Shown one piece after another: positions 1 through 57,860 of a DNA stretch of 57,860 nt. Below the pieces are notes generated by a model, which worked only from the letters and a program-made list of their open reading frames with translations, was not told the origin of the DNA and made no database searches. The translations under genes were made by a program, and so were the position numbers. Origin of the DNA: a virus; the IMG/VR virus record IMGVR_UViG_3300028920_002366, positions 1 through 57,860 of that record, one strand, 5' to 3'. Positions within the stretch are counted from its first letter, which is position 1, and each line of letters opens with the position of its first letter.

Positions 1-43
1 TTAATCTCAATTGTTCTTTTTTTTGTTTAGATATTTTCTTCAT
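1..43 (-). pseudogene. HNH endonuclease, 5' end of a second copy (cut by window edge)
   Basis: Read on the minus strand from 43, the sequence starts MKKISKQKK, identical to the complete HNH gene at 12843-13280. One T is missing from the homopolymer (8 instead of 9). This puts the reading out of frame after residue 9 (E-Q-L-R instead of R-T-I-E). Either this copy is frameshifted or the base was miscalled in a homopolymer. The rest of the gene lies outside the window. Confidence 0.6.
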
Positions 44-78
44 AAGTAATTGGTTTAATTAAAAATAAGAAATAAGTG

Positions 79-107
79 TTGAAAGTTTCGTAAAAAAGTG
101 TTACAAT
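79..107 (+). promoter_or_regulatory. Sigma70-type promoter with extended -10, copy 1
   Basis: TTGAAA at 79-84, a 17-bp spacer, and TACAAT at 102-107 preceded by TGT (extended -10). A second TATAAT lies at 108-113. It drives the gene starting at 146, whose RBS is AAGGAG. The identical promoter stands at 13316-13344. Confidence 0.75.
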
Positions 108-145
108 TATAATATAAGATAAAACACGCAAAAAAGGAGAAAAAA

Positions 146-1444
146 ATGAAAACACTCGAACAAGAACTCAAAGAAATGCAAACACTATATCGCACAGACG
201 GAACAACAATAGATAGCTCTAACAAGTTGTCACTCACAGAGTTAGTATTGAAGAACAAAGATAATCTTTCGGAAGCCAATCTCCGAAAAGCCAATATCAG
301 TTGCGTTGATCTCAGTAGCGTTGATCTTAGTTTCGCCGATCTACGGGAAGCCAATCTCCGAAAAGCCAATCTCCGAAAAGCCAATCTCAGTTACGCCAAT
401 CTCCGGGGAGCCGATTTCCGGGAAGCAAATCTCCGAAAAGCCAATCTCAATTACGCCAATCTCCGGGGAGCCGATTTCCGGGAAGCAAATCTCCGGGGAG
501 CCGATTTCCGGGAAGCAGATCTCAGTTTCGCCAATCTCCGGAAATTCGATCTCAGTTTCACAGATCTCAGTTACGCCAATCTCCGGGGAGCCGATCTACG
601 GGAAGCCAATCTCCGAAAAGCCAATCTCCGAAAAGCCAATCTCCGAAAAGCCAATCTCAGTTACGCCAATCTCCGGGGAGCTGATTTCCGGGAAGCAAAT
701 CTCCAGGGAGCCGATTTCCGGGAAGCCAATCTCAGTTTCGCCAATCTCCGGAAATTCGATCTCAGTTTCACAGATCTCAGTTTCGCCGATCTCCGGGAAG
801 CAGATCTCCAGAAAGCCGATCTCCGAGAAGCCAATCTTCGAAAAGCAAATCTCAGTTTAGCCGATCTCAGTTACGCCAATCTCCGGAAATCCAATCTCAG
901 TTTCGCTGATCTCCGGGAAGCCGATCTCCGGGAAGCAGATCTCCAGAAAGCCGATCTCCGAGAAGCCAATCTTCGAAAAGCAAATCTCAGTTTCGCCGAT
1001 CTCAGTTTCACAGATCTCAGTAGCGTTGATCTCAGTTTCGCCAATCTCAGTTTCGCTGATCTCCGGAAAGCCGATCTCAGGAAAGTCAATCTCCAGGGAG
1101 CCGATCTCCGAGAAGTCGATTTCCGCTGGTCGATAATCGATGATGCAGATCTCCGCAACGCGAAATATGACTACAAAACCCTGATGCTTCAAGTTAATTG
1201 GGGAGAACTTTCTGACAAACTCACACTTGAACTCATGCGCCAGGACACGCAGCTAATCGGTGAGGATCTGATAACAGCCTGGGCTAATGGCGGCGAATGT
1301 CCTTACGAAGTTTTGAATAGGGATCGAGATTACAAATTCAATGTAAAAAAACACCTCTGGAAACCAGGAAAGCCGAAGTACAGAAAAGATCAGATGTGGG
1401 ATCTTTTTGAGGCGCTTTGTAAGGAAAAAGGAGTGAAGATCTGA
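146..1444 (+). CDS. Pentapeptide-repeat protein, cassette 1 (chimeric N-terminus)
   Basis: 432 residues. Residues 1-13 (MKTLEQELKEMQT) are identical to the start of the coiled-coil gene at 13383. They run straight into the family N-terminus LYRTDGTTIDSSNKLSLTEL. A long array of A(D/N)L-x-x pentapeptides follows (about residues 40-330), then the shared C-terminal domain (LRNAKYDYKTLMLQVNW ... MRQD ... NGGECPY ... LWKPGKPKY). Pentapeptide arrays fold as right-handed quadrilateral beta-helices; some (Qnr, MfpA) mimic DNA and bind gyrase, but nothing here shows that role. An internal ATG at 177 restores the normal family start (MQTLYRTDG), so the first 10 residues may be dispensable. The TGA overlaps the ATG of a recT-head remnant. 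It has its own promoter at 79-107. Confidence 0.9.
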   Translation: MKTLEQELKEMQTLYRTDGTTIDSSNKLSLTELVLKNKDNLSEANLRKANISCVDLSSVDLSFADLREANLRKANLRKANLSYANLRGADFREANLRKANLNYANLRGADFREANLRGADFREADLSFANLRKFDLSFTDLSYANLRGADLREANLRKANLRKANLRKANLSYANLRGADFREANLQGADFREANLSFANLRKFDLSFTDLSFADLREADLQKADLREANLRKANLSLADLSYANLRKSNLSFADLREADLREADLQKADLREANLRKANLSFADLSFTDLSSVDLSFANLSFADLRKADLRKVNLQGADLREVDFRWSIIDDADLRNAKYDYKTLMLQVNWGELSDKLTLELMRQDTQLIGEDLITAWANGGECPYEVLNRDRDYKFNVKKHLWKPGKPKYRKDQMWDLFEALCKEKGVKI

Positions 1445-1494
1445 TGTTAAGCAAAACAGCAAAAATTATTAACATTGTAACACAAAGGAGTTGA
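1444..1494 (+). pseudogene. Remnant of the recT 5' end (16 codons)
   Basis: ATG at 1444 overlaps the preceding TGA and opens a 16-residue frame (MLSKTAKIINIVTQRS). This is the start of recT at 2180 (MSSKTEKIIQELENNSIVTQ) with an 18-nt internal deletion. The end of the frame, AAAGGAG then TGA, also forms the RBS of the next cassette (ATG 1497). The same remnant stands at 57297-57347. It is too short to be functional; it may serve for translational coupling. Confidence 0.75.
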
Positions 1495-1496
1495 AA

Positions 1497-2180
1497 ATGC
1501 CAACACTATATCGCACAGACGGAATAATAATAAATAGATCTAACAAGTTGTAACTCACAGAGTTAGTAAGGAAGAACAAGGATAAACTTTTGGAAGCCGA
1601 TCTCAAAAAAGCTAATCTTTGGGGAGTTAATCTCCTGGGAGCCAATCTCCGAAAAGCCAATATCAGTTACGCCAATCTCAGATTCGCCGATCTCCGTTAC
1701 GCCAATCTCCAGGGATCCGATCTCAGTTTCGCCAATCTCCGAAAAGCCAATCTCAGTTTCGCCGATCTCAGTTACGCCAATCTCCAGAAAGCAGATCTCC
1801 AGAAAGCCAATCTCCGGGAAGCCAATCTCCGGGAAGCCGATCTCCGAGAAGCCGATCTAAACTGGACGATAATAGCAGGAACCGACCTTCGAGGAGCGAA
1901 ATACGACTACAAAACTCTCATGCTTCAAGTTGATTGGGGAGAACTTTCCGACGAACTCACACTCGAACTCATGCGCCAGGACACGCAGCTAATCGGTGAG
2001 GATCTGATAACAGCCTGGGCTAATGGCGGCGAATGTCCTTACGAAGTTTTGAATAGGGATCGAGATTACAAATTCAATGTAAAAAAACACCTCTGGAAAC
2101 CAGGAAAACCGAAGTACAGAAAAGATCAGATGTGGGATCTTTTTGAGGCGCTTTGTGAGGAGAAAGGGGTGGTGATATAA
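1497..2180 (+). pseudogene. Pentapeptide-repeat cassette 2, broken by an early stop
   Basis: The normal family start (MPTLYRTDG) at ATG 1497 has a good RBS. Codon 19 is TAA (1551-1553) where the other members have TCA (Ser), a single C-to-A change. The rest of the frame is open to 2180: repeats to about 1860, then an intact C-terminal domain. Translation could restart at TTG 1590 (196 residues), but no RBS is visible there. The last bases GGAG..GGGGTG serve as RBS for recT, whose ATG overlaps the stop. Confidence 0.8.
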
Positions 2181-2968
2181 TGTCAAGCAAAACAGAAAAA
2201 ATTATACAAGAGCTTGAAAATAATAGCATTGTAACACAAAATTCACAACTGTCTTTTGCCGATTATATTGAACAAAACAAAGACGAATTTGCAAAAGTTA
2301 TTCCTTCTAATATGAAACTTGACAAAATACTAAGGCTTGGTATAGCAGCTTACAAAAGGAAACCTCAATTAATGGCTTGTACTCAGGATTCTGTGGCTAT
2401 GGCTATTATGGAAGCTACATCACTAGGTCTTGAGATAGATACTCCAATGCACCAGTGTACTATAGTTCCAGTCAATGATTACAAAAACAAATGCAAATCA
2501 GCAGAGTTATGGATCGAATACGAAGGGTATGTAGCTCTTATGTATCGGCACCAGAAAGTAATATCTATATTTGCCAGTGAGGTATATATGGATGATGAGT
2601 TTGATTTTCAGTATGGGACTGATAGTTTTCTTAAGCACAAACCAAACGGAAATAGTATAAGTGAAAAAATATCCTTTTTTTACTGTTGTGTCAAGCTTGT
2701 AGGTGGTCATATTTTTAGGGTTATGACAAAAAAACAAGTTGATAATGTTCGTGATAGCTATTCAAAAGCTTATAACTATAATCAATCAGACAAGAATACT
2801 CCGTGGAATCAGGATTATATAGCTATGGGAAAAAAAACTGTAATAAGGGCAATAAATAAATTTGTACCGAAAACAACAGAAGTTTCAATGGCTTATGATA
2901 CTGATATTGCTTCAGTTTGGGTAAAAGGGGAAGAAAAACATAAAAATATTATTAAAGGAGAAAGTTAA
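2180..2968 (+). CDS. recT: RecT-family single-strand annealing protein
   Basis: 262 residues. RecT proteins coat single-stranded DNA and anneal it to complementary strands; they work with a 5'-3' exonuclease, here probably the YqaJ-type enzyme at 11004. Family features are the N-terminal stretch LDKILRLGIAAYKRKPQL, then QDSVAMAIMEATSLGLEID (about residues 72-90), then ELWIEYEGYVALMYR and the Asp-rich core EVYMDDEFDFQYG. Length fits the family (250-300). The start overlaps the cassette 2 stop, and the TAA is followed at once by the ATG of cassette 3, so recT sits between two pentapeptide genes in one transcription unit. Confidence 0.9.
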   Translation: MSSKTEKIIQELENNSIVTQNSQLSFADYIEQNKDEFAKVIPSNMKLDKILRLGIAAYKRKPQLMACTQDSVAMAIMEATSLGLEIDTPMHQCTIVPVNDYKNKCKSAELWIEYEGYVALMYRHQKVISIFASEVYMDDEFDFQYGTDSFLKHKPNGNSISEKISFFYCCVKLVGGHIFRVMTKKQVDNVRDSYSKAYNYNQSDKNTPWNQDYIAMGKKTVIRAINKFVPKTTEVSMAYDTDIASVWVKGEEKHKNIIKGES

Positions 2969-3541
2969 ATGCAAATATTATATCGCACAAACGGAATAAT
3001 AATCGATAGCTCTAACGAACTGTCAATTAAGGAGTTAGTTATAAAAAACAAACATAACCTTTTGGATGCCGATCTCAAAAAAGCCGATCTTCGAGAAATC
3101 AATTTGCAAGGAGGCGATCTCCGGGAAGCCAATCTCAGTTTCGCTGATCTCCGGGAAGCCGATCTCTGGAACATAGATTTCCAGGATGCTAATCTCCGGG
3201 AGGCAGATCTCCGGAAAGCATTACTTGAGGATGTTAATTTTCAAGGTACAGATCTCCGAGAAGCAAATCTACAGGATGCTAATCTCAAAGGAACCTATCT
3301 CAAGGAAACAGACCTCAGAGGAGCAAAATACGATTACAAAAAACTCATGTTTCAAGTGGATTGGGATGAACTTTCCGAAGGCCTCACCCTCGAACTCATG
3401 CGCCAGGATGCTGATTTGAGTGGAAAACTAAGTTTTAGATATAAAAGATTATGGAAACCCGGAAAACCAAAATACGGAAAAGATCAGATGTGGGATCTTT
3501 TTAAGGCGCTTTGTGAGGAGAAGGGGGTGAAAATAAAATGA
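2969..3541 (+). CDS. Pentapeptide-repeat protein, cassette 3 (short)
   Basis: 190 residues, the shortest intact member. It has the family N-terminus (MQILYRTNGIIIDSSNELS), about 20 pentapeptides (residues 35-118), and a shortened C-terminal domain that keeps AKYDYKKLMFQVDWDELS and MRQD but lacks the NGGECPY section. RBS AAAGGAG lies in the end of recT. A stretch near 3207-3260 (RKALLEDVNFQGTDLR) recurs in cassette 8 at about 57650-57700. The stop overlaps the next start as ATGA. Confidence 0.9.
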   Translation: MQILYRTNGIIIDSSNELSIKELVIKNKHNLLDADLKKADLREINLQGGDLREANLSFADLREADLWNIDFQDANLREADLRKALLEDVNFQGTDLREANLQDANLKGTYLKETDLRGAKYDYKKLMFQVDWDELSEGLTLELMRQDADLSGKLSFRYKRLWKPGKPKYGKDQMWDLFKALCEEKGVKIK

Positions 3542-4092
3542 TTAAAAAAAATAAAAACTATATGATTGATATAAAAGTACTTAATGATAGTGGTTATAAC
3601 GAAGCAATGTTAGGAATATCGCTAAACAAGAAAAAAAATATTGACACGGCAAAAAAAGTATCGTATAATTTGTATAACAAAGATTTTGGACATAATAAGT
3701 TTCTTGAGCATATGTACCTTTGGTTGTTGGTGAAAGCCCCAAGGTATTGGTGGCAAGAGGCTGATACTTATAGGTTGTCGTCAAAAAATAGCGAATCAAC
3801 AATGCACACTATTTTGAAAAGAAAACTAACTTTTGCAGATTTCGAACCTGATGGAGTTTCAGAAAGAAAACTAAAAGAACTTAATCAATATGTAAAAAAC
3901 AAAAATTTTTTAATTCTTAAAAAAAGATTAAATGAATCTTTTTTGCAGCAAAGAATGTGGGTAATAAGCTATAAAACTATGAGAAATATAATAATACAAA
4001 GATATAATCATAGGTTACCACACTGGAAAGATTTTTGTGACAAAATAGTAAATAATTGTAAAAATCCAAGCTATCTCAACATAAAACAATAA
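3538..4092 (+). CDS. Conserved phage protein, ThyX-like motif region
   Basis: 184 residues. The central region reads NKFLEHMYLWLLVKAPRYWWQEADTYR, then a Ser-rich SESTMHT. I recall this pattern (W-W-x-E-x-D-T-Y ... S-TMH) from phage and Firmicute proteins loosely compared with flavin-dependent thymidylate synthase ThyX. The canonical ThyX RHR-x7-S motif is not present, so activity is doubtful. The start overlaps cassette 3 (ATGA), and a small-gene pair leads on to terS. Function unknown; a nucleotide-metabolism role is a guess. Confidence 0.55.
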   Translation: MIKKNKNYMIDIKVLNDSGYNEAMLGISLNKKKNIDTAKKVSYNLYNKDFGHNKFLEHMYLWLLVKAPRYWWQEADTYRLSSKNSESTMHTILKRKLTFADFEPDGVSERKLKELNQYVKNKNFLILKKRLNESFLQQRMWVISYKTMRNIIIQRYNHRLPHWKDFCDKIVNNCKNPSYLNIKQ

Positions 4093-4101
4093 GGAGGAAT
4101 T

Positions 4102-4233
4102 ATGTATAGAATATTAATCGATAATAGGTATTATTTTGGAAATATTTTTTGGAAAGAAGAAGATGTTAAAAAAATATTTCCAAAATTACAAAATCTTGGA
4201 ATAAGTTTTTGTATTGAAAGGATAAATAAATGA
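4102..4233 (+). CDS. Small hypothetical protein (43 aa)
   Basis: ATG 4102 follows a perfect AAGGAGGA RBS at 4091-4098. It encodes an aromatic- and Lys-rich 43-residue protein (MYRILIDNRYYFGNIFWKEE). No family recognised. Its TGA overlaps the next start. Confidence 0.6.
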   Translation: MYRILIDNRYYFGNIFWKEEDVKKIFPKLQNLGISFCIERINK

Positions 4234-4406
4234 TGGATAAAGAATTAGAAAAAAAAGAAGTTGATGGCTATAAAGAATTAGGCAAATCCTTTATAGATTT
4301 AGGCAATGTCCTTTTAAAGGAAGATTTCACGGTGGATGAACTAAGAAGAGCCGCATCAAACTGTAATATGTCTGTTAATTTAGTTTTAAGTTTCGCAAAA
4401 AAATAG
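4230..4406 (+). CDS. Small hypothetical protein (58 aa)
   Basis: Two adjacent ATGs (4230, 4233) overlap the stop of the preceding gene, suggesting translational coupling. The protein is acidic and mostly helical (MMDKELEKKEVDGYKELGKS ... DELRRAASNCNMS). No family recognised. Its final codons lie in a short direct repeat (TTTCGCAAAAAAATA at 4391 and near 4410). Confidence 0.5.
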   Translation: MMDKELEKKEVDGYKELGKSFIDLGNVLLKEDFTVDELRRAASNCNMSVNLVLSFAKK

Positions 4407-4439
4407 TCTTTTCGCAAAAAAATACTTATATTATAATAT

Positions 4440-4946
4440 ATGAAAAAAATAAATTACAACAAAGTCGAATGGTATTATAATATTGGTCTTTCCACTACAG
4501 AGGTTATTAAGCTTTTGGGTATTAGTCTTTGTGCTTTTCGGCAAAGAATTAGAAACAAATATAATGTATCAATTGAAGATTATATTAAAAGCATTAATAG
4601 CGATAAAAAAGATGGAAGACCTAAAATAGAGATTGACTATGATCAAGTTAAAAGATTATGCCAAATTTTTTGTACACAGGAAGAAATTTGCAATTTTTTT
4701 GGAATTTCAGTAGATACTATAGAGAGAAGGTTTCAGGAAAGATATGGCAAAACTTTCCAAGAAAAATACAAACAATTTTCTGTTGACGGAAAGATATCAC
4801 TAAGAAGAAAACAGTTCAAAAGATGCGAAGAGGGTAGTGATACTATGCTTGTATGGATGGGCAAAAATCACCTTGGACAAAAAGACAAAAATGAACAAGA
4901 AATACTTGATCATGAAATTAAAATAACATACGAAGAAGATAATTAA
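4440..4946 (+). CDS. terS: Terminase small subunit (HTH DNA-binding)
   Basis: 168 residues. Small terminase subunits recognise the packaging site and feed DNA to the large subunit. Two predicted helix-turn-helix units are visible: residues 1-45 (NKVEWYYNIGLSTTEVIKLLGI) and 65-105 (DQVKRLCQIFCTQEEICNFFGISVDTIERR). A conserved segment KISLRRKQF ... SDTMLVWMGKNHLGQKDK is typical of TerS beside this kind of TerL. There is no RBS before ATG 4440. A TATATTATAAT box lies 2-8 nt upstream, so the mRNA may be nearly leaderless. Confidence 0.8.
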   Translation: MKKINYNKVEWYYNIGLSTTEVIKLLGISLCAFRQRIRNKYNVSIEDYIKSINSDKKDGRPKIEIDYDQVKRLCQIFCTQEEICNFFGISVDTIERRFQERYGKTFQEKYKQFSVDGKISLRRKQFKRCEEGSDTMLVWMGKNHLGQKDKNEQEILDHEIKITYEEDN

Positions 4947-4982
4947 TATACCTTCCTTTTTGAGTGTTTTTCGTATTATTGG

Positions 4983-5010
4983 AATAGCCTGTGTAATGCG
5001 GGCTATTTTT
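4983..5010 (+). terminator. Rho-independent terminator after terS
   Basis: AATAGCC (4983-4989) pairs with GGCTATT (5001-5007) around an 11-nt loop and runs into T's, then ATTTT. It separates terS from terL, so part of the terL message must come from read-through or from a promoter I do not see. Confidence 0.65.
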
Positions 5011-5028
5011 ATTTTCGAAAGGTTACAA

Positions 5029-5097
5029 ATGTGGCAAAAACAAATAAAAGAAGATTTTTATTTGTTTAAAAAAGAATTTCGGTGGATTACAAGATAA
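5029..5097 (+). CDS. Possible leader peptide overlapping terL start (22 aa)
   Basis: ATG 5029 is preceded by an AAAGG-like RBS and opens 22 codons (MWQKQIKEDFYLFKKEFRWI) ending at 5097, past the terL GTG at 5082 in another frame. Translation could unmask or couple the terL start, which itself has no good RBS. It may equally be chance. Confidence 0.25.
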   Translation: MWQKQIKEDFYLFKKEFRWITR

Positions 5098-6407
5098 AAA
5101 TTAAAAGACTTCCTCACCAAAAAGAGTTTATGTCGTCAAAAGCTCTTACAAAAGCTCTTGTAACAGGCTATGGTGGAGGAAAAACATTTTGTATGGTTCA
5201 AGAGGGAATTAAGCACAGCTTCTTAGATCCAGGGATTCCTCACATGCTTGTGTCTCCAACGTATCCTATGGCTGAACAAACTATAATACCAACTATAATT
5301 GAAATATTAGAAGATTATTTTGAACCTTCTTTACAGGAGGGAAGGGATTATTTTTATAATCGCAGTAAACATAATTTTTACATCAAAAAATGGAATGGTA
5401 TAATCTGGGTAAGGAGTGCTGATAAACCTAGCTCGCTGAAAGGTCCAAACTTGGGGAGTTTTGGGATAGATGAACCTGGGCTTATCAAAGATAGTAATGT
5501 ATACAAAATAATGATATCCAGGAGAAGGCACCCAAGAGCAAAATATCCACAAGGATACCTATCAGGTACACCAGAAGGCCTAAATTGGTTTTTTGATCTC
5601 TGTGAAGGCGATAAAATACCTAAAGATTTTTGTCTTGTCAAAGGGAAAACAACAGATAATACACATTTGTCTATAGATTACATTAATGACCTATATGACC
5701 AATATGACGAGCAGTTGGTACAAGCGTATATAAATGGCGAGTTTGTCAACCTTGAGGGTGGTTCTGCTTATTATTCTTTTTCAAATAGTTTGTATCCAAA
5801 AGGTAATTTAATTGATGATTTTGAGATAAACCCTTCAAGACCTTTAGTTCTTGGTATGGATTTTAATTATAATCCAATGACACTTGTAATAGGCCAGGAG
5901 GTTATGGTTAACAAAGAGGTAAAATTTATTGTTTTTGACGAGTTGTTTCGAAAAAATTGTGACACAGATATGGCCATAGAACAAGTTTTGGAAAAATATG
6001 GGAAGTATAAGTTTAATGTCTATCCAGACATGAGTGCATATTCAGACAGTGCTCATGGAAGTGCTAAGTCTGATATAACACTTATAAAAAATACTTTCGA
6101 AAGATATAAAAAAAGACCAATAAACGATTATATAATTAAAGGCAAATCTGCAAACCCACCTCGGAAAGACCGCCTCAATTCTGTCAATACATTACTTAGA
6201 AATGCAAAAGGCGAAATAAAATTACTTATCCAGAAAAAATGTAAATTTTTGCTGGAAGACTTGAAAAAATGCCTAATGGAAGAGTATATTAATGGAAGAT
6301 ATGTTGATCCAGAAAGGGGTCATATTACTGATGCATTAGGATATGCTGTACACGCTAGATACCCAGTCAGAATAGACAGATATTACAATAATTTAATTAT
6401 TCATTAA
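5082..6407 (+). CDS. terL: Terminase large subunit (packaging ATPase/nuclease)
   Basis: 441 residues, typical length. TerL pumps DNA into the prohead and cuts it. The ATPase domain has a Walker A loop at residues 29-35 (GYGGGKT) and a Walker B-like GSFGIDEPGL near 126-135. The C-terminal RNase H-like nuclease has an acidic residue in LVLGMDFNYNP (about 257) and a second in NVYPDMSAYS (about 312), with ITDALGYA near the end. The start is GTG (GTGGATTAC). No better in-frame start exists, and the first residues IKRLPHQKEF suit the family. The portal gene follows 11 bp downstream. Confidence 0.9.
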   Translation: MDYKIKIKRLPHQKEFMSSKALTKALVTGYGGGKTFCMVQEGIKHSFLDPGIPHMLVSPTYPMAEQTIIPTIIEILEDYFEPSLQEGRDYFYNRSKHNFYIKKWNGIIWVRSADKPSSLKGPNLGSFGIDEPGLIKDSNVYKIMISRRRHPRAKYPQGYLSGTPEGLNWFFDLCEGDKIPKDFCLVKGKTTDNTHLSIDYINDLYDQYDEQLVQAYINGEFVNLEGGSAYYSFSNSLYPKGNLIDDFEINPSRPLVLGMDFNYNPMTLVIGQEVMVNKEVKFIVFDELFRKNCDTDMAIEQVLEKYGKYKFNVYPDMSAYSDSAHGSAKSDITLIKNTFERYKKRPINDYIIKGKSANPPRKDRLNSVNTLLRNAKGEIKLLIQKKCKFLLEDLKKCLMEEYINGRYVDPERGHITDALGYAVHARYPVRIDRYYNNLIIH

Positions 6408-6418
6408 AAGGATCTATT

Positions 6419-7882
6419 ATGGAAAATACAATCCCAATAAACGAAGAGATATCATCAAGGTTAGATACTTGGAATAGAATCGAAGCTCTTCTAACGCGAG
6501 ATGAAAATTATACCAAAAATAAACTATGTATACAGTTCCCAAACGAAAGCCAATCCGCTTACGAAGAACGAAAGAAATATTTTAATAGAACTTTTGTTAA
6601 CATAACTCAAGACCTTGTAAATGCCCCAGTTAATACTATATTTCGTCAAGGATTAAAAGATGAGTTTCGGCAAGATAATACTACATTGGAAAAATTTCAT
6701 AATAATGTTAATATTGGCGAAAATGAGATATCTCTTAGTGATTATATCCAAACTTATGTTGCTCCATCATTTAGGAGCTATGGTAATATTTGTTCACTTA
6801 TCGAGTTACCTGGAATTACGGTTAACAATAGACAGCAACAACAAGATCTAATTAAGCCGTATATTACAAATATAAAACTTCAAGATATTATCAATTGGCA
6901 GTATTATAATGATCAACTAATTTGGTTTGCTTACAAGGGCGCTTATTCAAAATTATGGCAGGACCCTATCAGTGAGCCTACCCCAGAGTCTCAGGGAGTT
7001 ACAATTTTGTGGACATTAGAAAAAGTATACATAATAGGTGATAATCAAAAAATAATTGACAGTTGGGATAATAAATATGGTATAATTCCAATTGTAATGA
7101 TGGGTACTTTTTATATTTCGCCTGAAAATCGTATTGGTAATGCTGCTATGTTTCAATCTTCACAGTCTATAGTAATAATGAATAACCTATTAAATCAAGG
7201 AGTATACGAGTTATTCAAACACGGAGGGTCATTATTACTTATGCACGAAGATTCTATGTTGGCCACAAACTTGACAACCGATAATGATGGTGAATCAAAA
7301 ATTAAAAGGCTTGATTATAATGGGATGCTTACAATGTCTGGAGAGGTGGAACCAAAATATTTAGTCAAAGAGCTAAAAACTGAAGATATTATGGAATGGG
7401 CAATGTATTACAAAAAAGAAGCTATAGAAAACGAAAGAGATCTTAGGAGTGTAGCAAATAAAGGGGTTAAAGGCAAAACAGTACAAGAGTCAGGGTTTGC
7501 TAAAGTAATTGACAGAGAGCCACTTGAAACAAACCTTATAGCTCTATCTAATAGTTGTGAGTTGTATACAAAAAAAATAAACAAAATTGTCAACACATTA
7601 ACAAATGAAAAAACAGAAAATATATTTGAATTCGATAAAGATTATGATATGAGAACCCTAAAACAAAAATACGAAGACATGCAGATAGCGATAAAAAACA
7701 GAGTAAACGATATTTCTCCTACTTTGTATAAAGAACTTTGGAAAAATATAGCACCAGAAAATGTTAAGGATCATGAAACACTTGATAAAATATTTGAAGA
7801 AATCGAAAGTTATAAAGATGATGATTTTGATGATGAAAATAATGAAATTATAGATCAATTTAATAATCTACAAAAAAAATAA
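6419..7882 (+). CDS. Portal protein
   Basis: 487 residues. The portal dodecamer forms the head vertex through which DNA passes. The assignment rests on position directly after terL, on length, and on the sequence YEERKKYFNRTFVNITQDLVNAPVNTIF with later helical segments (MEWAMYYKKEAIENERDLRS), which resemble portals of the DUF4055/SPP1-like type. The C-terminus is acidic (SYKDDDFDDENNE). RBS AAAGGA. Head genes do not follow directly; a 25-kb accessory island intervenes. Confidence 0.8.
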   Translation: MENTIPINEEISSRLDTWNRIEALLTRDENYTKNKLCIQFPNESQSAYEERKKYFNRTFVNITQDLVNAPVNTIFRQGLKDEFRQDNTTLEKFHNNVNIGENEISLSDYIQTYVAPSFRSYGNICSLIELPGITVNNRQQQQDLIKPYITNIKLQDIINWQYYNDQLIWFAYKGAYSKLWQDPISEPTPESQGVTILWTLEKVYIIGDNQKIIDSWDNKYGIIPIVMMGTFYISPENRIGNAAMFQSSQSIVIMNNLLNQGVYELFKHGGSLLLMHEDSMLATNLTTDNDGESKIKRLDYNGMLTMSGEVEPKYLVKELKTEDIMEWAMYYKKEAIENERDLRSVANKGVKGKTVQESGFAKVIDREPLETNLIALSNSCELYTKKINKIVNTLTNEKTENIFEFDKDYDMRTLKQKYEDMQIAIKNRVNDISPTLYKELWKNIAPENVKDHETLDKIFEEIESYKDDDFDDENNEIIDQFNNLQKK

Positions 7883-7883
7883 C

Positions 7884-7912
7884 TTGAAAGATGATAAAAA
7901 TGGTGATAAAAT
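7884..7912 (+). promoter_or_regulatory. Promoter with extended -10 abutting a start codon
   Basis: TTGAAA (7884-7889), a 17-bp spacer, and TAAAAT (7907-7912) preceded by TGA (extended -10). The next ATG is at 7919, so transcription should start at or next to the A of the ATG, giving a leaderless mRNA. This is the entry promoter of the glycosyltransferase island. Confidence 0.7.
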
Positions 7913-7918
7913 TAAGTA

Positions 7919-8098
7919 ATGAGAAAAAAGTACAAAAATTATAAAAAAGCAACTGAAGAAAGTTTGTCGAAAATATTAGAAGAGTATATTTCTGCGATGA
8001 ATACTAGAAAATTAGAAGGCATACCTTATGATAGTATTATTACGCAAATTATAAAAATACAGCATCAAATTATATATTTAAAAAAAGGAAAAAAATGA
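7919..8098 (+). CDS. Small helical protein, probably leaderless mRNA (59 aa)
   Basis: Lys-rich, mostly helical 59-residue protein (MRKKYKNYKKATEESLSKIL). There is no RBS, and the promoter -10 ends 6 nt before the ATG. The frame ends at TGA 8096-8098, overlapping the next gene's ATG (ATGA). Its 3' end carries the AAAAAAGGA RBS of the glycosyltransferase. No family recognised. Confidence 0.6.
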   Translation: MRKKYKNYKKATEESLSKILEEYISAMNTRKLEGIPYDSIITQIIKIQHQIIYLKKGKK

Positions 8099-9036
8099 AT
8101 ATATTGTTTAACGGCCATAAATCTGGCCTTGGGAATAATGGTGGAACAAAAACTATTGTTAATTCGATTAATGTGATAAATAGATTAAGTGACAACAAAG
8201 CATATGTTATCGGAAAAAATTATTATACATGGAATAATATTAATCATATTATATTACAAGACATAACAAGAATATATGATAATTATTTTGATTATATTAT
8301 AAACGTATCTATAATTGACGTAGAACAAACAATTAGTATTAACGAAAAAACAAAAATACCCATTGTATGGTGGCTCCGTGGTTGGGAAAAATGGGTATAT
8401 GGTGAAGAAGAGCTAATAAGAAAAATTAAGAAATTCGCAAAATATGGAAAAATATTAGCAAATTCATCATGGCTTGTTGACCACGTCAAAGAAAAATGTG
8501 GTGTTGATTGTGTGTTGTGTTTCGCTGGGGTTGATATAGATTTTTGGCAAGATAGATATTACAATCTTAAGTGTGAAAAAAATAAGCTATCATATGGTGC
8601 AACTATATACGAAAGACATCCTACAAAAAATTCTAATATATTATATTTTCTTCAAGATGATTATGTAAAAAACAAAAAAATAAATTTTCGCTACATAAAT
8701 ATTAAAGATGGGCTTAATGACGATGCTCTAAAGTATTACTACTATAGCCTGAATGGATACGTAGCACCAACTGAACTTGAAGGGTTCCACAACTCAGCAG
8801 CAGAGGCAGCACTTTGTGGTTGTCTTGTATTTTGCAACAGAAAAAAAGAAAACGGTATGGGTGATTATGCAAACGAATTAACAGCGGAAAGGTTTTCGTC
8901 TGTCAATGAATTGAAACACAAACTAGAAAACCCGAATTTTGACAAAATTACAAAAATGATGGAACAAATTATAAAGAAAGTTGGTACAAGAGAAGAAAAT
9001 ATGAAAAAGTTTATCAATATTTTAAAAGGATCCTAA
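8095..9036 (+). CDS. Glycosyltransferase, GT-B fold (GT4-like)
   Basis: 313 residues. The N-terminal half has a nucleotide-sugar-transferase-like NGHKSGLGNNGGTKT loop. The middle ANSSWLVDHV ... CFAGVDIDFW corresponds to the GT4 'VIPNGVD' region. The C-terminal APTELEGFHNSAAEAALCG contains the E-x7-E donor-binding motif (TELEGFHNSAAE). It would transfer a sugar from a nucleotide donor; acceptor unknown. The last three codons K-G-S plus TAA (AAAGGATCCTAA) belong to the junction DNA of cassette 4 and are shared with the unrelated gene ending at 56313. Confidence 0.75.
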   Translation: MNILFNGHKSGLGNNGGTKTIVNSINVINRLSDNKAYVIGKNYYTWNNINHIILQDITRIYDNYFDYIINVSIIDVEQTISINEKTKIPIVWWLRGWEKWVYGEEELIRKIKKFAKYGKILANSSWLVDHVKEKCGVDCVLCFAGVDIDFWQDRYYNLKCEKNKLSYGATIYERHPTKNSNILYFLQDDYVKNKKINFRYINIKDGLNDDALKYYYYSLNGYVAPTELEGFHNSAAEAALCGCLVFCNRKKENGMGDYANELTAERFSSVNELKHKLENPNFDKITKMMEQIIKKVGTREENMKKFINILKGS

Positions 9037-9915
9037 ATGCCGACACTATATCGCACAGACGGAACAATAATCGATAGCTCTAACAAGTTGTCGCTCACAG
9101 AGTTAGTAAGGAATAACAAAGATAAACTTTCGGAAGGTGATCTCCGGAAGGCCGATCTCCGTGGAGTCTATATCCGGAAGGCCAATCTCAGTTTCGCCGA
9201 TCTCCGGGAATCCGATCTCCGGGAATCCGATCTCCGGGAATCCGATCTCCAGGGAGCCGATTTCCGGAAAGTCGATTTCAGAAAAGCCAATCTCAGTTTC
9301 GCCGATCTCCGGGAAGTTAATTTCAGTTTCGCCAATCTCAGTTTCGCCGATCTCCAGAAAGCCGATCTCCTGGAATCCGATCTCCGGGAATCCGATCTCC
9401 AGGGAGCCGATTTCCGGAAAGTCGATTTCAGAAAAGCCGATCTCCGTTACGCCAATCTCCGGGAAGCCTATATCAGAAAAGCCAATCTCAGTTTCGCCAA
9501 TCTCCGGGAAGCCAATCTCAGTTTCGCAGATCTCAGTTTCGCCGATCTCCGAAAAGCCGATCTCCGAAAAGCCGATCTCCGAAAAGCAAATCTCCGCTGG
9601 TCTATAATCGACGAGGCAGACCTCCGCAACGCAAAATACGACTATGAGACAGTAATGCTTCAAGTTAATTGGGAAAAACTCTCCGACGAACTCACCTTAG
9701 AACTCATGCGCCAGGACGCGCAGCTTATCGGAGAAGAAATGATAACCAATTGGTCTAATGGCGGCGAATGTCCTTATGTATTTTTGGTAAGAAAACGAGA
9801 TTTCATATTCAAAGAAAGAAAGAAGCTCTGGAAAACCGGAAAACCAAAATACGGAAAAGATCAGACACGTGAGCTGTTTGAAGCTCTTTGTGAGGAGAAA
9901 GGGGTGAAGGTCTGA
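9037..9915 (+). CDS. Pentapeptide-repeat protein, cassette 4
   Basis: 292 residues: family N-terminus (MPTLYRTDGTIIDSSNKLS), repeats at about 35-185, shared C-terminal domain. It holds an internal duplication: the block SDLRESDLQGADFRKVDFRKA occurs twice (near 9220-9280 and 9380-9440), evidence of recombination inside the array. RBS AAAGGA lies in the end of the upstream glycosyltransferase. The 3' end GAGGAGAAAGGGGTG supplies the RBS of the next gene, whose ATG overlaps the TGA. Confidence 0.9.
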   Translation: MPTLYRTDGTIIDSSNKLSLTELVRNNKDKLSEGDLRKADLRGVYIRKANLSFADLRESDLRESDLRESDLQGADFRKVDFRKANLSFADLREVNFSFANLSFADLQKADLLESDLRESDLQGADFRKVDFRKADLRYANLREAYIRKANLSFANLREANLSFADLSFADLRKADLRKADLRKANLRWSIIDEADLRNAKYDYETVMLQVNWEKLSDELTLELMRQDAQLIGEEMITNWSNGGECPYVFLVRKRDFIFKERKKLWKTGKPKYGKDQTRELFEALCEEKGVKV

Positions 9916-10103
9916 TGTCAGTGATATTATGTATAGTAATAATACTATATTCTGTATTTACGCAACTTTCTATAGTGTTATTTAGACTGTTTTTAGAAGA
10001 TTTTTATGAAAACAACAAAACACTATGTGTTGTATTATCAACGTTTTGGGTGATAACGGTACCAGTTATATTAATTAAGTGGGTTTTCGAGGAGATATTT
10101 TAA
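9915..10103 (+). CDS. Small membrane protein, two TM helices (62 aa)
   Basis: TGATG overlap with cassette 4. Two hydrophobic helices (about residues 2-25 and 37-57) around a short charged loop (EDFYENNK). Small two-TM proteins of this kind include holins, but without a neighbouring endolysin this cannot be claimed. Confidence 0.6.
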   Translation: MSVILCIVIILYSVFTQLSIVLFRLFLEDFYENNKTLCVVLSTFWVITVPVILIKWVFEEIF

Positions 10104-10936
10104 TGAAAAAAATAAGCATTTACACATTCTTAACGTCAAATTCAAAGCTATACGCGGAATTACTTTATGCAACTATGATTAAATTTTGGTCTTATGAGAC
10201 TAATCTAAAATTTTTTTGTGTTGAGTCTAATAATTGCGATGGTTCGCCAAATTTTTGGGAGACAATCAAAAAGACAAAAAATAATAAAGGTCACAATTGC
10301 TATAACCATGCTCATGCTATGCATATAGCACAAACTCACGCAAAGTCAAGTAATTGCGACTATTGTATATTCGTTGATTGTGACATAGCTATATTGTACC
10401 CAAGCTGGGACCTTGTAGTATGTAGCGAATTAGAGTGTAATGATATATTTGGAACTGCATTTGGTGATGATAGTGTACAATATAATAGATTTCCTAATGT
10501 GTTCTTTTTTTGTTTTAGGAAGGATGTTTTTGGTGGTGATTTTGAATTTGATTTTAGCCCTGATATTGACAAAAACGGATCGCCAAAAAGAATACGATTA
10601 ACTGATATAGACAGGGCGTACCTCAAAGACCAAGACAAAAAAATATTAAAATGTGATACAGGTTGGAAAATTCCCTTTTTGGCACATTTCTACAGCATGA
10701 AGGGTAGTTATATGCCGAGGGTTTTGGGTAGCGACAAAAATTCAAAATTACCTTATTCTGGCCAAGAACAAAAAATAAAATGTATAGAAAAACCATTACA
10801 CATGGCGGAGTGGCATTATAAAAACGAACTTTACCTCACACACAAACAAGCATCAAGAAACCATCCTCTCAATGGTGTTTGGGGGTCGATCTGGAAAGCT
10901 CGAATTGATACATATATAAAATTAACTGGATTTTAG
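10103..10936 (+). CDS. Putative glycosyltransferase, GT-A type
   Basis: 277 residues from ATG 10103, chosen over the GTG at 10079 because GAGGAG (10089-10094) is 8 nt upstream and TAATG overlaps the previous stop. A YCIFVDCDIAILYP segment gives a DxD-like metal/nucleotide-sugar motif (D-C-D). The C-terminal part HMAEWHYKNELYL resembles the closing helices of phage-encoded GT-A proteins. Exact family not determined. Confidence 0.6.
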   Translation: MKKISIYTFLTSNSKLYAELLYATMIKFWSYETNLKFFCVESNNCDGSPNFWETIKKTKNNKGHNCYNHAHAMHIAQTHAKSSNCDYCIFVDCDIAILYPSWDLVVCSELECNDIFGTAFGDDSVQYNRFPNVFFFCFRKDVFGGDFEFDFSPDIDKNGSPKRIRLTDIDRAYLKDQDKKILKCDTGWKIPFLAHFYSMKGSYMPRVLGSDKNSKLPYSGQEQKIKCIEKPLHMAEWHYKNELYLTHKQASRNHPLNGVWGSIWKARIDTYIKLTGF

Positions 10937-10955
10937 GGGTTTCTTGTGGTAATAT
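10927..10955 (+). promoter_or_regulatory. Putative promoter upstream of the YqaJ exonuclease
   Basis: TGGATT (10927-10932), 17-bp spacer, TAATAT (10950-10955) preceded by TGG. The -10 block TTGTGGTAATAT is identical to that of the stronger promoter at 53377-53405. The -35 is poor. Confidence 0.45.
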
Positions 10956-11003
10956 TACTAATGTTTGTTTATTTTACAAAGACAAAGACGAGGAGGAATA
11001 AAT

Positions 11004-12002
11004 ATGACAGTTGACCCAATTATGGCGAATTATATACATGGATCAAGCAAAAAAGAAAACATAAACAACTGGCTAGAAACCAGAAAAAAAGGTATAGGTG
11101 GTAGTGATATAGCATCTATTGCGGGCCTAAACCCATGGAGAAATTCAACAGACGTATACCTTGACAAATTGGGTCTTATAAAAACAGAGGCTAATGAACA
11201 AATGAAAATTGGTCTAGTCCTTGAAGATCCTATAGCAATTATATATTCTGGGCAAAAAAAAGTGTTGCTTGAAGAAATTGATTATGTATTACAACACGAT
11301 GAATATGAATTTTGTCTTGCTAATATAGATCGATTAATAAAAAAAACAATAATTGATGATATAGATAATGACACAACAGAAGCTTTGAAAAAATATGGGG
11401 AAGGTATCTTAGAGATTAAAAATACCAGAAGAGGCGAAGATTGGGTAGATGGAAAAGTGCCGAATTATTATATGTGCCAACTACAGTGGTATCTCGGCAT
11501 AACTGGGCTTCAATGGGGGCAATTCGCTGTGTTGATCAATGGTAGCAATTTTGTCACTTCTGAAATTATTATGTTTGATGAAAATTTGTTTCAGAAACTT
11601 GTTGAAATTGCTAATAATTTTTGGTATAATCATGTTAAGAAAAATATTCCACCATCACAAAATTTGGATATTAATCAGTTGTCAAAAATATACAAAACGA
11701 AAGATAATACAATAGTATTAGAAAACAATAAAACTGTTAATGAGATTTTAGATGAGAGAGAAAAAATATTGACCACTATCAATAAGTTAGAAAAAAGGAA
11801 AAAAGAAATAGATACAGAAATATATAACAATATTAAGGAAAACAAAAGTGGTTGTACTGACAAGTGGAGTATAACGAAAATAACAAGAAATAGTGTTAAT
11901 TTAGACTATAAAAGACTAAAAGAAGAACATTATGATATCTACCAAAAATTTAGCAAAAAAAGCGAATCAGTATATTTTATATATAAAAAAATAGGAGATT
12001 AA
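11004..12002 (+). CDS. YqaJ-family exonuclease (recombination partner of RecT)
   Basis: 332 residues from ATG 11004, which has a perfect AGGAGG RBS (10991-10996). YqaJ-type enzymes share the lambda-exonuclease fold and resect double-stranded ends to give RecT its substrate. Visible catalytic elements: GIGGSD at 30-35, E74 in GLVLEDP, D108 in ANIDR, the E-x-K pair in LEIKNT (136-138), and Q158 in MCQLQWYL. A coiled-coil/Lys-rich C-terminal third (about 240-290) is an extension. The final codons K-I-G-D plus TAA lie in junction DNA shared with 17831-17851. It is separated from recT by 8 kb. Confidence 0.85.
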   Translation: MTVDPIMANYIHGSSKKENINNWLETRKKGIGGSDIASIAGLNPWRNSTDVYLDKLGLIKTEANEQMKIGLVLEDPIAIIYSGQKKVLLEEIDYVLQHDEYEFCLANIDRLIKKTIIDDIDNDTTEALKKYGEGILEIKNTRRGEDWVDGKVPNYYMCQLQWYLGITGLQWGQFAVLINGSNFVTSEIIMFDENLFQKLVEIANNFWYNHVKKNIPPSQNLDINQLSKIYKTKDNTIVLENNKTVNEILDEREKILTTINKLEKRKKEIDTEIYNNIKENKSGCTDKWSITKITRNSVNLDYKRLKEEHYDIYQKFSKKSESVYFIYKKIGD

Positions 12003-12003
12003 A

Positions 12004-12897
12004 ATGCCAACACTATATCGCGCAGACGGAACAACAATAGATAGCTCTAACAAGTTGTCACTCACAGAGTTAGTAAGGAAGAACAAGGATAAACTTTCGG
12101 AAGCCGATCTCAGGAAAGTCAATCTCCAGGGAGCCGATCTAAGTTTCGCCAATCTTAGTTTTGCTGATCTCCGGAAAGCCAATCTACAGGGAGTCGATCT
12201 CCAGAGAGCCGATTTCAGAAAAGCCAATCTCAGTTACGCAAATCTCCGGGAAGCCGATCTCCGAAAAGCCAATCTCCAGGGAGCCGATTTCCGGGAAGTA
12301 GATCCCAGTTTCGCCAATCTCCGAAAAGCCGATCTCCGAAAAGCCAATCTCAGTTACGCAAATCTCCGGGAAGCCAATATCAGTTGCGTTGATCTCAGTA
12401 GCGTTGATCTTAGTTATGCCAATCTCAGTTTCGCCAATCTCCGGAAATCCGATCTCAGTTTCGCCAATCTCAGTTTCGCCGATCTCCAGAAAGCCAATCT
12501 CCAGGGGTCCGATCTCAGTTTCGCCAATCTCCGGAAAGCCAATCTCAGTTTCGCCGATCTCCAGGAAGTAGATTTTCGCGGGTCGATAATCGATGATGCA
12601 GATCTCCGCAACGCGAAATATGACTACAAAACCCTAATGCTTCAAGTGAATTGGGAAAAACTTTCCGACGAACTCACACTCGAACTCATGCGCCAGGACG
12701 CGCAATTAATTGGAGAAGACATGATAACAGCCTGGGCTAATGGCGGCGAATGTCCTTACGAAGTTCTGTACAGAGATCGAGATTTCAAATTCAATGTAAA
12801 AAAACACCTCTGGAAAACCGGAAAACCGAAATACGGGGAAAATCAAATGAGACAACTTTTTGATGCGCTTTGTGAGGAGAAGGGTGTGAAAATATAA
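12004..12897 (+). CDS. Pentapeptide-repeat protein, cassette 5
   Basis: 297 residues with family N-terminus, array (about 35-190) and full C-terminal domain (DRDFKFNVKKHLWKTGKPKY). RBS AGGAG lies in the end of the exonuclease gene. Bases 12148-12231 are identical to parts of cassettes 7 and 8. The 3' 55 bp overlap the converging HNH gene. Confidence 0.9.
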   Translation: MPTLYRADGTTIDSSNKLSLTELVRKNKDKLSEADLRKVNLQGADLSFANLSFADLRKANLQGVDLQRADFRKANLSYANLREADLRKANLQGADFREVDPSFANLRKADLRKANLSYANLREANISCVDLSSVDLSYANLSFANLRKSDLSFANLSFADLQKANLQGSDLSFANLRKANLSFADLQEVDFRGSIIDDADLRNAKYDYKTLMLQVNWEKLSDELTLELMRQDAQLIGEDMITAWANGGECPYEVLYRDRDFKFNVKKHLWKTGKPKYGENQMRQLFDALCEEKGVKI

Positions 12898-13280
12898 TGG
12901 AAAGAGTTGAGATAATATCTGATTAATGCTAAATCATCATTTCTAAGTTTTGAGGTTACTTGATACATTTTTTTCATATCAAAATAATTAAGATTTTTTG
13001 ACTTTAAATAATCATCTCGTGTTTTGATATATTCGTCAACATCTGATTTAATCCGAAACATATGACACTTATAACACAATGTCATTCCATTTTCAATAAG
13101 AAACCAAGAATGTTTGTTGTTTTTTGTAATACCCCTAGATACAATATGGTGAGCTTGAAGACGGTCAGTAGCACCACACCATACACAATAAGGAGTGTTT
13201 TTTCTAATAATTTTTGACCATAATCCAAGTAATTTATTGATCTCAATTGTTCTTTTTTTTTGTTTAGATATTTTCTTCAT
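12843..13280 (-). CDS. HNH endonuclease (possible homing type)
   Basis: 145 residues, the only full minus-strand gene. Zinc-ribbon HNH domain: C32-x2-C35, the HH pair 44-45 (LQAHHIVSR), N64 in ENGMTLC and C69-x2-C72. Such enzymes nick or cut double-stranded DNA and in phages often promote transfer of their own locus. The last ~18 residues are encoded by the antisense of cassette 5 and are probably not original, so the gene seems to have lost its true end at the junction. Its 5' region is duplicated at 1-43. Confidence 0.75.
   Translation of the reverse strand: MKKISKQKKRTIEINKLLGLWSKIIRKNTPYCVWCGATDRLQAHHIVSRGITKNNKHSWFLIENGMTLCYKCHMFRIKSDVDEYIKTRDDYLKSKNLNYFDMKKMYQVTSKLRNDDLALIRYYLNSFHYIFTPFSSQSASKSCLI
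12897..12926 (+). pseudogene. Nine-codon remnant start after cassette 5
   Basis: ATG overlaps the cassette 5 TAA and is followed by only nine codons (MERVEIISD). This position holds a full gene after other cassettes, so it may be the cut head of a displaced gene, replaced by the HNH segment. Confidence 0.35.
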
Positions 13281-13422
13281 AAGTAATTGATTTAATTTAA
13301 AATAAGAAATAAGTGTTGAAAGTTTCGTAAAAAAGTGTTACAATTATAATATAAGATAAAACACGCAAAAAAGGAGAAAAAAATGAAAACACTCGAACAA
13401 GAACTCAAAGAAATGCAAACAC
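13237..13422. repeat. 186-bp direct repeat, copy 2
   Basis: Second copy of 1-185. Here the HNH frame is intact (9 T's) and the plus-strand gene continues as a coiled-coil protein rather than a pentapeptide protein. Confidence 0.9.
13316..13344 (+). promoter_or_regulatory. Sigma70-type promoter with extended -10, copy 2
   Basis: TTGAAA 13316-13321, 17-bp spacer, TACAAT 13339-13344 preceded by TGT. It drives the gene at 13383 through AAGGAG. Same sequence as 79-107. Confidence 0.75.
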
Positions 13423-13580
13423 ATCATGAAGATGAAATTGCTAAACACATAGAAGAAGAATCTAAAAGAATTAAAGAAATAGAAAATGTGGTTAAAAAAG
13501 CTTACGAATTAGTTGATTATCTAAATCGCATCTCTGAAGAAAATAATGTTGAAGAATTAAGAAAATATATCTATAATTAG
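13383..13580 (+). CDS. Small coiled-coil protein (65 aa)
   Basis: Charged, helical protein (MKTLEQELKEMQTHHEDEIA) with heptad-like hydrophobic spacing, probably a short coiled coil. Its promoter, RBS and first 13 codons are the ones fused to cassette 1 at 146, so this gene is the likely parent of that chimera. Function unknown. Confidence 0.65.
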   Translation: MKTLEQELKEMQTHHEDEIAKHIEEESKRIKEIENVVKKAYELVDYLNRISEENNVEELRKYIYN

Positions 13581-13592
13581 AAAGAGGACATA

Positions 13593-13868
13593 ATGTATAA
13601 TATTAGAGTAATTATTGTTGTAATCATTATATTTTGCCCTTTGATTGTGAGTGCTGGTAATTTTGATACTGCAACAATCAAAATAGTTGAAATAGAAAGG
13701 ACTTACGAATTTGGTCTTCCGAAAAAAGATACAGTAATGTGTACTGTTTTCTATCTAAAAAATTCAGTTTATCATCCTAACGGAAAACATTGGTATTTGA
13801 AAGGATTACATGGACAAGATTTTATTTCAGAAAAACAACCAAAAATATTAAGAATTGTTGAAAAATAA
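13593..13868 (+). CDS. Small exported protein with signal peptide (91 aa)
   Basis: Residues 1-22 form a signal peptide (MYNIRVIIVVIIIFCPLIVS, AGN cleavage region). The mature part of about 70 residues is mixed alpha/beta. RBS AGAGG. No family recognised. Confidence 0.55.
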   Translation: MYNIRVIIVVIIIFCPLIVSAGNFDTATIKIVEIERTYEFGLPKKDTVMCTVFYLKNSVYHPNGKHWYLKGLHGQDFISEKQPKILRIVEK

Positions 13869-13881
13869 CAAAGGAGGAAGT

Positions 13882-14274
13882 ATGAAAATAACACCAGAAA
13901 TGAGAGAAAAGGTCCGATCGATAATTAGAGATGATGTTTCAGAAATAAAAAAGTGTCATATTGTTGAAGAGATTATGTCTATATTAGTAGAAAAAGGGTT
14001 AGATATTTGCTCAATAGGTAAGATTGTTCATAAATTCAAATATTATGTAAAATCTGGGTTTTCGGTTGAGCTTTTAAGACTGAGGGATGATTGCAAAAAA
14101 ATAACACCAGAATTTATTACGAAAACACCTAAATCAAATCATTACTCTATACACAAAGACAACTACAGTAATACACGTTCTGAAAAATCTAGTATTAACC
14201 AGGATGACGTAATTAATCTAAAAATAACCCTTGAAACATGTGAATCAATAGAAAAATTTTTGGAGGCAATATAG
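13882..14274 (+). CDS. Hypothetical protein (130 aa)
   Basis: ATG 13882 preferred over upstream TTG 13855 because AGGAGG sits just upstream. The first ~60 residues look helical (MREKVRSIIRDDVSEIKKCH); a Ser/Asn-rich linker and a short acidic C-terminus follow. No family recognised. The GGAGG near its end serves the next gene. Confidence 0.55.
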   Translation: MKITPEMREKVRSIIRDDVSEIKKCHIVEEIMSILVEKGLDICSIGKIVHKFKYYVKSGFSVELLRLRDDCKKITPEFITKTPKSNHYSIHKDNYSNTRSEKSSINQDDVINLKITLETCESIEKFLEAI

Positions 14275-15234
14275 TTGAAATATCCTTATTTAGTAATACT
14301 TTACGGTAAGTTTTCAAACAAGTTTAACGAAAAACAACAAAAAATGATAGACGGTAACTCTGTGTGTGGTTACCGTCCGTACGCAAAAGAATTTGGGGAA
14401 ATAATATATCTATCAAAGCAAAATATATCAGAATCGTGGGAAAAATGGATTACCAAGAAAGATTTTTTGATTGATTATCTAAGAATGAAAAAAAAGAAAA
14501 ACCCTGATATGGTAATTTGGTCTATTAAGCACGATGTAAAGAAAGACGAGGTATTAGCTGAATTCGATAACACAGTATATTATTCGTGTTGTGCATATCA
14601 TACAAACAACAAAGCTGCAAAAATATCTCTGGTTGATACTGTCGAAAGGAAAAAATCTCCAAACCAAAAATTATGGGTGAAAGGTAAGGACCCTATATTT
14701 TGGGTGCCTGATTACAAATTTAGAAAAGAATATGATTTCCTTCTTATTGGTAGGCGTGGAGACAAAAACGAGCTGTTTTTTATTGACAAAATGAAAAATA
14801 AAAAAGTAAAAATTCTTTGGATAGGCGGGCAAAAATTCAGTTCTCAGATAAAAAAAATAATAATAAACAAACCAATTCAAGTTGTTACCACAAAGTTTTT
14901 AGGCCTTGACGAAATCGTAAAAGAAATAAACAAAGCTAAAATAGGTATAATTCTTTCAGAAATACCAGCAGAGGGATTCCCACAAACATTTCTTGAAATG
15001 AATATGTGTGGTCTCCCTGTGATAATGCTAGAAAAATTCAAAATACAAAAATGTTATAAACAAAACTGCTTGACAATCTATGATAAAAACGATATAATGA
15101 AAAAGGCTGAAGAATTTATTTTGATATATAACAAAAATGGTAAACATCTGATGGTTTGTACAATTAGGGCACATGCAAAAGACGATTACTCTCTCAAAAA
15201 AAGTTACAAAAGCATATTGGACGGGCTAAAATGA
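14275..15234 (+). CDS. Glycosyltransferase, GT-B fold (GT4-like)
   Basis: 319 residues from TTG 14275, directly after the previous stop with GGAGG 8 nt upstream. C-terminal donor-site motif EIPAEGFPQTFLEMNMCGLPVI (about 225-247) holds the E-x7-E pattern of GT4 enzymes, preceded by the Rossmann-like FLLIGRRGDKNELFFI. The N-terminal acceptor domain is divergent. It ends in ATGA overlap with the next gene. Confidence 0.7.
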   Translation: MKYPYLVILYGKFSNKFNEKQQKMIDGNSVCGYRPYAKEFGEIIYLSKQNISESWEKWITKKDFLIDYLRMKKKKNPDMVIWSIKHDVKKDEVLAEFDNTVYYSCCAYHTNNKAAKISLVDTVERKKSPNQKLWVKGKDPIFWVPDYKFRKEYDFLLIGRRGDKNELFFIDKMKNKKVKILWIGGQKFSSQIKKIIINKPIQVVTTKFLGLDEIVKEINKAKIGIILSEIPAEGFPQTFLEMNMCGLPVIMLEKFKIQKCYKQNCLTIYDKNDIMKKAEEFILIYNKNGKHLMVCTIRAHAKDDYSLKKSYKSILDGLK

Positions 15235-15437
15235 ACGAAATAACAAAAGCTACACTAAAGAACTTGTGTATAGATATAACAACTCTTAATTTGAAAATCA
15301 CAAAAGGATTGATAAGTATTAATCAGTATGAAGATATAGTTGATATATATATTGATAACACAATTAATGAATTAGAAATATTGAGAGTAACGCCTCGAAT
15401 TATTTATAAGGATAATTTTTTTGAAAGGTATAACTAA
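15231..15437 (+). CDS. Small hypothetical protein (68 aa)
   Basis: Start overlaps the glycosyltransferase stop (ATGA), stop overlaps the next ATG (TAATG). Helical, with no recognised domain (MNEITKATLKNLCIDITTLN). Tight coupling suggests co-expression with the two flanking glycosyltransferases. Confidence 0.5.
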   Translation: MNEITKATLKNLCIDITTLNLKITKGLISINQYEDIVDIYIDNTINELEILRVTPRIIYKDNFFERYN

Positions 15438-16213
15438 TGTCTGGTCTAGTAATAACAATGTCTGACAAAGATTATTTCCATAATGGAGAATTATTCCTAG
15501 AAACGAGGGGAAAAATAGACGCAGATTTTGTTTTATACACCCCAAATCTAACTGATGGGCAAATCAAAATATGTTGGAAAAAAGATATTGAAGTTAAAAA
15601 AGTTGATCAACAGATATGGGATATAAGAATGCAAACTTTGAAGTTCTGTTTTTTGTTAGAGTATGTTAATAGTTCTATCTTTGGAAAAAAAACAAAATTA
15701 ATAACTTTTTGTGATTTTGATACATTTTTTGTTAACCAATTTGAGGATGTAATTATAAAAAAATATAAAAAATTATTTGAAAACAATTGTAATGCTATAC
15801 CTGTTGGCACTACAATTACAGAAGGTTTTCCACAATACAATTATGATAGGTCGAAAGTGAACGCTGGTGTTATTTTTGTTTTGCCTTGTGAAACATCTGC
15901 TGTTTTTTTGCAGTTTGCGACTAAATGTGTTAATTACGGAGGAATGAAATCATTACCTGAGTACGACAAAATATTTAGAACTTTAGAACAAGGAAGATCT
16001 ATCAAAAAAACACATACAAGATGGAATCAAAGATGGTGGTGTGACCAAGTGTTCCTGTCTGCCATATATCTTAATCCAAACTACGTAACATTAGATTTAC
16101 CGTGTCAAAAATTTAACTTTTTGGATTCAGAACCAAAGCTAAAAGAAGAAGAAGATGTTTACATAAGGCACCTAAAGTCAAAAGGAAGAAAAAGTTTAAA
16201 AAAAGGGGAATAA
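15437..16213 (+). CDS. Glycosyltransferase, GT-A fold
   Basis: 258 residues. Central FCDFDTFFV carries a DxD motif (D-F-D) for metal and nucleotide sugar. KVNAGVIFVLP and RWWCDQVFLSAIY match the later acceptor/donor segments of GT8-like and related GT-A families, and the C-terminal IRHLKSKGRK resembles a His-Lys closing motif. Sugar and acceptor unknown. Confidence 0.65.
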   Translation: MSGLVITMSDKDYFHNGELFLETRGKIDADFVLYTPNLTDGQIKICWKKDIEVKKVDQQIWDIRMQTLKFCFLLEYVNSSIFGKKTKLITFCDFDTFFVNQFEDVIIKKYKKLFENNCNAIPVGTTITEGFPQYNYDRSKVNAGVIFVLPCETSAVFLQFATKCVNYGGMKSLPEYDKIFRTLEQGRSIKKTHTRWNQRWWCDQVFLSAIYLNPNYVTLDLPCQKFNFLDSEPKLKEEEDVYIRHLKSKGRKSLKKGE

Positions 16214-16214
16214 C

Positions 16215-16901
16215 ATGGTTGATATTTGTATAACAGCCACACTAAGACCAGAAATATTAAAAAGAACATTAGTTAGTTTTCGTATAGCAAATTCATTTGA
16301 TTTGTCGAAATATAAAGCAATATTAAATATTGATTGCTCACCAAAAAAAAGATTAGATTGTGATGCTGATGTTGTTGAAATTTTAGACTTGACAAAATAT
16401 TACTTTAAAATAAGAAAATATCGAATAGTTCCATACAACCAAGCGTCTTTTTCGCTTGCTACGAAATGGTGTTGGGAAAATACTGTGTCAAAGTATGTAT
16501 ATAATATAGAAGATGATTGGTATTTCGTAAAAAAATTTAGCATTGACAGGTGTATTAAATTAATTAATTCAGAATATGATATGGTTAGACTAAGCCAAAA
16601 AAAGAAACCTTTTTTGACAAAAGAAGAGAGAAACAAAATAACTCTTGCACCATCACTTTGGAGGGGTGATATATTAAGAAATTTTGCAAAAAAAATAAAT
16701 AAGCATTATTGACCAGAAGCACAGCTGAGACGTGGTTTCGGTAATTTTAAAAATATTGACAAAATAAAAATAAAAGAATACGGGAACAATCAATATATTA
16801 GTAATATAGGTTTACAATGGAGAAAAGAAAATAATATAACAAGATGGAGCGACAAAAAAAAAGAGGAAAAAATTACATGGAAAGAAAACAACCACAAATA
16901 G
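16215..16901 (+). pseudogene. GT-A glycosyltransferase interrupted by in-frame TGA
   Basis: The frame from ATG 16215 stops at TGA 16710-16712 (165 residues), but the same frame stays open to TAG 16899-16901. The continuation (PEAQLRRGFGNFK ... NIGLQWRKENNITRW) resembles the C-terminal half of the neighbouring intact glycosyltransferase (17096: NPETQ ... DIGRDWLAKSPY). So this was one ~228-residue protein with N-terminal CITATLRPEILKRTL and an acidic YNIEDDWYF (E-D-D) motif. A Trp codon changed to TGA is the simplest explanation; UGA followed by C is also a leaky context, so some full-length product is possible. Confidence 0.7.
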
Positions 16902-17095
16902 TTGCATTGAAAATAATAGCACAGTGCCCCTATTGTTTACGGGATCAGTACAAAAACTATACTATCGCAGGAGGTGCCTACCATACCAAAGTCAGTAATA
17001 TTGACAAAATTATTGATAATGTTTTTTGTGTTTTTTGTGGCAAAAAATTTGTGTTAGATATGGTAAAAAAACAAACCAGAAACAAAGGAAATTAA
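16877..17095 (+). CDS. Small zinc-ribbon protein (72 aa)
   Basis: ATG 16877 is preferred over 16844 because of AGAGG upstream. CPYC (about residues 17-20) and CVFC (near 55) form a likely four-Cys zinc ribbon around a short beta segment. Its start overlaps the ancestral end of the broken glycosyltransferase by 25 bp, supporting that this frame once reached 16901. Confidence 0.6.
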   Translation: MERKQPQIVALKIIAQCPYCLRDQYKNYTIAGGAYHTKVSNIDKIIDNVFCVFCGKKFVLDMVKKQTRNKGN

Positions 17096-17839
17096 ATGGA
17101 TATAAATAATATCGATTTCACCACAACAGCTATGCCGAGACCAAAAATTTTGCGAAGGACATATAGATCTTTTGCGCAAAAAATGAAAGGCCTCAAACTT
17201 AATCAAAACACTCTGTATATTAATATAGACCCTTTTCCATATGACAGCGATGATGAGTATATTGATATATGTAATATAAGAGAGCAATGCATTGATGTTG
17301 CAAAATCATTTTTTCAAAAAGTTGTAAGCAGGCAGCCAAAAAAGCCTAATTATACATCTGCATATGATTGGTTGTGGCACAGTGCAAAAAGCGAAATAAT
17401 ATTCAATCTGGAGGATGATTGGGAGCTTAATACAGCTATTGATGTTAATCAATTGCTTCAATTTTTTCGTAATTCAAAAACATTATACCAAGTTGTATTA
17501 AGAGCTTATCCTTACAAATATCCTTGTACATGTACTTCGCCTGGGTTTCTCCATAGGAGATATTATTCTAGATTGGGTGGGAAAATGGATAGTAATCGCA
17601 ATCCAGAAACCCAAACACATTCAAGGACTGATTTTGGGATATTTATTCCAAACAAAAAAAACTGTAAGAATCCAGAAAAATACGTAATAGCTTATCCCAC
17701 CCTAAGGTCAAAAATAATTGTAGATGATATTGGTAGGGATTGGTTAGCGAAATCACCATACACAAGACCCCAAATGTTACCTGCAGATGATCCAAGGTAT
17801 AAGAAAAAAGATAAATTTTTAGCATGGCTGAAAAAATAG
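17096..17839 (+). CDS. Glycosyltransferase, GT-A type
   Basis: 247 residues. N-terminal TTTAMPRPKILRRTYRSF and the acidic IIFNLEDDWEL (E-D-D) parallel the broken gene just upstream; these are tandem paralogues. NPETQTHSRTDFGIF and IVDDIGRDWL are the C-terminal landmarks. Its final K-K and TAG lie in junction DNA (AAAAAATAGGAGATTAAA) identical to that before cassette 5 but read in a different frame. Confidence 0.65.
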   Translation: MDINNIDFTTTAMPRPKILRRTYRSFAQKMKGLKLNQNTLYINIDPFPYDSDDEYIDICNIREQCIDVAKSFFQKVVSRQPKKPNYTSAYDWLWHSAKSEIIFNLEDDWELNTAIDVNQLLQFFRNSKTLYQVVLRAYPYKYPCTCTSPGFLHRRYYSRLGGKMDSNRNPETQTHSRTDFGIFIPNKKNCKNPEKYVIAYPTLRSKIIVDDIGRDWLAKSPYTRPQMLPADDPRYKKKDKFLAWLKK

Positions 17840-17848
17840 GAGATTAAA

Positions 17849-18577
17849 ATGCCAACACTATATCGCACAGACGGAGCAACAATAGATAGCTCTAACAAGT
17901 TATCACTCAAAGAGTTAGTAATGAAGAATAAAGATAAACTTACGGAAGTCGATCTCCGGAAGACCAATCTTCGGGGAGTCGATCTCAGTTTCGTCAATCT
18001 CAGTTTTGCTGATCTCCAGGGAGCAGATCTCCGTTTCGCTAATCTCCGAGAAGCCAATCTCCGGAAAGCCGATCTCCTGGGAGCCAATCTCCGAAAAGCC
18101 AATCTCAGTTACGCCAATCTCCGGGGAGCCGATTTCCGGGAAGCAAATCTCAAATCAACCAACCTCAAATCGGTCAACCTTTTCGGGGCAGATTGCAGTT
18201 TTGCTAATGCCCAAAAAACTAACCTTCGAGACATTGATTTGCGAGGAGTTGATTTGTGTCTGTTAAAAATAGCAGAGGCAGACCTCCGCAACGCAAAATA
18301 CGATTACAAAACCCTAATGCTTCAAGTGGATTGGGAAAAACTCTCCGATGAACTCACCTTAGAACTCATGCGCCAGGACGCGCAATTAATCGGAGAAGAA
18401 CTGATAACCGATTGGTCTAATGGCGGCGAATGTCCTTATGTAGTTTTAGATAAGTATCGAGACTTCAAATTCAAAGAAAAAATGAAACTCTGGAAACCCG
18501 GAAAACCAAAATACGGAAAAGATCAGATGCGGGATCTTTTTAAGGCTCTTTGTGAGGAGAAAGGGGTGAAGATCTGA
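17849..18577 (+). CDS. Pentapeptide-repeat protein, cassette 6
   Basis: 242 residues: family N-terminus (MPTLYRTDGATIDSSNKLSL), array of about 25 repeats, full C-terminal domain. The last repeats (LKSTNLKSVNLFGADCSFAN ... DLRGVDLCLLK) drift from the family vocabulary, as in an older or non-homogenised array end. RBS AGGAG at 17837-17841. Ends at TGA 18575. Confidence 0.9.
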   Translation: MPTLYRTDGATIDSSNKLSLKELVMKNKDKLTEVDLRKTNLRGVDLSFVNLSFADLQGADLRFANLREANLRKADLLGANLRKANLSYANLRGADFREANLKSTNLKSVNLFGADCSFANAQKTNLRDIDLRGVDLCLLKIAEADLRNAKYDYKTLMLQVDWEKLSDELTLELMRQDAQLIGEELITDWSNGGECPYVVLDKYRDFKFKEKMKLWKPGKPKYGKDQMRDLFKALCEEKGVKI

Positions 18578-18867
18578 AAACAAAAGTATTAAAAATATTA
18601 ATTATAATATATGTAATTACTTGTTTTGTGTATGTTGGTATAAGTATAACTCATATATATTTTCTGTTTTTTCAAAACAATTCAATTTGGTTAGAGAAAA
18701 TAAGGTTATTATTGCTTTCTGTACTTAGTACAATAATGTTACAGACAGTAATAATTTATTTTTATAATATATTTTTAGCAAAAGCAAAAGCAAAAGCAAA
18801 AGCAAAAGCAAAAGCAAAAGCAAAAGCAAAAGCAATAAAGGAGTTAAAAGATGTTTTCAAAAACTGA
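18574..18867 (+). CDS. Small membrane protein with (Ala-Lys)9 tail
   Basis: The open frame begins at CTG 18574, overlapping the cassette 6 stop, with GGGG upstream. The first conventional start is GTG 18628, which would remove most of the first TM helix. At the position where other cassettes are followed by ATG, this one has TGAAAA, so the ATG may have been lost and CTG used. Two TM helices, then nine GCAAAA repeats encoding Ala-Lys, then IKELKDVFKN. The 3' end overlaps the methyltransferase gene. Function unknown. Confidence 0.45.
   Translation: MKTKVLKILIIIYVITCFVYVGISITHIYFLFFQNNSIWLEKIRLLLLSVLSTIMLQTVIIYFYNIFLAKAKAKAKAKAKAKAKAKAIKELKDVFKN
18778..18831 (+). repeat. Hexanucleotide microsatellite (GCAAAA)9
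   Basis: Nine perfect tandem GCAAAA units followed by GCAATA. It lies inside the frame and, being 6 bp long, changes in copy number alter only the length of the Ala-Lys tail. Confidence 0.95.
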
Positions 18868-19366
18868 TCATGTTAGAATTATCGAAGAAATAGCTCGTGG
18901 TATGGCATTAGCAGGCATAGCTAATAGATACCTTGAGCTAGGTATTGCTAAGTGCAAGTGTTTTAACAAAATAGCAAAATATTTTAAGGTGGTTGAATCT
19001 GTGGATATAAATAATTGCATAGGGTATATTGACGATGTTATATTTGAAGAAAAACATTGTTATAATTATGTATCAACAACTGACGAGTATTTCGCAAGGT
19101 TTTATGTCGATGACTTTGTTTTTAATTTAGTTTTCATTGATGCATCACACAAATTTGAAAATGTTAAAAAAGATTTTGAAAACTCATTGAAATGTCTTGC
19201 AAAAAATGGTATAATAATAATACATGATACTCACAGTCCAAGCAAAGAATGGGACCAGCACTGTGAGGATGCTCATAAAATAGAGCCTTACATCAAAAAA
19301 AAATACCCTGAGTTATCAGTATTCACGATACCACTTTTTTTTGGTCTTACTTTAGTTAGATATTAA
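18851..19366 (+). CDS. SAM-dependent methyltransferase (class I)
   Basis: 171 residues. Motif I region RYLELGIAKCKCFNKI (about 25-40), acidic motif II-like VVESVDIN, then FIDASHKFENVKKDFENSLKCLAKNGIIIIHDTH, the pattern of the Methyltransf_24 type. RBS AAAGGAG. It probably methylates a sugar, given the neighbours. Substrate not shown by sequence. Confidence 0.7.
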   Translation: MFSKTDHVRIIEEIARGMALAGIANRYLELGIAKCKCFNKIAKYFKVVESVDINNCIGYIDDVIFEEKHCYNYVSTTDEYFARFYVDDFVFNLVFIDASHKFENVKKDFENSLKCLAKNGIIIIHDTHSPSKEWDQHCEDAHKIEPYIKKKYPELSVFTIPLFFGLTLVRY

Positions 19367-19379
19367 TATGGAGGCTGCT

Positions 19380-19628
19380 GTGCAAAAAATAATAAAAAAA
19401 AGACAAGTCGTATTAGAGGATAATTTTTTAGGCAATATAAAGCTTCTAAAGTCAATTGCAAACATGTGGACGGTGAATGGTAAGTTATCTCTTAGGAAAT
19501 TACTAAAATTTGCAATGGACGGAAGGAGTGTGGATACGTTGTTTAAAACATTAATGCAAATTAAGTGTCATACAATTGAAATGCACGCACTTGAGAATAC
19601 TCTCAAAAGAATCGGGGTAGAGGAATGA
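19380..19628 (+). CDS. Small hypothetical protein (82 aa)
   Basis: GTG 19380 is chosen because GGAGG (19370-19374) lies 5 nt upstream; ATG 19368 in the same frame has no RBS and contains the SD itself. Basic, helical protein with no recognised family. Confidence 0.5.
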   Translation: MQKIIKKRQVVLEDNFLGNIKLLKSIANMWTVNGKLSLRKLLKFAMDGRSVDTLFKTLMQIKCHTIEMHALENTLKRIGVEE

Positions 19629-19709
19629 GGAAGTTAACGAATATAGTTTTTTGGAGAATGGTATAAATTACATTTTGATGGAGTTGATTGGTATGAAAAA
19701 AGATCCTAA
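19625..19709 (+). pseudogene. Decayed small gene (frames out of register)
   Basis: ATG 19625 gives MRKLTN then fails. The next frame reads EYSFLENG and a third reads GEWYKLHFDGVDWYEKRS to a TAA at 19707-19709. Joined by two small frame changes these would make one coherent ~30-residue polypeptide. This is inference; chance is possible. Confidence 0.25.
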
Positions 19710-19887
19710 ATGTTACAACACAAACTGTTTTGGCAGAAAAGTAAGAGTATATATAAACGGCGGTGAATACGACGGTATATTTTTAAAATTTGCTGGATTA
19801 ATGACTGATACATATAGTTGTGTCATAGAAAACGAAGAAGGAGATGTTAATCTTGAAGACGTTAAAAATATTAAATTCATGGACTAA
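19693..19887 (+). CDS. Small beta-rich protein (64 aa)
   Basis: ATG 19693 with GGAG 9 nt upstream is preferred over earlier in-frame TTG/ATG codons. The sequence RKVRVYINGGEYDGIFLKFA ... VIENEEGDVNLEDVKNIKF looks like an SH3-like small barrel. No family assigned. Confidence 0.5.
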   Translation: MKKDPKCYNTNCFGRKVRVYINGGEYDGIFLKFAGLMTDTYSCVIENEEGDVNLEDVKNIKFMD

Positions 19888-19889
19888 AG

Positions 19890-21119
19890 ATGTACAAAAC
19901 AAAAACAACATATACAGACAAAAAAAAGATAATAAAAATGAGTAGAAAAATATTTCTTGATTGTGGAGCATGGAAAGGTAACTCAGTCTCAAAATTCATA
20001 GAAATTTTCGAAGACGCAGATAAATATAAGATATATTGTTTCGAGCCTGATCCAAATTGCATCAAAATTCTTAATCAAATTCAGGATTTTCGATTATATG
20101 ATATAGAAGTAATTAATGCTGCTTGTTGGATATCAGATTGTCAAAAAACTTTGAGGGTAGGCAGAAGTTCTGAATCTAATAGTCTTGTTAAGACAAAAAC
20201 AATCAAAGGGTACCAAAAAAGTAACAATATCTTAGTTGATTGTATAGATTTGCCAAAATTGATTCGGGAAAAGTTCGATATTGGTGATTATATTGTGCTG
20301 AAAATGAATATTGAAGGAGCTGAGTACGAAATTCTAGACAAAATGATATCTGACGGCAGTATATATTATATCGATGAATTGTATGTAGATTTTCATTATG
20401 GCAAAATCAAGAACTTTGACAATGCTAAGCATTATCAAATTATCGACAAGCTTGAGAGATTGGGATTATATCCCAAAAAATGGTCATTAGACCATAAGAA
20501 AAAAGTAGTATATTCAGTAATCACAGGAAAAGATAGTGTATATCAACTCAATGAGCCAAAAATAGTTACACCTGGATGGGATTATATATGTTTCACCGAC
20601 AAAAAAATTAATTCAGATATTTGGGAAATTGTCAAAATTCAAAAGTATAGTATATCCCCACAAAAAATGTCCCGCAAAATTAAAATATTGTCAACAACTT
20701 TCCTTTCAGAATATGATTTTTCCTTATATATAGACAGTAGATTTACCATACAATGCAATCTTGACAAATTTCTCAAATCATCTGATGCAAAAAATAATGA
20801 TATTGTTGTGATGCGGCACAATAAAAGAAAATGTGCTTATAAGGAGGCACTAAAACTAAAAATATATACTTCAAAACAAATCAACAGATATGCAAAAGAA
20901 AATTTTCCTAATAATTTTGGCCTATTTGCACCGGGAATAATGATAAGAAACCACAAATCAAAAAATCTTAGCAATATGCTAAGATGTTGGTGGAACGAGG
21001 TATTACTTGGATCACACAGAGACCAAATAAGTCTTGCATATTCAATTTGGAAACATCCAAAAATTAAAATTAATTTGTTAGATTTCAATAAAACTTATAC
21101 AAAGTTCATGGCTAGGTAG
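19890..21119 (+). CDS. FkbM-type methyltransferase fused to DUF616-like glycosyltransferase
   Basis: 409 residues, two domains. About 18-195: FkbM-family methyltransferase with KIFLDCGAWKGNSVSKF (SAM loop), YCFEPDPN, and KMNIEGAEYEIL. About 205-405: a domain resembling DUF616 glycosyltransferase-like proteins (VVYSVITGKDSVYQL ... DYICFTDK ... YDFSLYIDSRFTI ... GLFAPGIMIRNH ... WWNEVLLGSHRDQISL), with D-S-R in the place of a DxD motif. The fusion suggests addition and O-methylation of one sugar. Start may be 19890 or ATG 19938; neither has a good RBS, and the methyltransferase fold begins only after the second. Confidence 0.65.
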   Translation: MYKTKTTYTDKKKIIKMSRKIFLDCGAWKGNSVSKFIEIFEDADKYKIYCFEPDPNCIKILNQIQDFRLYDIEVINAACWISDCQKTLRVGRSSESNSLVKTKTIKGYQKSNNILVDCIDLPKLIREKFDIGDYIVLKMNIEGAEYEILDKMISDGSIYYIDELYVDFHYGKIKNFDNAKHYQIIDKLERLGLYPKKWSLDHKKKVVYSVITGKDSVYQLNEPKIVTPGWDYICFTDKKINSDIWEIVKIQKYSISPQKMSRKIKILSTTFLSEYDFSLYIDSRFTIQCNLDKFLKSSDAKNNDIVVMRHNKRKCAYKEALKLKIYTSKQINRYAKENFPNNFGLFAPGIMIRNHKSKNLSNMLRCWWNEVLLGSHRDQISLAYSIWKHPKIKINLLDFNKTYTKFMAR

Positions 21120-21128
21120 TATTAACAA

Positions 21129-21584
21129 ATGGGAAACAAAAGTAGTTGTTTTGCGGATATATTAAAAAAGACTAGGCTACAACTTGTTGAAATTAAACAA
21201 ATTCCAGTGGCTAACATAAAGTGTCAGTATAACCCAGATAGATTCAAATTTTGGGAAAAAGTTTGTGGTAGTTCGCTTAATATTAATACTGGACCTTTTT
21301 GGTATTATCTTGAAACTGGTAATACTTGCAAATATTTTGAAGTTTTTCGAGGATATGGTAGATCGAATAAATGGATTATTAGAAATATAATTGATTTTAA
21401 TAGCCTTATTAAAGACGTTAAAAAAAATGGAATCAGAGAACTCCCTCTTGTTTTGAAAAAGCCTCTTGTGAAAAATGATTATAATGACGGGTATGAAATA
21501 TTTGAAGGTCACAGGAGGCTTTCTATTGCATTGCACTTCAACATTCGTCAAAAAATTAAATTATGTGAGGTAGTTAATGAATAA
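21129..21584 (+). CDS. ParB/Srx-like domain protein
   Basis: 151 residues. The end reads GIRELPLVLKKP ... YEIFEGHRRLSIALHFN, the ParB-like box (GHRR-L) of the ParB/sulfiredoxin superfamily; the N-terminal VEIKQIPVANIKCQYNPDRF also fits. ParB proper hydrolyses CTP and binds DNA; small homologues inside polysaccharide clusters have no settled role. It overlaps the next gene by 8 bp. Confidence 0.55.
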   Translation: MGNKSSCFADILKKTRLQLVEIKQIPVANIKCQYNPDRFKFWEKVCGSSLNINTGPFWYYLETGNTCKYFEVFRGYGRSNKWIIRNIIDFNSLIKDVKKNGIRELPLVLKKPLVKNDYNDGYEIFEGHRRLSIALHFNIRQKIKLCEVVNE

Positions 21585-22245
21585 TAATTTAGGTGATATC
21601 TTAGATAAAAAAGATACTTCGGCAAATTTTCTGGTACTCGGGTCTGGTACAACAGTGGGTAAATATATTGAAAACTTAAAAAAGTTTATCGTAAAACAAA
21701 ACTGCCTTGTTATTGGGATAAATAATGTTCATCCAGATATTTTTCCACATTTTCATTTTTTTACTAATACTAAGAGATTTCAAAAGTATTATAAAAATGT
21801 TAAGGATGAATCGGCTCTTATTATAAGTAATAATATAAATGTGGAGTATGATTTTTTGGACGATTATATCCAGCTTAACAGACCTTATTACCGAATTCAA
21901 TATCATGACTTTGTTTTTGATGGAGTATACAAAAAACCGAGTATTGTCACTGACACTATTATGGGATCATTTCGGACTGCTGGTGTACTTGCTATATATT
22001 TGTGTAAGTTACTCGGTGGCATTGAAATATATGTTGCAGGTATGGACGGATATGGGTATAATATTAACCAACAACATTATTATGTCGACAAAGATGATGA
22101 TGATACAGAGCAATCGGCCAAAGAAAAAGATATAGTGATTAATAGATGTCTGGATTTAGTTGCCGAAAAGGTTAATTTTGGGATAATAACCCCTACTATA
22201 TACAAAAAACATAAAAACTATCATTATTGGAAAGATTTTAGGTGA
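21577..22245 (+). CDS. Rossmann-type sugar-transferase-like protein
   Basis: 222 residues. Begins FLVLGSGTTVGKYIENLKKF, then INNVHPDIFPHFHFFTNTKRF, and ends with SFRTAGVLAIYLCKLLGGIEIYVAGMDGYG. This resembles GT42/DUF115-like folds, and (from memory) the C-terminal domain found fused to the DRE-TIM aldolase of bacterial surface-glycan clusters. Here that aldolase is a separate gene (23107). It may transfer the CMP-activated acid sugar made by the next enzymes; this is inference. Confidence 0.45.
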   Translation: MNNNLGDILDKKDTSANFLVLGSGTTVGKYIENLKKFIVKQNCLVIGINNVHPDIFPHFHFFTNTKRFQKYYKNVKDESALIISNNINVEYDFLDDYIQLNRPYYRIQYHDFVFDGVYKKPSIVTDTIMGSFRTAGVLAIYLCKLLGGIEIYVAGMDGYGYNINQQHYYVDKDDDDTEQSAKEKDIVINRCLDLVAEKVNFGIITPTIYKKHKNYHYWKDFR

Positions 22246-22257
22246 AAGGAATCAAAA

Positions 22258-22428
22258 ATGTTCAAACTAACTGAAGCAGAAATAATATTTTTAAAATCTC
22301 TTAAAAATAGGTGTTCGGGACTATCTGGGTGTAATATGTGTAGATTTAACGTAAATAACAAATGTTATCTTGCGGTATTGCCTCTAAACTTAAAAATAGA
22401 AGAGATTATTGAGATTAATAAGGAGTAA
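22258..22428 (+). CDS. Small four-Cys protein (56 aa)
   Basis: ATG 22258 with AAAGGA upstream. C19, C25, C28, C36 form a compact likely metal site (CSGLSGCNMCRFNVNNKC). Its last codons hold the AAGGAG RBS of the following gene. Confidence 0.55.
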   Translation: MFKLTEAEIIFLKSLKNRCSGLSGCNMCRFNVNNKCYLAVLPLNLKIEEIIEINKE

Positions 22429-22429
22429 T

Positions 22430-23089
22430 ATGAAAAAAATAAATATAATAGCAAGTAGAGATATAAATATTAATATATGCGGCATAGAATATTCTTGGCC
22501 GAAAGGAAATGTTTTAAATGTTTTGTGTTTTAATGGAGATATTTCTATGTCATCAGCCAATGGCGAAGATTTTTACGATTTAGACACAAAAGTATTCTAT
22601 TTTTGTTTTGGCTATATGGCGTATGAAAAGATATACGGTTTTGAGGAGTTTCAAAAAAAGAAAAATAAAAAAAACAAAAAGAAAGATTGTACAATAAATA
22701 AACACCTGAAAAGGATAACAGAACTATATAACAAAACAACGTGCTTTGGTGAGTCTTATGATGACTATAGGATATATTTGTCTTGGAAATTTATATTAGC
22801 AGAAATCCAAAAATATGATATAGATAGTTATAATTATGAACACATAATTAATAATTTGAAATATTATATAGAATCATATGAAATGTCATGGCGCGAATTA
22901 GAAGATTGGAGATTCCATCCAACTGTTGAGAATGTTCTTCTCTATGAAAAAGCTATAATAGGCCATATTGCAACAACTACAAAAGAAGATTTTGAAGAAA
23001 TATATGAAGGTATTGAAAAAACACGCGAATGGTTATACAATTTCTGGGAAGAAAAATTAGAACAAAAAAGAATAGATTACCGTTATTAA
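22430..23089 (+). CDS. Hypothetical protein (219 aa)
   Basis: ATG 22430 has AAGGAG 5 nt upstream. A beta-rich N-terminus (NIIASRDININICGIEYSWP), a Lys/Asn-rich insert (about 73-90), then a helical C-terminal two-thirds rich in aromatic and acidic residues. No known family recognised. It lies between the ParB-like/transferase pair and the aldolase, so may belong to the glycan pathway. Confidence 0.5.
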   Translation: MKKINIIASRDININICGIEYSWPKGNVLNVLCFNGDISMSSANGEDFYDLDTKVFYFCFGYMAYEKIYGFEEFQKKKNKKNKKKDCTINKHLKRITELYNKTTCFGESYDDYRIYLSWKFILAEIQKYDIDSYNYEHIINNLKYYIESYEMSWRELEDWRFHPTVENVLLYEKAIIGHIATTTKEDFEEIYEGIEKTREWLYNFWEEKLEQKRIDYRY

Positions 23090-23106
23090 TACTAAGAAAG
23101 GAATAG

Positions 23107-24126
23107 ATGAAACTACTAGACTGTACTCTTAGAGATGGAGGATACCTTACAAATTGGGATTGGAAAATAAGCCTGGTGAAAAAATACCTTGAAGTAATGT
23201 CAAAATATGTGGATATAATTGAGCTTGGGTATAGATCACCGAAAAATGAGAAATTTCATAAATATGGTGATTATAGATTTTGTGATGATGCTATATTAGG
23301 AAAAATATTTAGCTTTGCTGATATTAATCCAAGAGCTGAATTTGGCGTAATGGTAGACCTTAAAGATTATGTTGAAAACGGATATTTGGATTGGGGATTA
23401 TTGGAAAATAATTTCTATCCCAATACATGTGATATCGTATTCGATTGGGTTCGTATTGCTATATCTGCAGACCAATGGGATCAGTGTAAGCCAGCTATTG
23501 CGATATTGAAAGATCTCGGATACAAGATAATTGTTTCAGTGATGAAATGCAGCACTGTAGAAAAACAGATATTGCAAACAAAAGAAGACTTTGAATTAGC
23601 TTATGACATAGATGTAATGTATATAGCTGATTCTTTTGGTGCTTGTTACGGCGATATAATGAATCAGAGACTAGACCAGATATGGGCAAGAAAGATTATC
23701 GATACAGAGGTAGGAAACAATCTCTACGGGATACATTGCCACAATCATCTTAATATGGCTTTTGCTAATTGTATTAATACAAGGGTACATTATTGTGACG
23801 GGACTATATGTGGGTTAGGTCGAGGTCCTGGTAATTGTGACATTGAAGATATTATAGCCTATAGAGACTGTGTTGTTCCAGAAGACATTGAAAATCTAAG
23901 AAAGGAACATTTCGAAAAACTCAAATTATTATGTGATTGTCACACAAATAATGCCTACAGGTACAGTGCTATCAACAACATACACCCTAGATATGTCGAT
24001 CATATCAAAAACAAGTTGAATATTGAATCAGAGTTTGGTACAATTAAGATATTGGAAAAATTATCTTATGATGATTATGAAAACTTTAATTCGAACTACA
24101 AAAAAAAGGGGGGCTGTGATGATTAA
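23107..24126 (+). CDS. DRE-TIM metallolyase (HMGL-like aldolase)
   Basis: 339 residues. Begins LLDCTLRDGGYLTNWDW: the CTLRDG signature of the HMG-CoA-lyase/4-hydroxy-2-oxovalerate aldolase superfamily with its catalytic Arg and metal Asp. The metal-binding HxH appears in GIHCHNHLNMA (about 207-217), followed by DGTICGLGRGPGN. These enzymes make or break C-C bonds next to a keto acid. Beside a CMP-sugar synthetase it probably makes or alters a ulosonic acid (inference). RBS AAAGGA; the end overlaps the next gene by 8 bp. Confidence 0.75.
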   Translation: MKLLDCTLRDGGYLTNWDWKISLVKKYLEVMSKYVDIIELGYRSPKNEKFHKYGDYRFCDDAILGKIFSFADINPRAEFGVMVDLKDYVENGYLDWGLLENNFYPNTCDIVFDWVRIAISADQWDQCKPAIAILKDLGYKIIVSVMKCSTVEKQILQTKEDFELAYDIDVMYIADSFGACYGDIMNQRLDQIWARKIIDTEVGNNLYGIHCHNHLNMAFANCINTRVHYCDGTICGLGRGPGNCDIEDIIAYRDCVVPEDIENLRKEHFEKLKLLCDCHTNNAYRYSAINNIHPRYVDHIKNKLNIESEFGTIKILEKLSYDDYENFNSNYKKKGGCDD

Positions 24127-24832
24127 AATACTAATTCCAGTGAGAATGGGATCTACTAGATTCCCAGGAAAATGCTTCAAAAAAATAAAAGGAAAAACAA
24201 TACTACAAAGAGTATACGAAACTTGCAGAAATTATTATCTTAATACAGAAGTAATAGCAGATTTTCCTTGGTGTCAAGCATCTTATATTAATAAGTCTGA
24301 TTTTAGTAATATTAATAACGAATGCTGTACTGGTACTGACAGAGTGCGCATGTATATCGAAAGTAGTAATGGATATAATGACAGTGATACTATAATAATA
24401 GTTCAGGCGGATGAACCTATGATCAAAATAGAGGATGTCCAAAAAATATATTATGCGAAACTAGCTAATCCTGATTCTATTTTTGGTATGTGTTGTGGTT
24501 TTTTCGCAGAAGAAGACAATGTGCACACGCCAAAAGTGATATTAAGAAATCATAACGATATTTCTGATCTTATCTATATATCGCGGACGATTAAGCCTAC
24601 TATACAGATGTGCTATAAGCAAATTGGGGTATATGCTTACACAGTAAGGCAATTGATAGATATATACGATAATAATGAAAGAGGCCTACTTGAGTCTATC
24701 GAAGATGTGGAATTACTTAGATGTATAGACAAAGGGTATGATGTTAAGATGATATATACCAGTAATAGTTATCAGGCAGTTGATGTACCGTCAGATATAC
24801 AAAAAGTAGAAAGGTTAATGAAAAATGGTTAG
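24119..24832 (+). CDS. CMP-sugar (CMP-Kdo-like) cytidylyltransferase
   Basis: 237 residues from ATG 24119 (GGGGGG upstream, overlap with the aldolase stop). The CTP loop IPVRMGSTRFPGKCFKKIKGK (about 5-25) is diagnostic of the KdsB/NeuA family. CTGTDRV (about 69-75) and IIVQADEPMI (about 91-100) with the metal Asp fit KdsB, as does VDVPSDIQKVERL near the end. It activates a 3-deoxy-2-ulosonic acid with CTP. Length matches KdsB. The actual sugar need not be Kdo. Confidence 0.8.
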   Translation: MIKILIPVRMGSTRFPGKCFKKIKGKTILQRVYETCRNYYLNTEVIADFPWCQASYINKSDFSNINNECCTGTDRVRMYIESSNGYNDSDTIIIVQADEPMIKIEDVQKIYYAKLANPDSIFGMCCGFFAEEDNVHTPKVILRNHNDISDLIYISRTIKPTIQMCYKQIGVYAYTVRQLIDIYDNNERGLLESIEDVELLRCIDKGYDVKMIYTSNSYQAVDVPSDIQKVERLMKNG

Positions 24833-25415
24833 AAATCATATATTCGTAACAGGTTTCGAATCGTCTGGCACTACTATGTTAAGGCGAATAATATCTATGC
24901 ATCCATGCCTGCAAAAAGACCTTATTCATGAAGGGAAAAAACTTTTTTCATATAGCGATAGAAATGATGCTGATATGCGGTATGGAGATAAGTATACAAG
25001 TGTAGTAAGTGGTGAAAAAATACCTTATTTTTGTAATCATGAGTATGTAGTGCAATATATTAGGCGATGGAAACAGTATTGGCCTAATGCTCCAATCTTC
25101 CATATAATACGCAATCAAGCCAAAATTGCTGCGTCATCAGCCAGAAGGTTTGGTAGGTCTTATGATTACACTATGGATACATACAAAAAAAACGAGAATT
25201 ATATGCGTGCTTTCCTACAGGATATATCTGATGTACAACATGTTTTCTATGAGCTATTTGTTGTAGAGCCAATCAGGACCGTGAAAAGTATATATGATTA
25301 TATTGGTGGTGATGTTAGCTACCAATACATCAGAAAAGTTATATCTACTAGAGACCCATGGTATTATGGGAAGAAGCGGTGTTGTGGTTTGAGATACAAA
25401 GAAACAGTTAAGTAA
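24825..25415 (+). CDS. Sulfotransferase
   Basis: 196 residues. The 5'-phosphosulfate loop is FVTGFESSGTTMLRRIISMH (7-26), and the 3'-phosphate-binding Arg/Ser pair is IIRNQAKIAASSARR (R96, S104). These are the two PAPS-binding elements of the sulfotransferase superfamily. It is shorter than most (about 250-300). It overlaps the cytidylyltransferase by 8 bp. It probably sulfates the phage- or host-borne glycan built by the neighbouring enzymes. Confidence 0.7.
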   Translation: MVRNHIFVTGFESSGTTMLRRIISMHPCLQKDLIHEGKKLFSYSDRNDADMRYGDKYTSVVSGEKIPYFCNHEYVVQYIRRWKQYWPNAPIFHIIRNQAKIAASSARRFGRSYDYTMDTYKKNENYMRAFLQDISDVQHVFYELFVVEPIRTVKSIYDYIGGDVSYQYIRKVISTRDPWYYGKKRCCGLRYKETVK

Positions 25416-25433
25416 TACTATATAGGAGGAATT

Positions 25434-25649
25434 ATGGGTATCTTAAAAGATTTATTTAAAACAATGCTTAAAACAAAAAAAACTACCACTGTGATAGAAG
25501 AACAGCTGGTTATCGGGTTTGTAGAGTGTAACGAATGTGGTATACAGTGGGAAGCTCTTACATATAATAGTTGTGTCGAACGATTACAGTGTCCAAAATG
25601 TTGTAAACAAAATTCTAAAGTTATTGGTGCAACATCAAACGGGAGGTAA
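25434..25649 (+). CDS. Small zinc-ribbon protein (71 aa)
   Basis: Perfect AGGAGG RBS. C32-x2-C35 and C53-x2-C56 form a zinc ribbon after a basic N-terminal helix (MGILKDLFKTMLKTKK). Confidence 0.6.
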   Translation: MGILKDLFKTMLKTKKTTTVIEEQLVIGFVECNECGIQWEALTYNSCVERLQCPKCCKQNSKVIGATSNGR

Positions 25650-25650
25650 A

Positions 25651-25908
25651 ATGAAAAAAGAAAAAAGAGAAATTTGGGTAGATATTAATGGTGGAATACA
25701 TTTAACAGCACTAGAATGTATAGAAAAGGATAAGTTAATATATCAGTGTAAAATTGATGAAATTATCTATAAAATAAAAGACCATGTAAATTATGGAACA
25801 ACTTTGTTAGATGATATAGAGAAACTCAAAAAAATAAAAGATGAATATAGGGATATACTAATGACTTACGAAGAATTAAAGACACAAATAAAAGGAATTA
25901 GAAAATGA
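25651..25908 (+). CDS. Hypothetical protein (85 aa)
   Basis: ATG 25651 has GGGAGG upstream. A short beta hairpin (REIWVDINGGIHLTALECI) precedes a helical, charged remainder. No family recognised. The end overlaps the next gene (ATGA). Confidence 0.5.
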   Translation: MKKEKREIWVDINGGIHLTALECIEKDKLIYQCKIDEIIYKIKDHVNYGTTLLDDIEKLKKIKDEYRDILMTYEELKTQIKGIRK

Positions 25909-26189
25909 ATAAAATAAAAATATCCTCAACCTGCTATGTAGTTGTATTAATAATAGCTATAATGTGCAATTGTATTAGTGTAGAGAAACAACAAGCGATC
26001 CTTAATCATGAGTTTGGCGATGGTTTTGTAATTAAACCAATGAAAAGTTTCAAAATTGAAGATAAATATAGTAATGCTCACGTAAAATACGTTGCTATTA
26101 ATTGTTCTACTGTGTTAATTATTAACATAGATGCAATTAATGGTGAATTTTGGATAACTCACAAAATACCAATTGAATGCGAGGAATAG
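25905..26189 (+). CDS. Small exported or lipoprotein-like protein (94 aa)
   Basis: Residues 7-27 are a hydrophobic signal (YVVVLIIAIMCNC); Cys25/Cys27 could be a lipobox residue but the -3 to -1 positions are not canonical. The mature part is beta-rich. Function unknown. Confidence 0.5.
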   Translation: MNKIKISSTCYVVVLIIAIMCNCISVEKQQAILNHEFGDGFVIKPMKSFKIEDKYSNAHVKYVAINCSTVLIINIDAINGEFWITHKIPIECEE

Positions 26190-26588
26190 ATGAAAAATAG
26201 TTTTGACTTGTACATACAAATATATACAGGTATATACAGTAAACAAGTAATGAAAGAAAGATGGGAGGAAATAGCAGGGAAAAAATTTATTGATAAGCAC
26301 AAATTGCTCAAAAATCAAATAAAAAAAGCTTTTCAATTATGTAGGCAACTACAAGATAACAGAAACTTTATAGGTCATTATAGATACGGAGCACTTAATC
26401 CAAAGAAACACAAAACATTTAGTCTTTTATCTGAGGCAAAAAAAAGAATAGACAAATTCGATCAAACAAAAAATTTAGAACATATTATAGATGCTATTAA
26501 TATGCTTAATATTAGATTCTATTGCGGCGTGAAAAATGGCGAAAAATTAGAACCTATAGACGATGGTGAACATGCAGCAAGAAAATAA
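26190..26588 (+). CDS. Hypothetical protein (132 aa)
   Basis: Follows the previous stop without a gap. All-helical, ending FDQTKNLEHIIDAINMLNIRFY ... EPIDDGEHAARK. I have seen similar ends on small phage proteins of unknown role but cannot name the family. A terminator-like hairpin follows. Confidence 0.5.
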   Translation: MKNSFDLYIQIYTGIYSKQVMKERWEEIAGKKFIDKHKLLKNQIKKAFQLCRQLQDNRNFIGHYRYGALNPKKHKTFSLLSEAKKRIDKFDQTKNLEHIIDAINMLNIRFYCGVKNGEKLEPIDDGEHAARK

Positions 26589-26624
26589 ATTTTAAGATAG
26601 TATAACTAAATGATTTTAAACATG

Positions 26625-26655
26625 TTAAGAAATAGTTCTTGATCTTTTTTCTTTT
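26625..26655 (+). terminator. Putative terminator after 26588
   Basis: TTAAGAA and TTCTTGA pair (7 bp, one G-U) around loop ATAG, followed by TCTTTTTTCTTTTT. The stem is AT-rich and weak. Confidence 0.4.
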
Positions 26656-26667
26656 TGGGGGTATCAT
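26640..26667 (+). promoter_or_regulatory. Putative promoter for the 26712 gene
   Basis: TTGATC (26640-26645), 16-bp spacer, TATCAT (26662-26667). It overlaps the terminator hairpin. Moderate match only. Confidence 0.3.
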
Positions 26668-26711
26668 TAAGTATAAGGAAAAATAAACAAAAACACAAAA
26701 AAGGGTATATC

Positions 26712-27104
26712 ATGGCAGCAATAGACACAATCAAAAAAACAATCGAAGATCAAAAAAATTACATCAAAAGATTTAAAAGTTCTTATGAAAAAAAATTAGC
26801 TAAAGTTGAAAAGATTGAAAAATTAGCATTAGCTCACCCTGAATACTGGGATTGTCGTGGTGACGATTTGACAAATTATGAAAAAGTCGAAGATATTACA
26901 CTCAGTAATTTTGATGTACCGGAAGAAAAAGCAACAGAAAATAACATAATTGGAAAATTGATTGCTATTGGTGGCAAAGAATGGAAGGGCGGAGCAAATC
27001 ACAGAGTATATTTTAAAAATAAAGTATTTTTTGATATGAAAACTGAAAAAATTATTGGCTCTGATTCTATCGAAATAGAAAAAATTCAAAAAGCTATAGC
27101 GTAA
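26712..27104 (+). CDS. Hypothetical protein (130 aa)
   Basis: ATG 26712 follows AAAGGG; an upstream in-frame TTG lies in the putative promoter and is rejected. N-terminal coiled coil (IDTIKKTIEDQKNYIKRFKS, about 4-45), then an alpha/beta domain (IIGKLIAIGGKEWKGGANHR VYF). The first gene of a new transcription unit. Function unknown. Confidence 0.55.
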   Translation: MAAIDTIKKTIEDQKNYIKRFKSSYEKKLAKVEKIEKLALAHPEYWDCRGDDLTNYEKVEDITLSNFDVPEEKATENNIIGKLIAIGGKEWKGGANHRVYFKNKVFFDMKTEKIIGSDSIEIEKIQKAIA

Positions 27105-27124
27105 AATATATTACAGGGGGTTTA

Positions 27125-28072
27125 ATGGTTTGGTTACTGTTACGAGGTGAATGGGACGAAAGAACAGCGTTATCAATCAAAACAGATGATGATTTGTATA
27201 TTCAGTTGTTTTCAGAATTGTTGAATAATGATGATACTGGAGTGGTATTTTTCAAATCAAACAAAAAACGAAAAATACGGTATAACGATAAAATAACAAT
27301 ATATAGTGACTACGAAAAAAACGCAGACAACCGTTATGCCGTATTTTCTTCTGCTAACATCGTTATGTCTAGGGGTGGGTTTCAGTGGCAAGTAGACGTG
27401 TTAAACAGTCTACCGGACAAAACGATTAAGATACGTTATGGTGCTGGCAGAAGGTTTCTGCCAGAGAATGAACAATATCACCTGGTATTAGTCGATACTG
27501 AAAAACAAAAAGAACAAGTAGAGGCCGTATATCCAAATATTAATACAGCCATCTTTTTAAAACCAGCAGCAAGACAGTTCCAACCAGACAATGCCGTAAA
27601 AAAAGAATACGATGTGTGCTACATTGCTAATTCACAACAAGCCCGGTGGAAGGGGCTTGAGTGGGTCTATGCAACAGCTCCGAAGGACCTTAAAATATTA
27701 CATCTTGGTTATCCTCCGAAACAGAAAGGTCCTCAAAACATAACAAATAAAAGAATAAATCGCATTGATATGCCAGGTATGATTAATAAGTGCAAGGTTG
27801 GTATAGTACCTTATTGGAATGGTATTGATAGTTGTCCACGAGCTTTGATCGAAATGATATCTTGTGGCTTACCTGTTGCAATGTCTAATGATACAAATAT
27901 AGACTTGCAAAGTTATGATAGATATGGTACAATTATACCACTAGCAAAAGATGAATTTTGGTTAGGCGTACAAAGGATGGCAATCCGCTATGAGTGGTTT
28001 TTCCCTTATAATATAGAAAAATTAGATATCAATGTAGCTGCAAAATCACTCAAACAACAATTGTGGGGGTAA
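27125..28072 (+). CDS. Glycosyltransferase, GT-B fold (GT4-like)
   Basis: 315 residues. C-terminal motif DSCPRALIEMISCGLPVAMS (about 238-257) is the GT4 donor site; YDVCYIANSQQARWKGLEWV opens the second Rossmann domain. RBS AGGGGG. Its base composition is a little richer in G+C than the neighbours. Confidence 0.75.
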   Translation: MVWLLLRGEWDERTALSIKTDDDLYIQLFSELLNNDDTGVVFFKSNKKRKIRYNDKITIYSDYEKNADNRYAVFSSANIVMSRGGFQWQVDVLNSLPDKTIKIRYGAGRRFLPENEQYHLVLVDTEKQKEQVEAVYPNINTAIFLKPAARQFQPDNAVKKEYDVCYIANSQQARWKGLEWVYATAPKDLKILHLGYPPKQKGPQNITNKRINRIDMPGMINKCKVGIVPYWNGIDSCPRALIEMISCGLPVAMSNDTNIDLQSYDRYGTIIPLAKDEFWLGVQRMAIRYEWFFPYNIEKLDINVAAKSLKQQLWG

Positions 28073-28073
28073 T

Positions 28074-28403
28074 ATGAAAAAAGACAGTTTTTTAAAATTC
28101 TTGCAAGATTCTGAAAAATTTTGGGATAAAATGAATAAGTTCAAATTTTTTGGGACTAGCTATAGCCCCGAGTTTGAAGATCAAGATGAAATACATTTCG
28201 TTTGTTACGCAAAAAAACTTGATCCAGTTGTTTTAGAAACAATTATGTCAGGTAAAAAAACAAAAACATGTCATTACGGCGGAAATTACGAAGAAAAGGT
28301 TTGTAGTCCTGAATCTGAGTCATATACCAACACTCTTGAAGTTTATAAAATTGAAAGGTTCTGTTTTTTTGTATATTCAGACAAAAGGATGAAAAATGGA
28401 TAA
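28074..28403 (+). CDS. Hypothetical protein (109 aa)
   Basis: Lies between two glycosyltransferases and overlaps the second by 8 bp. Begins with a helical MKKDSFLKFLQDSEKFWDKM; the remainder is beta-rich with two Cys. No family recognised. Confidence 0.5.
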   Translation: MKKDSFLKFLQDSEKFWDKMNKFKFFGTSYSPEFEDQDEIHFVCYAKKLDPVVLETIMSGKKTKTCHYGGNYEEKVCSPESESYTNTLEVYKIERFCFFVYSDKRMKNG

Positions 28404-29187
28404 ACCAAAACTATATGCTGGCTTTTTCGTTGGCGAATTCGGTTGGGAGTTGATGCGATGGCAAGGGTTTCTTAGGCACATGTCTTGTTCATATGATATT
28501 GTAGTTGGCTGTGAGAAAGACAAAACATTTCTGTATCAAGACTTTGCCCACAGTTTTGTCATATATCCAGGCAAGGTTAATACTAGGAATATGTGGCTTT
28601 GTAACGGCAAAGTATTTCCACTATATAGCCAAATAGAAAAAACTGACGTAGAATATTATGTACCATCGAAAGATATATGTCTTAATGATAATCTTAATCA
28701 AGATTTTATCAGGTATGGGCAAAAAGCTGAAGAAAATAAATACGATATAATATTACACGCCAGATCTACTGGTAATATTAAGTCAAGCTACCGCAATTGG
28801 CCAATATCGAAATGGGATCAACTTATTGAGCTGTTGAAAAAGAAATATAACTTGAGAATAGCTTGTATGGGATCGAAGGCAGGGGCTGATTACATTAATG
28901 GTACGACGAACCTGATAGGAAAACCATTAGAACAGATAGCGAATGACATATGCCGTTCCAGGGTGTTTGTGTCTCCATCATCTGGTCCTGTACATTTTGC
29001 ATCTTTGTGCGGCAAACAGCATATTGTATGGTCGGACAAAAAAGACAGAGGAATATACAAAAACAAAGAAAGATATCTTGATACTTGGAATCCATTGAAA
29101 ACAAAGTGTAAATTCATTCCAAAATGGCAACCATCAATATACACAGTATATGAGGCTATAGAAGAAACCCTTAACCTGAGAGGATAA
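28396..29187 (+). CDS. Heptosyltransferase-like glycosyltransferase (GT9-like)
   Basis: 263 residues. RNWPISKWDQLIELLKKKY (about 134-152) and SRVFVSPSSGPVHFASLCGK (about 193-212) are the GT9 hallmarks, where Pro-Ser-Ser-Gly-Pro-x-His corresponds to the D-S/T-G-x-x-H donor site. N-terminal FFVGEFGWELMRWQGFLR resembles the acceptor-domain start. GT9 enzymes transfer heptose to LPS core, so it hints at a Gram-negative-like glycan; the sugar used here is unknown. Confidence 0.75.
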   Translation: MDKPKLYAGFFVGEFGWELMRWQGFLRHMSCSYDIVVGCEKDKTFLYQDFAHSFVIYPGKVNTRNMWLCNGKVFPLYSQIEKTDVEYYVPSKDICLNDNLNQDFIRYGQKAEENKYDIILHARSTGNIKSSYRNWPISKWDQLIELLKKKYNLRIACMGSKAGADYINGTTNLIGKPLEQIANDICRSRVFVSPSSGPVHFASLCGKQHIVWSDKKDRGIYKNKERYLDTWNPLKTKCKFIPKWQPSIYTVYEAIEETLNLRG

Positions 29188-29188
29188 T

Positions 29189-29947
29189 ATGGGAAAAGAA
29201 GTGTTACCAATATTAATTACAACCTATAATCGTTACGAATATTTTCAGAAAATGTATGTAAGCTTGTATAATTCATTGGATTATAATAATATATACTACA
29301 AGAAAAAAATAATTAATATATATGACGATTGCAGTACAGAAAAAAATATTACAAGCGCATTAAAAATGTTAAACGAATGTCACAAGGTTAATTTCCGGGA
29401 AAAAAATGTAGGTACAACACTCAACACCCTTCAGGCTATAGATCAATGTTTCGAATATTATAGTACAGATTATGTTGTTGCTCTACAAAGTGACATAATA
29501 TTTTGTGAAACATGGTTAGATCGTGGTATGACTATCTTTGAAAAAATTATAGAAAGATACAAAGATATTAATATTGGGTTTTTGGGTCTGTTCAATAGAA
29601 GCAATAAGGAAAATAGACATTATTATATACTGAAAACTGGTCACCCTGGCGGTTGTGCTTGGATAGTAAGGCGAAAGTTTTGGGATAATTATAAAAATAA
29701 ATTTGCTATAAATGACGACATTACAGATATTTTGACATACTGCGATATCTCGAAAGGGCCTAAAAATGCAATGACTCGTCATAAAATTAAGAACCTAGTT
29801 GATTACAAACTTGCTCACAGGGCTCATTCCATCAACTGGCACTGTGCTAAGGTTGGTGACTCTCTTGTACAGCATATTGGACACAAAAGTAGTGTAAGTG
29901 ATCGAGACATGTCCGAATTCGATTCTACTTGTTTTATTCGAAATTAA
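29189..29947 (+). CDS. Glycosyltransferase family 2 (GT-A)
   Basis: 252 residues. ILITTYNRYEYFQKMYVSL opens a GT2 domain. INIYDDCSTEKNI gives the first acidic pair, VVALQSDIIF the metal site, and GGCAWIVRRKFWDNY the acceptor-side region. The last glycosyltransferase of the island. Its 3' end contains the -35 of the next promoter. Confidence 0.75.
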   Translation: MGKEVLPILITTYNRYEYFQKMYVSLYNSLDYNNIYYKKKIINIYDDCSTEKNITSALKMLNECHKVNFREKNVGTTLNTLQAIDQCFEYYSTDYVVALQSDIIFCETWLDRGMTIFEKIIERYKDINIGFLGLFNRSNKENRHYYILKTGHPGGCAWIVRRKFWDNYKNKFAINDDITDILTYCDISKGPKNAMTRHKIKNLVDYKLAHRAHSINWHCAKVGDSLVQHIGHKSSVSDRDMSEFDSTCFIRN

Positions 29948-29957
29948 TTGGTATAAT
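29929..29957 (+). promoter_or_regulatory. Strong promoter with extended -10
   Basis: TTGTTT (29929-29934), 17-bp spacer, TATAAT (29952-29957) preceded by TGG. It drives the 29976 gene and, through it, dut. RBS GGGAGG follows. Confidence 0.75.
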
Positions 29958-29975
29958 ATTAAAAAGGGAGGTAGT

Positions 29976-30263
29976 ATGAATAAAGAAACAATAGAATTAA
30001 TTATTGATGATATAAAACAAAAATGGGGTAATTTAGATGTATGTGATAAATCTTTTGACATGTTTGTTATAGTGATAGTACAACTTTTTATGACTTGTAT
30101 TATAGGTGCTGCTTTTCGAAGTGGAACAATAGTATCTATTGGTTTTGGTATAGCTACTTTCGAAGGAATATGTATAGGGGTGTATATACTAAAAAATATT
30201 TATTTTAACTATATAAACGGTTTAAAAAAGAAAAAAAATGAACATTACACGATGGTGAAATAA
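29976..30263 (+). CDS. Small membrane protein, two TM helices (95 aa)
   Basis: ATG 29976 with GGGAGG RBS. A charged helical N-terminus (about 1-30), TM helices at about 31-50 and 54-76, and a basic tail. Function unknown; a holin role cannot be excluded. Confidence 0.55.
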   Translation: MNKETIELIIDDIKQKWGNLDVCDKSFDMFVIVIVQLFMTCIIGAAFRSGTIVSIGFGIATFEGICIGVYILKNIYFNYINGLKKKKNEHYTMVK

Positions 30264-30305
30264 AAAACAACAATATTATTGCTATTTTTGAAAAAAGGAG
30301 CTTAA

Positions 30306-30842
30306 ATGCCACCAACACTTAAAATTAAAAGAGTAGACAAAAATGTAAAAATGCCAGTGCGGAAAACTTCTGCTAGTTCAGGAGTAGATGTTTATGGCTG
30401 GAAATTTTTGATGCACTACAAAAAACATACAGTTGTCCATACATGGTCAGATCGTTTAGGTTTCCAAATACAAAAAGAGGATATTAGTAATAACGATGAA
30501 AGTATAATTGATATAGAGCCTGGTGAAAGAGTGCTTATTGACACAGGGATAATAGCAACTGTTGGCCCAGGTCACGAGATACAAGTGCGCCCACGGTCTG
30601 GAATATCACTCGAGAAAGGCTTGTTATTAATTAACACACCAGCAACTATTGACGAGGATTATCGTGGAACCATTAAAATAATGTTCGCAAATTACACAAT
30701 CGAAAAAGTTAGTATCAATCTTGATGTTCGGTTAGCTCAATTGGTAGTTTGTCCTGTTGTGATATCTGATATTGTTGAGGTTGATAGTTTTGATGCCACA
30801 AGTCGTGGAAATAGCGGAATTGGTTCAACGGGGATTAAATAA
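30306..30842 (+). CDS. dut: dUTP diphosphatase
   Basis: 178 residues. Hydrolyses dUTP to dUMP, keeping uracil out of DNA. All five trimeric-dUTPase motifs are visible: SSGVDVYG (1), VLIDTGI (2), RPRSGIS (3), TPATIDEDYRG (4, with Tyr and catalytic Asp) and SRGNSGIGSTG (5). Insert LMHYKKHTVVHTWSDRLGFQ after motif 1 makes it longer than usual (about 140-150). RBS AAGGAG. Confidence 0.92.
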   Translation: MPPTLKIKRVDKNVKMPVRKTSASSGVDVYGWKFLMHYKKHTVVHTWSDRLGFQIQKEDISNNDESIIDIEPGERVLIDTGIIATVGPGHEIQVRPRSGISLEKGLLLINTPATIDEDYRGTIKIMFANYTIEKVSINLDVRLAQLVVCPVVISDIVEVDSFDATSRGNSGIGSTGIK

Positions 30843-30843
30843 T

Positions 30844-31032
30844 ATGGTTTCTGGTATAATAATAATTGTATTACTAATAGCTTGTATACTTTCTACTTTT
30901 GTTTCCATTCGAGAGTACAAAAAAAAAGACTCAAAAGAATTATTAATATTAATATCACGTATAAGTGTTTTGTGGACAGCCTATTATATGATAATGCTGC
31001 TTTTTGTAATAAAAATAATGAATTTATACTAA
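30844..31032 (+). CDS. Small membrane protein, two TM helices (62 aa)
   Basis: ATG 30844 just after the dut stop, probably translationally coupled. TM helices at about 3-21 and 37-60, with a charged loop REYKKKDSKE between. Holin-like size and topology but no lysis neighbour. Confidence 0.5.
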   Translation: MVSGIIIIVLLIACILSTFVSIREYKKKDSKELLILISRISVLWTAYYMIMLLFVIKIMNLY

Positions 31033-31087
31033 AATAGGTGTACAATTAAAGGGTAACAAAAATACTCAACTTTCATCGGGAGGAATC

Positions 31088-31273
31088 ATGGAAAACGCAA
31101 TTATCAGTTCTTTTTTCTTGTTCTTTTGCATTATAGTCCAAAGCGTGTATTTGGCAATAGTATACCCAAAAACTACCATAGGATTTGTCTTACAAAACAC
31201 TGTACTATTGATTACCTGGATGTGTTTTTTGTATTGTTTTTTGCCTTACTTAATTAAAATAACTGTTTTATGA
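31088..31273 (+). CDS. Small membrane protein, two TM helices (61 aa)
   Basis: GGGAGGA RBS. Two hydrophobic helices (about 6-24, 30-58), almost no charge. A TGTACAAT box at 31039-31046 could be its promoter -10, but no good -35 is seen. Confidence 0.5.
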   Translation: MENAIISSFFLFFCIIVQSVYLAIVYPKTTIGFVLQNTVLLITWMCFLYCFLPYLIKITVL

Positions 31274-31306
31274 TTATTTTTGGGAAAATATATTATATTA
31301 ATACAT

Positions 31307-31573
31307 ATGAATTCCCAAGAAAAAATAATCGACCTAGAGGTAAGAATATCTATGCTAGAAAAAACGGTTAGCAAAATCGAAACCACTATAACAACCTTTA
31401 CCGAAAAAACACAAAAAATAATCAGAAACTTTATATACGTAATAATAGGTACAATATTTATGTCGCTTTTTACTGGTTTATCACTTCAATACAAGTCATT
31501 TCACGAGGTGCATAGCAAAATATACGCAGTAGAAGGTAAGGTAGATAGTCTACGTATTATTACAGGGAAATAG
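31307..31573 (+). CDS. Coiled-coil membrane-anchored protein (88 aa)
   Basis: ATG 31307. N-terminal coiled coil (EKIIDLEVRISMLEKTVSKI, about 4-45), one TM helix (about 46-65), short exterior part. No RBS; a TATATT box ends 7 nt upstream of ATG, so it may be leaderless. This topology resembles haemolysin-XhlA-like or spanin-like phage membrane proteins, unproven. Confidence 0.5.
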   Translation: MNSQEKIIDLEVRISMLEKTVSKIETTITTFTEKTQKIIRNFIYVIIGTIFMSLFTGLSLQYKSFHEVHSKIYAVEGKVDSLRIITGK

Positions 31574-31574
31574 T

Positions 31575-32279
31575 ATGTATACATTAATTATATCAATACT
31601 GATATTATTCTCGTTATATTTATACTTTACTTATCACAAAAAATATGATTGCAAGGCGTTTTATTACTGGTTTTTTACGTCATGTATGGTTGGGTGGGTA
31701 GAATTTGTATGTTTTTTACGACACGACGCATGGTTGTTTGATCATAAACATGTGATTGGGTTGAGAATACTAGATGTTACTATTGAGGATTATATATTTT
31801 GTCCTTGTTTTTCAATAATATTCTGGTGGTTATATGATTTAACTAAGAAAAAATTTAAGCAAAGAGTATTTAATCCTGATGATAAATTACTTTTCACTAT
31901 AGGGGTTTTTCTAATAGCGTTAATATATTACGACATAGGATCACAGTTTTCGAAATATATGGCTTTACGAGCTTCGATAGGCTTTGTTGGGCTTATATAT
32001 TGCTGGAATTGGGCATCTTTTCGACATTGTGGTATATTTTTAATAATTGTATATATAATTGGTTTTGGATGGGATCTGCCAAGTGTAGTAACAAAGATAT
32101 GGACTTATATAGATTGTACAACCGGAGTACCATCAAAGATATACGATGGCAAGGTTTTTGCTATTCTTGGAGCAAAATTTCCGATAGAACTTTTTGGTTA
32201 CTATTTTACGGGAGGTTTTTTCTCTTTTTGGACTATTAGCTTTTTTAGGTGCTATTTTGAAAGGAGTTATAGGAAATGA
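31575..32279 (+). CDS. Polytopic membrane protein, lycopene-cyclase-domain-like
   Basis: 234 residues, about seven TM helices. Two related blocks, FDHKHVIGLRILDVTIEDYIF (first half) and YDGKVFAILGAKFPIELFGYYF (second half), match the pattern of the duplicated lycopene cyclase domain (CrtYc/CrtYd: W-x..G-x..LP-(I/L)-E-(E/D)-x-(L/I)-F). A carotenoid role in a phage would be surprising; the fold may be reused. The final codons form junction DNA repeated at 32620-32636. Confidence 0.45.
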   Translation: MYTLIISILILFSLYLYFTYHKKYDCKAFYYWFFTSCMVGWVEFVCFLRHDAWLFDHKHVIGLRILDVTIEDYIFCPCFSIIFWWLYDLTKKKFKQRVFNPDDKLLFTIGVFLIALIYYDIGSQFSKYMALRASIGFVGLIYCWNWASFRHCGIFLIIVYIIGFGWDLPSVVTKIWTYIDCTTGVPSKIYDGKVFAILGAKFPIELFGYYFTGGFFSFWTISFFRCYFERSYRK

Positions 32280-32629
32280 AGGAAAAACTCAAAAGAATAT
32301 ATAGGTGTGATTATTGTAATAAGCTTTATTTTAAAAAACTTTTTTGCCTTAATCATGAGGAGCGATGTAAAGGAAATCCAAAAAATTTTAGAGTTTGTAA
32401 CCGATGTCCTTATCTCGAAAAGGTAGAAGCGATGCATTATGTTGATACCTATGTGGGAGGAGAAGATCACAAAGTTAATGTTTTTTATTGCGAAAAATTA
32501 GACGTATATGTTTACCCTTTTAGTGTAGAAAGAAAGAAAAACTGGTTTGAGTTTGATAATAAGAACAATATTCCTATGAAAAAAGAATGTGTGCATTATG
32601 ATAAATTTGTTAATTATAGGGAGTTATAG
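32276..32629 (+). CDS. Cys/His-rich zinc-finger protein (117 aa)
   Basis: C11-x2-C14 ... H27-x3-C31 forms a C2H2/C2HC-type finger, followed by C41-x2-C44-P. The rest is beta-rich. ATGA overlap with the membrane protein. Probable nucleic-acid or protein adaptor; function unknown. Confidence 0.6.
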   Translation: MKEKLKRIYRCDYCNKLYFKKLFCLNHEERCKGNPKNFRVCNRCPYLEKVEAMHYVDTYVGGEDHKVNVFYCEKLDVYVYPFSVERKKNWFEFDNKNNIPMKKECVHYDKFVNYREL

Positions 32630-32632
32630 GAA

Positions 32633-33040
32633 ATGAGCAACTGTGGTTGTGTATATGTCAATATTGGAGAAGAATGTTTCAGTGGGAGTAATACAAAAAA
32701 GACGTTTGCAGCTCATGAAATAGAATGTTGTGAATGTGATAGGACAATAGATATTGGTGAAACTTACGCAAAAACATTAGCTTGGTATGACCCAAAGAAA
32801 CAACCAGAAAGTCCGTTAAGATACGATATGTGCTTAGATTGTGCATCAATTAGAGATGTGTTTTTTTGTGAAGGGTATCTATATCGTGGAATGTACGAAT
32901 TACTTGAAAAACACATAGAAGAAAATAACGTAGAAATAAGTTCTGATTGTTTAGCACGATTAACAAAGGATGCAAGAAACCGTGTTTGCGATATGATTGA
33001 AGAGTGGTGGGGAAAAAATTACTACGAGGAAGATGATTAG
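32633..33040 (+). CDS. Cys-rich hypothetical protein (135 aa)
   Basis: Cys pairs in IECCECDRTID and DMCLDCASI suggest a zinc site. The C-terminal half is helical and acidic. The start region shares 17 nt with the previous gene start. Function unknown. Confidence 0.55.
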   Translation: MSNCGCVYVNIGEECFSGSNTKKTFAAHEIECCECDRTIDIGETYAKTLAWYDPKKQPESPLRYDMCLDCASIRDVFFCEGYLYRGMYELLEKHIEENNVEISSDCLARLTKDARNRVCDMIEEWWGKNYYEEDD

Positions 33041-33043
33041 CCA

Positions 33044-33247
33044 ATGAAAAAATATTACAAGCACTATAAAGGTGGTGTATACAAACTAATATACGAGGGT
33101 ACACACCACATAACCCAAGAAAATTACGTTGTGTATGAAAATATAACTAACTCTACAATATACGTCACACCAAAAATAGACTTTTTCCGTTTTCTTAAAA
33201 TAAAAAATTATTACGTGCCTAAATTCGAGGAAATATTACGTGCCTGA
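33044..33247 (+). CDS. DUF1653-like small protein (67 aa)
   Basis: KHYKGGVYKLIYEGTHHITQENYVVYENI ... IYVTPKIDFF follows the DUF1653 pattern (Y-x-H-Y-K-G-x-x-Y ... E-x-x-V-V-Y). A common phage and bacterial small beta-barrel of unknown role. It overlaps the head gene's GTG. Confidence 0.6.
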   Translation: MKKYYKHYKGGVYKLIYEGTHHITQENYVVYENITNSTIYVTPKIDFFRFLKIKNYYVPKFEEILRA

Positions 33248-34133
33248 CAGAAAACTTGATACAGATGAATATCAATCAATCAAATCTCTGGAAGAAGAGT
33301 TAATATCGTCACAGATATTAGACCTTAGAATCAAATCTGATGATGGTAGAAACCCTATTAATAGAATAATAGAAAAATATGCGGTCACATCTTCTTTTTA
33401 CACGAAACCCGAGGTACTAGAAATTGTAATCAAAAAACTTGAAAAAGTATTAGAGAAGTATATAGAACAAGCAGGTATACGAGGGAAAATATTAGGTAAG
33501 AAAGCTTTAAATAAATATCTTGAAAAATCTGAAATAGCTGACAGAACTCAGAGACAATTGAGAGCAATAGATCTATCCAACGAATCGAAAGCAAGGCGAA
33601 GGTTGGGGGTTGTGTTGTTAAAACTAAAGCGTGAAAAAAATCTATTACAAGCTGATCTTAATATATTTAAAAAAACAGCCAAATTAGCAGGTTTTACGGA
33701 CAAACAAATTACAAGACAACTTATTTTGATAGGGAAAGAGAAAGCAGGTGTTGTAAAAAGATTTCAAGATAATATGAAAAAAGTAGCTGCTGCTGCTGTT
33801 CGGAACGAAACTAATTCAAGAGAGATAGATGAGTATCTTAAAAAATACCCAAAAAACAAATATTGGCAATGGATTGCAATATCGGCAAATCCTTGTCCTG
33901 ATTGTACTTATAGGGCTGGGAAATCGCTTCAATATAGTGAGTGGCTTAAGATAGGATTGCCAAACACAGGTAGAACTATATGTAATAGGTGGGGTGCATA
34001 TTGTAGGTGTAAGCTTATTCCAGACCCTATTGCCAACAAAAGGTTCCCTACACTGAAGGAGTTCAAATTCAACAAAAAAAATCTAGTATTAACCACAACA
34101 AAAGAAGAAAGGATAATAGACCGTGCAAAATAG
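33240..34133 (+). CDS. MuF-like minor head protein
   Basis: 297 residues from GTG 33240 (GAGGA upstream). N-terminal two-thirds helical. C-terminal WQWIAISANPCPDCTYRAGK ... GRTICNRWGAYCRCKLIP (about 214-265) is the Cys-containing MuF/SPP1 gp7-type domain found in minor capsid proteins near the portal. Resumes the head module after the 25-kb island. Confidence 0.7.
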   Translation: MPDRKLDTDEYQSIKSLEEELISSQILDLRIKSDDGRNPINRIIEKYAVTSSFYTKPEVLEIVIKKLEKVLEKYIEQAGIRGKILGKKALNKYLEKSEIADRTQRQLRAIDLSNESKARRRLGVVLLKLKREKNLLQADLNIFKKTAKLAGFTDKQITRQLILIGKEKAGVVKRFQDNMKKVAAAAVRNETNSREIDEYLKKYPKNKYWQWIAISANPCPDCTYRAGKSLQYSEWLKIGLPNTGRTICNRWGAYCRCKLIPDPIANKRFPTLKEFKFNKKNLVLTTTKEERIIDRAK

Positions 34134-34173
34134 GGAAAATATATTAAATTATACAATTGGAGAGGTAATGGAG

Positions 34174-34350
34174 ATGTGTAACAAACAGTTTAGCTGTAAC
34201 TATTGTATTTTTTACAAAAAACAAATAGACATAAACAATCCGAATGTCTCTAATTATAAATTTTGCAGTTTTTTTGGGTACAACCCATCAGACTGGCCAA
34301 TTAACAACAGGAAAGGTAGTTATGTCCAAGGAAGAAAAGAGCAAAAATAG
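34174..34350 (+). CDS. Small Cys-rich protein (58 aa)
   Basis: ATG 34174 (or 34168, or GTG 34123 in the same frame); GGAGAGG at 34159-34165 best fits 34174. CNKQFSCNYCIFYKK ... KFCSFFGYNPSDWP has four to five Cys. It overlaps the next gene. Confidence 0.45.
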   Translation: MCNKQFSCNYCIFYKKQIDINNPNVSNYKFCSFFGYNPSDWPINNRKGSYVQGRKEQK

Positions 34351-34462
34351 AAAAGAGTACAAAAAAACAATAGACGATATTACTGAGTTCAAAAAAATTA
34401 AGCCTGGAAAGCCATTCGGGATATTAAGGAAAAGAGAGCAAAAAATAAAAAGTTTAGAATAA
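34322..34462 (+). CDS. Small basic protein (46 aa)
   Basis: ATG 34322 with AAAGG upstream. Very Lys-rich helical peptide (MSKEEKSKNRKEYKKTIDDI). No family. Confidence 0.45.
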   Translation: MSKEEKSKNRKEYKKTIDDITEFKKIKPGKPFGILRKREQKIKSLE

Positions 34463-34468
34463 TTTTTT

Positions 34469-34497
34469 TTGCTTTTTCAATTTTTTTGAGTTATATT
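34469..34497 (+). promoter_or_regulatory. Promoter abutting a start codon (leaderless)
   Basis: TTGCTT (34469-34474), 17-bp spacer, TATATT (34492-34497). ATG 34504 begins 6 nt after the -10, the same spacing as at 7919. Confidence 0.6.
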
Positions 34498-34503
34498 ATT
34501 AAC

Positions 34504-34674
34504 ATGGTTCACCAGGGTAGACAAAAAACAGTCGAAGAGAAACTATTGATAATCCAAAAGATATCTTCAGCCAACACAGAAAGGGTAAGAAGGAAATTCA
34601 CCGGAAAAACAACACTTAATTGGAAAGATGGTGAGGTTAAAAACGAGGAAATTATACTAAAAAAAGAATATTAA
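34504..34674 (+). CDS. Small basic protein, probably leaderless mRNA (56 aa)
   Basis: MVHQGRQKTVEEKLLIIQKI, helical, Lys/Arg-rich, ending in acidic EVKNEEIILKKEY. No RBS. Stands alone between a promoter and a terminator ahead of the scaffold gene, as a monocistronic unit; a regulator is possible. Confidence 0.5.
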   Translation: MVHQGRQKTVEEKLLIIQKISSANTERVRRKFTGKTTLNWKDGEVKNEEIILKKEY

Positions 34675-34707
34675 TTTTTGTCATTACGTTTGTGCGGTAG
34701 AGTAAAT

Positions 34708-34740
34708 GGTCTGCAACTTAGGTTGTGGACCTTTTTTTTT
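34708..34740 (+). terminator. Rho-independent terminator before the capsid operon
   Basis: GGTC..CAAC pairs with GTTG..GACC around loop TTAG, with one two-base mismatch, followed by nine T's (34732-34740). Clear terminator isolating the capsid genes from upstream transcription. Confidence 0.75.
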
Positions 34741-34816
34741 ATAATGAAACATGATAAGCTAATAAGGGAATTTTAGCGACTTTTGACAAGGGAATTTCAA
34801 AAGAAGGAGATTGTAA

Positions 34817-35593
34817 TTGGCTATGAAAGCAGATCTAAAAAAGCTTTTGGCAGAAAAACTTAAAGATGTTAGCTATGACGGCAAACCTGTTACCGATTTG
34901 ATTTTTGGGTATTATGATGGTTTTGAGGCAAAAAACAAAGTTCAACAAGCAAATGAGGAGATTACAAAAGAAAGAGAGCTTCTCAAAGCTAGTGTTAAAG
35001 AGATTAAAAATAATCTTGAAAAAAAAGAAAGCGAACTTAAATTATTGTCTGAAAATCAAATAACCGATGAAATTAAAAAGAAACTAGAATCTATTCAAGA
35101 AGATGGTATGACAGAGGAGTCAAAGTTGAAACATAATCAAGTATTAGATCAGTTCAATTCAATTCAAACTGAAATGGATGAGATCAAGAAACAGCTAGAA
35201 GCAGAAAGAGAAGAAAAAATAGCACTAAAATTGCAAGGAAAACAAAAAGAACTTGAAACGAAAATTTCTAAAGCTCTTGCTAATTCTGAGAAAGGGAAAG
35301 TTGAGGGAAACAATATTGATATAGCATTGACTTATCTAATGGCGAAAGGTTTTGCGAAAATTGACAAAGATGAAAACGGTAATTTCAAAGAAATAATATC
35401 TATCGAAAAAGATGGGCAAATGCAAGCATCTAATATTCAAGAGATGGTAGATAATTTTGTTGAAAATAACAAAACTTATGCGCCTCCAACAATAAACCAA
35501 AATCAACCTCAATATAGGTCAAGTGGACAAGGTAATCACCCTCAGCCACAAAATCTTACTCAGTTTCGAGAGAGCGCGAGGAAAAATTTATAA
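34817..35593 (+). CDS. Scaffold protein
   Basis: 258 residues from TTG 34817 (AAGGAG 7 nt upstream; ATG 34823 would be 13 nt away). Long coiled coil (about 45-165: VQQANEEITKERELLKASVK ...), a helical C-terminal region and a Gln/Asn/Pro-rich tail. Position directly before the major capsid gene and the coiled-coil architecture are standard for Gp20/scaffold proteins. Confidence 0.8.
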   Translation: MAMKADLKKLLAEKLKDVSYDGKPVTDLIFGYYDGFEAKNKVQQANEEITKERELLKASVKEIKNNLEKKESELKLLSENQITDEIKKKLESIQEDGMTEESKLKHNQVLDQFNSIQTEMDEIKKQLEAEREEKIALKLQGKQKELETKISKALANSEKGKVEGNNIDIALTYLMAKGFAKIDKDENGNFKEIISIEKDGQMQASNIQEMVDNFVENNKTYAPPTINQNQPQYRSSGQGNHPQPQNLTQFRESARKNL

Positions 35594-35604
35594 AGGAGTA
35601 GAAT

Positions 35605-36537
35605 ATGCCTTCAGGTGCAATGACTCTTATCGAGTCTGCAAAGACTATGGATAGCCCCGAGAAAGAAGCTATAATTAATACTTATGCAGCTTCGTATCAT
35701 CCTATGATGAAAATGCAATTTCTCCCTGCACCAGCTGGAAGTATTAGTTGGACAATTAGGAATACTCTAGCCTATACATCTGGTGGGACAAGATTAGTGA
35801 ACGGATCTTGGACGGCTACCAGAGGTAACAAATCACCATTCACAGAAACTTTTAAAATCTATGGGGGTGAAATTAAAATTGACAGAGCAATAATTGCTAC
35901 AAATCCAGGAATTGTTGCAGAGGAAAAGGAAGACCAAATACAAGCCAAAGCCCTTAATTTCACGAAACATATATTTGAGGGTGTTGGTGGTCAATATCTT
36001 CGCGGCATTAAAGACTTGCTTGACAACGAGCAAATATTTACGAACCAAACTGTAGATGTAGGTACCGCAAGTGGCGGATCTATGTTGCAAACAGATCATC
36101 TTGACCAACTGCTTAATGTTATGAATGTAGAGATGGGTAATACTGTCATATATTGTACTGACAACATAGGTCTTAGGTCTAGAAAATTAGCAAGAGGTAA
36201 TAGCGCAAGTGGTGATACTGGTTACAATCTCAACTTTTCTCCTTTAGAATGGGGATTTTTTGCAGGATATTATAACGGAGTACCTATTATCCCGCTGAAA
36301 GACGGGCAAGGTACTGACCTATTGTCAACAGACGAAGGTGATGGGTCAAGTTGTTCTGTTTACGCAGTAACTTTTGGTACCAAGAATTTTACAGGATTTC
36401 AAGTGCAGCCACCTACTGTCACACCTCTTAATCAAGCAGATGTATATGATTATTTTGATTTTGAACACTATGTAGGTACTGCGGCAAAATCTATAAAATG
36501 TATTGGTCGATTACGTTACGTGACTGATGCTCAATAA
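35605..36537 (+). CDS. Major capsid protein
   Basis: 310 residues, HK97-fold type. PMMKMQFLPAPAGSISWTIRNTL, GGEIKIDRAIIATNPG and the C-terminal GYYNGVPIIPLKD ... YAVTFGTKNFTGFQ are typical of capsid A and P domains. RBS AAAGGAG, consistent with high expression. It follows scaffold and precedes head-completion genes. Confidence 0.85.
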   Translation: MPSGAMTLIESAKTMDSPEKEAIINTYAASYHPMMKMQFLPAPAGSISWTIRNTLAYTSGGTRLVNGSWTATRGNKSPFTETFKIYGGEIKIDRAIIATNPGIVAEEKEDQIQAKALNFTKHIFEGVGGQYLRGIKDLLDNEQIFTNQTVDVGTASGGSMLQTDHLDQLLNVMNVEMGNTVIYCTDNIGLRSRKLARGNSASGDTGYNLNFSPLEWGFFAGYYNGVPIIPLKDGQGTDLLSTDEGDGSSCSVYAVTFGTKNFTGFQVQPPTVTPLNQADVYDYFDFEHYVGTAAKSIKCIGRLRYVTDAQ

Positions 36538-36551
36538 TATATGAGGTAAAA

Positions 36552-36956
36552 ATGTCTATAAAAGAAGAAATAGCAGAACTTAAAAGAGAAATAAAAGAAT
36601 TAAAAGAAAACCAAAATCTTAAATGTTCTGTTGTAAATTGTAATAAAACGATTAAAGATACATCTACGTTAAAACCAATGACAGTTGAAGAGGCTATAAT
36701 GCCGCTTCCTCCTCAACCATTGATGGAAGGAATTGTTGGTATTGATTATCATGGTAGAATAATAGAACCTGCGATATTTGACGAGAATGGTTTTGTGAAA
36801 GTACCAGGATGGATATTGAACGAAAAACAAAAACGATATGAATACATTGATTCAGAATGTAATGTGCTCAAAACTGAATTGGCAGAGATTGTAGATGGTA
36901 ATATTAGTCGAATGAAAGAATGGCACGTTAAAAAGAAAAAATTATCGGAAAAATAA
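36552..36956 (+). CDS. Coiled-coil hypothetical protein (134 aa)
   Basis: N-terminal coiled coil (IKEEIAELKREIKELKENQN), Pro-rich middle (IMPLPPQPLMEG), then beta segments. Probably a structural or head accessory protein by position. Confidence 0.5.
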   Translation: MSIKEEIAELKREIKELKENQNLKCSVVNCNKTIKDTSTLKPMTVEEAIMPLPPQPLMEGIVGIDYHGRIIEPAIFDENGFVKVPGWILNEKQKRYEYIDSECNVLKTELAEIVDGNISRMKEWHVKKKKLSEK

Positions 36957-36968
36957 AGGAGAAATTGT

Positions 36969-37379
36969 ATGGCATGGCAAACTCAATATATTTCCTTTCA
37001 GTGTGATGGGGAATCATTAGCATCTGCGGTATCTGTAAATACTGATGGTACAGTAGGTTCTGCTGTTGAAACCGGTAGAGGTAGTTTTGATATTGATTTT
37101 ACGGTCTCTGGTTATTCTGGGGGTACAGGGTTCGACAGTATACTAATTGTAGTACAATCTAACTCACAAGCAGCGGCTACAACTTGGACTGAGATAGGTA
37201 ATGTAGTAATAGGCGATGCAGATGGTCGTGGTACATCTTTAACATCATTGACAAACGCTATTGTTGGCGTAACAAATCAAAGCGACTACCAAATTAGGTT
37301 ATATGCGTATGTCAATGGATCTGCTACGGCTGCTACTGTAACAGCGAAAATATATCCAAGATCATCCAGAAAAATATAG
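36969..37379 (+). CDS. Beta-rich virion protein (136 aa)
   Basis: Ser/Thr/Gly/Ala-rich, almost entirely beta (ASAVSVNTDGTVGSAVETGR ... YVNGSATAATVTAKIYPRSS). Looks like a head-decoration or Ig-like capsid fibre protein. RBS AAGGAG. A terminator follows. Confidence 0.6.
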   Translation: MAWQTQYISFQCDGESLASAVSVNTDGTVGSAVETGRGSFDIDFTVSGYSGGTGFDSILIVVQSNSQAAATTWTEIGNVVIGDADGRGTSLTSLTNAIVGVTNQSDYQIRLYAYVNGSATAATVTAKIYPRSSRKI

Positions 37380-37407
37380 CCCCTTTTGTTGAATAGCTGG
37401 TAACCGA

Positions 37408-37436
37408 AAAGCTCCGGGTGTATCCTGGGGCTTTTT
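37408..37436 (+). terminator. Rho-independent terminator after capsid genes
   Basis: AAAGCTCCGGG (37408-37418) pairs with CCTGGGGCTTT (37424-37434), with two G-U pairs and loop TGTAT, then T's. Likely attenuates transcription into the tail genes. Confidence 0.75.
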
Positions 37437-37451
37437 AATTAAGGAGGAAAA

Positions 37452-37730
37452 ATGGCATTTGGAATAAACCCATATCCCGAGATGAAACATGTGACACCAA
37501 CAGATAATGACTACTTCACAAACGCAGCAGGCCAAAAAGTATCGGCTAGAGGATTACTAATTGGTACTACTGGTGATATTAGTATTAGAATGGCTTCCGG
37601 AGTAATAAAAACGATACCATCTGGAGTACTTGCTACTGGTATTATACATCCTATGGAATTCGTAGAGATAAGGTATACCGGAACAAGCGCGACAAATATA
37701 TATGCTTTTTTTGACCAAAAAGTGATGTAA
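37452..37730 (+). CDS. Small virion domain protein (92 aa)
   Basis: MKHVTPTDNDYFTNAAGQKVSARGLLIGT ... EFVEIRYTGTSATNIYAFF. Its whole length is paralogous to the last ~95 residues of the fibre protein at 38753. Probably a small beta-sandwich that decorates or trimerises virion parts. RBS AAGGAGG. Confidence 0.6.
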   Translation: MAFGINPYPEMKHVTPTDNDYFTNAAGQKVSARGLLIGTTGDISIRMASGVIKTIPSGVLATGIIHPMEFVEIRYTGTSATNIYAFFDQKVM

Positions 37731-37731
37731 T

Positions 37732-38349
37732 ATGAGCATAATACCATTAGTACTACTGCAAAATGAATTACCATCTGATGCTGTCAACTCAAATAATGAG
37801 CTTACTTATGCAATAGCACAAGCAACAAATTTCTGTAATAATTGGGCATACAAATATGACCCTTTTGATGATTATGATACTGATGACGATACAACTAGAG
37901 CTCCAGACCAAATAGTAAGAATATGTCTTGAAATGGCAAAAATATACTACTGGGAAACTGTTGGTGAGGTAACAAGAGATGGTGATAATTACCAAATTAT
38001 GCAAAACGAAATTGAAAATTATCAAAAAAAATTGCAAGAAATACAAATTTCACCATCATGGGAAGAACAAGCTATATCTCTTGATACTAATTATTGTATG
38101 CTAGTAGGTAGTAGGACTAATACTGGGGGTATGTGGCCAAGAGTAATTCCCCAAACGGCTCAAGTAATAGATGGGTATAATGTATGGGTAAGGCCAGATC
38201 ATTGGACAATAAGAAAAGGTGGAACGTATTCTGGAGAATATCCTGACGCCTGGTATCTTGAAGTTAGTTCAAGTTATTCTGTAGCAGGAACATTGAGATA
38301 TATGAGGACATATAGAAATGATTCTATCGATTACGCGAGGTATCAATAA
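37732..38349 (+). CDS. Head-tail connector / head-completion protein
   Basis: 205 residues. N-terminal helical part (NNELTYAIAQATNFCNNWAY ... QIVRICLEMAKIYYWETVGE) resembles the gp6-like connector fold; the C-terminal part is Trp/Tyr-rich beta. Assigned mainly from position. Stop overlaps the next start. Confidence 0.5.
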   Translation: MSIIPLVLLQNELPSDAVNSNNELTYAIAQATNFCNNWAYKYDPFDDYDTDDDTTRAPDQIVRICLEMAKIYYWETVGEVTRDGDNYQIMQNEIENYQKKLQEIQISPSWEEQAISLDTNYCMLVGSRTNTGGMWPRVIPQTAQVIDGYNVWVRPDHWTIRKGGTYSGEYPDAWYLEVSSSYSVAGTLRYMRTYRNDSIDYARYQ

Positions 38350-38747
38350 TGGCTATAATTGACAAAGAGACAGATGATTTTATTTTGCACAAAAAAAATA
38401 ACCATAACACTAGAGTTAACAACAAATTAATTAAACATACTTATAGTGATTACAAAGTAAAAAATAAAAATAAAGATATTTTTTGGGAGGTTGATAAAAA
38501 TATTGTAGAAGAAGATTGGGACACTTTGGTGGGTTGGGCGAACAAAAACCATATACAAGGTATAGAACCAAAGTTAGACGAAAGCGGGGATCCTATACCA
38601 GATACATACCAAAATCCTCACGACTCAGTATATATTGTGACAAATGGGAAATGGCTTTTTTCAAGACAATACCTTATTGATGATATTGAAGAGACAGAAA
38701 AATTCTTAATTAGACAATACAATAAACATGTTCGAACAAAAAGATAA
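38349..38747 (+). CDS. Hypothetical virion-region protein (132 aa)
   Basis: TAATG overlap. Charged alpha/beta protein; VNNKLIKHTYSDYKVKNKNKDI then DSVYIVTNGKWLFSRQYLID. No family; possibly head completion. Confidence 0.45.
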   Translation: MAIIDKETDDFILHKKNNHNTRVNNKLIKHTYSDYKVKNKNKDIFWEVDKNIVEEDWDTLVGWANKNHIQGIEPKLDESGDPIPDTYQNPHDSVYIVTNGKWLFSRQYLIDDIEETEKFLIRQYNKHVRTKR

Positions 38748-38752
38748 TTAAT

Positions 38753-41128
38753 ATGAGTATTAGAAACTGGAACACAAATAATCTTAAATATTCTATATCT
38801 CCTGTAGGGCTATATCTTGGAGACAATCCGTCTTCTTATAACTCAGGTACATTTCCGATATATCAAGGACCATCAGCAGGAAGCAAGATTACAGGAACAC
38901 TCACAAACATGCTCACTAATTTTGGATATATTGATTTTGGGAGAGTGTTGTTTGACGGCACTAATGATCATATTGTAATTAATACTTATACAGCATGGAG
39001 CAATACAAACAATTTTACTTTTGAGAACTATATTCAATATTTTCAAAATTCAACAGAGCATTGTCTGTTCTCTGAAGGGACTGACTCGTCTAATTATTTC
39101 CAAATATCAATTACAGCAGCTTACAAAATTAAGGTATTATACAAAGTTGGTGGAGTATCAAAAGAAACAATAAGTACTGATACATTATCTTCTGGTGTGA
39201 AATACATAGCTGTTAGGAAAACAGGTGCAACAACGAAAATATATGTTGACGGCAGCGAGGTGAGTGCATATGATTCACAAGATTCTTATAATCTTGGTTC
39301 AATTACTCATACTTATTGTTGTTATGGGGGTTTGTTGCATAGCTTGGGTTTTATGTTACCTAGTGTGTATGATCTTTATGTCGCGAGTATATATGACGAA
39401 GATATTGGCGAAAACAGAATAAGTGCAAATTATAATTTTGGAAGATATTGGGATGGTTTGCGAGGCTCTGATAATGGTGATGATACAATGTCTCTTGTTG
39501 ACCCTGGTAGTGTAAGTGTAACTGGCACAGTAAAAAATTATAAAGACCTTCAGTATTGTAAGATATGTGAGATTAGGTCAGAAATGATTGATTCTGATGA
39601 TACTTATGTACCAATCAATATTACAGAACATCATTTCGATGATGAGGATTTGTTTTTTCAAAATGTTCAAAATAATAATGGATCTGATATAGTAGCTACT
39701 GATATTAACAACAACGAAATACCCTTTAAACTCAATTCTTTTGACAAATCGGCAAAAACAATAGACGGTATATTGCGAGCACCTAATATTAGTACTACGA
39801 CAAACCAACAAGTAATAATACATTATGGTGGGACAACAACAAGATCTATTGATAGTGATCTTGTATATGAGTATCCAAAGCCAAATGGTGTAACCTGGAC
39901 AACTCAAACAAGTGCTGCTGATAATAATTGGCTCGGGTTGGCTACTAATGGAGAAATATTTGTGGCTGTATCATGGACTGGCACTGGAAACAGGGTGATG
40001 ACATCTCCTGATGGCAAAATATGGACGATAAGGAGCACCCCGCAAAATAACTTTTGGAGCAGCGTAGCTTGGGGCAATGGAAAATTTGTGGCGGTGGCAC
40101 AAACTGGTACTAATCGAGTGATTACATCACCTGATGGTGTTAACTGGACGTTGAGAAATGCATCAGTGAATAATGCGTGGGTAAGTGTGATATATAACAA
40201 CCAATTTGTGGCGGTAGCGGCAACAGGTACTGGAGATCGTGTAATGACATCACCTGATGGTATTACATGGACCACCCGTACTAGTGCAGCGGACAATGAT
40301 TGGTATGATGTAGCTTGGAGTGGAACTATATATGCTGCAGTAGCAGCAACAGGTACTGGAAATCGTGTGATGACTTCCCCTGATGGGATAACTTGGACTA
40401 CTAGAACTAGTGCTGCTGATAATGATTGGGTAGCAATATATTGGGATAGTTATAATAGCCTTTTTGTTGCAACAGCTCAATCCGGCACAGGCAATCGTGT
40501 AATGACTTCTCCAGATGGTATTACATGGACATTAAGGACAAGTGCGGCTGATAATAGTTGGTATGATATATTGTCTAATAATGGTATTAATATTGCCTGT
40601 AGTTACAATGGGACAAACAACAGGATACAGACATCGCAAGACGGTATTACATGGACCACCCGTACTAGTGCAGCAAATAATAGCTGGCGAAAAATAAGAT
40701 ATGCAAAAGGAACCTATGTAGTAATTGGTGATTCTGGAACGGGTGACAGGGTAATGACAAACATACACACTTTTGTCAAGAATAACGAAATAACTCAAAC
40801 AGTTAATGGCGCTCTTAGCTTTAGCCTTCAGTTTTCATTTTTTAAGAAAATGTATTACCCAAAAATACTGTTACCTGAAACAAAACATGTTACCCCGACA
40901 GATGGATCTAGATTTGTCAATAATTCTGGACAAGCTATTTCTGCGAGGGGTATACTAATTGGTACTGACGGCGATATATGTATCAGAATGGCATCAGGAA
41001 AAGTGGTTAATATTAGTTCAGGCACTTTTTTGACCGGAGTTATCCATTATATTGAATTTGTTGAAGTTAGATATACTGGAACTACAGCTGAAAACATCTA
41101 CGCTTTTTTTCGGGAAAAGGTACAGTAA
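38753..41128 (+). CDS. Large fibre/adhesin: LamG, DUF2341, seven-repeat propeller
   Basis: 791 residues. About 60-235: LamG/concanavalin-like sandwich (VLFDGTNDHIVI ... YIAVRKTGATTKIYVDG). About 262-370: DUF2341-like (YVPINITEHHFDDEDLFFQN). About 380-672: seven repeats of 40-45 residues with the core RVMTSPDGITWTTRTSAADN-W, a BNR/Asp-box-like seven-bladed propeller. About 695-791: domain paralogous to the 92-residue protein at 37452. Carbohydrate binding is the likely role. Location among head-completion genes is unusual for a receptor-binding fibre; a head fibre is an alternative. Confidence 0.7.
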   Translation: MSIRNWNTNNLKYSISPVGLYLGDNPSSYNSGTFPIYQGPSAGSKITGTLTNMLTNFGYIDFGRVLFDGTNDHIVINTYTAWSNTNNFTFENYIQYFQNSTEHCLFSEGTDSSNYFQISITAAYKIKVLYKVGGVSKETISTDTLSSGVKYIAVRKTGATTKIYVDGSEVSAYDSQDSYNLGSITHTYCCYGGLLHSLGFMLPSVYDLYVASIYDEDIGENRISANYNFGRYWDGLRGSDNGDDTMSLVDPGSVSVTGTVKNYKDLQYCKICEIRSEMIDSDDTYVPINITEHHFDDEDLFFQNVQNNNGSDIVATDINNNEIPFKLNSFDKSAKTIDGILRAPNISTTTNQQVIIHYGGTTTRSIDSDLVYEYPKPNGVTWTTQTSAADNNWLGLATNGEIFVAVSWTGTGNRVMTSPDGKIWTIRSTPQNNFWSSVAWGNGKFVAVAQTGTNRVITSPDGVNWTLRNASVNNAWVSVIYNNQFVAVAATGTGDRVMTSPDGITWTTRTSAADNDWYDVAWSGTIYAAVAATGTGNRVMTSPDGITWTTRTSAADNDWVAIYWDSYNSLFVATAQSGTGNRVMTSPDGITWTLRTSAADNSWYDILSNNGINIACSYNGTNNRIQTSQDGITWTTRTSAANNSWRKIRYAKGTYVVIGDSGTGDRVMTNIHTFVKNNEITQTVNGALSFSLQFSFFKKMYYPKILLPETKHVTPTDGSRFVNNSGQAISARGILIGTDGDICIRMASGKVVNISSGTFLTGVIHYIEFVEVRYTGTTAENIYAFFREKVQ

Positions 41129-41130
41129 TA

Positions 41131-41631
41131 ATGGCCGATAGTTTTGAAATCACAATGGAAACAAAAGAAGTAGAAAAACTAATATCTAATCTTTTGAAGA
41201 GAATAAAAAACCCAAAAAAATTAATGAAAACATTAGAGCGTTGGGTACACGCACAAACTATGCTAATGTTTCGTGGGAAAAGACCTGATAATACAGCTGT
41301 GAGGGGAATGAAGTGGCCAAAATTAGCCAAAAGTACAATTAAGCAGAAAAAGGCTAGAGTGGCAAGAGGTGTTGGTATTGTTGCAAATAGGCCTATGGTA
41401 GACACTGGGAAATTAAGAGATAGTTTGAAGGTTCTAAAAAGGTCGCATAAAGGTTTTGTATATGGGACAAAAGTAAAAAGCAAGAAAGGTTTCCATTATC
41501 CTGGTTACTGGAATAATTCAAAATTTGTTTTTCTTTTTTTTAACAAAATAGATTTTGCTCAAATAAGTAGAATGACAGTTGATTTTTTAAATGATAGATT
41601 GGAAAGGTTTTCGAAATATAAAACAGGGTAA
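41131..41631 (+). CDS. Virion morphogenesis protein (Mu gpG / HK97 gp10-like)
   Basis: 166 residues. GMKWPKLAKSTIKQKKARVARG ... MVDTGKLRDSLKV is the signature of phage tail-completion/virion morphogenesis proteins. It would help join head and tail. Confidence 0.7.
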   Translation: MADSFEITMETKEVEKLISNLLKRIKNPKKLMKTLERWVHAQTMLMFRGKRPDNTAVRGMKWPKLAKSTIKQKKARVARGVGIVANRPMVDTGKLRDSLKVLKRSHKGFVYGTKVKSKKGFHYPGYWNNSKFVFLFFNKIDFAQISRMTVDFLNDRLERFSKYKTG

Positions 41632-41633
41632 TT

Positions 41634-42125
41634 ATGGCATTAGATAGAAAAGGTATTGTTAAAGCATTTGTAGACCTACTAAAGTCTGACACAAGTGTAT
41701 TATACGGGTCTGGAAAGCTTCTTAATATCATTAACGATAAATCAATTAAGTTTGCTAAGTCAAGAGTAAACAACAAAAAACCTTTTGGACTATACGTATG
41801 GTGTGTTGATGAAACTATTAGTATGTACAGAATGCAAAATAACGACGAAATATACGAACTTAATTTTCGTTACGAAGCTATTGCAGCAGACCCAGAAACT
41901 GCGGTACAACAAATAGATGACGCCAATGAAAGAGTTAAGTTATTAGCCAATCTGCAAATGTACAATGGTCAAATGATGTCAGCTTATTATACTGATTCTA
42001 ATGCACAAGTAATAAATATCAATCCAATTAATTCTTCTTTGCCCGCACCAGAAAGCACAGAAGAAAAGAAAACTATAATAGAAATAGAGAGTGCTATTGA
42101 AATAGAAATCAATCGATATAGATAG
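41634..42125 (+). CDS. Probable tail terminator / completion protein
   Basis: 163 residues, alpha/beta (YELNFRYEAIAADPETAVQQ). Assigned from the conserved order: morphogenesis protein, terminator, tail tube. No diagnostic motif. Confidence 0.5.
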   Translation: MALDRKGIVKAFVDLLKSDTSVLYGSGKLLNIINDKSIKFAKSRVNNKKPFGLYVWCVDETISMYRMQNNDEIYELNFRYEAIAADPETAVQQIDDANERVKLLANLQMYNGQMMSAYYTDSNAQVININPINSSLPAPESTEEKKTIIEIESAIEIEINRYR

Positions 42126-42133
42126 GAGGTTGT

Positions 42134-43231
42134 ATGGCAATTGAAAGCCAAAGAGCGAAAAAATGTTTCTTTTCATACAAAGAATCAACACCAGGAACAC
42201 CAAACACTACTGCATTTTTTGAAGGTCGAGGGATGATGGCTTTGCCATCAACAGAACCACAACTTGAATCAGACAAAATGAAACTAGGGAGTGGAGAACA
42301 TGGAACAAAAAGTGAAATCCAAGCTATATGGACACCTTTTTCGTATACTTGCGACAGGATGTCTGAGCTTGCTTATTTTCTTTCTTATTTTCAAGGCAGA
42401 CCTTACACAGTTTCTCCGTCGGGAAGCCTTGAAAGACATGAATTATTTCATTTCGGCACTGAGGAAATGACTTTGCCTTCTTTCACTATAGAGTATGGTC
42501 TAGGGGGAACTGGGAATAACTCTGTAATAGCAGGATGCACCGTCAATGAATTTTCAATCACTTTCTCTTCTGGTGGAAATGGCAGGGTAGAAGCTACGTT
42601 TTCTGGTTGGGGGAACAGACATTATTGGAATGCAGGAGCTATAACAGAAAGACCAGCTGGAAATATGAATACAGGTGATAATAACTTGTTTGATTTTGGG
42701 TCAGAGCCTATTGTCAACTACAAGTGTTGCAATTTATGGGTTGCTGACACAGCAGACCATGTTAAGGGTGATTCTGTAGATTTTACTGGCGAAAACTTAG
42801 GTGCAAATTTGATTAATCTTACTACCCTACTGAACAGTATTACTCTAAGTGGCAACAATGGCGCTACAGTAGCAGATAAGGCGAGAGCTGGAGGGTATGG
42901 TATAGTCAACGATTTTGTGAGAGGTGACAGATCTTATAATCTGGAAATTAATCTCAGAAAAAACCTTAGTACTCTCGATACAGATGCAGCAATTATTGCT
43001 AACACGCAGAGAGCAGTTGAATTACTTTTTAATGGGAAATATATTTCTGGTACAGATCCATATGCCATAGATTTTTTTTGGCCGAAGGTACAATTCATCG
43101 GAGATGCTCAAGATGATGCAAGCCCAATTAGTATTACTCTCCCTTGTGAAGTTTTTGAAGACACAACAAATAGTGCTTTTGAAGTTTTTGTGCAAAGCCA
43201 GATAGGAACTGCTTATAATGCAACTATTTAA
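42134..43231 (+). CDS. Major tail tube protein
   Basis: 365 residues, beta-rich with Gly/Asn loops. GTKSEIQAIWTPFSYTCDRM, TIEYGLGGTGNNSVIAGCTVNEFSITF and PISITLPCEVFEDTTNSAFE are typical of large siphovirus tube subunits. Perfect AGGAGG RBS; sits directly before the frameshifted chaperone and tape measure. Confidence 0.75.
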   Translation: MAIESQRAKKCFFSYKESTPGTPNTTAFFEGRGMMALPSTEPQLESDKMKLGSGEHGTKSEIQAIWTPFSYTCDRMSELAYFLSYFQGRPYTVSPSGSLERHELFHFGTEEMTLPSFTIEYGLGGTGNNSVIAGCTVNEFSITFSSGGNGRVEATFSGWGNRHYWNAGAITERPAGNMNTGDNNLFDFGSEPIVNYKCCNLWVADTADHVKGDSVDFTGENLGANLINLTTLLNSITLSGNNGATVADKARAGGYGIVNDFVRGDRSYNLEINLRKNLSTLDTDAAIIANTQRAVELLFNGKYISGTDPYAIDFFWPKVQFIGDAQDDASPISITLPCEVFEDTTNSAFEVFVQSQIGTAYNATI

Positions 43232-43625
43232 TTTTTTTCAAAAAAAAGAGAAAAGATTTTCTTGTGGTGGAGAGAGATGTATTGAGTTTTGGGACAAAAA
43301 TCACTGTAGATCTAAGATATGGTACCGGAAACCCAATGGTGACGAAATGCTTAATTTTGCCCATACTACATTAGCCACCGAAGAAAGTGAATTAAGGGAA
43401 TTATCCTCTGTAAAATTAACTCCACACAAAATGCAGGAACTACTTAGAAAAAAGAAGCTAATCCCTTTTGGAGTTAAAATAATTACGAAATTCGAAGGAT
43501 ACGAGGATAAGGATGGCAAGGTTGTCACATCAATAGATAATATTATTGAATATTATCCTCATCATATTGAAAGTGTAGTAATGGAAGCTTATAATATGAG
43601 CGATAAATATAAAAAAAAAATTTAA
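43218..43625 (+). CDS. Tail assembly chaperone, short form (gpG-like)
   Basis: 135 residues, ATG inside the end of the tube gene. N-terminal Cys-rich FSCGGERCIEFWDKNHC, helical middle. The frame ends K-K-K-I-TAA on a run of ten A's. Position between tube and tape measure, plus the downstream -1 frame, matches lambda G/T. It binds the tape measure during tail assembly. Confidence 0.75.
   Translation: MQLFNFFQKKEKRFSCGGERCIEFWDKNHCRSKIWYRKPNGDEMLNFAHTTLATEESELRELSSVKLTPHKMQELLRKKKLIPFGVKIITKFEGYEDKDGKVVTSIDNIIEYYPHHIESVVMEAYNMSDKYKKKI
43611..43620 (+). promoter_or_regulatory. Programmed -1 frameshift site (A10)
   Basis: Ten A's contain the slippery A-AAA-AAA heptamer just before the zero-frame TAA (43623-43625). 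Slipping back one base opens the frame NLTFEEFNEVLKSM and onward, uninterrupted to 43915. Confidence 0.75.
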
Positions 43626-43915
43626 CATTTGAGGAATTCAATGAAGTGCTTAAATCAATGTTTGTTGTTACAGAAAAACAGGGTGAAAGAATTTGTGAAA
43701 TTAAATTTCCATCTGGGTGTGAGTCTTGTGATTGTGATGACGATTGGCAATGTACAGAAGGTTGTCTCTGGAGAGAAAACTCTTGGAAATATGATGAGAT
43801 GTATTATTATATGACACTAGCAAGGTGGGCGAATGCTGGAATTGATCTTAACAGGATTGATGATTTAGCGCCAAATGATTTTCTAAAAATTTCTATCTTA
43901 AAGAAAGTGTTATAA
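43619..43915 (+). CDS. Tail assembly chaperone, -1 frame extension (gpT-like)
   Basis: About 98 residues made only as an extension of the short chaperone. The only start in this frame, GTG 43646, has no RBS. FPSGCESCDCDDDWQCTEGC is Cys/Asp-rich, followed by a helical YYYMTLARWANAGI. The stop overlaps the tape measure ATG. Confidence 0.7.
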   Translation, partial: NLTFEEFNEVLKSMFVVTEKQGERICEIKFPSGCESCDCDDDWQCTEGCLWRENSWKYDEMYYYMTLARWANAGIDLNRIDDLAPNDFLKISILKKVL

Positions 43916-45933
43916 TGGGACTATTTGGGTTTGGAAAAGTTAGCGAAGCAACTGTTAGGGTAAACTATGATGGGAAAAATGCAGAAAAAGGTCTTGGTGG
44001 CCTTAAAAAAGCAGTTGCAGGAGTAATTACAGCAGCTATAATGAAAGAGACTATTCAGTATACTTATGAACTAGGAAAACTTGGTGCACAAGCTAATTCT
44101 GTACAAAAAAACTTTGAAAATTTTGCAAAAAGATCCGGCAAATCCACAGATGAGATGATGCAAAAATTAAGAACAGCTACTCTTGGTATGGTCAACGACA
44201 TGGAATTACAACAAAGAGCCATGCAAGCAATGGTAGCTGGTGTTAAGTTTGATGATATTATTACATCTATGGAATATGTGACAAAATTTGCTTCTGCTAC
44301 AGGAACTGATGTTTCCCAAAAAATGATGACGGTGATGACAGGTCTTGCACGTGGTAGTGCTCAATTTCTTGATGACGTTGGTATACAAGTAATTGGGTCA
44401 AAAGATGTAGTTAATGATGCAATGATACAGATGAAAGAAAAGATGGGTCAATTTACTACTTCGGAAGAAGATGCTGCTGTACAAGCAGAACAGTTGAAAG
44501 CAGAAATGCAAAACCTTAAGATAGAATTAGGACAAAAAGTTCAACCTGTTTTTGTTGGTTTTCTTAATATAGCAAATAGGGCATTGACAGAATGGAAACA
44601 GATATTTTCTGATATTGGCGACTTTATGAGCAAGGTAGGTTTGATCCAGAAAAAGACTCAACAAGAAAGAATTAATACTACAATTCAAGAAGTACAAGAG
44701 CTACAGAAATTAAGAAAAGAACAAGAAATGATAAGAGATACCCAACTTGCTATGCAAGCACAGGGTGGTATATACTTTTCTCAAGAAGCTCTTGACCAAG
44801 CACTTTCAAATATTGAGGCAATTAACGAAGAGATTAAGTCTGTAGACAAAAATTTTCGAAAAGTAGGTTCTGGGACAGGTCTTCCAATACCAGGAACAAC
44901 TATGGCAAAAAAAGAGAGCGATAGTGGTGGCAAGAAAAGAGCACAAGCAGAACGCAATGCTATGCAAAAAATTAGAGAACAAATGGCTCAAGACGCACAA
45001 GCGCATTGGGAATTTGAAGAAAAAAGAAGAGAAGAAGTTCTGGCTGATATAGAAAATAATTATGTATTATTGACAGATGCACAAAAAATATACGAGGGAT
45101 CAAGAATAGAACTTATGGAAGATAGTGCTGAAAAAGAAAAAGCAACAATTAAGGCAAGGTTTGACGAGTTACACATGGTATATGCTGGTAATTCTGATGC
45201 CCTGAAATTGATAAAAGAAGCAGAAATTAATGAAATAAAATTAATGGAACAACAAAGAAGAGAAGAAGATATTCAAGAAGAAAGAAAATTAAAAGAAGAA
45301 AAAACAAAGCTTGCTCAAGAAGGATTGTCATCATACTCAAGTATTAATCAAGGAATAATGAGCATTATTAATATAAGGACATCAAAAGAGATAGCAAACC
45401 TTAAGAAACTTGGGCTCGAAGAAGAGGAGTTTGCAAAAAGAAAAGAAGAAATAATGCAAGCCAGCGCTCAAAAACAAAGAACATTTGCCAGAATACAACA
45501 AGGTATTGCTATTGCAGAAGCTACAGTTAATGTATATAAAGCTGCTTCTGGTGTTTTTTCACAAACATTTGGCGGGGTAATATCACGGTCATTAGCTATG
45601 GCGGCAGCAATAGGACAAGGCCTTGTAACAGTGTCGCAAATACAAGCACAACATTTTGAGACTGGAAGGATAGGAGATGTAAGCAGGGATAGGAAAAGAG
45701 ACTCTGTTTTTGCAATGCTAGGTCCTGGTGAAAGTGTAATCTCTGCGCCACAGACGGCAATCCATGAAGACACATTGAGAGCAATACAAGACAATACAGC
45801 TAATACAGCAGCAGGTATGGCGAATATGCCAGGTGGCAACATAGTTAATAATTTTTACGGTATTTCAACAGAACAAATGTTGGAAGCACAGGTCAATATT
45901 CACAGAAAAAACAGAGTAGGTAGAAGAATATGA
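43915..45933 (+). CDS. Tape measure protein
   Basis: 672 residues. Sets tail length and passes into the host with DNA. N-terminal beta segment (VRVNYDGKNAEKGLGGLKKA), a hydrophobic helix, a lysozyme-free region with GTDVSQKMMTVMTGLARGSAQFLDDVGI (typical), long coiled coils (about 255-300, 340-470), then a Gly/Ala membrane-like stretch (about 545-575). At about 1.5 angstrom per residue this implies a tail near 100 nm. Confidence 0.85.
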   Translation: MGLFGFGKVSEATVRVNYDGKNAEKGLGGLKKAVAGVITAAIMKETIQYTYELGKLGAQANSVQKNFENFAKRSGKSTDEMMQKLRTATLGMVNDMELQQRAMQAMVAGVKFDDIITSMEYVTKFASATGTDVSQKMMTVMTGLARGSAQFLDDVGIQVIGSKDVVNDAMIQMKEKMGQFTTSEEDAAVQAEQLKAEMQNLKIELGQKVQPVFVGFLNIANRALTEWKQIFSDIGDFMSKVGLIQKKTQQERINTTIQEVQELQKLRKEQEMIRDTQLAMQAQGGIYFSQEALDQALSNIEAINEEIKSVDKNFRKVGSGTGLPIPGTTMAKKESDSGGKKRAQAERNAMQKIREQMAQDAQAHWEFEEKRREEVLADIENNYVLLTDAQKIYEGSRIELMEDSAEKEKATIKARFDELHMVYAGNSDALKLIKEAEINEIKLMEQQRREEDIQEERKLKEEKTKLAQEGLSSYSSINQGIMSIINIRTSKEIANLKKLGLEEEEFAKRKEEIMQASAQKQRTFARIQQGIAIAEATVNVYKAASGVFSQTFGGVISRSLAMAAAIGQGLVTVSQIQAQHFETGRIGDVSRDRKRDSVFAMLGPGESVISAPQTAIHEDTLRAIQDNTANTAAGMANMPGGNIVNNFYGISTEQMLEAQVNIHRKNRVGRRI

Positions 45934-46499
45934 GCTGGAGTATAAGACCGAAATTTCCTACGGGTACAACATTCGATGGTGAAATTACGTGGACATCCAC
46001 AGATATAGAAATACCTGATAATATTTATTTACAATTAGAAAGCACAAATATTGTAATTGGTTCGCAATTTGTAAATAAAAATACTGGTTTTGAAAAGAAA
46101 AAGTACAAAAAACATGATAATAGTTATGTTGAATATAGTATAATGCTTGTTGGAAACCTGCCATATTATCTGAAAGAATTATTACTAAGACTTGCTGCTG
46201 CTGTAAATGGCGCTGGAATGATACTAGAATTCAAGGATAATTGGTGTATGGGAACAATTAATTCTCCTATACAATATGAATGTAGATGGACCAACGCTGG
46301 TGATTTTGTAGAAAATAGTGAATTATTATGTGGTGGTAGCATTAAACTATTATGTTTTCGGAGTGTCGAAAATGAAGGTAGTGGCGATCCATCGGGTGGG
46401 GTATATGAAAAAACAATAGATGCGCCTCTTAGTGGGTTTGAATGGGATTTAAAAATAGACGATTCGGACGCAGACTATATATATGTGAGATTGCCGTAA
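45930..46499 (+). CDS. Tail-tip protein (distal tail-like)
   Basis: 189 residues, beta-rich; ATG overlaps the tape measure stop. Follows the tape measure where a distal tail protein is expected. Ends with an acidic, Gly-rich C-terminus (FEWDLKIDDSDADYIYVRLP). No motif beyond position. Confidence 0.45.
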   Translation: MSWSIRPKFPTGTTFDGEITWTSTDIEIPDNIYLQLESTNIVIGSQFVNKNTGFEKKKYKKHDNSYVEYSIMLVGNLPYYLKELLLRLAAAVNGAGMILEFKDNWCMGTINSPIQYECRWTNAGDFVENSELLCGGSIKLLCFRSVENEGSGDPSGGVYEKTIDAPLSGFEWDLKIDDSDADYIYVRLP

Positions 46500-46511
46500 G
46501 AAAGGAAAATT

Positions 46512-48287
46512 ATGGCTGCAGATGTAAGAGTATATGAGATATCAACAAGTTCAGTTAGTAATCTTAACAATAGAGAATTTTGTTTTGAGACATCAAATGA
46601 TACTGATCTTGGATGGAAGATGGCAGGGGGGAAAAATCAAGATGGTGATGTAATGCTTTTCCTTGCAAAAGATAGACCAGCACAAGTTACAACTCTTACT
46701 GTAAGTGGGTCTGTATCAATAAGTGCTGGTAGTATTACGATAGATACCCTTTCTCTTTCAACAGCAAGTTCGTATCAGGTTATGTATGGCGATTTTCAAC
46801 AGTCTTCAACTTTTTTTTGGAAAAACAGTAAGTTAAAAATTGGCGCGACAAGTGACCCAGAATATAAGGTTGATATAGAAAGTTCATCTCAAGACCAGAT
46901 GAGATTAATTAACAATAACACTGACTCAAATCCCGCCACATTAGTATTGGAAAAAAATTCAGACACTCCTGTTGATGATGATGAGATTGGTAGAATTAAG
47001 GCAACAGGAAATGACGACGATCTATCTGTCCAAGGATATGTTGACTATAGCGATATAACTTTTATCGCCTCTGATGTTAGTAGTGATAACCCAAACGGCC
47101 AAACTGTATTTTATAACATGGTTGCTGGTACACGTACAGAGTCTATAAGGCTTAATGCTAATGGAGATAACGAAATAACAGTAAAAAATGCAGCTTCTTT
47201 GAAAAATAATTTGAATATTAAAGCTACTCTTAATTACACCATAGGCAGGCCTAGGGTCCTTGACCTAACCTCTACTGACGCAGATCTCAAGGGTTTTGCT
47301 GGTGGATTTACGGACGGGAGATATATATATCTAGTTCCAGAGTCTAATGGTGACTATTTTGGGAAAGTAGCAAAAATAGATATACATGACTTTGCTACAG
47401 TCTCAGTTCTTGATCTAACCTCTACAAACGCAGAACTAAAAGGTTTTACGGGCGGTTTTACAGATGGTAAATATGGTTATTTTATACCATCAAGAAGCAC
47501 ACAAGGAAAAGTTGGTCGGGTAGATTTATCAGATTTTGCTACAGTGTCAATGCTTGACCTAACCTCTACTGACGCAGATCTCAAGGGGTTTTTTGGTGGG
47601 TTTACTTGGGGTAATTATGGTTATTTAATGCCATATTATAATGGTCAATATTTTGGAAAAATTGCAAGGATTCACTTAGATGACTTTGCCACAGTTTCAG
47701 TTCTTGACCTAACCTCTACTGACGCAGATCTCAAGGGGTTTTTTGGTGGCTTTACGGATGGTGTATATGGTTATTGTGTACCAAATGACAATGGTTCATG
47801 GTTTGGAAAATTCACTAGGTTTAAGCTAGAGGATTTTAGTAGTGTAGATACTATTGATCTAACACTGAGGAACTCTGAGTTAAAAGGGTTTCGTGGCGGT
47901 TTTACCGACGGCAGATACGCTTATCTTGTCCCTGCTACCTATGGAAAATTTACAAGGATTGATTTAACAGATTTTAACACAGTTGATTACATAGACTTAA
48001 CAGATACAAACGCTGGCCTCAAAGGTTTTATCGGCGGGTTTACCGATGGCAAATGGGCCTATATGGTCCCTTTTGGTGCATCAGAACCTAGTGGATTATT
48101 TTGTAGAATAAATCTTAACGATTTTTCCACAATTGAAACTTTTGACATCTCTGAAATTAGTTCAAATTACAAGGGCTATCGTGGTGGTATATTTGATGGT
48201 AGGTATAGTTATTTTATACCAGCCTTTCATGCGTCTTATCATGGTAATCTAATAAGGTTTCAATCTCAATTTGGCGGTAACTTATAG
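46512..48287 (+). CDS. Tail fibre with seven-repeat propeller (DLTST repeats)
   Basis: 591 residues. About 1-245: beta-rich attachment region with an intramolecular-fibre look (TTLTVSGSVSISAGSITI ... NLNIKATLNY). About 247-591: seven repeats of ~48 residues, each beginning with a version of V-L-D-L-T-S-T-D-A-D-L-K-G-F and then GGFTDG-x-Y-x-Y-x-x-P, a seven-bladed propeller. The DNA of repeats 1, 3 and 4 is nearly identical (for example 47257-47290 and 47560-47585), so the array is recently amplified. Probably glycan binding. Confidence 0.65.
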   Translation: MAADVRVYEISTSSVSNLNNREFCFETSNDTDLGWKMAGGKNQDGDVMLFLAKDRPAQVTTLTVSGSVSISAGSITIDTLSLSTASSYQVMYGDFQQSSTFFWKNSKLKIGATSDPEYKVDIESSSQDQMRLINNNTDSNPATLVLEKNSDTPVDDDEIGRIKATGNDDDLSVQGYVDYSDITFIASDVSSDNPNGQTVFYNMVAGTRTESIRLNANGDNEITVKNAASLKNNLNIKATLNYTIGRPRVLDLTSTDADLKGFAGGFTDGRYIYLVPESNGDYFGKVAKIDIHDFATVSVLDLTSTNAELKGFTGGFTDGKYGYFIPSRSTQGKVGRVDLSDFATVSMLDLTSTDADLKGFFGGFTWGNYGYLMPYYNGQYFGKIARIHLDDFATVSVLDLTSTDADLKGFFGGFTDGVYGYCVPNDNGSWFGKFTRFKLEDFSSVDTIDLTLRNSELKGFRGGFTDGRYAYLVPATYGKFTRIDLTDFNTVDYIDLTDTNAGLKGFIGGFTDGKWAYMVPFGASEPSGLFCRINLNDFSTIETFDISEISSNYKGYRGGIFDGRYSYFIPAFHASYHGNLIRFQSQFGGNL

Positions 48288-49417
48288 TGCTATACAATCC
48301 TTATATAAGATATGAAACTACTAGTGTCAACTTAAGTAATAATATGTTAGCACCTACATTTCCTTTACAAGCTGGCATTAGGTTTCATAGTTATCCAAAC
48401 GAAAAACCAGCATTGTTGACAACTAGTAGATTGTATGGCACAACAAAAATAAGATTAAGTATAGAGAATATAAAAGTAACAGACAAAGATACAGTATATA
48501 GTTTTTGGGATACTACTCTTTCTAATGGTTATAATGATTTTACCGTAATTGATCATCGTGGTAGGATGTTATTCGAATCAAGCTGGAACGATTGGGAAGT
48601 AAGATGGAAAAAACAAAGAGGTGGGCTATATACAATTATAATTAATATAGAATCTTCAACCCCTTGGACCCTACCTATTTTTGGATCTTATACTTTTGTA
48701 GGCAACAACCTATTAAGCCATGATCTCAATAGCCCTACGCTATCTTTTGGGACAGGAGGGTACCTTGAAGATAATAATTCGACAAACGTACTAAGGTCTA
48801 ATGGGTACGCATTAGCCTTAGAGGGATCAAGTGGGAGTGTACAGATTGCAGCAACTTCTCCAGTTGGATATAGGAGTCGTACTCATAATGGATCAATTTC
48901 AATATTTTTTCAATTTAAAGCATGCGAGATAACTGACGATTTTTATTTGTTCGAAATAAAATCTAGTGATAATACTCATATCAGAATAGTGCATGGTGAT
49001 GATAAAATATATGCAGAAATAAATAACGTTGAACTACGCAAAGGATCTGCTTCTTACACAAGTTTGACTCAACAAACATGGTATGATGTAGCATATTCTT
49101 TTGATGCAAATAATAATAATTATTATCTGTATATTACAGAGTCAGGAGTTAGTAGTTTTAATGATTTTCTTGACGGAAAAACAGATGTTGATGAAAACAT
49201 AAACACGTATATGTCAAGCTCTCAATATCCATCGCGTGTGAAATGGCAAGAAATTAATTTAATTAAAGAACTAACAACTACAGGTGTGTATGATTATGAT
49301 TATTGTTATTTACAAAATTTATTTATTTTTGATGGATTTTTAACAGCCACGGAGTTCAACACTATGCGTAGGCTGTGTTACATGTGGAATAACAAAACAA
49401 CTTATTACCCAAAGTAA
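48287..49417 (+). CDS. Tail protein with concanavalin/LamG-like domain
   Basis: 376 residues from GTG 48287, overlapping the previous TAG. The N-terminal ~125 residues resemble tail-tip domains (FWDTTLSNGYNDFTVIDHRG, a DUF2460-like look). The C-terminal ~220 resemble a LamG sandwich (ISIFFQFKACEITDDFYLFE ... WYDVAYSFDANNNNYYLYI). Possible receptor-binding component. Confidence 0.55.
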   Translation: MLYNPYIRYETTSVNLSNNMLAPTFPLQAGIRFHSYPNEKPALLTTSRLYGTTKIRLSIENIKVTDKDTVYSFWDTTLSNGYNDFTVIDHRGRMLFESSWNDWEVRWKKQRGGLYTIIINIESSTPWTLPIFGSYTFVGNNLLSHDLNSPTLSFGTGGYLEDNNSTNVLRSNGYALALEGSSGSVQIAATSPVGYRSRTHNGSISIFFQFKACEITDDFYLFEIKSSDNTHIRIVHGDDKIYAEINNVELRKGSASYTSLTQQTWYDVAYSFDANNNNYYLYITESGVSSFNDFLDGKTDVDENINTYMSSSQYPSRVKWQEINLIKELTTTGVYDYDYCYLQNLFIFDGFLTATEFNTMRRLCYMWNNKTTYYPK

Positions 49418-49420
49418 ATT

Positions 49421-52400
49421 ATGATTCAAGAAAACTCATGTCTTGTTATGCAAATTACTCTTAAGAGTAATACTTATTATGTTACAGACAGGCCAGATAT
49501 AAGCCTAGACGGAAACGTATATAGAAATGTCGTGCTTAGTTGGGGAAATATAGAATTTTTTGGTAATATTGGTGATGGAGAATTTCAGACTGGAAGCACA
49601 GAAGTCGTACTAATGAATGGAGAAGAGTATATTGATGCTGGTTATAATTTTGACCCTACTGACATATGGAATAATTACACAGCAGAAATAAGAAGATATT
49701 CTTCAGGAATGTATAATTTTGTGGATTATGGTGATGGACTAGGCTGTTTGCCTGTGAAAAAAGGAAAAATCAAAAATTACCAAATTAGTAATAACCAAAT
49801 TAGTTTTTCAATCGAAGACGTTGACAGCAGAGATAGTATATTAATTCCTGGTGTTATTTGTGTAGACAATTCGTCATTAGATGAAAGTGACGCTCGAACA
49901 ACAATAACTGGCGTTATTGGTGGTTCTGGAGACACAATAAGTGTTACTGATTCTTCTATATTTTACACGGGGGAATTAGTTTTTTTAACTGAAAATACTG
50001 GTGATACTGAATACGCAAGAATATTGTCTATTGATTCGGATAATAATAGATTAACTTTTTATGAAGATGTACAAAACTCATTTTCTTCCGGAACAAATTA
50101 TATAGAAAAAGCATTTAGAGTTATCCCTAAAAAATTTATTGACCAAACTATACCTGTGTTATTTGGAGATTTAGGCGAAACTGGAAATATCTTTGCGAAA
50201 CTAATAACTACTAATGGTGGAGCCGGAACACAAAAAATAATATGTGACTATATTAAAACAACATCAATAAGTCAAGTAGGTATTTTTTTTGAAGATATGA
50301 GAGAATATCTAAAAGCAGAAGAAGACGAAGATTATACAATTAACAACAATATAATAGATTTCGAAATAGATACTGAAGCTACATTATCAGAGGATATTGT
50401 AACAATATCTGGTGGGATACAAGTTATTAAGGTTTCGTCTATTGACAATATAATATGGTATGACGAGGATACAGTAGAAAACGCAAACCCAGAAATGCTT
50501 ACTGTTAGCGTGATTAAAATAGACCAAGAATTAATGCAAGTAGTTGACAAGCCATCTAATATATATATACAAGTCGAAAGAGGTTACAATGGCACTAACA
50601 TAACAACCCATAATGCTGGTGCAAAAATATACCAAAGTTCAAAATATAGCTCAAAAAATTTAATATCATTTTTTCATCTCTTTCCTGCAGTTGCCAGTAG
50701 TAATTATTATTACAAGACTAACCCTGGTGCACCAACACTAGTAATATCTGATATAATGACTGGATGGAATAATATTATAGATGGGGACCTCAATACTTAT
50801 TATGAAATATATTACGACATAAGTGAGCAAAGTATGAGGATAATTAACTTTGACATTAAATTTGCTAATATAGAAAAATCATACAAAGTAATATATTCAT
50901 GTTTGGCTTTGAAATCATATTTGTACTTATATCTTGATGCTGATTCTAGTTTATTAATAACAAAAACCAGATACAATCACTTTAAATTTGCTCTATACGA
51001 TCCAAATCAAAAAACGGAAAGAGATGAAGATTTATTAACACAATCTGCTGGTACTGGCAATCAAGATTTTAATTATCATATACAAGGATCTATAGAATAC
51101 TCGGGATTAACGGCTCAAACAGCATCTATAGATATGTTAATTGATAATTATTCGACTTTTAGTGGAGATAACCAAACAACTGTTTATCATGACTCAGAGT
51201 TTACAAATATAATTAAATATAAACCAAATTATAATCTTGAATATCTTGAATATGATTATACAGGCAGTGAAAATTATTTGTATAGCAATAACTATAAAGA
51301 CACAGGTAGACCTTTTGTCGAGGCAGCTGAAGAAGGTCCGTATATTATTGACAAACTAACAGACCTCAACAAAAAATGGAAATTTTCTATGTTGTTTTGG
51401 TATTATACAGCGGGAATAAAATTTCGGCTTAACACAATTGGTATATGGTGCAGATTCTTAGTTGATTTTACGGAAAATGAGCTTATTTCAAAGGCTACAG
51501 GTAGACAAATTACTGAAACTGTTTCAGATATAACAAAAAGTACAGAAGGGAATCTATGTGAACACCCAAAAGATGTATGTTGTCAATTACTAACACAAGA
51601 AATGCAATATGAAGAAGATGATTTTGGGTATACTTGGAGAGAGTCAAGTTATAAATATTGCTATGTAATGAATTATAATACAACTCTTGAAATAATAGAC
51701 GTAACTATCCCTGAAAGACCTGTTCAGGTATCTACTACTGACCTAAGTAGTTCGTTTGGCGGTTATAGTTATGATTTTAAACTATACGAAGATAAAATAT
51801 ACTTAACAAACGGTACTGATAGATTAATGATTATCGATGTGAGCGATAAAATGAACCCTACTGTTGACAAACTAATACTTGACGGAGAATTAGGAGGTGT
51901 TGATCTTACTGGCGCTAAAGGGTTAGACATTGAAGGTAATTATCTTTATGTGGGTACTACAACAAAAATGGAAGTAATAGATATATCAGACACTGAAAAT
52001 CCAGTCCATGTTGGTACTGCTGAAAATGGTGTTGGTGGTGTAACTATTAATGAATCTCAAGAATTACAGTATGTTGCTGAATTTGGATATGTATTTGTGT
52101 CAATCAAGAGCGGTGTAGAAATAATAGATGTATCTACCCCATCATCTCCAACACACGTTAATCTAATATCTATTACAAATTATGTAGCATTATATCGTAG
52201 ATTAAGAATGAAAATAGTTGGAGATTATCTTTACTATTGCCAGATAGCAGCATTAGATACTTTCAACTTACTAATATATGATATAAGTGACCCAGGATCT
52301 CCTAATCTTGAGAGTACGACAAGTATTGATGATATATGGGGGCTTTGGGTCTATAACGATAAAGCATATCTTACAAATACTGTATTAGATCAATGGGATG

Positions 52401-53347
52401 TTACAAATAAGGCTGCACCATCGAAAACAAAAAGTACATACAATACAGGCAGGTATGGTGAGATTACTTTTGACACAGAAAATGACTTAGTATATTTTTT
52501 TACGGACCCGGCTTCAGGAGATGATAGTATTAATGTCTATAATGATGACGATTTGTCAAAAGTAAATATAATTAATCCTTTTGGAAATATGGAGTTTTCT
52601 GAGATAAAACAAATAGTATTAGCGTCTGAATATGATCATGTAAGAGACGTAGCGTTTTCATATGGTGGCAAAGATGATCAGATTGAAGGGTGGAAATTCA
52701 CATCAACAATAGCGTCTCATTATCTGTATCAGATAATGAAAAATTATTCAGGCAAAATAGATATAATAGATATATACCAAATTTACAACAAACCAGTAAT
52801 GGGATCTGAGATAAAAATAGAAGATATTCTTTTTGTTGCAGATTCTGGTGTAAGAAAGCTTTCTGTTTTTCATACTGGTTCAGATCTCATATGTAACGAT
52901 TTTATAGTTAAATACAAAAGAAATAATGCTACAGACGAGTTTGAGGGTGTATATGTGCTGCCAGATACATATACCATGGTTAAATCTGGCATAACTCTTC
53001 AGCAAGCCAGGATAGACTATTATGACGGTAGAAAAAAAACACTTGAAATAGAAAGTAGATTTATATACAGCGAAAATATTGCTAAGAAATTAGCTGAATG
53101 GCATGCTGATGATAAAGCAGAGGTACATTTCTATTGTGAAATTTATTTGGACTACAAACACTACTCAGACAAAAACTCACTTAATACTCAATACCAGATT
53201 GGAGATATCATATATCTTAATGGTACTGATAGCGGTATTACATTTGATTCAAGCAAGCCTTTATATATCAAAGACATATCAATATTAGATTCTGGGAGAG
53301 AAATTCTCATTAAAGCTAAAAGCCTCCATCCTATATCTTCTTTTTAA
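49421..53347 (+). CDS. Central tail / hub protein with inserted LVIVD propeller
   Basis: 1308 residues. About 1-230: tail-hub start (DRPDISLDGNVYRNVVLSWG ... IPKKFIDQTIPVLFGDLGET). About 745-1046: seven LVIVD-type repeats (x-L-x-I-I-D-V-S-D-P-x-x-P), a seven-bladed propeller. About 1150-1308: hub C-terminus (YYDGRKKTLEIESRFIYSEN ... IGDIIYLNG). The propeller appears to be inserted in a hub protein and would sit at the tail tip. Ends the tail operon. Confidence 0.65.
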   Translation: MIQENSCLVMQITLKSNTYYVTDRPDISLDGNVYRNVVLSWGNIEFFGNIGDGEFQTGSTEVVLMNGEEYIDAGYNFDPTDIWNNYTAEIRRYSSGMYNFVDYGDGLGCLPVKKGKIKNYQISNNQISFSIEDVDSRDSILIPGVICVDNSSLDESDARTTITGVIGGSGDTISVTDSSIFYTGELVFLTENTGDTEYARILSIDSDNNRLTFYEDVQNSFSSGTNYIEKAFRVIPKKFIDQTIPVLFGDLGETGNIFAKLITTNGGAGTQKIICDYIKTTSISQVGIFFEDMREYLKAEEDEDYTINNNIIDFEIDTEATLSEDIVTISGGIQVIKVSSIDNIIWYDEDTVENANPEMLTVSVIKIDQELMQVVDKPSNIYIQVERGYNGTNITTHNAGAKIYQSSKYSSKNLISFFHLFPAVASSNYYYKTNPGAPTLVISDIMTGWNNIIDGDLNTYYEIYYDISEQSMRIINFDIKFANIEKSYKVIYSCLALKSYLYLYLDADSSLLITKTRYNHFKFALYDPNQKTERDEDLLTQSAGTGNQDFNYHIQGSIEYSGLTAQTASIDMLIDNYSTFSGDNQTTVYHDSEFTNIIKYKPNYNLEYLEYDYTGSENYLYSNNYKDTGRPFVEAAEEGPYIIDKLTDLNKKWKFSMLFWYYTAGIKFRLNTIGIWCRFLVDFTENELISKATGRQITETVSDITKSTEGNLCEHPKDVCCQLLTQEMQYEEDDFGYTWRESSYKYCYVMNYNTTLEIIDVTIPERPVQVSTTDLSSSFGGYSYDFKLYEDKIYLTNGTDRLMIIDVSDKMNPTVDKLILDGELGGVDLTGAKGLDIEGNYLYVGTTTKMEVIDISDTENPVHVGTAENGVGGVTINESQELQYVAEFGYVFVSIKSGVEIIDVSTPSSPTHVNLISITNYVALYRRLRMKIVGDYLYYCQIAALDTFNLLIYDISDPGSPNLESTTSIDDIWGLWVYNDKAYLTNTVLDQWDVTNKAAPSKTKSTYNTGRYGEITFDTENDLVYFFTDPASGDDSINVYNDDDLSKVNIINPFGNMEFSEIKQIVLASEYDHVRDVAFSYGGKDDQIEGWKFTSTIASHYLYQIMKNYSGKIDIIDIYQIYNKPVMGSEIKIEDILFVADSGVRKLSVFHTGSDLICNDFIVKYKRNNATDEFEGVYVLPDTYTMVKSGITLQQARIDYYDGRKKTLEIESRFIYSENIAKKLAEWHADDKAEVHFYCEIYLDYKHYSDKNSLNTQYQIGDIIYLNGTDSGITFDSSKPLYIKDISILDSGREILIKAKSLHPISSF

Positions 53348-53376
53348 TTGATTTATAGTAAATTATAAAATTATTG

Positions 53377-53405
53377 TTGATATTTAATTTTTTTTGTGGT
53401 AATAT
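53377..53405 (+). promoter_or_regulatory. Strong promoter for replication operon
   Basis: TTGATA (53377-53382), 17-bp spacer, TAATAT (53400-53405) preceded by TGG. An inverted repeat GTTATT/AATAAC follows at about 53409-53425, near the expected transcript start, and could be an operator. Confidence 0.75.
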
Positions 53406-53445
53406 TTAGTTATTATTTGAATAACACAAAAATAAGGAGCTGTAT

Positions 53446-54009
53446 ATGCGAATCACAAAAAAATGGCTTATAGAAAAATATGCTTGCGAACCAGGATTAT
53501 TATGGTTTTGTAACCAGTCTGAGATAAATCCCATAAAAATAATCAAAAAGCTTATGTTAGAGGATCGTTATGAATGGGGTAGCTGGTTGATTACAAACAT
53601 TCTTACAAAGAAAGATAATATCTTATACGCGATATTCGCAGCGGAAAAAGTACTCCATATTTTCGAAGAAAAATATCCAAACGACAAAAGACCAAGGAAA
53701 GCTATCGAAGTAGCTAAAAAATATTTAAGTAATTTTTACGCATCTGCTGCTGCTGATGCTGCTGCTGCTGCTGCTGTTGATGCTTCTGATGCTGCTTATA
53801 TTGATGATGCTACGGCAGCTGCTGATGCTGCGGCAGCTGCTTATTCTACTGCTGCTGCGGTTACTTCTGACTATATTACTTCTTCTGTTTATGCTGATTC
53901 TGCTTATGCTGATTCTGCTTCTGCGGCAGCTTATAATAATAATTCAGACTATTATTTAGAAAAAAAAATAATAAATTATGGGATCGATTTACTTAAAAAA
54001 CAAGAGTAA
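53446..54009 (+). CDS. Ala-rich protein of the phage 'putative immunity' type
   Basis: 187 residues. The first ~100 are globular (ILYAIFAAEKVLHIFEEKYPNDKRPRKAIEVAKKYL), a block I recognise from phage proteins annotated as putative immunity (Imm-5-like). Residues 100-160 are an Ala/Asp/Ser tract from GCT/GCA/GAT repeats (AAADAAAAAAVDASDAAY). Length of this tract probably varies. Function unknown. RBS AAGGAG. Confidence 0.6.
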   Translation: MRITKKWLIEKYACEPGLLWFCNQSEINPIKIIKKLMLEDRYEWGSWLITNILTKKDNILYAIFAAEKVLHIFEEKYPNDKRPRKAIEVAKKYLSNFYASAAADAAAAAAVDASDAAYIDDATAAADAAAAAYSTAAAVTSDYITSSVYADSAYADSASAAAYNNNSDYYLEKKIINYGIDLLKKQE

Positions 54010-54011
54010 AA

Positions 54012-55256
54012 ATGGATATAAATTACCTAAAAAGTAGAATAATGTCTGAGGTAAGTATTGTTTCTGTCGTAGAAAAATATACAAAGATTAAGAAAACAGG
54101 AAACCAATATATAGGTCTTTGCCCATTTCATAACGAAAAAACACCATCATTTTTTGTTAACCCTGAGAAAAATTTATTTAATTGTTTTGGATGTCATATG
54201 GGTGGGGATTTATACAAATTTGTTATGGAAATGGAAAAATTATCATTTATGGATACGGTGATAAAAATATCCCAGGATTATGGAATTATGGAAAATAATA
54301 ACCAAAATCAAAGTAAGTATAATGAATACTATTCAGCACTAAAACTAATTTCTGATTCTTATTATAACGAATTAAAAAAAAATAAAATTGCTATAAACTT
54401 TTTAAAGCAACGAAAAATTAAACCAGAAATAGTAAAAGAACTTAAAATTAGTTACGCTCCAAGCGCGATAAATTACTCAACACAAGTGCTAAAGCAAAAT
54501 ACAGATCTCATGAATAAGGTAGGGATAGTAAAAATTACCGACAATGAAATGAAAGATAGATTTAATAATAGGATAATGTTTCCAATCTTTAGCAGTAATA
54601 ATATTGTAGGTTTTTCTGGCAGGGCTGTTAGTGATAGCTTACCAAAATATCTTAATTCACCTGATACTGATATTTACAAAAAGTCAGAGGTTTTGTATGG
54701 CCTAAATTTTGCTAAAAGATATATCAAAGAGAAAGGTTGTGTAATAATTGTTGAGGGTAATTTTGACTTTGTTAAGCTTTACCAAAATGGAATAAAAAAT
54801 GTAGTAGCACTACTATGTACTAACTTTACTGACTACCAAATTAATTTACTAAAAAAAATAACCAATAATTTTATTCTTTGCCTTGATAATGATAATGCTG
54901 GTAGGAACTCAACAAAAAAAATAATTTACAATATATACGAAAAATATGACGAAATTAAAATAAATATAGTGTCACTAAAAGATACAAAAGACCCTGATAG
55001 TTTTATTGACGAATATGGCTGCGAAAAATTTTTAGTTGAGATAAAAAATAGTACTATGGGGATAAATTATTTAATTTACAATTCAAAGTTTAAGGTTGAG
55101 TTACAAAATATTATTAAAAGTATTTATAAAAAATATACTTCAAATCTAAAAACAGAAAAAGATGAAAAAAAAATAAAACAAAAAACTTGTTTTTTGAAGA
55201 AAAAAATCGTACAATTAATTAAAGTAACCGAAGAAATTATGGGAGAAACAAAATAA
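54012..55256 (+). CDS. DNA primase (DnaG type)
   Basis: 414 residues. CHC2 zinc finger: C37, H40, C58, C61 (CPFHNEKTPSF ... CFGCHMGGD). Toprim domain: IIVEGNFDFVKLYQNG (Glu near 248) and ILCLDNDNAGRN (D-x-D near 292-294). Makes RNA primers for lagging-strand synthesis. Shorter than cellular DnaG (about 580-600) and lacking a clear helicase-binding domain; no replicative helicase is seen in the window. Confidence 0.9.
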   Translation: MDINYLKSRIMSEVSIVSVVEKYTKIKKTGNQYIGLCPFHNEKTPSFFVNPEKNLFNCFGCHMGGDLYKFVMEMEKLSFMDTVIKISQDYGIMENNNQNQSKYNEYYSALKLISDSYYNELKKNKIAINFLKQRKIKPEIVKELKISYAPSAINYSTQVLKQNTDLMNKVGIVKITDNEMKDRFNNRIMFPIFSSNNIVGFSGRAVSDSLPKYLNSPDTDIYKKSEVLYGLNFAKRYIKEKGCVIIVEGNFDFVKLYQNGIKNVVALLCTNFTDYQINLLKKITNNFILCLDNDNAGRNSTKKIIYNIYEKYDEIKINIVSLKDTKDPDSFIDEYGCEKFLVEIKNSTMGINYLIYNSKFKVELQNIIKSIYKKYTSNLKTEKDEKKIKQKTCFLKKKIVQLIKVTEEIMGETK

Positions 55257-55981
55257 TGGCTAAAAGATTATTTGACAACACTTTATTTAAACACAAGTTT
55301 TTTAAAAATTTACCAGAAAAATATAAATTGATGTGGATATACTTACTATGTGAATGCGATCATTCTGGTATATGGATTGTAGATTTTGATGTATTGGGTA
55401 TTTATATAAAAAACATAGGTTTAGAAGAATCAATTAAAGTCTTTGGTGATAAAATAGTAGTTTTCGACAATGAAGAGAAATGGTTTATCCCGTCTTTTAT
55501 AGAGTTCCAATATGGGTTATTAAACGAAAAAAATAGAGTACATAAATCAGTTATAGATATTTTGGATAGATTCAAACTATTAAAATATACAAAAATAATG
55601 ACCCTTGAAAGGGTCATGGAAGGGTGTAAGGATAAAGATAAAGATAAAGACAAAGACAAAGACAAGGAAAAAGAGAAAGAAAAAGAAAAAAAAGAAAAGC
55701 ATTATAAATTAGGCTCAAAAAAAAATGAAGAAGATTTTAATTTTTTTTGGCAAAAGTATCACGAAGTTGTTAAATTAAAAAAAACAGACCTGCAAGATTC
55801 AAAAAAAGCTTGGTCGAAATTAACCAGAAAGGAGAAAACCAATGCCTTGAATAATATAGAAAAATACTATTGGTCGCTCAAAAATAAGAATTATCCACAC
55901 AAAGCACGAACATATCTCTCGAAAAAACACTTTGATGACGAGTTTGAAATTAACAAAAATGACAAATGGGGAAATTGGTAA
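55256..55981 (+). CDS. Putative replication initiation protein
   Basis: 241 residues. N-terminal RLFDNTLFKHKFFKNLPEKYKLMWIYLLCECDHSGIW is typical of winged-helix phage replication (gpO/DnaD-like) proteins. Residues about 125-150 are a KDKDKD...KEKEKE tract. The C-terminal WQKYHEVVKLKKTDLQDSKKAWSKLTRKEK ... YPHKARTYLS is common in phage initiators. A perfect inverted repeat and short tandem repeats lie inside the gene, as in lambda O, where the origin is internal. Confidence 0.6.
   Translation: MAKRLFDNTLFKHKFFKNLPEKYKLMWIYLLCECDHSGIWIVDFDVLGIYIKNIGLEESIKVFGDKIVVFDNEEKWFIPSFIEFQYGLLNEKNRVHKSVIDILDRFKLLKYTKIMTLERVMEGCKDKDKDKDKDKDKEKEKEKEKKEKHYKLGSKKNEEDFNFFWQKYHEVVKLKKTDLQDSKKAWSKLTRKEKTNALNNIEKYYWSLKNKNYPHKARTYLSKKHFDDEFEINKNDKWGNW
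55598..55700. other. Candidate replication origin inside the initiator gene
   Basis: ATGACCCTT-GA-AAGGGTCAT (55598-55617) is a perfect 9-bp inverted repeat. Just downstream (about 55627-55700) comes a run of GATAAA/GACAAA hexamers grading into GAAAAA/GAGAAA, a strongly purine-biased strand that would unwind easily. Layout recalls the iteron/AT-rich origin in lambda gene O. No other evidence. Confidence 0.35.
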
Positions 55982-56313
55982 TGACAAAAAATTTTTTTAA
56001 AAACCGAATTAAAAAGCTTGAAAAAGAGCTTCAACTCTCTGCAAATACAGAGTTTTACACCGATGTTTTGTTTGAAAAATTTAAAAATTCTGATGATAAA
56101 AATTTTAACAAAACTTGCGATATTTTAGCATCAACTTACGAAAATAAATTCAAATTTCCTGGGTTAAGTGATTTTATAAAAGTTTATAAATCAATAATTT
56201 ACCCGCCAAAAAATCTTAATTTAAGAAAAAAAAAACTAACAAACAGGGAAGTTGAGCAGGTTGGAAATATAGCCTCTGAATTAGCAAAAAAATTTTCAAA
56301 GAAAGGATCCTAA
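55981..56313 (+). CDS. Hypothetical replication-region protein (110 aa)
   Basis: ATG 55981 overlaps the initiator TAA; GGGG lies ~10 nt upstream. Helical, basic (FFKNRIKKLEKELQLS ... FKFPGLSDFIKVYKS). Could be a helicase loader by position only. Last codons K-K-G-S plus TAA lie in cassette junction DNA shared with 9025-9039. Confidence 0.5.
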   Translation: MTKNFFKNRIKKLEKELQLSANTEFYTDVLFEKFKNSDDKNFNKTCDILASTYENKFKFPGLSDFIKVYKSIIYPPKNLNLRKKKLTNREVEQVGNIASELAKKFSKKGS

Positions 56314-57297
56314 ATGTCTACACTATACCGCACAGACGGAACAATGATAGATAGTTCTAACAAGTTACCACTCGAAAAATTAGCAAATAAGAACAAAGAT
56401 AAGCTTTTTGGTGCCAATCTCAGTTATAAAATTCTACGTTTCGCTAATCTCCAAAAAGCTAATCTCAAAAAAGCTAATCTACAAAAAGCTAATCTAAGTT
56501 TCACCAATCTTAGTTTTGCTGATCTCCGGGAAGCCAATCTCCAAAAAGCCAATCTAAGTTGCGCCAATCTAAGTTACGCCAATCTTAGTTTTGCTGATCT
56601 CCGGAAAGCCAATCTACAGGGAGTCGATCTCCAGAGAGCCGATTTCAGAAAAGCCAATCTCCGGAAAGCAGATGTTAAGGAAGCCAATCTCAATTACGCC
56701 AATCTCCGGGGAGCCGATCTCCGGGAAGCAAATCTCCGGGGAGCCGATCTCCGGGAAGCAGATCTTCGAGAAGCCAATCTCAGTTTCGCCGATCTACGTT
56801 TCGCCGATCTACGAGAAGCCAATCTCAGTTTCGCCGATCTCAGTTTCGCCAATCTCAGTTTCGCTAATCTCAGTTTCACCGATCTCCAGAAAGCAGATCT
56901 CCAGAAAGCCGATCTCCAGAAAGCCGATCTCAGGAAAGTCAATCTCCAGAAAGCCGATCTCCGAGAAGTCGATTTCCGCTGGTCGATAATCGATGATGCA
57001 GACCTCCGCAACGCAAAATACGACTATGAGACAGTAATGCTTCAAGTTGATTGGGGAGAACTTTCCGACAAACTCACCCTCGAACTCATGCGCCAGGACG
57101 CGCAATTAATTGGAGAAGACATGATAACAGCCTGGGCTAATGGCGGCGAATGTCCTTACGAAGTTCTGTACAGAGATCGAGACTTCAAATTCAATGTTAA
57201 AAAACACCTCTGGAAACCCGGAAAACCAAAATACGGAAAAGATCAAATGAGAGAGCTGTTTGAGGCGCTTTGTAAGGAAAAAGGAGTGAAGATCTGA
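56314..57297 (+). CDS. Pentapeptide-repeat protein, cassette 7
   Basis: 327 residues: family N-terminus (MSTLYRTDGTMIDSSNKLPL), array at about 30-230, full C-terminal domain. Bases 56578-56704 are identical to 57734-57860 in cassette 8, and 56578-56661 to cassette 5. RBS AAAGGA is contained in the upstream gene's last codons. Its TGA overlaps a recT remnant ATG. Confidence 0.9.
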   Translation: MSTLYRTDGTMIDSSNKLPLEKLANKNKDKLFGANLSYKILRFANLQKANLKKANLQKANLSFTNLSFADLREANLQKANLSCANLSYANLSFADLRKANLQGVDLQRADFRKANLRKADVKEANLNYANLRGADLREANLRGADLREADLREANLSFADLRFADLREANLSFADLSFANLSFANLSFTDLQKADLQKADLQKADLRKVNLQKADLREVDFRWSIIDDADLRNAKYDYETVMLQVDWGELSDKLTLELMRQDAQLIGEDMITAWANGGECPYEVLYRDRDFKFNVKKHLWKPGKPKYGKDQMRELFEALCKEKGVKI

Positions 57298-57347
57298 TGT
57301 TAAGCAAAACAGAAAAAATTATTAACATTGTAACACAAAGGAGTTGA
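57297..57347 (+). pseudogene. Remnant of the recT 5' end, second copy
   Basis: Same 16-codon frame as 1444-1494 except that it keeps GAA (Glu) at codon 6 as in intact recT. It ends in the AAAGGAG RBS of cassette 8. Its presence after two different cassettes shows that a cassette pair with this linker was duplicated. Confidence 0.75.
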
Positions 57348-57349
57348 AA

Positions 57350-57860
57350 ATGCCAACACTATATAGCACAGACGGAACAATGATAGATAGTTCTAACGAA
57401 TTGTCGCTCACAGAGTTAGTACGGAAGAACAAGAAGAAACTTTTGGAAGCTGATCTCCGAGTAGCAGATCTCCGAAAAATCAATTTGCAAAAAGCCGATT
57501 TCAGTTACACTGATCTCCGGGAAGCTGATCTCCGGGAAGCTGATCTCCGGGAAGCTGATCTCCGGGAAGCTGATCTCAGTTACGCTGATCTCCGAGAAGC
57601 AAATCTCAGTTACGCTGATCTCCGTGAAGCTGATCTCTGTTACGCTGATCTCCGGAAAGCAGTACTTGAGGATATTAATTTTCAAGGTACAGATCTCCGA
57701 AAAGCCAATCTTCGAAAAGCAAATCTCCGAAAAGCCAATCTTAGTTTTGCTGATCTCCGGAAAGCCAATCTACAGGGAGTCGATCTCCAGAGAGCCGATT
57801 TCAGAAAAGCCAATCTCCGGAAAGCAGATGTTAAGGAAGCCAATCTCAATTACGCCAATC
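57350..57860 (+). CDS. Pentapeptide-repeat protein, cassette 8 (cut by window end)
   Basis: Open for 170 codons to the window edge, with no stop. Family N-terminus (MPTLYSTDGTMIDSSNELSL), then repeats, including four perfect tandem copies of the LREAD unit (about 57518-57577). It is a visible mosaic: a segment like cassette 3 (RKAVLEDINFQGTDLR, about 57650-57700) joined to one identical to cassette 7 (from 57734). Confidence 0.9.
   Translation, partial: MPTLYSTDGTMIDSSNELSLTELVRKNKKKLLEADLRVADLRKINLQKADFSYTDLREADLREADLREADLREADLSYADLREANLSYADLREADLCYADLRKAVLEDINFQGTDLRKANLRKANLRKANLSFADLRKANLQGVDLQRADFRKANLRKADVKEANLNYAN
57734..57860. repeat. 127-bp identical segment shared with cassette 7 (56578-56704)
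   Basis: By eye the two stretches match at every base and the match reaches the window end. The first 84 bp also match 12148-12231 in cassette 5. Such identity in fast-varying arrays implies recent gene conversion or duplication. Confidence 0.85.

Follow-up and report, generated by a model that had tools for sequence, protein, structure and literature searches.

Does a phage carry its own genes to form, activate and transfer an acidic sugar, and perhaps to sulfate it? An earlier note read such a pathway from four ordered genes in a stretch of 57,860 nucleotides (IMG/VR record IMGVR_UViG_3300028920_002366, positions 1 to 57,860), referred to here as the window. The contig holds TerL, portal and major head protein genes (PHROGs) and is a genuine phage, as yet uncultured. 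To our knowledge, cells rely on PEP-dependent synthases for the CMP-activated ulosonic acids whose biosynthesis is known, i.e., Kdo and the sialic, pseudaminic and legionaminic acids. We consider it reasonably probable that the genes described here form a glycan module in which a pyruvate aldolase, rather than a PEP synthase, leads to a CMP-activated 3-deoxy-2-ulosonic acid that is then transferred to a glycan.

Layout and recurrence of the locus

The features of the locus, with two related phages (L096 and L099) for comparison, are as follows.

21129-21584, plus strand: small ParB/sulfiredoxin-like protein with an EGHRR motif (cluster c115 in L096, L099 and the window)
21577-22245, plus strand: MptE/Maf/GT42-fold protein, probable CMP-ulosonate transferase (predicted from the fold)
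22258-22428, plus strand: small ORF outside the conserved module (missing in L096 and L099)
22430-23089, plus strand: ORF outside the conserved module (missing in L096 and L099)
23107-24126, plus strand: DRE-TIM/HMGL-like aldolase (PF00682, 2e-10)
24119-24832, plus strand: predicted KdsB/KpsU-type CMP-ulosonate synthetase (PF02348, 9.5e-17)
24825-25415, plus strand: predicted PAPS-type Sulfotransfer_3 protein (PF13469, 4.4e-13; PF00685, 2e-5)
27125-28072, plus strand: GT4-type glycosyltransferase (cluster c117; weak GT1-group match in the window, 3.5e-4 in L099)
28396-29187, plus strand: GT9-like glycosyltransferase (PF01075, 2.8e-4, slightly below the cut-off; cluster c118)
29189-29947, plus strand: GT2 glycosyltransferase (PF00535, 1.9e-6; cluster c119)

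The coordinates of the four genes and three of their families stand as first described, and the 8-bp overlaps claimed between the last three are exact, at 24119-24126 (aldolase and cytidylyltransferase) and 24825-24832 (cytidylyltransferase and sulfotransferase). The run of four has to be corrected at one point, given that the transferase-fold gene is not adjacent to the aldolase, from which it is separated by 861 bp and the two ORFs at 22258-22428 and 22430-23089, the latter of which matched neither Pfam nor NCBIfam. In L096 and L099, where these ORFs are missing, the transferase-fold gene and the aldolase overlap by 4 bp, and the transferase, aldolase and cytidylyltransferase genes form one overlapping run. 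The syntenic block starts one gene earlier, at 21129-21584, which overlaps the transferase-fold gene by 8 bp and has a counterpart directly upstream of that gene in both relatives. The product of this first gene has no Pfam match above cut-off, and its likeness to ParB was judged by eye.

The GT4-type, GT9-like and GT2 genes are kept in both relatives, with the GT4-type gene lying downstream of the module in each, and in all three phages the block is found upstream of the major head protein gene, amid structural genes. None of the PHROGs covers any of the four proteins, and searches of the contig, which is possibly a fragment, found no HAD, SIS or DAHP/KDO8P synthase genes (PF00702, PF01380, PF00793).

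Single-sequence scans of the viral contig collection with the aldolase and the cytidylyltransferase gave no matches, and the viral loci were found with profile A3. In about 45 of the 54 viral aldolases, a cytidylyltransferase is fused or adjacent, usually with an MptE/sialyltransferase-fold gene and a HAD phosphatase nearby. The two enzymes are fused to each other in about 37 viral loci, and the loci with this fusion also hold an MptE-fold gene (22 loci) and a small HAD gene (31 loci). Bacterial aldolases of the same family, 60-odd in number, carry at their C-terminus a fused domain of the 21577-22245 type, and a cytidylyltransferase lies no more than three genes away in 55 of the 66 cases with the fusion, but in only 1 of the 16 without it (Fisher p 1e-8). 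These fusion counts were made with domain-cut HMMs, the iterated HMMs having been discarded because the fusions caused them to drift from one domain to another. HAD phosphatases adjoin the pair in other phages and in bacteria, GT29-like sialyltransferases lie near it in L044, L077, L079, L109, L117 and L133, and in Leisingera NJS204 the aldolase, cytidylyltransferase, HAD, GT2 and sulfotransferase genes all lie within one polysaccharide locus.

The sole matches in the phage collection (L002-L004) are unannotated faecal scaffolds with housekeeping genes (purM/purN, lgt and queA-like ORFs, named by eye); as they look like bacterial DNA, they were not counted as phage evidence.

Given that the same three or four genes stand together in related phages, and that dozens of loci in viruses and bacteria show the pairing, the grouping is not due to chance. 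The earlier claim that no phage was known with this combination must be narrowed, as about 45 viral contigs, and bacterial loci as well, have it; it does hold that no isolated phage with the combination was found, and that a literature search, mostly without subscription journals, returned no description of this module in phages.

Aldolase and cytidylyltransferase

The aldolase belongs to PF00682 (41 bits against the Pfam cut-off of 29), falls in a viral clade of the tree, and has as its closest solved relative PDB 3dxi (1.6e-19), which is titled "putative aldolase". Residues D5, R9, D10, H210, H212 and N243, i.e., the Asp, HxH and Asn of the metal site and the Arg of the RD motif, are intact, and the catalytic residues are invariant across 138 relatives, the window included. 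On the other hand, the protein falls far short of the DmpG equivalog TIGR03217 (56 bits against 286), with Tyr13 replacing the catalytic His that follows RDG. As the His that serves as base in DmpG is this Tyr, and the Tyr of DmpG is His293 here, the alignment suggests that the chemistry may differ from that of DmpG. This exchange, together with a weak similarity to isopropylmalate synthases, would also fit an enzyme that runs another DRE-TIM reaction, of Claisen type or a lyase, in which case the activated acid would not be an aldol-made ulosonic sugar. We consider this improbable, given that the best characterised match is 4-hydroxy-2-oxovalerate aldolase and that the partner enzyme comes from the KdsB-type family, which activates 3-deoxy-2-ulosonic acids.

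The cytidylyltransferase starts at the ATG at 24119, a longer TTG ORF from 24023 having been rejected as an artefact. It is a member of PF02348 (62 bits against 22.6) and matches KpsU (PDB 1gq9, 1.7e-17). The CTP loop R..S.R.PGK is kept (R9, S12, R14, K18) and both metal Asp residues, D98 and D222, are intact, so that the catalytic residues on which the earlier proposal depended are present on alignment in this enzyme as in the aldolase. The NCBIfam models of KdsB proper are approached from below: PRK13368 matches at 6.4e-43, yet with 146.8 against a cut-off of 255, and TIGR00466 reaches 63 against 155.

These scores bear on whether the module simply follows a known route to CMP-Kdo or a sialic acid, in which the aldolase would play no part. 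The closeness of the cytidylyltransferase to KpsU/KdsB and the presence of NeuB in some viral loci with the pair would agree with such a route, which we nevertheless regard as very unlikely. The canonical Kdo genes, for KDO8P synthase, arabinose-5-P isomerase and KdsC phosphatase, are unmatched in the contig (possibly a fragment), as are DAHP-type and SIS genes; the cytidylyltransferase scores far below the KdsB cut-offs; and the aldolase is fused to the cytidylyltransferase in many viruses. The pair also occurs together in the Gram-positive Rossellomorea, Bacillus and Microthrix, which argues against the Kdo of LPS.

Transferase-fold protein and sulfotransferase

The protein encoded at 21577-22245 matches MptE-like PF01973 only weakly (E 0.02, 15.1 against a cut-off of 34.6). 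By sequence, a 74-row profile (A5) used in a PDB search finds MptE at 4e-4 and CstII at 3.5e-3; no meaningful PDB match came from a three-row profile (A6). The earlier note had proposed a comparison with GT42, and the AF2 model (pLDDT 81, pTM 0.82) bears the idea out, with best agreement to Maf 5mu5 (VIA Z 14.9, 192 residues, rmsd 3.5), followed by MptE 8sd5 (VIA Z 12.9), the GT42 enzyme CstII 1ro7 (VIA Z 11.2, 178 residues, rmsd 3.8) and a GT29 sialyltransferase (Z 10.8), while unrelated folds give Z of 5 or less. Most of the domain therefore has the predicted fold of the GT42, Maf and GT29 sialyltransferases. Known Maf/GT42 members use CMP-ulosonate donors; the fold is also common to MptE and thiamine pyrophosphokinase, so that by itself it is no proof of sugar transfer.

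An HMM built from the C-termini of the bacterial aldolases matches this protein at 8.8e-8, and hhalign pairs it with their C-terminal domain at a probability of 98.4; judging from these alignments, it is a standalone homologue of that domain. Given this, the protein could instead serve the aldolase as a partner or as a ligand-binding domain, with another phage glycosyltransferase using the CMP-sugar. In bacteria, it is the aldolase and not the cytidylyltransferase that carries the fused domain, and this domain is without the His-bearing QHxY loop, for which reason it may play another role there; furthermore, separate GT29-like sialyltransferases are present in some of these loci (L044, L077, L079). 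We judge this unlikely for the phage protein, given that Q166-H167-x-Y169 is invariant in its lid region and that its fold agrees best with that of a glycosyltransferase. In other phages, the MptE-fold protein has a gene of its own and carries an invariant HFY at the corresponding position; the L117 gene scores 39 on PF01973 (cut-off 34.6), and the MptE-fold gene of viruses with the aldolase-cytidylyltransferase fusion also models as Maf/GT42. A transferase role thus remains our preferred reading.

The last gene encodes a member of PF13469 (50.4 bits against 27), with the PAPS loops SSGTT (5') and RNQAKIAAS (3') and an E within IHEGKKL; it had no match in PDB or the phage collection at the limits used. 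It is present in L096, where the orthologue (phmmer 1.9e-45) directly follows the cytidylyltransferase after a 2-bp gap, and absent from L099. This patchiness, and the fact that surface-sugar loci commonly hold sulfotransferases, give a little under an even chance that it is a neighbour by accident, serving another glycan or a protein; its place directly after the cytidylyltransferase, with the overlap in the window and the short gap in L096, and the sulfotransferase near the pair in Leisingera NJS204 speak for a link to the module.

Proposed pathway and known systems

Computation thus yields families, folds, intact motifs, domain fusions and a conserved gene order. From these, we infer the chemistry of each step, the identity of the sugar, its acceptor and its purpose. 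The aldolase would join a pyruvate enolate, held by the metal on D10, H210, H212 and N243, to a host-derived sugar aldehyde or sugar-phosphate aldehyde, giving a 3-deoxy-2-ulosonic acid, from which the phosphate, where carried, would be removed by a host HAD phosphatase. The KdsB-type enzyme would then use CTP to form the CMP-ulosonate, and the MptE/GT42-fold protein would move the sugar from CMP onto a glycan built by the many glycosyltransferases of the phage, with His167 as the likely base. The sulfotransferase may place sulfate from host PAPS on the same glycan or on another product of the locus. Given that the block sits amid structural genes, ahead of the one for the major head protein, the likeliest targets would be proteins of the virion or polysaccharide on the surface of the infected cell. 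The earlier pathway is in this way supported in part, for making, activation and transfer (motifs, fold, fusions, co-occurrence, and the GT29-like sialyltransferases or HAD phosphatases near the pair elsewhere), with sulfation of that sugar as a putative further step. DNA glycosylation was set aside as a purpose, nothing on the contig suggesting base hypermodification; we know of no ulosonate-modified DNA.

More tentatively, a whole family of PEP-independent ulosonic-acid pathways could exist in many phages and bacteria, combining a His/Tyr-exchanged DRE-TIM aldolase with a CMP-ulosonate synthetase and a partner of MptE/GT42 fold, and serving phages to decorate virions or infected cells with a new acidic sugar that may be sulfated. 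The wide occurrence of the pair, with different fusions in viruses and in bacteria, suggests that a second route exists, perhaps leading to new acidic sugars. Such a pathway would account for many of the "putative aldolase" genes seen where surface sugars are encoded, and would show phages carrying sugar formation and activation beyond glycosyltransferases.

Among known systems, bacterial surface-polysaccharide operons (e.g., those of Leisingera plasmids NZ_CP081095 and NZ_CP035420) have the same aldolase, cytidylyltransferase type and MptE-fold domain, under the annotations "aldolase catalytic domain-containing protein", "3-deoxy-manno-octulosonate cytidylyltransferase" and HAD hydrolase, and Leisingera NJS204 also shares the sulfotransferase. 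They differ from the phage module in that the MptE-fold domain is fused to the aldolase and lacks the His loop, and in the presence of the HAD phosphatase; the literature searched held no biochemical study of these operons. Maf 5mu5 and CstII 1ro7 share the predicted fold of the transferase gene product at 15-17% identity, although the phage protein is much shorter than the Maf flagellin glycosyltransferase. The aldolase resembles DmpG 1nvm and 3dxi in its DRE-TIM barrel, RD motif, HxH and GxGxGN, and differs from DmpG in the exchanged active-site residues (Tyr13, His293) and in an equivalog score far below the cut-off.

Finally, Cafeteria roenbergensis virus and Fadolivirus have a predicted Kdo pathway with an arabinose-5-P isomerase and a PEP-dependent KDO8P synthase (PMC9614988). 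Common to both is the predicted synthesis of a CMP-activated 3-deoxy-2-ulosonic acid by genes of the virus itself, whereas in the phage the DRE-TIM aldolase would replace the KDO8P synthase route, whose genes were not found on the contig. The prophage genes epaA and epaB, which convert pseudaminic to 8-epipseudaminic acid in the Acinetobacter capsule (PMC12053666), are likewise phage genes that alter an acidic ulosonic sugar at the host surface; they modify a sugar of the host, whereas the present module itself carries the putative genes for formation and activation.

Module layout and related phages

The window is a linear virus record of 57.9 kb that encodes a terminase, a portal and a major head protein (PHROGs), as well as a DnaG primase. 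The long interval between the portal and head protein genes houses many glycosyltransferases, together with the four genes of the module.

Features of the window
6419-7882, portal (PHROGs)
21577-22245, plus strand, transferase-fold gene, 222 aa
23107-24126, plus strand, aldolase, 339 aa
24119-24832, plus strand, cytidylyltransferase, 237 aa from the ATG at 24119
24825-25415, plus strand, sulfotransferase, 196 aa
35605-36537, major head protein (PHROGs)
146-1444, 2969-3541, 9037-9915, 12004-12897, 17849-18577, 56314-57297 and others, pentapeptide-repeat-like proteins

The 8-bp overlaps described in the earlier note among the last three module genes are exact; between the transferase-fold gene and the aldolase lie 861 bp that hold two ORFs. 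A search of IMG/VR found only two relatives that cover the module region, the phage contigs L096 and L099. Both conserve the gene order: a GHRR protein comes first, then the transferase-fold gene and the aldolase, which overlap by 4 bp, and after them the cytidylyltransferase, the GT4, GT9-like and GT2 genes and the head genes. The sulfotransferase is also present in L096, where the cytidylyltransferase (L096:10945-11660) carries a frameshift that leaves a 172-aa ORF, reflecting either real decay or a sequencing error.

Other features of the window include a fused gene (19890-21119) of an FkbM methyltransferase domain and a TOD1/MUCI70-type glycosyltransferase domain, the latter being a gene of its own in L099, and an ORF (18628-18867) that encodes consecutive AK dipeptides (AKAKAKAKAKAKAKA), a repeat that is likely prone to slippage. 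A member of an Imm5-like immunity-protein family (PF21805, 4.9e-10) lies at 53446-54009, directly before the phage DnaG gene. At least six, and probably eight, pentapeptide-repeat-like paralogues with a near-identical start (LYRTDG..IDSSN.L) are spread across the genome, with no clustering with genes of related loci, and a lone minus-strand ORF (12843-13280), which encodes an HNH endonuclease (PF01844, 9.9e-6), overlaps the end of one of them.

Aldolase, cytidylyltransferase and sulfotransferase

The aldolase is HMGL-like (2e-10), and its closest solved structure is the putative aldolase 3dxi (1.6e-19), followed by 4-hydroxy-2-oxovalerate aldolases. The catalytic residues of the aldolase and the cytidylyltransferase are kept, with D5, R9, D10, H210, H212 and N243 invariant or nearly so among 130-138 relatives of the aldolase, and the CTP loop and D98/D222 preserved in the cytidylyltransferase. 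The aldolase belongs to the DRE-TIM group, yet falls outside the DmpG equivalog: in a comparison with annotated DmpG, Tyr13 (51/51 viral and 65/66 long bacterial rows) occupies the position of the His following RDG, and His293 (47/51 and 59/66, respectively) that of a Tyr. This exchange is suggestive, because the His of DmpG/BphI acts as the catalytic base and the Tyr contacts the substrate.

On a tree of the aldolases, the window sequence joins the viral ones (SH-aLRT 85), a tentative grouping given its long branch. A second viral class of the family (L134, L135, L137-L142) is found between an SDR gene and the gene of an apparent TPP-dependent enzyme; these loci lack a cytidylyltransferase, and their aldolases probably serve another sugar pathway.

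The nearest kin of the cytidylyltransferase are KpsU/KdsB (1gq9, 1.7e-17), and it is of the KdsB type while scoring under the KdsB cut-offs; PRK13368 matches it at 6.4e-43, yet under its own cut-off. The sulfotransferase passes that of PF13469.

The transferase-fold protein and domain fusions

By sequence, 21577-22245 has a weak MptE-like match (E 0.02) and scores under the PF01973 cut-off. The likeness to GT42 raised earlier was borne out by a structure model built from 74 sequences (pLDDT 81, pTM 0.82), the top fold match of which is Maf, a flagellin glycosyltransferase (Z 14.9 over 192 residues), followed by archaeal MptE (Z 12.9), SteA (Z 12.0), the GT42 sialyltransferase CstII (Z 11.2) and mammalian GT29 sialyltransferases (Z about 10), with unrelated folds at Z 5 or below, except for thiamine pyrophosphokinase (about 8.8). 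A PDB sequence search with the 74-sequence profile recovered MptE (4e-4) and CstII (3.5e-3), and Q166, H167 and Y169 are invariant in all three phage members.

A profile search yielded 80 bacterial and 53 IMG/VR loci. Most of the bacterial aldolases have about 535 aa, with a C-terminus longer by 200 residues, and an HMM of these extra residues was run against 7241 ORFs. Its best intact non-aldolase matches were the transferase-fold genes of L096 (2e-9), the window (8.8e-8) and L099 (5e-7), surpassed only by two pieces of one split aldolase gene (L067), and hhalign aligned the phage family with the bacterial C-terminus at a probability of 98.4%. Judged from these matches, the aldolase and the MptE-fold domain are separate genes in the phage and one fused gene in bacteria. 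The split fusion (L067:7986-9592, Vreelandella azerica) is broken inside the C-terminal domain, probably by a frameshift.

A cytidylyltransferase lies within three genes of 55/66 long bacterial aldolases vs 1/16 short ones (p 1e-8, kinship ignored), and a HAD gene equally near about 38 of the long ones. The viral arrangement differs: about 37 loci encode aldolase and cytidylyltransferase as one fused protein, and a cytidylyltransferase is fused or adjacent to about 45 of 54 viral aldolases, counting the window and near-copies. These regions include an MptE-fold gene in 22 viral loci, which likewise models as Maf/GT42 (Z 11.4 and 9.2), and a small HAD gene in 31; several of the contigs carry phage clamp loader and exonuclease genes. 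A GT29-like protein, with sialyltransferases as its top PDB matches (2.6e-6), is encoded near the pair in three bacterial and three viral loci.

Proposed pathway and known systems

In the proposed pathway, the aldolase would join pyruvate to a host sugar aldehyde to form a 3-deoxy-2-ulosonic acid, which the KdsB-type enzyme would convert to its CMP-activated form, for transfer either by the protein with the MptE/GT42 fold or by another transferase encoded nearby, and the sulfotransferase would place sulfate from PAPS onto the glycan. Of this route, as put forward in the earlier note, formation and activation are supported by family, residues and co-occurrence, and transfer by predicted fold and co-occurrence; for sulfation, only gene position points to the step. 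No HAD, SIS or DAHP/KDO8P-type gene was found on the window contig, so that a phosphorylated intermediate would require a host enzyme, unless the aldehyde is unphosphorylated.

The literature searched holds no description of an aldolase-based route in phages, of its fusions, or of the link to a sialyltransferase-fold domain. Pseudaminic acid modification has been described for Acinetobacter prophages (PMC12053666). The giant viruses CroV and Fadolivirus have a predicted CMP-Kdo synthesis that proceeds via a PEP-dependent synthase (PMC9614988), whereas the route proposed for the window phage would be based on an aldolase.
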